Below are positions 1 through 30,980 of a stretch of DNA of 30,980 nt, piece by piece. Where the stretch lies: the IMG/VR virus record IMGVR_UViG_3300033149_003045, positions 1-30,980 of that record; one strand, given 5' to 3'. The position numbers were made by a program, and so were the translations under genes. Within the stretch, counting starts at the first letter, position 1. Every line of letters begins with the position of its first letter. This DNA is from a virus. The notes beneath the pieces were generated by a model. It searched no databases and was not told where the DNA came from. It saw only the letters and a list, made by a program, of their open reading frames with translations.

Positions 1-40
1 AATATACTTGGTTATTTGGAAAATTGTAAAGGAGAATAAA

Positions 41-166
41 ATGGAAGAAGAAATACTTTGTATGAATTGTAATAAACCAATGCCAGAGGATGAAATTGGA
101 ACATGTGTTGATTGTTATGAGGAGATGACAAAAGAACTTGACAAGCTTGAAAAAGAAATATCTTAA
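41..166 (+). CDS. Small zinc-ribbon protein (41 aa), possibly cut short by an in-frame TAA
   Basis: ATG follows a GGAG ribosome site at 31-34. The 41-aa product has two C-x2-C knuckles (Cys7/Cys10 and Cys22/Cys25), the pattern of a tiny zinc ribbon, followed by an acidic/basic helix. After the TAA at 164-166 the same frame stays open to the next TAA at 248-250. The leucine/isoleucine heptad pattern continues unbroken across the stop (positions 33, 36, 40, 43, 47, 50, 54, 57, counting the stop as residue 42). The intact gene was therefore probably about 69 aa: zinc ribbon plus coiled coil. Function is unknown; small zinc ribbons are common in phage early regions. Confidence 0.5.
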   Translation: MEEEILCMNCNKPMPEDEIGTCVDCYEEMTKELDKLEKEIS

Positions 167-250
167 TTGAAACACAAATTGTCAGATTTTGAAAAAGTGA
201 TTCAAATTTTTTGTGAAAGCTTAAGTAGGAGAAACAATGAGGAGAAATAA

Positions 251-280
251 AGAAGAAAGGATTAAAAGAAGAAAGGATTA
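251..280. repeat. 16-bp-period tandem duplication (two copies of a 14-bp unit)
   Basis: The unit AGAAGAAAGGATTA occurs at 251-264 and again at 267-280, separated by AA. The second copy supplies the AAAGGA ribosome site for the ATG at 286. A 16-bp period shifts the reading frame, so the duplication may have disturbed the end of the upstream small gene. Confidence 0.8.
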
Positions 281-285
281 ATGAT

Positions 286-510
286 ATGAATAAGGAAATA
301 AAAACATAGAAAGCATATTCCAGGTGTGATAACTGTTATAATGAGTTTGAAAAAGATATTCCAAAAAGGTGGACAATTAAAAACGCTATACCTCGAGCAT
401 CGTGGGAGTGTTCATTGTATATCACTGATGGTGAGAACGATGAGAATATTATATGTCCAAACTGTGAGACTGGCAATAAGGTAGTTAGAATAAAAAACTA
501 CAAAGTTTGA
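286..510 (+). pseudogene. Small double-CxxC zinc-finger gene interrupted by an in-frame TAG
   Basis: ATG at 286 has an AAAGGA ribosome site 8 nt upstream. Codon 8 is TAG (307-309). The same frame then runs 66 sense codons to TGA at 508-510, with no usable start codon after the TAG. The downstream part reads like a real protein: CDNC near its start and CPNC near its end form a plausible zinc-binding pair. Explanations are a recent nonsense mutation (CAG to TAG is one C-to-T change), amber suppression, local recoding or a sequence error. Most genes in this window use TAG or TAA as true stops, so genome-wide recoding is unlikely. Confidence 0.45.
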
Positions 511-661
511 TAGAATTAAAAAAATGTATAAGTAATATATTTAAAAACGATAGTTTAATTGTTGCTGTAAAAAGAATAGTCGATGAATAGAAGATAAAAT
601 AATCAACATTAGAATAAATTAAAGCTAAATGAGAGTGAACGAAAAAAACATAAAAAAATCC
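511..661 (+). other. Coding-like remnants, no intact gene
   Basis: A frame opening at the TTG at 507 reads 27 codons of plausible protein and stops at TAG 588-590. Read through, it would meet two more TAA codons before TGA at 630-632. No ribosome site is evident. The stretch is probably decayed or very small-gene DNA just ahead of the late promoter. Confidence 0.25.
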
Positions 662-690
662 TTGACAATTTGATATAGCTTTTATATATT
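662..690 (+). promoter_or_regulatory. Sigma70-type promoter for the terminase/late operon
   Basis: TTGACA at 662-667 (perfect -35) is separated by 17 nt from TATATT at 685-690 (5/6 match to TATAAT). Predicted transcription starts near 697, about 30 nt ahead of the small terminase gene. No other convincing promoter is seen before 26.8 kb, so it may drive much of the co-directional morphogenesis block. Confidence 0.65.
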
Positions 691-726
691 ACCTTCCGTA
701 TAAGTGTATATTTACTGTTATGGGAG

Positions 727-1329
727 GTGTGCCTTATCTCACCATTAAAAAAACCGGGTAAAAAGAATACTCTTTTTAGTCGGAAAGAAGAGTTTATTAT
801 TCCCCGCAGAATACTTTCAAGGTTACAAGATGTCAACGATGATTTCTCCGCAGAAGATGTAACTAAAGAAATGAGACGAGCTTGTGTCGAATATATGAAG
901 TATAATCTTTGTATGACGATGACGGCTATTGCTGAGACTTTTCAGGTTCAACGGAAAACGATTTATAATGATTTTCAATATTTGATGGAGAATACTCCAA
1001 TTTTACAGGAAATCGAACTTGATGCTCTTGCGAAATCTGTATTATTGAAAAACGAAAACCTTCAGTTTCGGTTACGTGCAGAAGGTAAATATTATGAATC
1101 GTGGAAACTTGAACTTGATAAGATTAGAGTCCTTCAGGAGCTTGGGTTAGTACGGCGTAGTCCAATTGAATTAAAAAACGTGAATATTACTTATGAGGAT
1201 TATGTTTCTGCTTTAAGGCAAGCTGGTAATGCTGAAATGAACAAGGATAAGAAACTTGTTAATTTAAATCCATTATTTCAGGATAGCGGTAATGGGAAAG
1301 ACGAGAAAAGCACGAGTGAAAACAGCTAA
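727..1329 (+). CDS. terS: Small terminase subunit (DNA-recognition), probable
   Basis: Protein of about 200 aa immediately upstream of, and overlapping, the large terminase gene. A helix-turn-helix-like segment lies around residues 64-85 (MTAIAETFQVQRKTIYNDF), followed by a long helical region. This matches small terminases, which bind the packaging site and load the ATPase. The start is uncertain: GTG 727 overlaps the GGAGG ribosome site (723-727), and an ATG at 719 opens a 13-codon ORF in another frame. The gene overlaps the next by 38 nt, implying translational coupling. The role is inferred from position and the HTH; the family is too variable for certainty. Confidence 0.65.
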   Translation: MCLISPLKKPGKKNTLFSRKEEFIIPRRILSRLQDVNDDFSAEDVTKEMRRACVEYMKYNLCMTMTAIAETFQVQRKTIYNDFQYLMENTPILQEIELDALAKSVLLKNENLQFRLRAEGKYYESWKLELDKIRVLQELGLVRRSPIELKNVNITYEDYVSALRQAGNAEMNKDKKLVNLNPLFQDSGNGKDEKSTSENS

Positions 1330-2779
1330 ATCTCTTAATTGTGGAACGAATAATGATTTATTAAGAAATGTGATTCGTAATTATTATAGAGATTTTTTGT
1401 TTGCTTGTTATTATTATTACATTGAGGACAAACGCGGTAATTTAATTCGGCTTGTTCCTAATCGAATACAAAGAACGTTTTTGAACAATATGACTGGCAG
1501 AGATATAATTCTGAAAGCCAGACAGATGGGAATTACTACTATAATTCAGGCTTTGTTTTTTTGGTTAGCTAATACTCAATATAATATTAGAAATTATACT
1601 GTAAATTATAATCGTGAAATGACAAGGTTAGTGTTAGAGAAAGTTAAAACGTTTCTGAAAAATTTACCACCTGAGCTAATGCTTAAGATGGATGTTGAAA
1701 GTAAAGAAGCGTATTATTTTAGTGCTACGAATTCTAAACTTAATATTGGAACAGCAGGAGCTACAACTGTTGGAGAAACGAAAACCGCAGGGCGTTCAAT
1801 AACTATCTCAAATTTACATTGTACTGAAGTTGCGTTTTTCCCTGACGCTGAAGCGGTTATGCCTGGGTTGCTGAGTTCTGTTCCGTTAGATTATGGAATA
1901 ATTGCTCTTGAATCAACAGCAAACGGTGTAAGTGGATATTTTTATGATGAATACCAGAAAGCGGTTGCTGGTATAGGAATGTTTACAAGACATTTCTTTC
2001 CGTGGTTCATGCATGAAGAATATCAGATTCCGTTGAAAAATGGAGAAGAAGAAGAAATTAAAGAAACGTTAACTATTGAAGAAAAAGAAAAAATAAACAG
2101 GTATAGTTTAACGTTCCCACAAATCAAGTTTCGGAGGTCAAAACAAAGGGAACTTGGACGGTTTTTCTTACAGGAATTCCCCGAAACGGAAGACGAAGCG
2201 TTTTTATCGGCGAGAGGACGAGTGTACCCGAATTTTGATGAACAAAATATAATTGAAAAACAGAATATAACTTTTAAACGAAAGTTGGCAGGGGTTGACT
2301 GGGGAACACGGAATCCGTTTGTAATAGTTGTTGGTGGTGAAGATTATGATGGGCGGATTGTTATCATTGAGGAAGTTTATAAAGTCGGATTAAGTGAACC
2401 TGATTTTATTCGGGAAGCTCAGGCAATTCAAAGAAAACATCCCGAAATAGAAGCATGGTATTGCGACCCATCTGGAGCTGGTCATATTCAATCGTTTCAG
2501 AATGTCGGGATTAATGCGTATCCTGCTGATAATTCTGTAATAGATGGAATCAATGAAGTTGAAAAATCTCTTAGATGTGATTTTACTGGAACTCCTGGAT
2601 TAGTTGTATTTAATACTTGCGTTAATACGATTCGTGAAATGAAAGCTTATCGATTCGGTAAAGATATAGGTGGTGTTCGTAGGGAAGTACCAGAAAAACA
2701 GAATGACCATTGTCCTGATGCGATACGATATCTCGTGAAAGGGGCAAAGATGGCTGATATATTTATTGGAGCGTATTAG
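1292..2779 (+). CDS. terL: Large terminase subunit (packaging ATPase/nuclease)
   Basis: 495 aa, the usual size for a two-domain TerL. ATPase domain: Walker-A-like KARQMGITT (75-83), Walker-B-like HCTEVAFF (176-183) and coupling motif ALESTANG (205-212). RuvC-fold nuclease domain: AGVDWGTRNP (Asp336), YCDPSGAG (Asp392) and NDHCPDAIRY (Asp472/Asp476) supply the metal-binding acids. It acts at the portal to pump DNA into the prohead and cut concatemers. ATG 1292 lies inside the end of the small subunit gene; GTG 1316 is an alternative start. It ends in TAG two bases before the portal ATG. Confidence 0.95.
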   Translation: MGKTRKARVKTAKSLNCGTNNDLLRNVIRNYYRDFLFACYYYYIEDKRGNLIRLVPNRIQRTFLNNMTGRDIILKARQMGITTIIQALFFWLANTQYNIRNYTVNYNREMTRLVLEKVKTFLKNLPPELMLKMDVESKEAYYFSATNSKLNIGTAGATTVGETKTAGRSITISNLHCTEVAFFPDAEAVMPGLLSSVPLDYGIIALESTANGVSGYFYDEYQKAVAGIGMFTRHFFPWFMHEEYQIPLKNGEEEEIKETLTIEEKEKINRYSLTFPQIKFRRSKQRELGRFFLQEFPETEDEAFLSARGRVYPNFDEQNIIEKQNITFKRKLAGVDWGTRNPFVIVVGGEDYDGRIVIIEEVYKVGLSEPDFIREAQAIQRKHPEIEAWYCDPSGAGHIQSFQNVGINAYPADNSVIDGINEVEKSLRCDFTGTPGLVVFNTCVNTIREMKAYRFGKDIGGVRREVPEKQNDHCPDAIRYLVKGAKMADIFIGAY

Positions 2780-2780
2780 T

Positions 2781-5051
2781 ATGGATTCATCGATGTTATA
2801 TGGTGGGTATGGAAACGTTGTAGATACAAAAGACGTTCAGTATGAGAAACGTGACGATACTGCTCGGAAGTTTTTTGTTATAAATATTGGTGATGACAAA
2901 ATAACTCCACCTTACAATTTGGATTGTTATGCTGAAACGTACACTGCTGAGTTGTGGGTATACGCTGCAGTGAATGCAAAAGCAACAGATATTAGTGGGT
3001 GTCAATTACGTGTATACGAAAAACATGCATCGAATTCTAAAACGAATAAAACTGAAATTGTGGAGATAACTGATGATGATGAGTTTGCTGTAATTAGACA
3101 ACCGAACCAACAAGAAATAGACCAGCAGTTTCTAAACATGTCAATATTGAATGGTGAATTGAATGGTGAAATTATCTGGGAAAAAGGTTTCAATAGTAAT
3201 GGTAAAGTTAACAATCTTTGGAATCTTGAACCAAGAAGAGTTGATATAAAGTTTGACAAAAAGGGTAATCATGTAGGATACGTATATAGGACTTCCGATA
3301 AGGAACAAACTTTCAAACCAGAGGAAATATTTTTTCTAAAATATAATGACCCAATGAATCCGGTTCGTGGAATGTCGCCTATTCGTGCGGCTGAAAAATC
3401 TATTATTTCTGATTTGAATTCTCAAATTAACAATATCAAGTTTCAGGAACAAGGGTTTAGGATGTCGGGAATGTTAACGTCTGCTGATGGGACACCGATT
3501 AAAAAAGATGATGAACGAAGAATCACTAATGCGCTTGAACGGAAATTTGGCGGAGTACACGCAAAGAACGTTCATGGGTTGTTAGTTCTTGGTGCAAATA
3601 TGAAGTATACAGAATTTGGTGTTACTCCAAAAGATGCAGAGTTTATTCTATCAAGAAAACTTTCAAGAGAAGAAATTATTGCGATATTTGGAGTTCCGCC
3701 TGTTCGTGTAGGTATTACTGAAACATCGATTAGGGCAAACGCAGAAACGCAGATGAAAATGTATTGGGGTTCTACAATTATGCCTTACCTTAGAAGGTTC
3801 GAGGAAATAATTGATAAGTTTTTGTTGCCTGATATTACTGATAGGAAAAACGTATTTGTGAAATTTGATACTTCTCATATTGTTTATTTACAAGAACCTT
3901 TTAGACAGAGAATAGAGCGAGTTAATACGGCGTTTCCGAAAGCGGCGATGACTATAGACGAAGTAAGAAATTTACTTGAAATTGGTGATGCACTTGGTGA
4001 GGAGAATGGTGGGAATGAGAGGTATATTAGTTCTAATTTGTTTCCTGTTTCTGCATATAAGGAAAAAGAAGAAAAAAAAGAAGAGGAAAAGAAACAATAT
4101 ATTAAAGCCGTCGTTGATGGGTTTAAGATTTTAAATAATAGAATTGCAAAAATCGAAGAAAGGATTATTGAAAAGACTAATATAAAAACTAAAGAACAAA
4201 AACAAATTATTGATAGAAGTTCAAATGGTTTTGATAGAGATTTAGATGGTTTGTTGACGTCCGAACAATACAATAAGTTTATAAAGGAAAATCCTGAACG
4301 GACGATATATTGGCATAAGATAAATCGACAAACAAGGTTAACGGAATTAAAGTTACGTCGAAAATCCGAACGAATATTATCACAAGTAAAAAAACAGGTA
4401 CTTGATAGATTTGATAAATTAAAAAAGAAACGAGTAGATAATCCTGCGGATTTGAGTCCTGCGGAGATTGAAGCATTAAAGATTAACGAAAAGTTATATC
4501 TTGCAAAGTTTCTTAATGATTTCAAACCTGAGTTTCGTGAAGGGGTAAAACAATCGTTGCAAGAATTAGGTGATGAGTTAGGTGAGGAAACGGCACAGTG
4601 CGCTAATAAAATATATAATGAAATATATCAAGAACGAAGGAAAGTATTAAAATCTGTTCCTGTACATATCAACGATGAAATAGTGGCTACCGTAAAAAAA
4701 GGGTTAATGGAAAAAGAAACAATAAATCAGATTAGGGATAGACTTGTAAGTAAACTTGATTCAAGTAGACGTAATAGAGCGGTTACTATTGCAAGAACTG
4801 AAGCACAATCGGTGCATGTAGGTTCAAAGAATAAAGCCGCAAAAGAAATTGAAGCTACTCATAAGATATGGGTTACTTCAAGAGACCCGAAAGTTCGGGA
4901 ATCTCATGCTGAGTTAGATGGAGAAAGAATAAAAATTGATGAGCAGTTCAGCAATGGATTAGATTATCCATTAGACCCATCGGGTGAAGCGTCAGAAATA
5001 ATTAACTGTAGATGTTTTGCCGCATATGAAAAACAAAAACAGGAGGAATAA
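2781..5051 (+). CDS. Portal protein fused to a C-terminal MuF/SPP1-gp7-like domain
   Basis: 756 aa, clearly longer than an ordinary portal (about 400-500 aa). The first ~390 residues have portal features: YAAVNAKATDISG early on, RGMSPIRAAEK in the middle, and IFGVPPVRVG followed by an amphipathic stem. Residues ~405-500 are charged and helical. The last ~110 residues match the MuF-like head protein family, with D-x-x-VR-x-SH, LDGERI, YPLDPSG and a terminal NCRC signature. ATG 2781 was chosen because GGAG lies 9 nt upstream at 2768-2771; an in-frame TTG at 2766 lies inside the terminase gene. The protein forms the dodecameric DNA channel at one capsid vertex, and the fused domain probably sits inside the head. 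Confidence 0.9.
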   Translation: MDSSMLYGGYGNVVDTKDVQYEKRDDTARKFFVINIGDDKITPPYNLDCYAETYTAELWVYAAVNAKATDISGCQLRVYEKHASNSKTNKTEIVEITDDDEFAVIRQPNQQEIDQQFLNMSILNGELNGEIIWEKGFNSNGKVNNLWNLEPRRVDIKFDKKGNHVGYVYRTSDKEQTFKPEEIFFLKYNDPMNPVRGMSPIRAAEKSIISDLNSQINNIKFQEQGFRMSGMLTSADGTPIKKDDERRITNALERKFGGVHAKNVHGLLVLGANMKYTEFGVTPKDAEFILSRKLSREEIIAIFGVPPVRVGITETSIRANAETQMKMYWGSTIMPYLRRFEEIIDKFLLPDITDRKNVFVKFDTSHIVYLQEPFRQRIERVNTAFPKAAMTIDEVRNLLEIGDALGEENGGNERYISSNLFPVSAYKEKEEKKEEEKKQYIKAVVDGFKILNNRIAKIEERIIEKTNIKTKEQKQIIDRSSNGFDRDLDGLLTSEQYNKFIKENPERTIYWHKINRQTRLTELKLRRKSERILSQVKKQVLDRFDKLKKKRVDNPADLSPAEIEALKINEKLYLAKFLNDFKPEFREGVKQSLQELGDELGEETAQCANKIYNEIYQERRKVLKSVPVHINDEIVATVKKGLMEKETINQIRDRLVSKLDSSRRNRAVTIARTEAQSVHVGSKNKAAKEIEATHKIWVTSRDPKVRESHAELDGERIKIDEQFSNGLDYPLDPSGEASEIINCRCFAAYEKQKQEE

Positions 5052-5054
5052 ACA

Positions 5055-5270
5055 ATGGTAAACGAAAAGAAAATCTTAATTGATACTGATGAGAAAAAAG
5101 ACAAAAAACAGAAAAAGAAATATTTAGCGTCTGAAAGATTCAAATGTTCGATTGATGGGCTTGAGAACAAGGAATATGAACGATTACAGAAATTTCTAAA
5201 GAGTATTGGTGAGGATTATAATGAAATTATTTATATTGGTGGGTGGGTATATTTGTTTTATTGGAAGTAG
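5055..5270 (+). CDS. Small basic head-module protein, unknown function
   Basis: 71 aa with a lysine-rich N-terminal half (DEKKDKKQKKK around residues 12-22) and a hydrophobic, aromatic end. Strong AGGAGG site upstream at 5041-5046 and ATG 5055, directly after the portal stop. It lies in the portal frame, but its own ribosome site indicates a separate gene. The position between portal and protease suggests a minor head or assembly factor; no family is recognised. Confidence 0.6.
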   Translation: MVNEKKILIDTDEKKDKKQKKKYLASERFKCSIDGLENKEYERLQKFLKSIGEDYNEIIYIGGWVYLFYWK

Positions 5271-5307
5271 AAATAATTTATGTAACGTAACTAATAGGTG
5301 AATAATT

Positions 5308-6645
5308 ATGCCGTATCCTAATGAACATGCGTGCAGGTTAGAAGAACCGAATACTTGCAAACCTGATTCTTATCGTCGTGAAAAACGTAAACATGATGGT
5401 AAGGAGTATTCGGTAATATTTTGTGCTGATAAAGGTTCTGGTTCATTCAAAGAGCAAGCATACAGATACAATAAAGAAATATGGAGTGAATCTGAAGCGA
5501 AAGCACACTGTAAAAATCATGAAGGAAAATTTGAAGCAGCTCAAAAGGAGAAAATTATGAATATAAATGAAAAATTTTACATTTCTGAGCGAATTCATGA
5601 AAACAAAACAGAGGGAAGGCATCGTGTCAGGGCTACGTCAAGAGTTATTGACAGACATAACACTATTATTGAGCCGATTGGCGTGAGCTTAGAAACTATG
5701 AAACGCACTAAAAACGCTCCAGTGTTGTGGGCTCATACATCTGGCGGATTTTTAACGGAAGCAAAATTACCTATAGGAAAAATTTTGCTTGATACTATAG
5801 AACAAACTAACGATTACCTTGATGTAGATATTCAGCTTGACATGAAAGACCCGTTTGCTCGTGAAGTCGATAGAAAAATAAACGATGGAATATTAAATAC
5901 TGTAAGCATAGGGTTTATTCCTAAGAAAATGAAACGCCCTGAAGGAGCAGAAAACGAAAATGAACCAACAATTATAATGGAATCTGAGTTAGTTGAATTA
6001 TCGGTTGTACCTATTCCATCGAATCCTGATGCTGTGATTCTTGAACGTAAAATATTAGATGATATTCAGAAATGTATTGGTGATAGTTGCCATTCAAAGG
6101 AAACTGATGAGTCAAGTACAACAAGAATATCGATTCAAGATATTCAGGAGTTTATGAATAATTCAGATTTAAAATATATTGAACGGGAATGGGTTAATGA
6201 ACTTGAGGATACTCTTATTAAAATCAAAAATGAGCGTGGTTGGATTGATGATAATCAAATTGATAATGATAATGATGATTCAAAATCTGACATGAAAGAC
6301 GAATTAGATGATTATAGTGGTGTAGATACTTTTGTGAAATATTTGCAGTTAGCGAATTTTTATTATGAATGTTATGAAGAAACGATTGAAACAAGAATCG
6401 GAAAAGAAATAAGCTCTGCAAATTTAAAACAATTAAAAGAAGTAACTGAATCTATAAACAAAGCACACGAAACTCTTAAAGGGTTAATTGCCCGAATTGA
6501 GGAAAAGAACGAGGAAAAGAATAGTGAGGATTATGCACGTAATAACAAAGAATCTGATATTATAGATGAAGTTTTCGGTGATGAGTTTAACAAATTAAAT
6601 GAATTGAATGAAGTTTTGGAATCGTTTAAAGATTTAGGGATATAA
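5308..6645 (+). CDS. HK97-type prohead protease (S78) with N-terminal extension and C-terminal scaffold-like region
   Basis: 445 aa in three parts. Residues 1-83: a small Cys/Lys-rich domain beginning MPYPNEHACRL and ending HEGKFEAA. Residues 84-250: serine protease core with VLWAHTSGG (catalytic His143), NTVSIGFIP (Ser200) and ELVELSVVPIPSNPDAV. Residues 260-445: acidic, mostly helical tail that could act as an internal scaffold. The enzyme assembles inside the prohead and cleaves capsid N-termini. An internal ATG at 5557 (Met84) has its own AAAGGAG site at 5544-5550, so a shorter product starting exactly at the protease domain is likely also made. Confidence 0.9.
   Translation: MPYPNEHACRLEEPNTCKPDSYRREKRKHDGKEYSVIFCADKGSGSFKEQAYRYNKEIWSESEAKAHCKNHEGKFEAAQKEKIMNINEKFYISERIHENKTEGRHRVRATSRVIDRHNTIIEPIGVSLETMKRTKNAPVLWAHTSGGFLTEAKLPIGKILLDTIEQTNDYLDVDIQLDMKDPFAREVDRKINDGILNTVSIGFIPKKMKRPEGAENENEPTIIMESELVELSVVPIPSNPDAVILERKILDDIQKCIGDSCHSKETDESSTTRISIQDIQEFMNNSDLKYIEREWVNELEDTLIKIKNERGWIDDNQIDNDNDDSKSDMKDELDDYSGVDTFVKYLQLANFYYECYEETIETRIGKEISSANLKQLKEVTESINKAHETLKGLIARIEEKNEEKNSEDYARNNKESDIIDEVFGDEFNKLNELNEVLESFKDLGI
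5544..5559 (+). promoter_or_regulatory. Internal ribosome binding site and start within the protease gene
   Basis: AAAGGAG at 5544-5550 is followed after 6 nt by in-frame ATG 5557. The start coincides with the boundary between the N-terminal domain and the S78 protease core, as expected for a deliberate nested start. Confidence 0.55.
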
Positions 6646-6657
6646 AAATTTTTAGGG

Positions 6658-6717
6658 CTGAAGGAGGTCTTCAGACGTGCCATAAACTTTAAACTTGGAA
6701 ACGTTTTGGAAACGTTT
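6658..6717 (+). promoter_or_regulatory. SD-loop hairpin followed by twin AAACGTTT palindromes ahead of the capsid gene
   Basis: CTGAAG (6658-6663) and CTTCAG (6669-6674) form a perfect 6-bp stem around a GAGGT loop; together they hide an AAGGAGGT ribosome-site sequence that has no gene of its own. Further on, the palindrome AAACGTTT occurs at 6699-6706 and 6710-6717, 11 bp apart (one helical turn), with a partial third copy (AAACTT) at 6691. It may be an operator, an RNA-processing element or a late regulatory site for the capsid gene. Confidence 0.4.
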
Positions 6718-6763
6718 CTGAATTGTGAATATTATTAAAAACTAAAACAAAAGAGGTTGAACG

Positions 6764-8308
6764 ATGGATTTCAAAAACAAAAAAGAGGCTCGCGATTATT
6801 TCGTAGAGCAAGGTAATACTACTGAAAATGCAGAAAAGCTTGCGTCTGCTTTGTTTCCTGATGAATCTTCAGGTGAAGTGAAAGATAAGATTGAAGTTAA
6901 AACGCCAGATACGTTTGAGAAAAAGATGGCTGCTCTTGCGAATGAAGTTACGGAACGAAACGAATTCGTAAAAAAGGTACGTGGTATTGTAGATGAGCAT
7001 ATTGCTGAAGTTGAGAAAAAGCTTGGTGAACGTAAATCTGAAATTCAAGTTGAGAATCCTGGAAGTTATCTTAATGATGTTGGGCTTGAAAGAGACATAG
7101 TTGATAAATCTATGGATTTGTTTCTTACTGCTGTATTTGGCGCGAAAATATCACCGTATACTGGTGATGGTAAAATGAATGTTGCTCCGATGAGACGTGC
7201 TCTTAGTAGATTATCTGATAAGTATTATCAGAAAGTTTTCGGAGTACGGACAGTTTCACCTATTAGGAGAGCGTTAGAAAACGATACGAATGTTGGATCT
7301 GAGTTAATTCTTGATGTTGGATTAACAAAAATATTTGATGAAGTGAAACTTGAGAATGCACTCTTATCGAATTTACCTATTATTTTGTATCGTGGTAAAG
7401 GGACGCTGAAAATGCCTTTAATTACAAGTTCACCGACATTATATCTTATTGGTGAGAATATTGGTGATTTAGGGTCGCCGTCTGATAGTGCAACGAAAAT
7501 TAAAGATTCTAATATTGGTACTGAAAACAGAACGTTCACATGGAAGAAACTTGGGTTACGGTCATTCTGGGATTCGGATTTCGATGAGGATGCTATGATT
7601 GCGGGGTTACCGTTAATCAAAACGAAATTCAAGAAAGTTATTGCTGATGCGCTAGAACGAATCGTAATGTTTGGTGATACTACTACCGGAACAACGAATA
7701 TGAATTATAACGGTAGTTCGCCAACAACGACAGCAGGGCAAGCCAACTATTGGTTAGCGTGGAATGGTATTTGTACGTTATGTTTAGGGAGTGGCAGCAC
7801 TACTTATTATAACGATGTTTCAAGTACAATAAGCGTTAATTCTAATTGTGGGGTAGCTCTTGATTCGTTAGGTAATTATGCTAAGAATCCTATGAATGAT
7901 TTAATTTGGGTATTCAACCATAGTGCTTTCTGGGGAGCTGTAACCGATAGTAGTTATGTGACGGTTGACAAGATGGGGAATTTGGCAACTCAGATAACAG
8001 GTATGCTTGGGGCGATATTTAATGTTCCCGTAATTATATCATCTGGACTTCCGTTGCATCATTCTGATGGCAAAGTAAGTTCTACGGCAGCTAATAATAC
8101 GAAAACAGGATTTGCACTTGTATACAAAGATGGTGTGCAGATTGCTATAAAACGAGAAATGACGTTCGACTGGGAGAAGAAAATCGATATTGACGCATAT
8201 CATGCTGTTTCGACGATGCGAGCGGACTGTCAGTATCCGTATGCTGATTCAACGAATCCTTATGGGTTTCATTACAGCTATGATATAACCAGACCAAAAG
8301 ACGCATAA
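6764..8308 (+). CDS. Major capsid protein, HK97 fold
   Basis: 514 aa. It follows the protease gene, as in HK97-like head modules. The first ~110 residues are charged and helical (a scaffold-like delta domain expected to be removed by the protease). The rest has the coat-protein pattern: GSELILDVGLTKIFDEVK, KMPLITSSPTLYLIGE, IWVFNHSAFWG, VPVIISSGLP, and a C-terminal YKDGVQIAIKREMTFDWE. It assembles into the icosahedral shell. ATG 6764 follows AGAGG about 8 nt upstream. The length suggests an inserted surface domain around residues 300-370 (Gly/Ser/Thr/Asn-rich). Confidence 0.92.
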   Translation: MDFKNKKEARDYFVEQGNTTENAEKLASALFPDESSGEVKDKIEVKTPDTFEKKMAALANEVTERNEFVKKVRGIVDEHIAEVEKKLGERKSEIQVENPGSYLNDVGLERDIVDKSMDLFLTAVFGAKISPYTGDGKMNVAPMRRALSRLSDKYYQKVFGVRTVSPIRRALENDTNVGSELILDVGLTKIFDEVKLENALLSNLPIILYRGKGTLKMPLITSSPTLYLIGENIGDLGSPSDSATKIKDSNIGTENRTFTWKKLGLRSFWDSDFDEDAMIAGLPLIKTKFKKVIADALERIVMFGDTTTGTTNMNYNGSSPTTTAGQANYWLAWNGICTLCLGSGSTTYYNDVSSTISVNSNCGVALDSLGNYAKNPMNDLIWVFNHSAFWGAVTDSSYVTVDKMGNLATQITGMLGAIFNVPVIISSGLPLHHSDGKVSSTAANNTKTGFALVYKDGVQIAIKREMTFDWEKKIDIDAYHAVSTMRADCQYPYADSTNPYGFHYSYDITRPKDA

Positions 8309-8323
8309 AAAGGAGGTAATGAT

Positions 8324-9253
8324 ATGAAAAGAATAACATTATTTACGGTTTTGTTTGTTTTCGTTTTTGCGTCTATTGGGTTTGGGCAGTCTCAGTATCA
8401 TACGGTATTTGATTGGACGTGGTTCATGCAGGAATACTTCTTGAATGATTCAATAGGATTCCAGAACAATATTAGCGGTACAGCGAACCAGCAGTTTGCT
8501 ATTGGTGGTACGGAGTTCATGATGGTAAACAAATCTGGAGCGACGATTAAGGAAGGTGATTTAGTGATGCTGGATACTGTTTCTATAATTGTTGATAGTT
8601 TTCGAGTTGGTGCTGCAGGAGATACTACAATTACGAGTGGATTCGAGAATGACCTTTCAAGTGAAGAAGGATTGTTTTTGCTTACTGTAGATTTAACAGA
8701 TAATCCGGGTGGTACTTGGAAACAGAAAGTTCCTTCGGATACAGGGTTTGTTACAATCACTGGAAAAGATTATTTCGGTAGTACTATCACTGAAGTTTGT
8801 ACGCTTTTTAATAGTGAGGATACTACTCAATTCCATCATTTGTATATGCCGTTCACAGAAATAACTTCTATTAGTTGTGATTCATGTGCATATACGACTC
8901 CGGGCACAGCGAACGATAGTTTAATGATTCAAGTTGATGCCTACTGTATGTGGGGAATCCGTGAATCACCTGCGGGTAATGATAATTCGTATAATATTGG
9001 TATTGCTCTTGAGAATATAGCAGACGAAAACTATGGTAAAATAAAACTGTTTGGAACGTTCACTATTGGAAAAATGGATACGACAACGACGACACTTGTA
9101 TTGCCGAATACTCCATTAATGCCCGGTGATATAGCTGGCACATACGGGAAAGCAACGCTTAGAACGAGTGCAGAGGCAATAACGATACAACCAGTTAGTA
9201 AGTTCGGCAAATTAGCTGAAGAGAACCTAATCCGAATATTTAAGTTCAGATAA
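8324..9253 (+). CDS. Signal-peptide protein with capsid-cement-like (DUF2190-like) features
   Basis: 309 aa with a very strong AAGGAGG ribosome site, in the slot after the capsid gene where decoration proteins normally lie. Residues 1-21 are a typical Sec signal peptide ending SIGFGQ. The mature part has a VNKSGATIKEGDLVMLD segment and NIGIALENIADENYGKIKLFG, which resemble the ends of capsid cement proteins, with a Cys-containing insertion between them (CDSCAY). What is seen: the signal peptide, the beta-rich sequence and the position. What is inferred: head decoration. A cleavable export signal on a virion protein is unexpected; the protein could instead be exported by the infected cell. Confidence 0.6.
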   Translation: MKRITLFTVLFVFVFASIGFGQSQYHTVFDWTWFMQEYFLNDSIGFQNNISGTANQQFAIGGTEFMMVNKSGATIKEGDLVMLDTVSIIVDSFRVGAAGDTTITSGFENDLSSEEGLFLLTVDLTDNPGGTWKQKVPSDTGFVTITGKDYFGSTITEVCTLFNSEDTTQFHHLYMPFTEITSISCDSCAYTTPGTANDSLMIQVDAYCMWGIRESPAGNDNSYNIGIALENIADENYGKIKLFGTFTIGKMDTTTTTLVLPNTPLMPGDIAGTYGKATLRTSAEAITIQPVSKFGKLAEENLIRIFKFR

Positions 9254-9271
9254 ACATGAAAAAGTGGCGTA

Positions 9272-9463
9272 ATGGTATATCTGAAAATAATTAAAAATAT
9301 TGATGGATTAGGATATAAAGTTGGGGAAACAAGAGTAGTCAGTAATACTTTTGGGGAAATACTGGCTACTCAGTTCCCTGAATTTGTAGAGATAATAAAA
9401 ACAAAACAGATGGATTATTATTCTAATAAAATGTTATCACGATATAACTATGAGACAAAATAA
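9272..9463 (+). CDS. Small head-module protein, unknown
   Basis: 63 aa beginning MVYLKIIKNIDGLGYKVGE, a short beta-hairpin style N-terminus followed by a helix. The stop overlaps the start of the next gene by one base (TAATG), indicating coupled translation. A GTGGCG-like site lies upstream, with no strong SD. Similar short proteins occur between capsid and connector genes in many phages; no family is recognised. Confidence 0.6.
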   Translation: MVYLKIIKNIDGLGYKVGETRVVSNTFGEILATQFPEFVEIIKTKQMDYYSNKMLSRYNYETK

Positions 9464-9762
9464 TGAGTGATAGAAGTTGGAATACAGTTTTAAATCGTGG
9501 TGAAGGTGAACACCTTAACGATACAGCTACGACGACCGCACAAAGTTATACGTTTCAGTCAGAAACATCATGGTTGAAAGTATTCAATAAAAGCAATAAT
9601 ACGGAACTGAAAATAAGTTTTGATGGTGGTTCGACGTATTTCACGATTCCTGTTTACCATTTTGAACCGTTCGATAAATTGTTTGTGACGACGATATATT
9701 ATAAAACGGATTCAGGGACAGCTGAATTTGAAATCGTGGCTGGTACAAATAGTAGCGAATAG
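9463..9762 (+). CDS. Small beta-sandwich-like virion protein, paralogous to the N-terminus of the 12704 gene product
   Basis: 99 aa. Its core, TELKISFDGGSTYFTIP, closely matches NELKISFDGGSNFFTIP in the protein encoded at 12704-13630, and similarity extends over about 75 residues on both sides, including shared TATT and GTxEFEI / GTVDYEI elements. It is beta-rich with no Cys. It probably forms a head or neck decoration built from the same domain that is fused to the connector. The DNA is also similar across the core. It ends in TAG 18 nt before the next gene, which has its own GGGAG site. Confidence 0.65.
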   Translation: MSDRSWNTVLNRGEGEHLNDTATTTAQSYTFQSETSWLKVFNKSNNTELKISFDGGSTYFTIPVYHFEPFDKLFVTTIYYKTDSGTAEFEIVAGTNSSE

Positions 9763-9780
9763 ATAACGGGAGAATCAATA

Positions 9781-11193
9781 ATGAAGAAAACATTTCTTAT
9801 ATTAATGTTTGTGTTTCTGAATAATATATACGGACAAAATCCTCGAACGTATATTAACCGTGTAGGTATTGATTCTCTAATTGCGTTTCGTATTGATAGT
9901 TCATGGACGATTGTATTGGGGCATGCGGACGGTAAAGATTCAATAATGGTAAACGGGTACTTTACGGCAGATTCTCTTCTTAGGTTTATTACGAATATAG
10001 GTGATACTACTGGGTTAGGTTCAAAACTTGGAACAGGTACAATAATTAGGTATAACAATAACCTATATTATAAATCTTCAAGTGGGTGGAAAAATTTAAT
10101 TGAAACTGGCAACAACACTAGTCTTGATAGTCTTGGAGGATACTATTATTCGGATTATTTAAGATACAATGTTAAGGATACGGTTGATTCACAGTTTTAC
10201 TTTCTGGATTTAAAAGCAGCAAAATTCGATATAGATACTATTTACGGTGCAGATACGATTTATTCAGCTAATTTCACTGGAGACGTATTTCAATTTTCTA
10301 ATACTCATAATACGTCTATATTGGATTCAGTGAGAACACTAATAGATACATCTGATGTTGATGGTTTGTTTGCATTCATAAAATCAGTTAAAGTTGATAA
10401 TGCGATTTATTCTGATTCGAGTGGAGTTGCAAATAAAGCGGATAGTTCATTATCGGTTGATAATAATCTTCTAACGTTAGAAAATATAACCACACAAGGG
10501 GACTCAACGGGTAATCGAATTGTAACAAATAATATAATTAGTACTGATTCGGCTTACTATATTAGGAAAATTGCAAAGAAATCTGAACTTATAGACCCGC
10601 CTACAGATTATGGGGCGATAATTCTTGACAATGAAACTGATTCATTGTGGATAAGATATAACTCTAACTGGTACAATCTTATGAGTGTAGGAAATGGCGG
10701 AGGCGGAGGTTCGGGTTCGGTAGTATCTCCGTTAGTTGTTCCATATTATGATTTAAAACTTGATACAGGTTTAACAATTGGGACAAATGACCATTTTGAT
10801 ATTAGCTGGAACAATCTTAGAGAACTAATAATCACGCCGTCAAATGGATATACGGGTACGCCGCAAAGAGGCAATTTCTTTTGGGAGTATCAGGTATTAA
10901 CGTCTGTTACGAATTCCGATTCTATTGTATTTCAGGCAACCGATAATATAGCAGATTCCACAAAAGCAAATATAAAATTCACTGTTTATGAAGTCAATAT
11001 AGAAACAGGTGATACGACAAAACTTGATAATTCAGATTTCAATTATGCTTCAAGTGGTAATGTATGGTATACTATTAACCTGAATAATTTAACGGGATTA
11101 ATTCAAGGAGATTTATTGCTATTGAGATTTGAAATTTATATTAATGGTGATTATGCCACATATCTAAGGAGAACTAAATATTATGTACACTAA
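9781..11193 (+). CDS. Signal-peptide, fibre-like surface protein
   Basis: 470 aa. N-terminal Sec signal peptide (MKKTFLILMFVFLNNIYGQ). The mature chain is rich in Ser, Asp, Thr, Asn and Tyr, with repetitive fibre-like elements (SLGGYYYSDYLRYN, SSGVANKADSS), then a GNGGGGGSGSG-type linker near residue 310 and a separate C-terminal beta domain. The look is of a tail-fibre or adhesin shaft with a distal domain. It is not recognised at family level. It shares with its neighbours an export signal unusual for a phage structural block. Its end overlaps the next gene by 11 nt. Confidence 0.6.
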   Translation: MKKTFLILMFVFLNNIYGQNPRTYINRVGIDSLIAFRIDSSWTIVLGHADGKDSIMVNGYFTADSLLRFITNIGDTTGLGSKLGTGTIIRYNNNLYYKSSSGWKNLIETGNNTSLDSLGGYYYSDYLRYNVKDTVDSQFYFLDLKAAKFDIDTIYGADTIYSANFTGDVFQFSNTHNTSILDSVRTLIDTSDVDGLFAFIKSVKVDNAIYSDSSGVANKADSSLSVDNNLLTLENITTQGDSTGNRIVTNNIISTDSAYYIRKIAKKSELIDPPTDYGAIILDNETDSLWIRYNSNWYNLMSVGNGGGGGSGSVVSPLVVPYYDLKLDTGLTIGTNDHFDISWNNLRELIITPSNGYTGTPQRGNFFWEYQVLTSVTNSDSIVFQATDNIADSTKANIKFTVYEVNIETGDTTKLDNSDFNYASSGNVWYTINLNNLTGLIQGDLLLLRFEIYINGDYATYLRRTKYYVH

Positions 11194-12691
11194 AAAGTTT
11201 ATAATAAGTTTGGTATGTTTGGTTTGTTGTGTTTCAATAGGATATTCTCAAAAAGTGTTGGAACTGTCTAAAAATGTATCTGATAAAATGATATATATTG
11301 AAAAGAATAAACTATATAAAACGATTAACAATTTAGTCAATACTGAAATTTTTGAAGATGGGAGCAGATGTAAAGCGGTTCTTAATAATAATTATGTTGA
11401 ATATCAAGCATTGAATATAAACTTTGCGGGGAAAACTATTAATGATAGATTATTGAAAACTACATTATGGGGAAACACTGAAAATAAAATAAGTATTAAG
11501 AATAATGGGTTCAAAGAAATTATTACGCTAAAGAACGATAAAGCTCCAACTGAATATAAATATTTAATCAATACGAATTTAGATTATACTCTTAACGGCA
11601 ATCATATAGATTATGATGGTGTTTTCTATACTAATATTATTGCTACTGATAATAATATAGAATATGTACCTTTAGATATTAATATTATTAATGATACTCT
11701 TATTATTCGCATAACTACGGATGGCTATAAGTATCCGATAGAGATTGACCCATCTGTATTACATGATGAAGGTAGTGCCATAAAGGGTACTTATATTCAG
11801 AGTAGCTCTCCTAGTAATAACTGGGGAGCATATGGTCCTAGTCTTTCAATAAAAAATCAAGTTGGTGGTTTAAAAAAAATAGCGCTTTTAGAATTTCCAA
11901 CTGATTCTATATTGTATAATTATAAAATAACAAAAGCGGAACTACGATTGTATTGCAACAATAAAACTGCTGATGATGGTGGAATTAGAATTAGTTTACT
12001 TCGGAGATACTGGGAAGAAGGAACTGGGTCTAATTCGCCAGATGCAGCAAACTATGATTCGGCTACTCATTCAGTTGCATGGACAACTCCCGGAGCTTTA
12101 GATACTGCAAGTGATATTCATGGATACGATACGTTATTTTTCTCTTATTCTCAATTTACTGCAGGTACATGGGATTCATTAGACATTACTGATTTATATC
12201 AAAAAATACGTGGGATTGATAGTGTTTGGAACGATTATGGGTTTCATTTGCAATATATAAATAATACTTCAGATGACCAAATATATTTTGACCCTGATGA
12301 TGGTGCTAATCCTCCGAAATTATATGTAGAGTATAATGTTTCTGGAAAAGATACTATATCCGCAGTACATATTGCTGGGTATGATGCACATTCAGTAAGA
12401 ATTGATTCAGTATCTATACGAAGTTTAACTGGGAACGGTATTATGAATACTGGTATATATAATACATATTTCAAAAAATGGTATAATTCTAATGGAGATA
12501 CAACGAGTACAGCTACGTATTTAACTAGTAAGAGCGATTTCAATGATTTGTTTTTGTATCCTCTTGGAGAGCTTAGGCAAAATATATTATATTTTATTGA
12601 GAATTTTAACGGTGATACGGTTTTAATCGATACTGTAGATACGGCAGAATATGTTAAACAGTCTGCTGGAAGATTAACAAGAAAACATTAA
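11183..12691 (+). CDS. Signal-peptide protein with DNRLRE (CBM96-like) carbohydrate-binding domain
   Basis: 502 aa. Signal peptide at residues 1-22 (ends SIGYSQ). Residues ~190-395 match the DNRLRE/disaggregatase-related domain: TYIQSSSPSNNWG, LLEFPTDSI, ITKAELRLYC, ISLLRRYWEEGTG, SLDITDLYQ and a final PPKLYVEY. Related modules bind acidic polysaccharides such as alginate. The N-terminal ~180 residues form another beta domain; the C-terminal ~110 residues look like a fibre tip or attachment region. It probably binds a host surface glycan, either on the virion or as an exported factor. The domain call is fairly firm; role and location are inferred. Confidence 0.65.
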   Translation: MYTKKFIISLVCLVCCVSIGYSQKVLELSKNVSDKMIYIEKNKLYKTINNLVNTEIFEDGSRCKAVLNNNYVEYQALNINFAGKTINDRLLKTTLWGNTENKISIKNNGFKEIITLKNDKAPTEYKYLINTNLDYTLNGNHIDYDGVFYTNIIATDNNIEYVPLDINIINDTLIIRITTDGYKYPIEIDPSVLHDEGSAIKGTYIQSSSPSNNWGAYGPSLSIKNQVGGLKKIALLEFPTDSILYNYKITKAELRLYCNNKTADDGGIRISLLRRYWEEGTGSNSPDAANYDSATHSVAWTTPGALDTASDIHGYDTLFFSYSQFTAGTWDSLDITDLYQKIRGIDSVWNDYGFHLQYINNTSDDQIYFDPDDGANPPKLYVEYNVSGKDTISAVHIAGYDAHSVRIDSVSIRSLTGNGIMNTGIYNTYFKKWYNSNGDTTSTATYLTSKSDFNDLFLYPLGELRQNILYFIENFNGDTVLIDTVDTAEYVKQSAGRLTRKH

Positions 12692-12703
12692 TAGAGGAAA
12701 CTT

Positions 12704-13630
12704 ATGCCTTTTTTGTTATATAACTATGGAACGCCTTATCAGGTTAATGGAACAGCGACTACAAATGCTACAACTATTACTCCGACAAGTTCGGCAGGTT
12801 GGATTGAAATAAGGAATAAAAGTGAAACGAATGAATTAAAAATAAGTTTTGATGGTGGGAGTAATTTTTTTACAATTCCGCAGGACGACGATAAGCGGTT
12901 TGAAGGGTTAATTGTATCGAGTTTTCAAATTAAAGCTGGTTCTGGAACTGTTGATTATGAAATTTTGTGTGGTATAAAATCAGGTATTTGGGAATATGCG
13001 TTATGTACATTAGACCAATTAGCGAGATATTTAAAAGTTGAAAACGAAATTGATACAACTCATGATGATTATGATTCTAATTTGAAAGATTTACTTGAGG
13101 ATTGTATTGATAGAGCTTCTCAATATATGGAAACGGCAACAGATAGAAAACTTGTAGCTCAAGATATAACTGAATATCATGATGGTGATGGACAGAATGC
13201 AATTCAGCTTAATCATTATCCAGTCAATACGCTATCTAATGTTTGGGATGACCCAGATAGAGATTTTGAAGAAGGGGGAACGTATGAACTAACAGTTAAT
13301 ACGAACGGAACGTCTAATAGTGAAGTTGCTATTGATTTAGATACTGGATTAATGAGATTGACAAGGAACGCTACTCAGTCAGTGTTTAATGATGCAATAT
13401 TGAATGTAAAAATAAATTATAATGCAGGATATGTAGATGTTCCGATGGATTTAGTGCAGGCGTGTATTGAGATAGCGTCAGTTATATATTTTCGGTCAAA
13501 ATATTCAGGCGATATGCGACTTGGGACTAATTCGATAACTGACAATGTTGGGAACACGTTGAAGTTTACAGATAAAAATACAACTGAATTTGCGGAATCT
13601 GTAATCAGTAAGTATGCTAGGCGAATGTAA
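12704..13630 (+). CDS. Head-tail connector (gp6-like) fused to an N-terminal beta domain
   Basis: 308 aa, in two parts. Residues 1-95 are a paralogue of the whole 99-aa protein at 9463-9762 (shared ISFDGG core). Residues ~98-308 look like a phage gp6/YqbG-type connector: CTLDQLARYLKVEN, LLEDCIDRASQYMETATDRKL, ITEYHDGDGQNAIQLNHYPVNTL and a C-terminal helix-rich end. Connectors of this kind sit under the portal and join head to tail. SD GAGG lies upstream. The connector part alone is the normal family length, so the N-terminal domain is an added module, possibly a collar decoration. Confidence 0.75.
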   Translation: MPFLLYNYGTPYQVNGTATTNATTITPTSSAGWIEIRNKSETNELKISFDGGSNFFTIPQDDDKRFEGLIVSSFQIKAGSGTVDYEILCGIKSGIWEYALCTLDQLARYLKVENEIDTTHDDYDSNLKDLLEDCIDRASQYMETATDRKLVAQDITEYHDGDGQNAIQLNHYPVNTLSNVWDDPDRDFEEGGTYELTVNTNGTSNSEVAIDLDTGLMRLTRNATQSVFNDAILNVKINYNAGYVDVPMDLVQACIEIASVIYFRSKYSGDMRLGTNSITDNVGNTLKFTDKNTTEFAESVISKYARRM

Positions 13631-14208
13631 TGATAACAGTAGAACATAAAATTCATCCTAAAAAGTTTCCAGAGAAACTAAAAGAAGAAATCAAAAAATC
13701 TGTAGTTAGAAGTTTAGCTCAAGGGATGGATATTGTTGCACAACGGTCAATTAGTGATTTTTGGATTATTGGAAAAGTACAATTCACAAAATACGGAACT
13801 GTTGATTATAATGAGCCGCCTCCTGACCCGAGAAAATTAACTGCAAGGAGTGGGACGTTAGCAAGAGCACTACAAGATGAGTTTGTATTCCGAACACCGT
13901 TTGCTCTTGATAAAAGTGAGTGGGATGTGAAAAAAGGAAAATCAATACCGAAATATGGTAAAATGGGTGGTGGAACACGGCAAGGTGAACGGAAAATAGA
14001 AAAAAAAGGAAAAGATATTGTTGCTATTTTAAGTGTTGATAAAGTTGAATCCGGAGAAGGAAAAACTCGTGAACAGTATGCAAGAAAACATGAGTTTGGT
14101 GACCGCCCGTTTCTTGCACCTGCGTTAGAGAGGTCTAAAAATGAAATTACTAGTAGGTTCAAGATGAGCCTTGAGGAAGTAGCTAAAAAATTTAATATGG
14201 TAAAATAG
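13630..14208 (+). CDS. HK97-gp10-like neck/tail-completion protein
   Basis: 192 aa; ATG overlaps the previous TAA by one base. The C-terminal signature YARKHEFGDRPFLAPALERS is typical of the HK97 gp10 family, and the N-terminus has the expected long helix. These proteins form part of the neck or complete the tail end that docks on the connector. Gene order (connector, gp10-like, tail terminator, tube) is the usual siphovirus order. Confidence 0.8.
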   Translation: MITVEHKIHPKKFPEKLKEEIKKSVVRSLAQGMDIVAQRSISDFWIIGKVQFTKYGTVDYNEPPPDPRKLTARSGTLARALQDEFVFRTPFALDKSEWDVKKGKSIPKYGKMGGGTRQGERKIEKKGKDIVAILSVDKVESGEGKTREQYARKHEFGDRPFLAPALERSKNEITSRFKMSLEEVAKKFNMVK

Positions 14209-14220
14209 TAGAATAAGACA

Positions 14221-14682
14221 ATGTCAACGAATCCAAAATCTTATGAAATATTGAGTGGACTAAAAACCATTTTTGAAACGATAACAACGAACAATGGTTA
14301 TAATTTTGATATTAAGAATATTACTTTTGAAGAATGGGTTGCACAAAGTTGGAGTAACAAACATACTCCTGCTATTTGGATACGTGGAGACCGTGAAGAA
14401 TTAGAACCGATAAGCAACGTTGAATATAAGAGCCGATTTTATATATATTTGCATTGTATGATTGATATAGAAAGTTCAAGAACAGGAAAGATGCAACGGT
14501 TACATCAGTTTGTACGTGATGTCAGAGAGGCGGTTGTTTCTGATTTAACGATTGGTGGAATTGTTGGAGTTTATGATACGGTTATTGAGAATGTTACATA
14601 TCCATATATTTGGGCTGATGATATTATGAAATTCACAATACCGATAGTAGTTCATTACTACTATTCGGATAGTACACCATAG
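14221..14682 (+). CDS. Tail terminator / tail completion protein
   Basis: 153 aa, directly between the gp10-like gene and the tail-tube gene, where lambda gpU-type terminators lie. The alternating helix and strand pattern (YEILSGLKTIFETI, then PAIWIRGDREE, RFYIYLHCMIDIES, MKFTIPIVVHYYY) fits the small alpha/beta fold of that group. It would cap the tail tube and stop its elongation. The assignment rests mainly on position and size. Confidence 0.65.
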   Translation: MSTNPKSYEILSGLKTIFETITTNNGYNFDIKNITFEEWVAQSWSNKHTPAIWIRGDREELEPISNVEYKSRFYIYLHCMIDIESSRTGKMQRLHQFVRDVREAVVSDLTIGGIVGVYDTVIENVTYPYIWADDIMKFTIPIVVHYYYSDSTP

Positions 14683-14698
14683 AAATAGGAGAGTTATC

Positions 14699-15775
14699 AT
14701 GACGATAGGAATAAGTCATCTTGTAAAAGCGGCAATACGAAAAGAAACTACGTGGGGAACAGGTGTTAATGCTGATAATGCTGCTGCTGATAGAATACCT
14801 ATAATTGGTGAAACGTTAACACCGAGTTATGAAAAAGCACGGTTCAATGAAATGAAAGGTGTAGGTGGGAGTTTTCCCGATTATCAGACTGGAAAATTAG
14901 TAAGTGGTAGTTTAGATTGTCTGTGCTCAATCGATAAAGATACTGAAGGGTTTGAAATGTTACTTGCTCTTGCTATGGGAGCCGTTTCGTGGCGAGCAGG
15001 AGAATCGTGTAATAGGTATACGGTTGATGATGAACTTGATGCAGGATACCATGCAACAATATCGATAGATAAACAAGTTTCCATGTGGAATTTTATCGGA
15101 TGTAAAATTAATGGATTTACGTTAAGTGTGAATTCTGATAGATTATTACAAATATCGTTTGATATTCTTGGCTACGACTGGGATGTAGACAATACAATAT
15201 TGGGTGGTAGTCTTGCAACGACTCCGTTTTCAAACATTAATAATACGGTATTAACGCCGTGGAAACTTAAAGATTTCACGTTTCGGATTGGTGATACAGA
15301 TAACATTCTTACTTCTGATGACGATATTGAAGTTTCAGATTTTACTATTAGTTTTGATAGAAAACTTTCGGGGCATGAGTTTCCGTCAGCAACAACGAAT
15401 TCTATTGAACCAAAAGAAAGTGATAGGCGTGATGTATCTATAGATTTTACGTTACCAAGATACGATTCAGATACACTGTTTACTGAATTTGGTGAAGACG
15501 ATTTATTACAAATCTTAGTATTTGCTCAAGATGTAGGTGCAAATAATGAGGATTTCTATATATATTTACCGGCAGTGAAACTTAGAAATCCATCTAATCC
15601 AGCAAGTGGGACTGGATTATTAGTTCCGAGTTTCAGTGCTGATTGTTTTCTTGCGACTAAATCTGAAAACAATTATATGGTATTTCTTGATGGGACTACA
15701 AAAGTAGGGAACGATACAAATCCAAGAGATATAGCTATTGAGATTAATTCGCAAAGAACAAGTGCTCCTATATAA
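14699..15775 (+). CDS. Major tail tube protein
   Basis: 358 aa, beta-rich, starting MTIGISHLVKAAIRKETTWGTG, the usual opening of tail-tube proteins. It has two related halves: FRIGDTDNILTSDDDIEVSDFTISFDRKL and IEPKESDRRDVSIDFTLP are standard tube-fold strands. It polymerises around the tape measure to form the tail tube. SD GGAG at 14689-14692. The next gene is a paralogue; the two share an 18-base identical stretch just after the start (CATCTTGTAAAAGCGGCA at 14716 and 15812), evidence of duplication. Confidence 0.8.
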   Translation: MTIGISHLVKAAIRKETTWGTGVNADNAAADRIPIIGETLTPSYEKARFNEMKGVGGSFPDYQTGKLVSGSLDCLCSIDKDTEGFEMLLALAMGAVSWRAGESCNRYTVDDELDAGYHATISIDKQVSMWNFIGCKINGFTLSVNSDRLLQISFDILGYDWDVDNTILGGSLATTPFSNINNTVLTPWKLKDFTFRIGDTDNILTSDDDIEVSDFTISFDRKLSGHEFPSATTNSIEPKESDRRDVSIDFTLPRYDSDTLFTEFGEDDLLQILVFAQDVGANNEDFYIYLPAVKLRNPSNPASGTGLLVPSFSADCFLATKSENNYMVFLDGTTKVGNDTNPRDIAIEINSQRTSAPI

Positions 15776-15794
15776 AAATATAAGGATATAAATC

Positions 15795-18245
15795 ATGGCA
15801 ATAGGAATAAACCATCTTGTAAAAGCGGCATTCAAGAAGGAAACAAATACAACTTATGGCGGTGCGGTTGTTGAATGTGGTGCAGGTAACCAAAAACCAG
15901 TAAAATCTGAGAATATAACAACAAATGATATTCGTGCCATAGATGTAAGAATGCGCGGGTTAGGTGGAAAACCAATTAGTGATAGAACTGGTATTTTTCA
16001 TTCAGGGGATATAACGTTTCAGGCAAAGTATGATGGACTATTGGATATTATTTGTTTTGCTCTTGGGTTTTCACATTTAAGCCAATCCCCTCAGAATCCT
16101 ACTGGTTCTGTATATACACATTTATTTGAAGTTGATAATCAGATTGTTACTGAACCTGCAAAAGAAGAGGAGGAAGTATCAGCTTCAACGACAAAAATTA
16201 GACGCGGAACATTATGTTTTGATAAGCAGGCAGGTTCAAATCCTATTTGGGAATATTTATCGACGATGTTTAGTAGTATTACAATTCGTGGTGATAAGGA
16301 TGGAATTGAAGTTATAACAACCGCAAACGTTCATTCACTTGATTATAATTCTACAACGAATACGTCAAGTGCTTCATGGACAGAACCAAGCAATAATGAA
16401 AATCTTGTATTAAAGAATGCAACTTTACGAATTCGTCCGAGAGATGAGTTTACTATTAATAGTTCAAATGATAGTTTAACGATGGATGAGGGTGGAGTTA
16501 AGAAAACGCCTATTGATATACCTGATGGAACGTATTCAGGAAATAGACTTGCACAAATAATACAAACAAAACTTAATAGTGATGGTGGTGGACAAACAGA
16601 TTATGTGGTAACATACGATGAATCTGTACGTAAATTCACGTTTACTACTACTGCTGGTAGTACAAATCTAAGTATAGATGTTGATGATGATAATGAAATA
16701 AGTGATACTATAGGGTTTTCGAGCGACCCATCTCAAAGTACAATAATATCATCTAATGTTGGGGCACGAATCAATGATTATACGCTTGATTCTGGGGATG
16801 AAGTAGCGTTTTCTGAATTTGAAATAACGTTTGAACGTAACCAAAGATTAGAAGAACAAACTAATGCAAGCGGAACGGCACAAATCGAACCGAATGAAGC
16901 AGGGAAGTTTAATGTTACGGGTTCGTTTACGTTGCCGACGTATACATCTGATACATTTCTTAGAAACATTGAACCAGATACAACGTATTTTGCTGATTTA
17001 AAGTTTCAAGGCTCATTAATATCGGGTAGTGAATATTATGAATTCAATATTTTTTTACCTGCATTCAAATTTGTCGATATAGATGTACCTCTTGCAGAAG
17101 AGGGTGTTATGACAGAAACGATAAATTTTGAAGCGTTTGAACCTGAAATTGAACCATTAAACTCTTATGATATAGAATCGTTTTTGAATAGTGAGTATTT
17201 AGATTCTGCTCAAGATAATATTAATCAATTGTTTGCTTATGGTGGTTCATTATATGGATGTTGTGGAACAGGGGCAACGGCTCAAGTAATAAAAATAACA
17301 GATGGAACGTTATCTGATACGTTCAAGGATTTATCAGTTAATGAAGTATGGTGTGCGTGTTTTGACCCAACGGTAAATAAAATTTATTTTGGTGCAGATG
17401 GTTCAGGAACTCCCGGCGGAGACGCAAAAATAATAAGCTATGACCCATCAAATGGAACATGGACAACCGTAAAAACGATTTCAGGAGGTGAATCTGTTAG
17501 AAATATTTTATATGACCCAACAGATGAATATATGTATGCGTCAATATCGTTTATTTCTGGAGGTTCAGCTGAACCCGATATATATAGATGTGATGCAAGT
17601 GCAAACGATACAAACTGGACTATAGTTTTCGATGCAAGTGCTGAAGTAACTATTGATGGAGCAAATGGTGGTGATTATGGAACGCATATAAGAGCATTTA
17701 ATTTTGGAGGTACAGATTATATTTATGCGTTTGTTATAATGGACGCTGGTGGTGAACTGTTTCGGTCATCGGATTCGGGTGCAAACTGGACGTCTCTTAA
17801 TCGATGGAATAGTAATGAGTTTACTGCATGTTTTCATATTGGTATTGTTAAATGGGAAGGAAGATTATGGATAGCAGCAATGACTGGTGGCAGTCAAGGT
17901 GTATTGTATTATTCTGAAGATGAAGGTTTAACGTGGACAAAACATAGTGAAAGAATTGATAGTACGTTCTATAAGAGTGCAATAGTTTGGAGAGGAAATT
18001 TGATAATCGGAAACACAGATGATAATGCTGCTAATGGTGGTGATGGAAAAATTTATTGTTTGAATGGTATTAATGATACTGCTTTTGAGTTATATGATGC
18101 AGGGCAATCGTATTATGAATTTACTGAATACAATAATATGCTTCTCATGGGGACAAGGACGAATGGAAAAATATTAGTTCGTAGACCATATAGACCAATT
18201 ATGATTGAAATTCAAAACCAAGAAAGCTCAAATCCATTGAGTTAA
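15795..18245 (+). CDS. Second tail-tube paralogue with inserted domain and C-terminal Asp-box beta-propeller
   Basis: 816 aa. Residues 1-212 and 323-455 match the tail tube encoded just upstream (IGINHLVKAAFKKET; FEITFERN; NVTGSFTLPTYTSDTFL). Between them, residues ~213-322 form an inserted domain (FTINSSNDSLTM, DIPDGTYSGNRLAQIIQ, IGFSSDPSQS) like those seen in some phage and flagellar tube proteins. Residues ~465-800 form a beta-propeller-like region with repeated strands and two clear Asp-boxes, SSDSGANW (658-665) and SEDEGLTW (707-714). The likely role is a minor or decorated tube subunit exposing a propeller that may bind host glycans. Catalytic sialidase residues are not evident. Confidence 0.75.
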   Translation: MAIGINHLVKAAFKKETNTTYGGAVVECGAGNQKPVKSENITTNDIRAIDVRMRGLGGKPISDRTGIFHSGDITFQAKYDGLLDIICFALGFSHLSQSPQNPTGSVYTHLFEVDNQIVTEPAKEEEEVSASTTKIRRGTLCFDKQAGSNPIWEYLSTMFSSITIRGDKDGIEVITTANVHSLDYNSTTNTSSASWTEPSNNENLVLKNATLRIRPRDEFTINSSNDSLTMDEGGVKKTPIDIPDGTYSGNRLAQIIQTKLNSDGGGQTDYVVTYDESVRKFTFTTTAGSTNLSIDVDDDNEISDTIGFSSDPSQSTIISSNVGARINDYTLDSGDEVAFSEFEITFERNQRLEEQTNASGTAQIEPNEAGKFNVTGSFTLPTYTSDTFLRNIEPDTTYFADLKFQGSLISGSEYYEFNIFLPAFKFVDIDVPLAEEGVMTETINFEAFEPEIEPLNSYDIESFLNSEYLDSAQDNINQLFAYGGSLYGCCGTGATAQVIKITDGTLSDTFKDLSVNEVWCACFDPTVNKIYFGADGSGTPGGDAKIISYDPSNGTWTTVKTISGGESVRNILYDPTDEYMYASISFISGGSAEPDIYRCDASANDTNWTIVFDASAEVTIDGANGGDYGTHIRAFNFGGTDYIYAFVIMDAGGELFRSSDSGANWTSLNRWNSNEFTACFHIGIVKWEGRLWIAAMTGGSQGVLYYSEDEGLTWTKHSERIDSTFYKSAIVWRGNLIIGNTDDNAANGGDGKIYCLNGINDTAFELYDAGQSYYEFTEYNNMLLMGTRTNGKILVRRPYRPIMIEIQNQESSNPLS

Positions 18246-18267
18246 TTATAAAAAAAAGGAAAAAACT

Positions 18268-18639
18268 ATGTCAAAGGAAATATTAGATATAGAAAAAGAG
18301 TCCGATGATATATATATAATATATTGGAAGGAAAAAGGTAAAAATCATAGCGATAGATGTTCGTTGAAGGGGTTAGAAGATAGAATTTCAAGCAATAAAC
18401 CTGATTCAATAATCTATAAAGAAGCACAATGGAAATTGGATAATATTCCAATTAAAAATTGGACAAAAACTATGATAAAAAAACAACTACTAAAAGTATC
18501 GTTTCCGATTAACGAAAACATGACAAAAGATGAATTGCTGAAAGATTTTTACAATAAATCTGCTATGAAGTTTGAACATGGAAAATGGAAAAAAGGTAAA
18601 TTTAAAAAATCAGGAGGAGTTCTTGGGGAAAATAGTTGA
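18268..18639 (+). CDS. Hypothetical tail-module protein with HeH/SAP-like helical motif
   Basis: 123 aa. The N-terminal half has beta strands (IYIIYWKEKGKNH), and the C-terminal half a helix-extension-helix pattern (MIKKQLLKVSFPINENMTKDELLKDFY) reminiscent of SAP/HeH modules, followed by a basic tail. AAAAGGA lies upstream. It overlaps the start of the next gene by 17 nt. Position between tube and chaperone genes suggests a minor tail or assembly role; function unknown. Confidence 0.55.
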   Translation: MSKEILDIEKESDDIYIIYWKEKGKNHSDRCSLKGLEDRISSNKPDSIIYKEAQWKLDNIPIKNWTKTMIKKQLLKVSFPINENMTKDELLKDFYNKSAMKFEHGKWKKGKFKKSGGVLGENS

Positions 18640-19042
18640 TTCTAATAAAATATACGAATATAAAAACGGGGATGAGACGTTTCAGTATAAACGATTAAAA
18701 CCAAACGAACGATTAAAACTGTTTGCGAAATATGATATTATTGAATTAAGTAATTCAATTGAAGAGATACAGAAAAAAATCTTAGCGGCACAGGAAAATA
18801 ACGAAGAACCATGTATCAATATTCCTGTTAAACTAATTGATTTCGTTTATGAAGTTGTGTGTTATCCTGACAGATTAGTCGGATGGAGTGGTGTTAAAGA
18901 TGATAATAATAATGAAGTTAAGTTTAATTCTGAAAAGATAACAGAATACGATGATTTTGTTGTTCTTACTGAACTTGCGTATGCGATGTTAGGATTAAGC
19001 AATATTGACCAAGATAAAAAAAAAGAGAATTCGATAACTTAA
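18623..19042 (+). CDS. Tail assembly chaperone, short form (lambda G-like)
   Basis: 139 aa from TTG 18623, chosen because AGGAGG (18612-18617) lies 5 nt upstream; longer in-frame starts lie inside the previous gene without a ribosome site. It sits directly before the tape-measure gene, where siphoviruses encode the G/GT chaperone pair. The zero frame stops at TAA 19040-19042 shortly after a run of nine A residues (19016-19024), where a -1 shift gives the long form. These proteins coat the tape measure during tail assembly. Confidence 0.75.
   Translation: MGKIVDSNKIYEYKNGDETFQYKRLKPNERLKLFAKYDIIELSNSIEEIQKKILAAQENNEEPCINIPVKLIDFVYEVVCYPDRLVGWSGVKDDNNNEVKFNSEKITEYDDFVVLTELAYAMLGLSNIDQDKKKENSIT
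19016..19024 (+). other. Programmed -1 frameshift slippery site (A9)
   Basis: Zero frame reads GAT AAA AAA AAA GAG. Slipping back one base on A-AAA-AAA opens the -1 frame (AGA GAA TTC GAT AAC ...), which stays open without interruption to TAA at 19335. Polymerase slippage on the same tract could give the same result. Confidence 0.75.
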
Positions 19043-19335
19043 AAGAATATTATTTAGATGTTCTTTATTTTGGTGAGCCGAGAAACGTTTGTTTATTGCC
19101 TGAGAATGTAACTGCATATTATTATTATCAGAAAATAATAGCAATGTCGGACTGGAAAGAACTAAGTGGGATACCAACATTATCAAATTTAAGAACATTC
19201 TTAGATATTGAGGACTACGAAATGACGCAAGATGAATTTAATGATACGATAGATAAGATATTGTATTTGCATAATATAAAAACGAAAATACAAATTGAAG
19301 CAATAGAAAATCAAATAAAGAAATACAGGAAATAA
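19024..19335 (+). CDS. T-domain of the tail chaperone, expressed by frameshift as the GT fusion
   Basis: The -1 frame from the A9 slippery run encodes 103 residues (REFDNLKEYYLDVLYFG near the junction, ending ENQIKKYRK), giving a GT fusion of about 237 aa with the upstream gene. A TTG at 19096 could serve as an independent start, but it lacks a ribosome site and the open frame extends upstream to the slippery run, as in lambda G/GT. The T-domain recruits the tape measure and tube protein. Very helical, highly charged C-terminus. Confidence 0.75.
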   Translation, partial: REFDNLKEYYLDVLYFGEPRNVCLLPENVTAYYYYQKIIAMSDWKELSGIPTLSNLRTFLDIEDYEMTQDEFNDTIDKILYLHNIKTKIQIEAIENQIKKYRK

Positions 19336-19340
19336 AATAG

Positions 19341-21059
19341 ATGGCTAAAGCTGAAATAGTCATAACTGCAAAAGACAAATATTCTAAATCTCTTAATAAG
19401 TTTCAAAGTGGTATTAATGGTATTACGAAATCGTTGGGTAAAATGTCTGCGGTTCTTGGAGGTATTGGTGCTGCGGGATTAATTGGTTCATTGACTACAG
19501 TAACGATGAAAGCAGCAAAAGTCGGTGACCAGTTTCAAAAAATGTCATTACGTACTGGAGCTTCTACTGAATTTCTAAGTGAGATGGCTCATGCTGCGCA
19601 AATATCAGGAACTTCAATTGAACAAATAGAAGTTGGACTAAAACGATTAGCGCGAGTACAAAACGATGCTAATGATGGACTTACTGAAGCTGTTAGGTCA
19701 TTTGAAGCTATTAATGTGAAATACAAAGATTCGTCTGGGAGGTTAAGAGAATTAGAAGATATTTTTCCTGATATTGTTGAAGGAATAAATAGGCTTGATT
19801 CTGAAACACGTAAAGCGGCGATTGCTCAAGAAATATTCGGACGGTCTGGTGCTCAATTATTACCGCTATTCAGAGAAGGGCGTGAAGGAATTAAAAAATT
19901 AAGACAAGAAGCGAAAGAGTTAGGTATTACGTGGGGACAAGATGACGCTAATGCTGCAGCAAAATTCAATGATTCTTTAACAAGATTAAAATCTGCATTT
20001 ACAGGATTAGCGAACGAAGCGGCAAAAGTTGCTTTCCCGAAGATAACAGAAGCTGCAACAAAACTAACTGAATCATTGAAAGGATTTGATTCAACAAAAA
20101 TAACTGCTGGTATTGAAAAGATATTCGGGTTTTTTGAGTTTATAGTGAAACATAAAGATATATTAATTGCAGTATTTGGAACTATTGCTGGTGCTAAATT
20201 TGGTGGTGGATTAGGAGCAATTGTTGGTGGACTTACTTTACCGCTTGTAACTGGAGGTGGACAAAAAGGTAAAGCTGCATTACCGCCAGGGTTAAGAGAA
20301 GAAGATTATCGTCCATTTACGGAAAAAGAATTAAAAGAAAACACTATAGTTCTGCAAAAATTATTGAATTCATTAGTAAATGCACCAGCACAAATACCAG
20401 TTCCTGCTGGTGTACCTATGCCTATGATGGGTGATATAATTGTTCCAAAAGTTCCATTATCTGAATACAGAAAATTTATTGGTGGTGGTTTAGTTGCTGG
20501 TGCACCGAGAGAACCAAAATTAAACCTTGAAAGTATAAAAGAATCGTTACCGAAGTTGCAAGAAATGAAAAGTATATTATTAGATATTCAAGAAGTACTT
20601 TCTACGAATGCGGGATTGTTTATATATGCTTTCCAAGAGCCGATATATAAAATATTATCTGGTGCAAAAAGTTTTGGTGAAGGAATGATTGGTATATTTA
20701 ATAATATAAAAAATGCGTTTCTTGACCTTGTTTCTACAATGATAGCAAAAGCTGCTGTTTTTACAATACTGAATATTGCAACAGGAGGAACGTTTGGTGC
20801 AACACGAGGAGGGTTTATAAATTTTCTTGGAGGGTTTCAACATGGTGGAGAATTTACGGTTAATCGTCCTTCTATGTTTCTTGCTGGAGAACGAGGAAAA
20901 GAACGCGTCTCTATAGAACCAGAAGGAAAATCTATAGACAGTAAATCAATAAATATAAATACTTTTGATTCTAACAGTTTTATCAATTGGTTAAGTCGGT
21001 ACGAAAACAGAAAAATATTATCTGAAGTAATGCAAGGCAATATATTAATGGGAATTTAG
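19341..21059 (+). CDS. Tail tape measure protein
   Basis: 572 aa, helical. The N-terminus has the common KAEIVITAKDKYSKSLNKF opening, then hydrophobic stretches around residues 38-60 and 275-305 and Gly/Ala/Pro-rich segments. The C-terminus has FQHGGEFTVNRPSMFLAGERGKERV, a signature of tape measure proteins. Applying the usual ~0.15 nm per residue gives a tail of very roughly 85 nm, a short tail for a siphovirus. It follows the chaperones with a 5-nt gap. Confidence 0.9.
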   Translation: MAKAEIVITAKDKYSKSLNKFQSGINGITKSLGKMSAVLGGIGAAGLIGSLTTVTMKAAKVGDQFQKMSLRTGASTEFLSEMAHAAQISGTSIEQIEVGLKRLARVQNDANDGLTEAVRSFEAINVKYKDSSGRLRELEDIFPDIVEGINRLDSETRKAAIAQEIFGRSGAQLLPLFREGREGIKKLRQEAKELGITWGQDDANAAAKFNDSLTRLKSAFTGLANEAAKVAFPKITEAATKLTESLKGFDSTKITAGIEKIFGFFEFIVKHKDILIAVFGTIAGAKFGGGLGAIVGGLTLPLVTGGGQKGKAALPPGLREEDYRPFTEKELKENTIVLQKLLNSLVNAPAQIPVPAGVPMPMMGDIIVPKVPLSEYRKFIGGGLVAGAPREPKLNLESIKESLPKLQEMKSILLDIQEVLSTNAGLFIYAFQEPIYKILSGAKSFGEGMIGIFNNIKNAFLDLVSTMIAKAAVFTILNIATGGTFGATRGGFINFLGGFQHGGEFTVNRPSMFLAGERGKERVSIEPEGKSIDSKSININTFDSNSFINWLSRYENRKILSEVMQGNILMGI

Positions 21060-21060
21060 A

Positions 21061-21468
21061 ATGTCATTACGTTCACCAGAATTTGAACATTCATTAGCGG
21101 ATGACGTCATATTCGATTTACATGAGACTCTTCCTGTAGAACATATTATCAATGCAAATACAAGAATGATATTTGACGCTGAGGGAGTTCCAAGAACTTT
21201 TTATGCTGATGATGGTGGAGCTGTTTCTGATGAAAAATATATTATGTTTAAAATTCAACATCAAACAGGCACAAAGAAAACTGCGTTACTGAATTTTTTC
21301 AAAGATTCAAATATACTTTGGAGCAGAAACACATTTACGTTTAAAACGTCGGACGATTCTGTTTCGTATACGGTAAGATTAGTAGAAGGAACTCTGAAAA
21401 TAACAAAAATAAGCTCATACTCTACAGGGTTATATAATTTTGAAATGTTATTAAGGATTGAAACTTAA
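21061..21468 (+). CDS. Minor tail protein (first of a tandem paralogous pair)
   Basis: 135 aa, beta-rich. Shares with the next gene product a conserved layout: LPVEHI near the start, TALLNFFKDSNILWSRNTFTF in the middle and VRLVEGTLKI near the end. ATG is two bases after the tape-measure stop, indicating coupled translation. Position matches small tail-tip proteins that bridge tape measure and baseplate. Confidence 0.65.
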   Translation: MSLRSPEFEHSLADDVIFDLHETLPVEHIINANTRMIFDAEGVPRTFYADDGGAVSDEKYIMFKIQHQTGTKKTALLNFFKDSNILWSRNTFTFKTSDDSVSYTVRLVEGTLKITKISSYSTGLYNFEMLLRIET

Positions 21469-21846
21469 ATGTCAGTACCAACGCTCACAAAAGCGGGTGT
21501 AACTACAGTAACGTTTGATAGTGAAGATTTGTTGCCTGTTGAGGAGGTATATCAGAAACGGTCAATTACACATGTTACTGAATCTGGAAACTATGTTGTA
21601 ATATATAGGCAGAATCCTGTTAGGGTAATTCATTTAGAATTCAAATATCAGAGTGCAACCGTTAAGGATAATCTGATAAACTTCTTGCAACATAGTAACG
21701 TGTACTGGAGTCAATCAAGTTTCACGTATACCGATAGTAGTGGTAATACACATACTGTATATTATGTTGAACAATCGTTAATGTATGATGAGATAATAAA
21801 CGAAAAGTATAATATAGAATTAACATTAATAGAGAGGAATTTCTAA
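21469..21846 (+). CDS. Minor tail protein (second of a tandem paralogous pair)
   Basis: 125 aa. LLPVEEV, NLINFLQHSNVYWSQSSFTY and YYVEQSLMYDE line up with the corresponding segments of the preceding gene product, so the two arose by tandem duplication. It begins immediately after the previous TAA. It probably forms a heteromeric or alternating ring at the tail tip. Confidence 0.65.
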   Translation: MSVPTLTKAGVTTVTFDSEDLLPVEEVYQKRSITHVTESGNYVVIYRQNPVRVIHLEFKYQSATVKDNLINFLQHSNVYWSQSSFTYTDSSGNTHTVYYVEQSLMYDEIINEKYNIELTLIERNF

Positions 21847-21847
21847 G

Positions 21848-23131
21848 GTGGCTATTGACCTTAGTGGACATTCGCAATTAGTGACAGAAAAAAATAAACA
21901 AGCACATTTTCCTGAATGGTTAATTGATATAGATGGATGGAGTAAATACTATGGAACTCGGACTGTTTTACTTGGTGGTAATAATTATGTCGGAAAACTC
22001 GTAGACCCACAAAGTGGTGAACCTATTTCAGCAATAGCTCAAAAAATAGATAGAATAACTGGGTTTGATGGTGCTGGTAATACAGTAATTTCAATTGCTA
22101 ATGCTGGAGGTTCAGCTACGTCTCCTTCATTTGAATCTGATTTACTGAATGGAAAACATGTCGCTAATGAAACAGTAAGAATATATCTCATATTTGATGA
22201 CGGGACTGCTCTTGTTGATGGTGAGAAACTTGAAATATTCAACGGTAAAATAAATAGTGTTTCTATGATTTCAAGTATTTTTGCAATTCAATGTGAAAAC
22301 AGTAAAAGGATTATCTACGTTGATTTACCAAAAAACAAACTTGGTATTGAAACGTATCCTAATATGGATGACAGTAATGCTGGTAAACCTATTCAGTATA
22401 TAATTGGTGATTTCGTTACTAATGGTTATGCACCGGCTTCTGTTTGCATTGATGAATCAAAAAGAACATATGTGGTAGCTGATAATATTATGAATAGTTT
22501 AAGTCATGATTCTGCATATGTTTGGTGTAAAGAATTGAAAGATTTTTTTTCATTAACTTTATCAGATGGTTCAGATTTTGATGGTGATGTCGGAGTTCCC
22601 GCAACAGTAACTCTTGGGAACAATATCATAACACAAATCAATAGTATTCCAAAAATCGAAGGGACACAAACAAACGTTGATGATTATGATTATGCTATTA
22701 ATGGTAATACTTCAAATTATTTTACATTAAATGATACTGAAAAACTATTATTAAGGTTACCGCAAGTTGGAAACGATTTCGGAGTATTGAGTGACGCTAA
22801 TGCTGATTATAAGTTTATTGTCGAATTCGGGACGCTTACTGGTGGTGGTAAAGTCGGAGAAATAACGTTCTATGATACAGTTACTGGAAACTATGCAGCA
22901 AACCCTGAAAGTATAGATGATGGAGTTGATGGAGACGATGACGGTGGAAGCGGTATTGTTACATGGACGTTTGGCGGAGACGCAAATTTCACAAAACAAA
23001 ACTGGGAATTCTTATCACGGTTAGAGTTTGGAGTCAAGGGTGAAAACGCTGGTGATTCTATACAGATAAAGAATATGTATTTTGAAATAGATAATATTAT
23101 ATTAACAAGAGAATACGAAAAGGAAAAATAG
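21848..23131 (+). CDS. Tail tip/baseplate protein (distal tail or hub N-terminal half)
   Basis: 427 aa, starting at GTG 21848 with GAGAGG upstream. The N-terminal ~190 residues (FPEWLIDIDGWSKYYGTRTVLLGG, VRIYLIFDDGT, LEIFNGKINSVS) look like tail-hub or distal-tail proteins. The C-terminal part (~270-420) is an Asp/Gly-rich beta domain resembling a carbohydrate-binding or Ca-binding insertion (DDGVDGDDDGGSG). It abuts the next gene with no gap and may form one functional hub with it. Confidence 0.55.
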   Translation: MAIDLSGHSQLVTEKNKQAHFPEWLIDIDGWSKYYGTRTVLLGGNNYVGKLVDPQSGEPISAIAQKIDRITGFDGAGNTVISIANAGGSATSPSFESDLLNGKHVANETVRIYLIFDDGTALVDGEKLEIFNGKINSVSMISSIFAIQCENSKRIIYVDLPKNKLGIETYPNMDDSNAGKPIQYIIGDFVTNGYAPASVCIDESKRTYVVADNIMNSLSHDSAYVWCKELKDFFSLTLSDGSDFDGDVGVPATVTLGNNIITQINSIPKIEGTQTNVDDYDYAINGNTSNYFTLNDTEKLLLRLPQVGNDFGVLSDANADYKFIVEFGTLTGGGKVGEITFYDTVTGNYAANPESIDDGVDGDDDGGSGIVTWTFGGDANFTKQNWEFLSRLEFGVKGENAGDSIQIKNMYFEIDNIILTREYEKEK

Positions 23132-24529
23132 ATGACAAAACCAAAAGAACCAAAAAGTTTTGAGCATGTTTTTCCTATTGTAAAACCAAAAGAGGAAGAA
23201 ATTCCACCAGTAACAAAAAATGAATTCGATAATAGAAATATATATTTATCTTGCAAAGGATTAGAGGTTAATAGTTCTTTTGTTGAAAATCCAGCAACTA
23301 TTATAAAATGGATATATAATAATCTATTATCTATTAGTGATAGTGAACTTGAGTTTTCTGATGCAGAAACAGATTTATCATCTTGGAAATTTGCAGGCAT
23401 AATTAATACTGGGAACAGTAAACAGGTTATTGAAAAATTATTGAGTCAATGTAAAAGTAGAATAATTCACAGGAACGATGGAAAAATAAAAATGATAGCC
23501 TATAGTAGTTCCCGAAATTTTACAAATTCAGGGACAGGAACACCAGGCAATGAGGATATATATACGTATGATGATTCAATAACCAGTAATTCGTTTGACC
23601 AGAACCCAATAATTAAAAATTCGTTTAAAATTGATTTGGCACCACTAACAGAATTGAAAAATGAAGTTTATATTAATTATCATAAAAATTATGCTACGAA
23701 CGAATTTGAAAAATGTTCATTCATTCAGCTTATCAAAACTAATTCTGGTGTAACGCTTTCTGAGGATTTAGATAATTCTGAAACTGGTGTTGATGTATCT
23801 AATGGTGGAGTTTTCAGAAAATCATTAACGACAGGTGATACTAATACAGATTGGTATACTGATACATCTGCTGATTTTATTGCTGATGGTGTAAAAACGA
23901 ATGATAGAATCTGGGTGCAATACGCTGATTTAAGTACAGAAACGTTAACTATTGATGTTGTAAAGAAAGAATCCTTACATACAACTACTGCATTCACAAA
24001 AAACGAAAACGGTGTTGATGCAGAAGTATACTTCTCAAAGTTTCTTATCGATAATGAAGATTTTATCATCAATAATATTTCTGGCAATACTATAACGGTA
24101 GCGACAAGAGGGTCTGGGGCTGGAAGTGCCGATTCACATAGTACTAATTCTGAAATCTTTTTCTTGAAATCTTTTTCTGATGATGGTGCTGGGAATAGAG
24201 ATGTAACCAGGGAAGACAATTCTTTTATTAGTTTTGTGAATTATGGAATTATTAATCGGCTTGAAATAGACGCAGATATGATTAGAGATACTACAACTGC
24301 AAAAAATTTAAGAGATTATTATTTTGATTTATTGAGTGAACGAAAAATAATAGTTCAATTCAAGACAACTCTGAGTGCTATTGCTGTTGAGTTATGTGAT
24401 ATTATTAATATTCGACATCCGTTAATTGAAAATATTGTATCAAGTATGAGTACAAAAAAATGGGAAGTACTTGAAAAAATTATATATCCAAAAGATGGAT
24501 TAATCGAAATTAAAGCTGTTGAGTTATAA
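23132..24529 (+). CDS. Tail hub / baseplate protein
   Basis: 465 aa. VENPATIIKWIYNNLL and the following LEFSDAETDLSSWKFAGIIN with KIKMIAYSSS match the layout of phage tail-hub proteins that have a small alpha/beta domain. A proline/charged N-terminal leader (residues 1-33) links it to the preceding gene product. Residues ~210-350 form an inserted beta domain. The C-terminus returns to the hub fold (AIAVELCDIINIRHPL). The role is at the tail tip, probably centring the baseplate; no peptidase motif is visible. Confidence 0.6.
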   Translation: MTKPKEPKSFEHVFPIVKPKEEEIPPVTKNEFDNRNIYLSCKGLEVNSSFVENPATIIKWIYNNLLSISDSELEFSDAETDLSSWKFAGIINTGNSKQVIEKLLSQCKSRIIHRNDGKIKMIAYSSSRNFTNSGTGTPGNEDIYTYDDSITSNSFDQNPIIKNSFKIDLAPLTELKNEVYINYHKNYATNEFEKCSFIQLIKTNSGVTLSEDLDNSETGVDVSNGGVFRKSLTTGDTNTDWYTDTSADFIADGVKTNDRIWVQYADLSTETLTIDVVKKESLHTTTAFTKNENGVDAEVYFSKFLIDNEDFIINNISGNTITVATRGSGAGSADSHSTNSEIFFLKSFSDDGAGNRDVTREDNSFISFVNYGIINRLEIDADMIRDTTTAKNLRDYYFDLLSERKIIVQFKTTLSAIAVELCDIINIRHPLIENIVSSMSTKKWEVLEKIIYPKDGLIEIKAVEL

Positions 24530-24546
24530 AAAAGGAGGTAAAATCT

Positions 24547-24798
24547 ATGTGGGAAAACATTGATAAAATCGTAGAAATATTTAGACTTCTTTTTGGGTGT
24601 GGTATATTTATCTGGACGACAAATATGCTGAATGATACTAAACTTGAAAAAGTTAATCGTGAATTCGGAGCGTTTCTCTATGTATGTGCATTTTTCATTA
24701 TGGGTATGCTGGTATCTGAATTTTTCATTATGGGGTTTGGGGCGTTTGTTGGTGTTAGGACGTTTCAGAAAGTCAAGGAAAATAATAAAACGAAATAA
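24547..24798 (+). CDS. Small membrane protein, holin candidate
   Basis: 83 aa with strong AAAGGAGGT site. Two or three predicted membrane segments (residues ~10-27 and ~42-70) and a charged C-terminus (KVKENNKTK), directly upstream of the endolysin: the size, topology and position of a holin. A 14-base direct repeat (24691 and 24721), exactly ten codons apart, duplicates FFIMG within the second hydrophobic region. Confidence 0.6.
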   Translation: MWENIDKIVEIFRLLFGCGIFIWTTNMLNDTKLEKVNREFGAFLYVCAFFIMGMLVSEFFIMGFGAFVGVRTFQKVKENNKTK

Positions 24799-24800
24799 AC

Positions 24801-25178
24801 ATGAAACTATCAGATGAACAATTTGAGTTTCTGTTAGATGTTATCGTTTTGATGGATTGGTGTATTCTGGAATACAATATAAAAATCACTGGTGGGGAAC
24901 TTTATCGAACACAAAATCAACAAAACATATATTACGAGAAAGGGTTATCCAAGAAAAAACATTCATATCATCAAGATAGGCTTGCAATAGATTTGAATTT
25001 TTTCAAAGATGGAAAATTATTAAGAAAAAAATCAGAAATAAAATTTATTGGTGATTATTGGGAATCGCTAAATGAAAAAAACCGATGGGGTGGTAATTAT
25101 AAAAATTTTTATGATGGTTGTCATTTTGAACGAGCGGTATGGAAAAAATCATCTAAAAACGTGGAGATAATAGGATGA
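24801..25178 (+). CDS. Endolysin, M15-family peptidase
   Basis: 125 aa. GELYRTQNQQNIYY, SKKKHSYHQDRLAIDLNFF and GCHFERAVW give the M15 zinc-peptidase pattern (H-x6-D plus a C-terminal HFE), as in phage L-Ala-D-Glu or D-Ala peptidases that cut peptidoglycan cross-links. WGGNYKNFYDGCHFE includes the typical WGG turn. No signal peptide is present, consistent with release by the upstream holin. The length is compact but covers the whole domain. It overlaps the next gene (ATGA). Confidence 0.85.
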   Translation: MKLSDEQFEFLLDVIVLMDWCILEYNIKITGGELYRTQNQQNIYYEKGLSKKKHSYHQDRLAIDLNFFKDGKLLRKKSEIKFIGDYWESLNEKNRWGGNYKNFYDGCHFERAVWKKSSKNVEIIG

Positions 25179-25405
25179 ACGAACTATTACAAGCATTTAT
25201 AGTTGTGTTTGCGATTGGTTTTTTTGACCATCTTATTAAGGCAAGCACGAAACAACGATACGGTTATGACTGGAACAAATTTCCTGATTGGATGAAATCG
25301 CCAGAAACTTTTAAGCAGATATTCAGCAGACCTTATGAGCTTTTATTTCTTGGGTTATCGAGTCTTTTATTTATATCGAATTGGATTTATTATGATTATC
25401 CTTAG
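25175..25405 (+). CDS. Two-segment membrane protein of the lysis cassette
   Basis: 76 aa. Hydrophobic stretches at residues 4-20 (LLQAFIVVFAIGFF) and 53-72 (ELLFLGLSSLLFISNWIYY) with a charged loop between. ATGA overlap with the endolysin and a GGAG site indicate coupled expression. It could be an antiholin, a second holin or an infection-exclusion protein; no family is recognised. Confidence 0.55.
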   Translation: MNELLQAFIVVFAIGFFDHLIKASTKQRYGYDWNKFPDWMKSPETFKQIFSRPYELLFLGLSSLLFISNWIYYDYP

Positions 25406-25428
25406 CGACTGTTTACTTTATTATTCTT

Positions 25429-25728
25429 ATGATTTCTGGATGGGAATGTTTGTTATACTGGATTTCTGATTGGATAATACGGCTCGATATAGCTTATTGG
25501 CGACAGGTACTTCCAGTGTATAAACCGAAAATCAAACCATTTGAAATTCCACCTGAATTGAATTGGCTTAATAAACCATTCTTATTACCGTTTTATATCC
25601 GAAAAATCCGAAACACTAAAAACAATTATGAAAAAAATTATAAACCAAAAGTTGAAGATATAGATTTGCTTTGGAGTTGTTTACTTGGATTAATAATTTG
25701 TATAACGATAAAGTATTTATGGAGTTAA
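25429..25728 (+). CDS. Membrane protein, unknown function
   Basis: 99 aa, tryptophan-rich N-terminus (WECLLYWISDWIIRLDIAYW), a Pro/Lys-rich middle and a C-terminal membrane segment (LLWSCLLGLIICITIKYLW). There is no clear ribosome site at ATG 25429; expression may depend on coupling to the gene ending at 25405. Part of the membrane-protein cluster after the endolysin. Confidence 0.45.
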   Translation: MISGWECLLYWISDWIIRLDIAYWRQVLPVYKPKIKPFEIPPELNWLNKPFLLPFYIRKIRNTKNNYEKNYKPKVEDIDLLWSCLLGLIICITIKYLWS

Positions 25729-25732
25729 TATA

Positions 25733-26002
25733 ATGAATGTGAGCAAAGAGGATTTTAACCGGTTAGAGGTTAAAATTGACAAACTGAATGATTTTCTTAT
25801 GAAAAACGGTCTTGTTGGGAAAGTGCAATCGAATAGTGAATTCAAGGAAGCATTACAAGATGAAAAGATTTTTGAGGAAATAACTCTTAATCGTGAATTT
25901 CGGACTAATTCAAAAAAACATTATTTTGCTGGGTGGGTAGCAATGCTTTCAGTTGTGGGAAGAATTTTCTATGAAGCTGTAAAAAATATTTTCATAAAAT
26001 AA
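25733..26002 (+). CDS. Coiled-coil membrane protein, lysis-associated candidate
   Basis: 89 aa. The N-terminal ~20 residues form a short heptad (FNRLEVKIDKLNDFL); the C-terminus carries one amphipathic or membrane segment (HYFAGWVAMLSVVGRIFYEAV). The layout is like XhlA-type phage accessory lysis proteins, but similarity is only in architecture. Close spacing on both sides (4 and 2 nt). Confidence 0.5.
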   Translation: MNVSKEDFNRLEVKIDKLNDFLMKNGLVGKVQSNSEFKEALQDEKIFEEITLNREFRTNSKKHYFAGWVAMLSVVGRIFYEAVKNIFIK

Positions 26003-26004
26003 CA

Positions 26005-26742
26005 ATGAAAATAAAAAACAATATTTATAAATATGCTGCTATTGTGTTTTTTGTACTTTTTTTGTTTCAGTTGTGGGAAGGAAAAATAAAAGGAGAAATA
26101 TCTACTCTTGGAAAACAACTTGGAATATTTACTGATAAAATAAGTCCACATATAGAATTTCCTTATAATCCTAATTTTTATGATGATTCGTTTTTCGGGA
26201 AAGTTCAGAATACAATATCTTGGAGTACAGAATCAAAACCGATTATAATTCAAACTATTGATACGGTACGTGTAAAAGAATTACCTGCTGTTCCGATGGT
26301 AAGCATGAATATAGATAATTCTAAAGCATACTTATTTTTAAAAATCAATAATAAAATTTATACATATACATTCAATATTCCAGAAGAAGGGGAAACTTAT
26401 ATCATTCCGACACCACTAGAAAAAGATAAACTAAACCTGAAGAAACCAATACAAATTAAAACACAACGGTTCGGATTCATGAAAGCAGTTGGTGTTGGGA
26501 TGAACAATAAAATTAAACCTGAAATTAATTTTGATTTTCTGTTCTGGAATAAATTACCATTAATTAATACACTAAGACTTGGGTTGAATTACGAATACAC
26601 GAATCATGATTTAGGTAATATTGGGTTTGTTGGAAGTGTAACTCCGTATTATAGATTTAACCGAATTCAGATTTATGCTGGCTGGTACTTCCCCGACAAT
26701 ATGTTCAGGTTAGGTTTGAAAATAAGATTGTTTTCATTATAA
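26005..26742 (+). CDS. Membrane-anchored protein with barrel-like C-terminus (spanin-like candidate)
   Basis: 245 aa. N-terminal anchor at residues ~9-24 (YAAIVFFVLFLFQLW), a ~130-residue periplasm-length middle with a PIIIQTIDTVRVKELP element, then a C-terminal region of alternating strands (TLRLGLNYEYTNHD, VTPYYRFNRIQIYAGWYF) ending in RLGLKIRLFSL, a terminal pattern of outer-membrane beta proteins. Such a protein could link inner and outer membranes, doing the job of a spanin in a Gram-negative host. This is inferred from topology; no family is recognised. It is the last gene of the late block. Confidence 0.5.
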   Translation: MKIKNNIYKYAAIVFFVLFLFQLWEGKIKGEISTLGKQLGIFTDKISPHIEFPYNPNFYDDSFFGKVQNTISWSTESKPIIIQTIDTVRVKELPAVPMVSMNIDNSKAYLFLKINNKIYTYTFNIPEEGETYIIPTPLEKDKLNLKKPIQIKTQRFGFMKAVGVGMNNKIKPEINFDFLFWNKLPLINTLRLGLNYEYTNHDLGNIGFVGSVTPYYRFNRIQIYAGWYFPDNMFRLGLKIRLFSL

Positions 26743-26778
26743 ATTTGGTTCAACTATCCTCAAAAATATTTATTTTCG

Positions 26779-26816
26779 TTTTTTTCATTTTTCAAATTCT
26801 TATGTTATATTATAAT
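26779..26816 (+). promoter_or_regulatory. Promoter of the csf operon
   Basis: A perfect TATAAT lies at 26811-26816, with a weak -35 (TTTTTC at 26788-26793) at 17-nt spacing. Transcription would begin near 26823, just before the AGGAGG ribosome site at 26829-26834. The 36 bases at 26779-26814 match 29 of 36 positions with the region upstream of the gene at 30841. Confidence 0.55.
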
Positions 26817-26843
26817 ATGAGAATTAAAAGGAGGAGTTATGTT

Positions 26844-27491
26844 TTGATACCAACGAAATTTATAGCTAAACATTTAAAGATAAAACGAGTGCCTCATATA
26901 AACAAAACTGTATGTAAGATATGTGGTAGAGAAATAGTAAGAGGACTACATTACAAAAAAACGTTATCCTCAACGTTTAATGATTGGCAATATTGCAAAT
27001 ATGATTCATCTTATATCTGTAAATATTGTCAAGCATGCATGGACGGTAAATCATTTAACGGCAAAGCAATTCGTTCATATAATTTATTAATAACTGAAGA
27101 TAATATTAGAGTACTCAATAAATCAGATGTATATAATATTATATTAAACATAGAGTTACCATCGATATTGATGGTAACGTATTCTCACAAGAAACACTGC
27201 TTTTTTAATGCAATAATTAATAAATACAACAAAAATGTATGGGTTGCGACTGACAAATATAGATTATTGATTGATGTTAATAAGTTTAAGTTTGTATATG
27301 ATAGTCTCGACTATTTATATCAAAAAGGATTTTCTAAGTCAGAATTGGAGTCTGGTTATTATAAGAAATATAAATTAATAGATGATATACCTAATTTTTA
27401 TTCAATTGTTGATAATATTTGTCAATATAAATATACAAAACTGTTTGAGTTTGTTTTACATTTACTTTCAAAAAAGGAGAAAAAACAATGA
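26844..27491 (+). CDS. csf1: Csf1-like zinc-finger subunit of a type IV CRISPR-Cas effector
   Basis: 215 aa from TTG 26844, placed 9 nt after AGGAGG; the product then opens IPTKFIAKHL, like Csf1 proteins. The zinc finger Cys24/Cys27 (CKIC) and Cys59/Cys62 (CKYC) encloses G-LHYKKTLSSTFNDW, the spacing typical of Csf1. The C-terminal half has PSILMVTYSHKKH and YLYQKGFSKSELESGYY, also Csf1-like. Csf1 is the Cas8-like large subunit. In-frame ATG 26817 lies upstream of the predicted transcript start and is less likely. An out-of-frame ATG-TTT-TGA (26839-26847) overlaps the TTG. The stop overlaps csf2 (ATGA). Confidence 0.75.
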   Translation: MIPTKFIAKHLKIKRVPHINKTVCKICGREIVRGLHYKKTLSSTFNDWQYCKYDSSYICKYCQACMDGKSFNGKAIRSYNLLITEDNIRVLNKSDVYNIILNIELPSILMVTYSHKKHCFFNAIINKYNKNVWVATDKYRLLIDVNKFKFVYDSLDYLYQKGFSKSELESGYYKKYKLIDDIPNFYSIVDNICQYKYTKLFEFVLHLLSKKEKKQ

Positions 27492-28672
27492 TAAAAATTG
27501 ATTACCAATTCAAAACAAAGACGCCGCTTCATACTGGCAGCGATAAAAATCTTGGAATTCTTAAAAGTTTAAGACGTCAAAAAATAATTTTACATCATGA
27601 AAATGAATATAGTTCATATTTCAATGATGATGAAAGAGTTGAAGCTATTGTACAAATATTAATAGCTGTCCATAAATCAATTAATTTTGATAATATGAAA
27701 CAAAAACGAATTATGGGTTTGTGGGATGAATGGTATTCTAAACTATTAAGAGCGGCAACTGTCAGGAATAAACGTCAATTCTTAAATGAATTATGTGTTT
27801 CATGGGATATTAGAAGTATTAACAATATAAACATTGTAGATGTTTTTGAAAAAATAAGCGATGAAGAATTATTGGAAACAATTAGAAATGATGCTCATTA
27901 TATTATTTTAAAATTACGAAAACGTGCAAAAGAAAAAAATGTACAAAATATAGATATGTTTAAAGAAGATATTAAGAAAGATAAGTATATTAAGACTTAT
28001 GAAATGATACCGATAGTTTCAGGTAATAGTATCAGGGGGATTATACGAAGACTTGGAATGCATGATTTCATAGATAAAATTGGAATAACTAAAATCTCAA
28101 AAGACAATTATCATATTCTTTTTACTGGTGGTGTTCTTGATGAATCAACAATGTATGAAGATATAGAAAAGAGAGAAAAATTAATTGCAATGTGTCCTAT
28201 AATTGGTGTTCTTGGTGCAGCTATAGGTAATATGACTATTGAGGGAATGGTTTCTGTGGGGATGGCATATCCTGTATGCAGAGAATTAGGAACAGGAAAA
28301 TTATCGTTTTGGGAATACCTTGATACGATATTCCAAACACGAAGTGATAGTTCAAAGACAGAAAAAGAAATTGAGATAGTAGGTGAACATGAGGAACCTG
28401 ACCAAATGAAATATGAATATGAAGTATTTTCACCTGGTACAATATTTAATCATGGGTTCAGAATGTTTGATTTTAATCCATTATTAGTTTCAACGTTTTG
28501 GCATTTATTGTTTTTGTTTAAAGAAAATCCTTTTATAGGTGGAATGAGGGCTGTCGGAAATGCGGAAATCGATTTATCGGAACTTAATATTCCAAGAAAG
28601 TCAAACGAATTATATATCAATTATATTGAAGAGAACAAAAACAATATAAAAGAGTTTTTTGATGTTAAATAA
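27488..28672 (+). CDS. csf2: Csf2 (Cas7-like RAMP backbone) of a type IV CRISPR-Cas effector
   Basis: 394 aa. RAMP features in order: TPLHTGSDKNLG (12-23), IPIVSGNSIRGIIRRLG (174-190), HILFTGGVLD (209-218), CPIIGVLGAAIGN (236-248), a MKYEYEVFSPGTIF strand-turn (308-321) and GGMRAVGNAEID (351-362). Cas7 subunits polymerise along guide RNA. Residues ~44-165 are a charged all-helical segment between the first strand and the SGN motif. SD AAGGAG lies upstream; ATG overlaps the csf1 stop, and cysH-like ATG overlaps its end by 11 nt. Other RAMP families were considered, but the neighbours fix it as Csf2. Confidence 0.85.
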   Translation: MIKIDYQFKTKTPLHTGSDKNLGILKSLRRQKIILHHENEYSSYFNDDERVEAIVQILIAVHKSINFDNMKQKRIMGLWDEWYSKLLRAATVRNKRQFLNELCVSWDIRSINNINIVDVFEKISDEELLETIRNDAHYIILKLRKRAKEKNVQNIDMFKEDIKKDKYIKTYEMIPIVSGNSIRGIIRRLGMHDFIDKIGITKISKDNYHILFTGGVLDESTMYEDIEKREKLIAMCPIIGVLGAAIGNMTIEGMVSVGMAYPVCRELGTGKLSFWEYLDTIFQTRSDSSKTEKEIEIVGEHEEPDQMKYEYEVFSPGTIFNHGFRMFDFNPLLVSTFWHLLFLFKENPFIGGMRAVGNAEIDLSELNIPRKSNELYINYIEENKNNIKEFFDVK

Positions 28673-29432
28673 AGAAGGATGGATAAAATATTTTTTGGAA
28701 TATTCCAGTTTAGATATTCACAAAAAAAGAATCCAGAAATCAAAAGAAATTATAGATGTTTTTTTGTCACAGGTTAATAATCCATATATTTCTTGGAGTG
28801 CTGGTAAGGATTCAACTGCTATGTTATTTTTGATTCTTGAAAATTGTCCTGATATAAAAATCATGACAGAAAAAGATGACCTTGATTATCCGGGTGAAAT
28901 TGAGTATGTATTTAGATTGAAAGAAAAGTATAATTTGAATTTAGATATAATAAATCCATCTGTTTCCTTGTGGGATGAAATTCAAAATTATAAATTTGAT
29001 GAAGATATGCATTCCAGAAATACAGATTTTTCTAATAAGTTTTTCTATTCTTTAATTTCAAACTATAAAAATAAAAACAATAATGATGGTGTATTTCTTG
29101 GATTAAGAGCAGAAGAAAGCAAGGGGAGGGAATGGAATAGAAAATATAGAGGAACAATTTATAAAAACAACAGAGAAAAAATATTGATTTGCACTCCGAT
29201 TGCAGAATGGAAGGGTGATGACGTTTTTGCATATTTATTATCAAACAACATAGAAATATTCAATATATATTGGAAACTAAAATTTATAAATGACCCTCGT
29301 CTTATTAGGAAATCGTGGACAATTCCCGGAAATTTTTCTTGTCGTGGTGATATTCAATGGTTAAAATATCACTATAGGGAAGTATATAACAAATTAGTTA
29401 CAATAGACCCGTTTATAAAAAAATATGTATAA
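28662..29432 (+). CDS. CysH-like PP-loop (adenylyl-sulfate/PAPS-reductase-fold) protein of the type IV-B set
   Basis: 256 aa. PP-loop SWSAGKDSTAML (44-55), the second nucleotide motif GLRAEESKGR (147-156) and CTPIAEWKGDDVFAYL (177-192) are CysH hallmarks. The C-terminal ECGLH redox motif of assimilatory reductases is missing; only a lone Cys227 in NFSCRGD remains. It is therefore unlikely to reduce PAPS with thioredoxin, and could instead activate or modify another substrate using ATP. CysH-like genes are a known companion of type IV-B csf operons. ATG 28662 was chosen over TTG 28659; it overlaps csf2 by 11 nt. Confidence 0.85.
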   Translation: MLNKEGWIKYFLEYSSLDIHKKRIQKSKEIIDVFLSQVNNPYISWSAGKDSTAMLFLILENCPDIKIMTEKDDLDYPGEIEYVFRLKEKYNLNLDIINPSVSLWDEIQNYKFDEDMHSRNTDFSNKFFYSLISNYKNKNNNDGVFLGLRAEESKGREWNRKYRGTIYKNNREKILICTPIAEWKGDDVFAYLLSNNIEIFNIYWKLKFINDPRLIRKSWTIPGNFSCRGDIQWLKYHYREVYNKLVTIDPFIKKYV

Positions 29433-29447
29433 TTGGAGAAAAAAATA

Positions 29448-30113
29448 ATGATATATAAAATAACATTCAATATGACTTCTCCTATATCGTTTATAGATAA
29501 ACCTATTTTTGATTCAATGGTAATGTACTGTGAATATCAAAAACAACGATTAGTTACTGATTTTCATACTCCAACTGGAAAAGAAATAATAAATTTTGAT
29601 ATTCCGATTGATAAACATGAAGATGGATATTATTTAGCTTCATATATGTTTTTGGATAATAATTGTGAAGGACAAGACACATGGAAAAAACGATGGGAAA
29701 ACAAATATGATTATATAGTTAATTTTGGAAACACGAAAAAACGAATACATACAGGTTCGGGGAAATTCAAATCTTATAATATTCCTATAAACATTGTATC
29801 GACAAAAAATGTTTGGTTTTATTTTTCTGGTGATGCGACGAAAGTAAAAAAAATGGTTGACAAATATTTAATTGGTATTGGTAAAAAAATAAAAATAGGG
29901 TTTGGGTGGTTTAGTGGTTTTACGATTGAAAAAGAATATGATGATAGTTTTGTCTATTACCGTCCATTGCCTGGTTTTTATAGTGAGACCGATTTAAAAA
30001 GAATATTTAAACATATTCCTCATTATGAAAAAACTTTTGGTGCATGGAAAGTTCCCTATTGGTTACCTCAAAATCAAGAAAAAATAATTAAGGCGTTATA
30101 CGACTGCAATTGA
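29448..30113 (+). CDS. csf3: Csf3 (Cas5-like RAMP) of a type IV CRISPR-Cas effector
   Basis: 221 aa from ATG 29448 (GGAG 9 nt upstream; an in-frame TTG at 29433 overlaps that site). Csf3 features: KITFNMTSPISF first strand, FDSMVMYCEY (21-30), KKRIHTGSGKFKSYNIPI (97-114), the glycine-rich loop GIGKKIKIGFG (143-153), YYRPLPG (170-176) and a C-terminal VPYWLP. Cas5-type subunits cap the 5' end of the guide RNA next to the large subunit. It is last in the operon, 15 nt after the cysH-like gene, and followed by a terminator-like stem. Confidence 0.85.
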   Translation: MIYKITFNMTSPISFIDKPIFDSMVMYCEYQKQRLVTDFHTPTGKEIINFDIPIDKHEDGYYLASYMFLDNNCEGQDTWKKRWENKYDYIVNFGNTKKRIHTGSGKFKSYNIPINIVSTKNVWFYFSGDATKVKKMVDKYLIGIGKKIKIGFGWFSGFTIEKEYDDSFVYYRPLPGFYSETDLKRIFKHIPHYEKTFGAWKVPYWLPQNQEKIIKALYDCN

Positions 30114-30149
30114 TGGGTTTCCTGAAAAACTTAGATATAAATATAACAG

Positions 30150-30183
30150 AAAAAATTTAACTCAAAAAAAATTAAATTTTTTT
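30150..30183 (+). terminator. AT-only stem and T-run after the csf operon
   Basis: AAAAAATTTAA (30150-30160) and TTAAATTTTTT (30172-30182) are perfect complements (11 bp) with an 11-nt A-rich loop, and the right arm ends in a 7-T run. The stem lacks G/C, so its strength is uncertain, but the position 37 nt after csf3 fits a transcript end. Confidence 0.45.
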
Positions 30184-30192
30184 AAAAAAAGC

Positions 30193-30221
30193 TTGACTTT
30201 TAGTGTATATTCCTTTAATTT
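30193..30221 (+). promoter_or_regulatory. Promoter candidate for the 39-aa gene
   Basis: TTGACT (30193-30198) is a good -35; the -10 at 17-nt spacing is weak (TAATTT, 30216-30221). The stretch AGTGTATATT at 30202-30211 recurs downstream of the late promoter at 703-712. The -10 region lies inside a perfect inverted repeat, as in repressor-controlled promoters. Confidence 0.4.
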
Positions 30222-30240
30222 ATATATAGAAATTAAAGGA
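30211..30240. repeat. Perfect 11-bp inverted repeat overlapping a ribosome site
   Basis: TCCTTTAATTT (30211-30221) and AAATTAAAGGA (30230-30240) are exact complements around an 8-nt loop. The right arm contains the start of the AAAGGAGG ribosome site (30235-30242). It could be a DNA operator, or an RNA hairpin hiding the ribosome site in read-through transcripts from the csf operon. Confidence 0.7.
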
Positions 30241-30247
30241 GGACAAA

Positions 30248-30367
30248 ATGGACAGAATTAAAAAAGCAATCAAGAAATTCTTTGGACTTGAAAAATCTCA
30301 AATTCAAAAAGAAATTGAATCATTGAGGATGATTCAGTTGAAAATAAAGTTCAGGAATAATCTTTAG
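30248..30367 (+). CDS. 39-aa basic amphipathic-helix protein
   Basis: ATG 30248 has a strong AAAGGAGG site 5 nt upstream. The product, MDRIKKAIKKFFGLEKSQIQ and onward, is a single basic amphipathic helix with 10 Lys/Arg in 39 residues. Small peptides like this can be regulators, membrane-active or inhibitor proteins; no family is recognised. Its TAG stop lies at the start of a G9 run. Confidence 0.5.
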   Translation: MDRIKKAIKKFFGLEKSQIQKEIESLRMIQLKIKFRNNL

Positions 30368-30375
30368 GGGGGGGG
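30367..30375 (+). repeat. G9 homopolymer in the ribosome-site position
   Basis: Nine G residues in an AT-rich genome, including the last base of the TAG stop, lie just 4 nt ahead of ATG 30380 in place of a normal SD. Such tracts slip easily and can switch translation on or off; they may also reflect a sequencing artefact. Confidence 0.6.
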
Positions 30376-30379
30376 CAAA

Positions 30380-30646
30380 ATGAAAAAGCATTTTCCATTA
30401 ATTAAAAAAACAGTAGTGCCAGATACTCGGCACTATGAATATCTGACTGTATACCAAGCAGAATGCCCGTTTTGTGGATATGTGAACACTGTTATTGCGG
30501 TCAATCCTGAATGCACAAGAACTCGGCATGAAGGATTGACAGGATGGGAATGTGAACACAGTGAGGGTATCGTTTTCACTCCGAAACGATATCTTGAACG
30601 TTTCGGGTTTGAAAAACCAAGAAAATTCAAAGTTAGATGGAGATAA
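30380..30646 (+). CDS. Small zinc-finger protein, unknown
   Basis: 88 aa. CPFC (residues 29-32) with a later C-x-H (WECEH, 56-60) and two flanking strands suggest a small zinc-binding fold; the C-terminus is basic (ERFGFEKPRKFKVRWR). It lies downstream of the 39-aa gene in the same frame, and is followed by a terminator. Phage early regions are rich in such small zinc-finger proteins, which may bind nucleic acid or host factors. Confidence 0.6.
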   Translation: MKKHFPLIKKTVVPDTRHYEYLTVYQAECPFCGYVNTVIAVNPECTRTRHEGLTGWECEHSEGIVFTPKRYLERFGFEKPRKFKVRWR

Positions 30647-30676
30647 TTTTATCTCTATTTAATTTTGAATTTCTCT

Positions 30677-30725
30677 AATTCCGCTGTCGGTCTGGCAAAG
30701 TGTCCGTGACGAGCGGAATTTTTTT
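30677..30725 (+). terminator. Rho-independent terminator with a structured long loop
   Basis: AATTCCGCT (30677-30685) and AGCGGAATT (30712-30720) form a perfect 9-bp stem, followed by a T-run. The 26-nt loop contains further complementarity (GTC with GAC, GG with CC), so a two-tier stem is possible. Confidence 0.65.
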
Positions 30726-30774
30726 ATAGTGGGTTTCAGCTTTTATGAAAAACTGATTCCCTTTTTTTATTGGA

Positions 30775-30812
30775 TTTTTTTTATTTTTCAAAATATATAA
30801 TTATATTATATC
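30775..30812 (+). promoter_or_regulatory. Phage promoter-like motif upstream of the 30841 gene
   Basis: A T-run, ATTTTTCAAA, 8 variable bases, then TTATATTATA: the same arrangement and spacing as upstream of csf1 (29 of 36 identical). The TATATC at 30807-30812 lies where TATAAT lies in the csf1 copy. Confidence 0.5.
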
Positions 30813-30840
30813 ATAGAATCGACTCTTGAATGGAGAACAG

Positions 30841-30980
30841 ATGAAAATTAAGTTTCATAGAGAAAACAATGAATTTCTTATTAAATCTGAATATAAAGAA
30901 AGGAATGCTGTTAAATCTCTTGGGCTTGATTTAAAATGGAACAAAAATTCAAACATATGGATTGCTAAAGCTACGTTAGA
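30841..30980 (+). CDS. 5' part of a gene, N-terminus like SNF2-helicase/DUF5710-type modules (runs off the window)
   Basis: ATG 30841 with a GGAG site at 30832-30835. The 46 visible residues (IKFHRENNEFLIKSEYKERN, then GLDLKWNKNSNIWIAK) fit the short module in which a polypeptide is described by F...y..R...K.lG..w....k.W, found at the start of phage SNF2-like helicases and in DUF5710 proteins. The gene continues past base 30980, so the full product cannot be seen. It likely begins the early/replication region. Confidence 0.5.
   Translation, partial: MKIKFHRENNEFLIKSEYKERNAVKSLGLDLKWNKNSNIWIAKATL

Follow-up and report, generated by a model that had tools for sequence, protein, structure and literature searches.

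What a set of CRISPR-Cas effector genes does in a phage is the question raised by four genes in IMG/VR record IMGVR_UViG_3300033149_003045 (the window; 30,980 nucleotides). csf1 (26844–27491), csf2 (27488–28672), a cysH-like gene (28662–29432) and csf3 (29448–30113) lie in tandem on the plus strand, where the initial annotation had placed them, and their profile matches are far beyond chance. csf1 and csf2 overlap by 4 nt, csf2 and the cysH-like gene by 11 nt, and a gap of 15 nt precedes csf3 if this gene starts at ATG 29448. The Cas8-like Csf1 (215 residues from a TTG, with a CxxC..CxxC pattern) matched PADLOC typeIV_Cas8 (6.6e-30) and TIGR03114 (6.8e-8); Csf2, the Cas7-like backbone (394 residues), matched typeIV_Cas7 (8.4e-45); the Cas5-like Csf3 (221 residues) matched typeIV_Cas5 (5.8e-33) and NCBIfam TIGR03116 (1.8e-11); and the CysH-like PP-loop enzyme (CasCysH, 256 residues) matched Pfam PAPS_reduct above its cut-off (5.3e-19). 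With the NCBIfam Csf equivalog models the scores were 32.4, 19.9 and 44.1 bits, all below the curated cut-offs of 140, 130 and 140, and the Pfam RAMPs match was likewise below its cut-off; the Csf proteins are therefore divergent members. The PADLOC profiles nevertheless place the two RAMP proteins within Csf2 and Csf3 and the zinc-finger protein within Csf1, as had been proposed.

The start of csf1 is best read as TTG 26844, with the in-frame ATG 26817 as the alternative. It was picked by eye from AAAGGAGG at 26827–26834 and from the alignment of MIPTKFIAKHL.. with MRTSEMIAKHL.. of a relative (L003). C33, C36, C68 and C71 (counted from ATG 26817) were invariant in the four aligned sequences, and the CxxC..CxxC pattern was present in 35 of 51 Csf1 proteins (8 of 12 within the fused clade described below). 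A TATAAT box (26811–26816) and a Shine-Dalgarno sequence lie ahead of the gene (26811–26834, plus strand). The operon had been credited with its own promoter and a candidate terminator, and neither claim held up: the csf1 promoter is only possible, because promoter-like sites in the region (38 in 24400–30980) do not exceed the number obtained by shuffling (46.8, sd 6.9), and no terminator-like site was found on the plus strand between 30113 and 30380.

Csf2 contains a domain that was overlooked in the initial annotation. The PADLOC type IV Cas11 profile matched residues 52–150 (1.6e-9), and DSSP analysis of the AlphaFold model (m0c40f0d9faea; pLDDT 84.5, pTM 0.78) yielded the helices of an insert at residues 47–148, flanked by strands at 30–43 and 165–175. 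As judged from the profile and the predicted structure, Cas11 lies inside Csf2 as an internal domain (27626–27931, plus strand). The insert is missing from canonical Csf2 in two alignments. PADLOC Cas11 profiles matched within Csf2 in all six fused proteins scanned (the window, L003, L008, L009, L010 and L042), and the domain was detected in 12 of 12 fused proteins with a local profile derived in part from these. In searches of the PDB the best match of the Cas11 profile was only the chain named Cas11c of 11fs (E 0.028), and the Cas11 chain of 7jhy was not matched; the Cas11 homology of the insert thus rests on the PADLOC profiles, the alignment and the predicted helices. The best sequence match of the Csf2 profile was the chain named Cas7c of the same entry (5.2e-26). 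In structural comparisons (VIA) the Csf2 model aligned best with IV-A Csf2 (Z 19.1, rmsd 4.6, 251 aligned), followed by IV-B Csf2 (7jhy_a; Z 17.4, rmsd 3.3, 217 aligned) and Csm3 (Z 14.2, rmsd 3.8, 188 aligned); the top Foldseek and VIA matches were IV-A Csf2 chains, mostly from DNA-bound complexes. No mention of a Cas11 insertion in Csf2 was found in the openly searchable literature.

The distribution of this arrangement was surveyed over 60 csf2 loci (56 IMG/VR contigs and 4 loci from genome assemblies). Cas11 was located inside Csf2 in 12 loci, in a separate gene in 44 and fused to Csf1 in one; three were unassigned. In a Csf2 tree of 43 rows, calculated with the insert removed, the 12 fused proteins form one clade (support 99/96); L042 and L131 have long branches, and among the 12 it is L042 whose position is least certain. 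Outside the tree are seven near-copies, two loci with a short csf2 (L073 and L096), the references L129, L130 and L132, and ten loci in which the searched motif was missing, all with a separate cas11. One fused locus (L009) lies within a Paludibacter MAG, and the fused Csf2 profile matched 3 of 395 genomes of the phylum of that MAG, the MAG itself counted. A type IV-B system in a phage had been called unusual, which it is, but it is not unique: csf2 was found in 56 distinct IMG/VR contigs and in one of 50,697 INPHARED records (Skermania phage SPI1).

The gene content also bears out the earlier designation as a phage-borne type IV-B-like effector, with Csf1, Csf2, Csf3, Cas11 and a CysH-like protein and with neither DinG nor Cas10 among the four operon genes. 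The type IV-B core of csf1, csf2 and csf3 is complete (PADLOC), and the small subunit Cas11 is present as a domain of Csf2, with no gene of its own. Pfam and PADLOC gave no match to Cas6, a nuclease or an adaptation gene among the four operon proteins. As to the type IV-A signature, the four proteins had no DinG or Cas6 match and there is no array. A Cas10-like gene is typical of type IV-C; no Cas10-like match was obtained for the four proteins, and Csf1 is present. We therefore regard it as almost certain that the phage carries an operon for a type IV-B-like CRISPR effector, one that belongs to a distinct clade with Cas11 built into Csf2 between two strands, an assignment to be read with a Csf2 tree that holds no IV-A or IV-C rows, with Cas7c as the nearest solved sequence and with IV-A Csf2 as the best fold by Z score.

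The contig is that of a tailed phage, with terminase, portal, head protease, head-tail adaptor and tape measure genes; identity to the terminase was at most 35.3% among the best 8 of 784 relatives. A second record of 49 kb covers the entire window at 99.98% identity, with a single gap, and runs beyond the operon into phage replication genes. The operon had been described as directly following the lysis cassette: an endolysin-like gene is indeed nearby (24801–25178), but the gene immediately upstream of csf1 (26005–26742) has no family match. The G+C content of the operon is 27.6%, compared with 31.4–37.2% in all 114 overlapping upstream windows of the same length, a composition consistent with acquisition.

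Csf1, Csf2, Csf3 and Cas11, the fold of Csf2 and an operon with no array or crRNA maturase are shared with the IV-B system of Mycobacterium sp. JS623 (7jhy), whose solved complex had assembled on heterogeneous, non-specific RNA of regular length and not on guides (PMC7937560). That system resides on a megaplasmid and has a separate cas11 (PMC7937560), whereas the present one is phage-borne with Cas11 in Csf2. Virus-borne type IV systems are already in print: the Fuxiviridae, viruses of Bathyarchaeia, carry a IV-B system in which a CysH-like gene adjoins csf3 as well, but these are archaeal viruses with a two-repeat mini-array, Cas11 is treated as a stand-alone protein, and the accessible part of the paper mentions no Csf2-Cas11 fusion (PMC10848311). 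Skermania phage SPI1 (KR011061) similarly has csf1-cas11-csf2-csf3-cysH consecutively, but with a separate cas11 and with the genes annotated as hypothetical proteins. Cas7 and Cas11 are joined in a single polypeptide in Cas7-11 of types III-E and III-I; those proteins have several Cas7 domains plus a Cas11 domain, and III-I is a predicted RNA cleaver (PMC12669027). The window, in contrast, has one Csf2 with Cas11 inserted, and polymerisation would still be needed. The Cas7c and Cas11c of 11fs, known by their chain names only, are the best sequence matches of the Csf2 and Cas11 profiles, but they are separate chains, and a Cas10-like gene is absent from the four genes of the window.

The gene between csf2 and csf3 was compared across relatives. 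PP-loop positions (47 and 49–52 of L046) are each conserved in 40–43 of 43 aligned CasCysH proteins. Only one cysteine column reaches 30% of the rows (22 of 43; residue 177 of 256 in the window), and the conserved C-terminal catalytic cysteine that marks the CysH (PAPS reductase) of sulfate assimilation (PMC8175902) was not seen among these 43 relatives. For counts of gene content, near-copies (L057, L060, L064, L074, L100, L101 and L106) were dropped, leaving 53 loci. Five of these have csf2 and csf3 and no small CysH; its place is taken by an MTase-like gene (L054, L066 and L067), by the gene of a weakly TGT-like protein (L050), or by those of IbrA-like and ParB-like proteins (L087). L058, whose csf3 is truncated at the end of the contig, and L075, whose contig stops 0.8 kb past csf3, have no CysH either and were excluded from the five. 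Some related phage operons carry methyltransferases, SPOUT-type enzymes or glycosyltransferases, and others the weakly TGT-like protein or an IbrA-type PAPS reductase with ParB, either next to the CysH-like gene or instead of it. Pfam matches above cut-off within csf operons were N6_N4_Mtase (L119), SpoU (L085) and Glycos_transf_2 (L095); the TGT-like assignment and several of the MTase ones are weak, with scores below the Pfam cut-off. The model of the MTase-like protein of L067 (pLDDT 83.2, pTM 0.82) had SAM methyltransferases as top Foldseek matches, among them enzymes that act on tRNA or rRNA. The L050 protein gave no useful match among solved structures and no relative in IMG/VR besides itself. 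The IbrA-like and ParB-like calls derive from Pfam or PHROGs for L047 and for the IbrA of L053, and elsewhere from a local profile and inspection by eye.

No extra gene of at least 100 residues was present inside the operon in 32 of 53 loci (two of these hold cas6), and 8 of 30 extra operon genes are apparently not modification, ParB, Cas6 or PD-(D/E)XK genes. The control set of flanking genes comprised the nearest ORFs of 100–900 residues, which drops a methyltransferase-like ORF of 1036 residues beside L042, and 25 of its 110 families were listed, so that modification families with a single member may have gone unseen. In L054, csf3 is followed by a flanking gene that looks Dam-like by eye. 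Variation of the enzyme beside IV-B filament genes was not found as a clue in the openly searchable literature.

No CRISPR array was found in the window or its 49-kb near-copy, both of which may be incomplete records, nor in three further viral contigs scanned over their entire length (15, 90 and 153 kb; exact 16-mer scan). An array is present at one of the 60 loci (L049; 11 repeats, 0.95 kb from its fused operon). The region of this array had no match in the 50,697 INPHARED phage records, and its spacers had no convincing match in the collected csf2 loci (best 17 nt, E 0.002). Rfam gave no match in the window or L049. Spaced 72-nt repeats in G005 were rejected as an array; by eye, they sit in protein-coding repeats. 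Cas6 is encoded inside the csf operon of L048, L042, L091 and L108, and the 153.5-kb contig of L010 and L048 has Cas6 but no array. The five-sequence local Cas6 profile was built from its own hits and is hence not independent; L059 was called Cas6 by eye, and Pfam Cas6 families match further unnamed members. A gene of a T. nautili plasmid annotated as Cas6 is csf3 by the local profile (4.2e-54) and had no match with the local Cas6 profile; it was therefore left out of the Cas6 calls.

Taken as a whole, the best explanation, with a probability of about 0.5, is a IV-B-like operon with a fused Csf2-Cas11 and a CysH-like modifying arm. Csf2 subunits would polymerise on RNA, each with its own Cas11; one chain would supply both intertwined IV-B filaments in a 1:1 ratio, and Csf3 (Cas5-like) and Csf1 (Cas8-like) would cap the filament ends. 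With no nuclease gene in the operon, cutting would not be expected to follow binding. No guide or scaffold RNA is encoded beside the operon, and this RNA would probably be supplied by the cell, as host crRNAs or as RNAs of another kind. The catalytic arm would be the CysH-like PP-loop protein, most likely an ATP-using modifier of nucleic acid at the bound site or close to it. That some related operons carry modifying enzymes suggests a nuclease-free, RNA-bound complex tied to nucleic-acid modification. Tentatively, RNA-directed modification or marking of a target, phage or host nucleic acid is the most likely purpose. The PP-loop conservation, the enzyme swaps at 5 of 53 loci, the L067 model and the three above-cut-off Pfam matches (L119, L085 and L095) were counted toward a catalytic, modifying arm, and Cas6 within operons (L048, L042, L091 and L108) and the L049 array toward the use of guide RNA. 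Counted against the explanation were the heterogeneous RNA of the solved IV-B complex, the presence of an array at only 1 of 60 loci, the 32 of 53 loci with no extra gene, the 8 of 30 extra genes outside the modification, ParB, Cas6 and PD-(D/E)XK kinds, the weakness of the TGT-like and several MTase calls, the flanking control with 25 of 110 families listed, and the Cas11 profile that missed the Cas11 chain of 7jhy. More speculative is the generalisation that type IV-B systems are machines for the RNA-directed modification of nucleic acids: the nuclease-free filament would position a swappable enzyme, phages would employ the machine to mark DNA or RNA or to disarm either, and the filament would have been streamlined in the clade of the window by the incorporation of Cas11 into Csf2. 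The swappable enzyme would mostly be the CysH-like PP-loop protein and elsewhere a methyltransferase, SPOUT, glycosyltransferase, TGT-like or IbrA-ParB protein.

The phage complex could instead act as a sponge that absorbs host crRNAs or small RNAs and disarms the host CRISPR-Cas, the fused Cas11 merely stabilising the filament. This anti-CRISPR hypothesis is already published (PMC8175902), and it agrees with an operon that has no nuclease gene, with phage records of the window that have no array, with Cas6 but no array in the contig of L010 and L048, and with the non-specific, regular-length RNA on which solved IV-B assembles (PMC7937560). Yet it leaves the near-constant CysH-like gene and the other modifying enzymes of some operons unexplained; we consider a pure sponge somewhat unlikely and rank the modification purpose above it. 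Silencing of rival phages or plasmids, guided by RNA and with no cutting as in type IV-A, would leave the CysH-like protein an auxiliary role. The IV-A Csf2 chains, mostly of DNA-bound complexes, to which the Csf2 model is closest by Foldseek and VIA point in this direction, as does the array beside the operon of L049; but the operon genes include no DinG helicase, the L049 array region is unmatched in 50,697 phage records and its spacers lack a convincing match in the collected loci. We consider silencing unlikely. It is highly improbable that the CysH-like protein serves sulfur metabolism as an auxiliary metabolic gene that is in the operon by chance. Pfam and PHROGs do label it a PAPS reductase, and its PHROGs class is moron or auxiliary metabolic gene, but it is flanked by csf2 and csf3 and its start overlaps the preceding gene, no cysteine column is common to more than 22 of 43 relatives, and other enzyme types occupy its place in 5 of 53 loci.

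The CysH-like protein has been pointed to as the key to type IV-B function in a review (PMC8175902) and in the structure paper (PMC7937560). Different enzymes accompany the filament genes in different operons, and among those that are recognisable many act on nucleic acids; a specific test of IV-B function is therefore possible. The Csf2-Cas11 chain offers a simplified complex for structural work, and deletion of a IV-B operon in a phage may be feasible with Skermania phage SPI1, which is recorded with a named host strain. Some phage cysH genes taken as metabolic in virome papers (for example PMC9723712) may be CRISPR components.

The csf1, csf2, cysH-like and csf3 genes lie in tandem at positions 26844–30113 of the window. 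The identities proposed in the initial annotation were borne out by profile searches: PADLOC models matched Csf1, Csf2 and Csf3 with E-values of 6.6e-30, 8.4e-45 and 5.8e-33, respectively, and the CysH-like protein matched the Pfam PAPS reductase domain (5.3e-19). The names of the NCBIfam models were concordant with the Csf calls, with all scores under the model cut-offs. The start of csf1 was placed by eye at a TTG codon (26844), because a strong Shine-Dalgarno sequence is found immediately 5′ and the resulting N-terminus aligns with relatives. The proposed assignment to a type IV-B-like system is also supported by gene content, Cas11 being present as a domain. The carrier is a tailed phage. 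A second, almost identical phage record (G001; 49,113 bases) covers the whole window at 99.98% identity, with one gap difference across 30,981 columns, and runs on past the operon to genes for replication, including a primase (phrog_47, 1.4e-37), which argues against a chimeric assembly of the window. The G+C content of the operon (27.6%) is below that of every one of 114 overlapping upstream windows of equal length. Elsewhere in the window, two ORFs of 76 and 99 aa (25175–25728) correspond to a single 184-aa ORF in the second record (7687–8241 of its csf locus, L002), the split being either a sequencing error or a real frameshift; one 761-aa protein (2766–5051) matches both portal and head-morphogenesis (Mu F-like) proteins. 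Close to the end of G001, a 60-nt unit is present in two direct tandem copies (284–403).

Csf2 had been identified correctly, but a Cas11 domain within it was overlooked. Type IV Cas11 profiles match Csf2 residues 52–150 (PADLOC, 1.6e-9). In alignments, the LR(R) and P..(S/N)GN(S/A).RG motifs of canonical Csf2 are linked by a short turn, whereas about 120 or more residues separate them in the proteins of the window and related loci. For plasmid Csf2 proteins, alignment is confined to the region downstream of the Cas11-matching part: 47 of 72,556 PLSDB records matched the Csf2 of L003, a related locus (61% identical to that of the window), and the matches start at residue 166 or later (40 of the 47 listed). 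An AlphaFold model of the window's Csf2 (18 input sequences; pLDDT 84.5, pTM 0.78) predicts the order strand 30–43, helices within 47–148, strand 165–175 and then the remaining Csf2. Its best structural match was IV-A Csf2 (Z 19.1, rmsd 4.6, 251 aligned). It also matched IV-B Csf2 7jhy_a (Z 17.4, rmsd 3.3, 217 aligned), as well as Csm3 (Z 14.2, rmsd 3.8, 188 aligned). A Cas11 profile built from 21 sequences gave no strong match in the PDB, the best being 'Cas11c' (0.028). Identity to the window's Csf2 is 55–61% among L003, L008 and L009, far above that of Csf1 (23–37%; alignments A5–A8); for L003 and L008, Csf3 (38–46%) and CysH (26–33%) are also far below Csf2.

Two pattern scans (31 and 55 csf2 loci) covered 56 distinct IMG/VR contigs, including the near-copy; with L009 (a Paludibacter MAG), L042 (genome G394), and L044 and L045 (genome G374) this gave a set of 60 loci. 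Of these, 12 have Cas11 within Csf2 and 44 have it as a separate gene; it is joined to the end of Csf1 in one (L075), two are cut by the contig edge (L095, L096), and no Cas11 was found in L072. The L075 protein (6850–7866), with Cas11 at the Csf1 C-terminus, represents a second fusion type; L072, which has a long Csf1 (6701–7879), is its sister in the tree. When a tree was built from the Csf2 body with the insert removed (43 rows), the 12 fused loci fell on one side of a branch with support 99/96, L042 being a long branch; this fits a single origin of the insertion. The fused arrangement occurs in phages of differing build, Mu-like (L003) and HK97-type (L049) as assessed by eye from the ORFs, and on contigs of 90 kb (L008) and 153 kb (L010). 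Phage csf2 is scattered but infrequent, with at least 56 contigs among 2.9 million in IMG/VR, whose label defines their viral status; phage families lead the Pfam matches of 133 flanking genes (Mu F 4, portal 2, integrase 2). Only one of 50,697 INPHARED records matched, Skermania phage SPI1 (KR011061), with a csf1-cas11-csf2-csf3-cysH operon (L132, 2840–6473) annotated as hypothetical proteins. In G394, a 4,789-bp csf1-cas6-csf2/cas11-cysH-csf3 stretch is duplicated at 99.9% identity (L042 6487–11275; L043), both copies starting with an identical sequence that, in L042, corresponds to the terminal part of a 1036-aa ORF; it is perhaps a mobile cassette. PMC10848311 already describes type IV systems in viruses and cites Al-Shayeb 2022 for lytic phages, and PMC9723712 reports csf2, csf3 and csf4 from a viral contig. 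Within the accessible part of the open literature searched, no report was found of the Cas11 insertion into Csf2 or of the pattern of varying enzymes described below.

In an alignment of 43 CysH-like proteins of csf operons (CasCysH), each PP-loop position is conserved in 40–43 sequences and the full searched motif in 39, while the best-kept cysteine column comprises 22 rows. After removal of seven near-copies, 5 of 53 loci had csf2 and csf3 without the small CysH-like gene. Three of these (L054, L066, L067) encode a 154–166 aa SAM methyltransferase-like protein with weak Pfam and PHROGs matches; the L067 model (pLDDT 83.2, pTM 0.82) had SAM methyltransferases, some acting on tRNA or rRNA, as best Foldseek matches. 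The 219 aa protein of L050 weakly matches queuine tRNA-ribosyltransferase (0.0067) and has no Pfam match, and L087 encodes an IbrA-like PAPS reductase with a ParB-like protein (local profile and eye). Enzymes also occur beside the CysH-like gene: above the cut-off, N6_N4_Mtase (L119, 5e-8), SpoU (L085, 1.4e-8), Glycos_transf_2 (L095, 9.4e-6) and PD-(D/E)XK (L098, 4.4e-10); below it, N6_N4_Mtase in L103 and L098, SpoU in L104 and Glycos_transf_2 in L099. IbrA and ParB are found together in the phage csf operons of L047 (9498–11335; phrog_2302 8.3e-92, phrog_2159 1e-73), of L053 (IbrA matching DUF3440, 3.2e-9) and of L065 and L098 (profile and eye); a haloarchaeal Halomontanus plasmid carries annotated DUF3440 and ParB genes 1.3 kb past csf3 (L129, 6738–8672). 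Overall, 30 foreign genes of at least 100 aa lie inside csf operons at 21 of the 53 loci, and 32 loci have none. Pfam (E 0.01) assigned N6_N4_Mtase and ParB to three each, and SpoU, glycosyltransferase 2, Cons_hypoth95 and Cas6 to two each; none of these families had two or more members in the 133 flanking genes, among the 25 of 110 families listed. Eight of the 30 are not recognisable as modification, ParB, Cas6 or PD-(D/E)XK genes.

No CRISPR array was found in the window or its near-copy, nor on the contigs that carry L003, L008 and L010. Cas6 is encoded within the operon in L048/L010 (2.6e-33), L042 (2.9e-41), L091 (7.9e-15) and L108 (1.4e-13). In L049, an array of 11 identical 32-nt repeats and 10 spacers of 33–34 nt (10416–11106) lies 0.95 kb past cysH of the fused operon, on a contig of an HK97-type phage or prophage that stops about 60 nt beyond the array, which may be part of the phage or of adjoining host DNA. 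We take its repeat to resemble that of type I-C. The Cas6 product name of a T. nautili plasmid gene (L128, 4740–5483) is probably wrong, the local profile indicating csf3 (4.2e-54).

The operon could act as a guide-RNA sponge, a serious rival reading because the solved IV-B complex contained heterogeneous RNA (PMC7937560). We prefer RNA-directed modification of nucleic acid, with which the CasCysH proposal of a review (PMC8175902), namely ATP alpha-hydrolase chemistry and loss of the catalytic cysteine, agrees. Under RNA-directed modification, Csf2 and Cas11 would build a filament at 1:1 on RNA supplied by the cell, and the CysH-like protein would be the catalytic arm working on nucleic acid.
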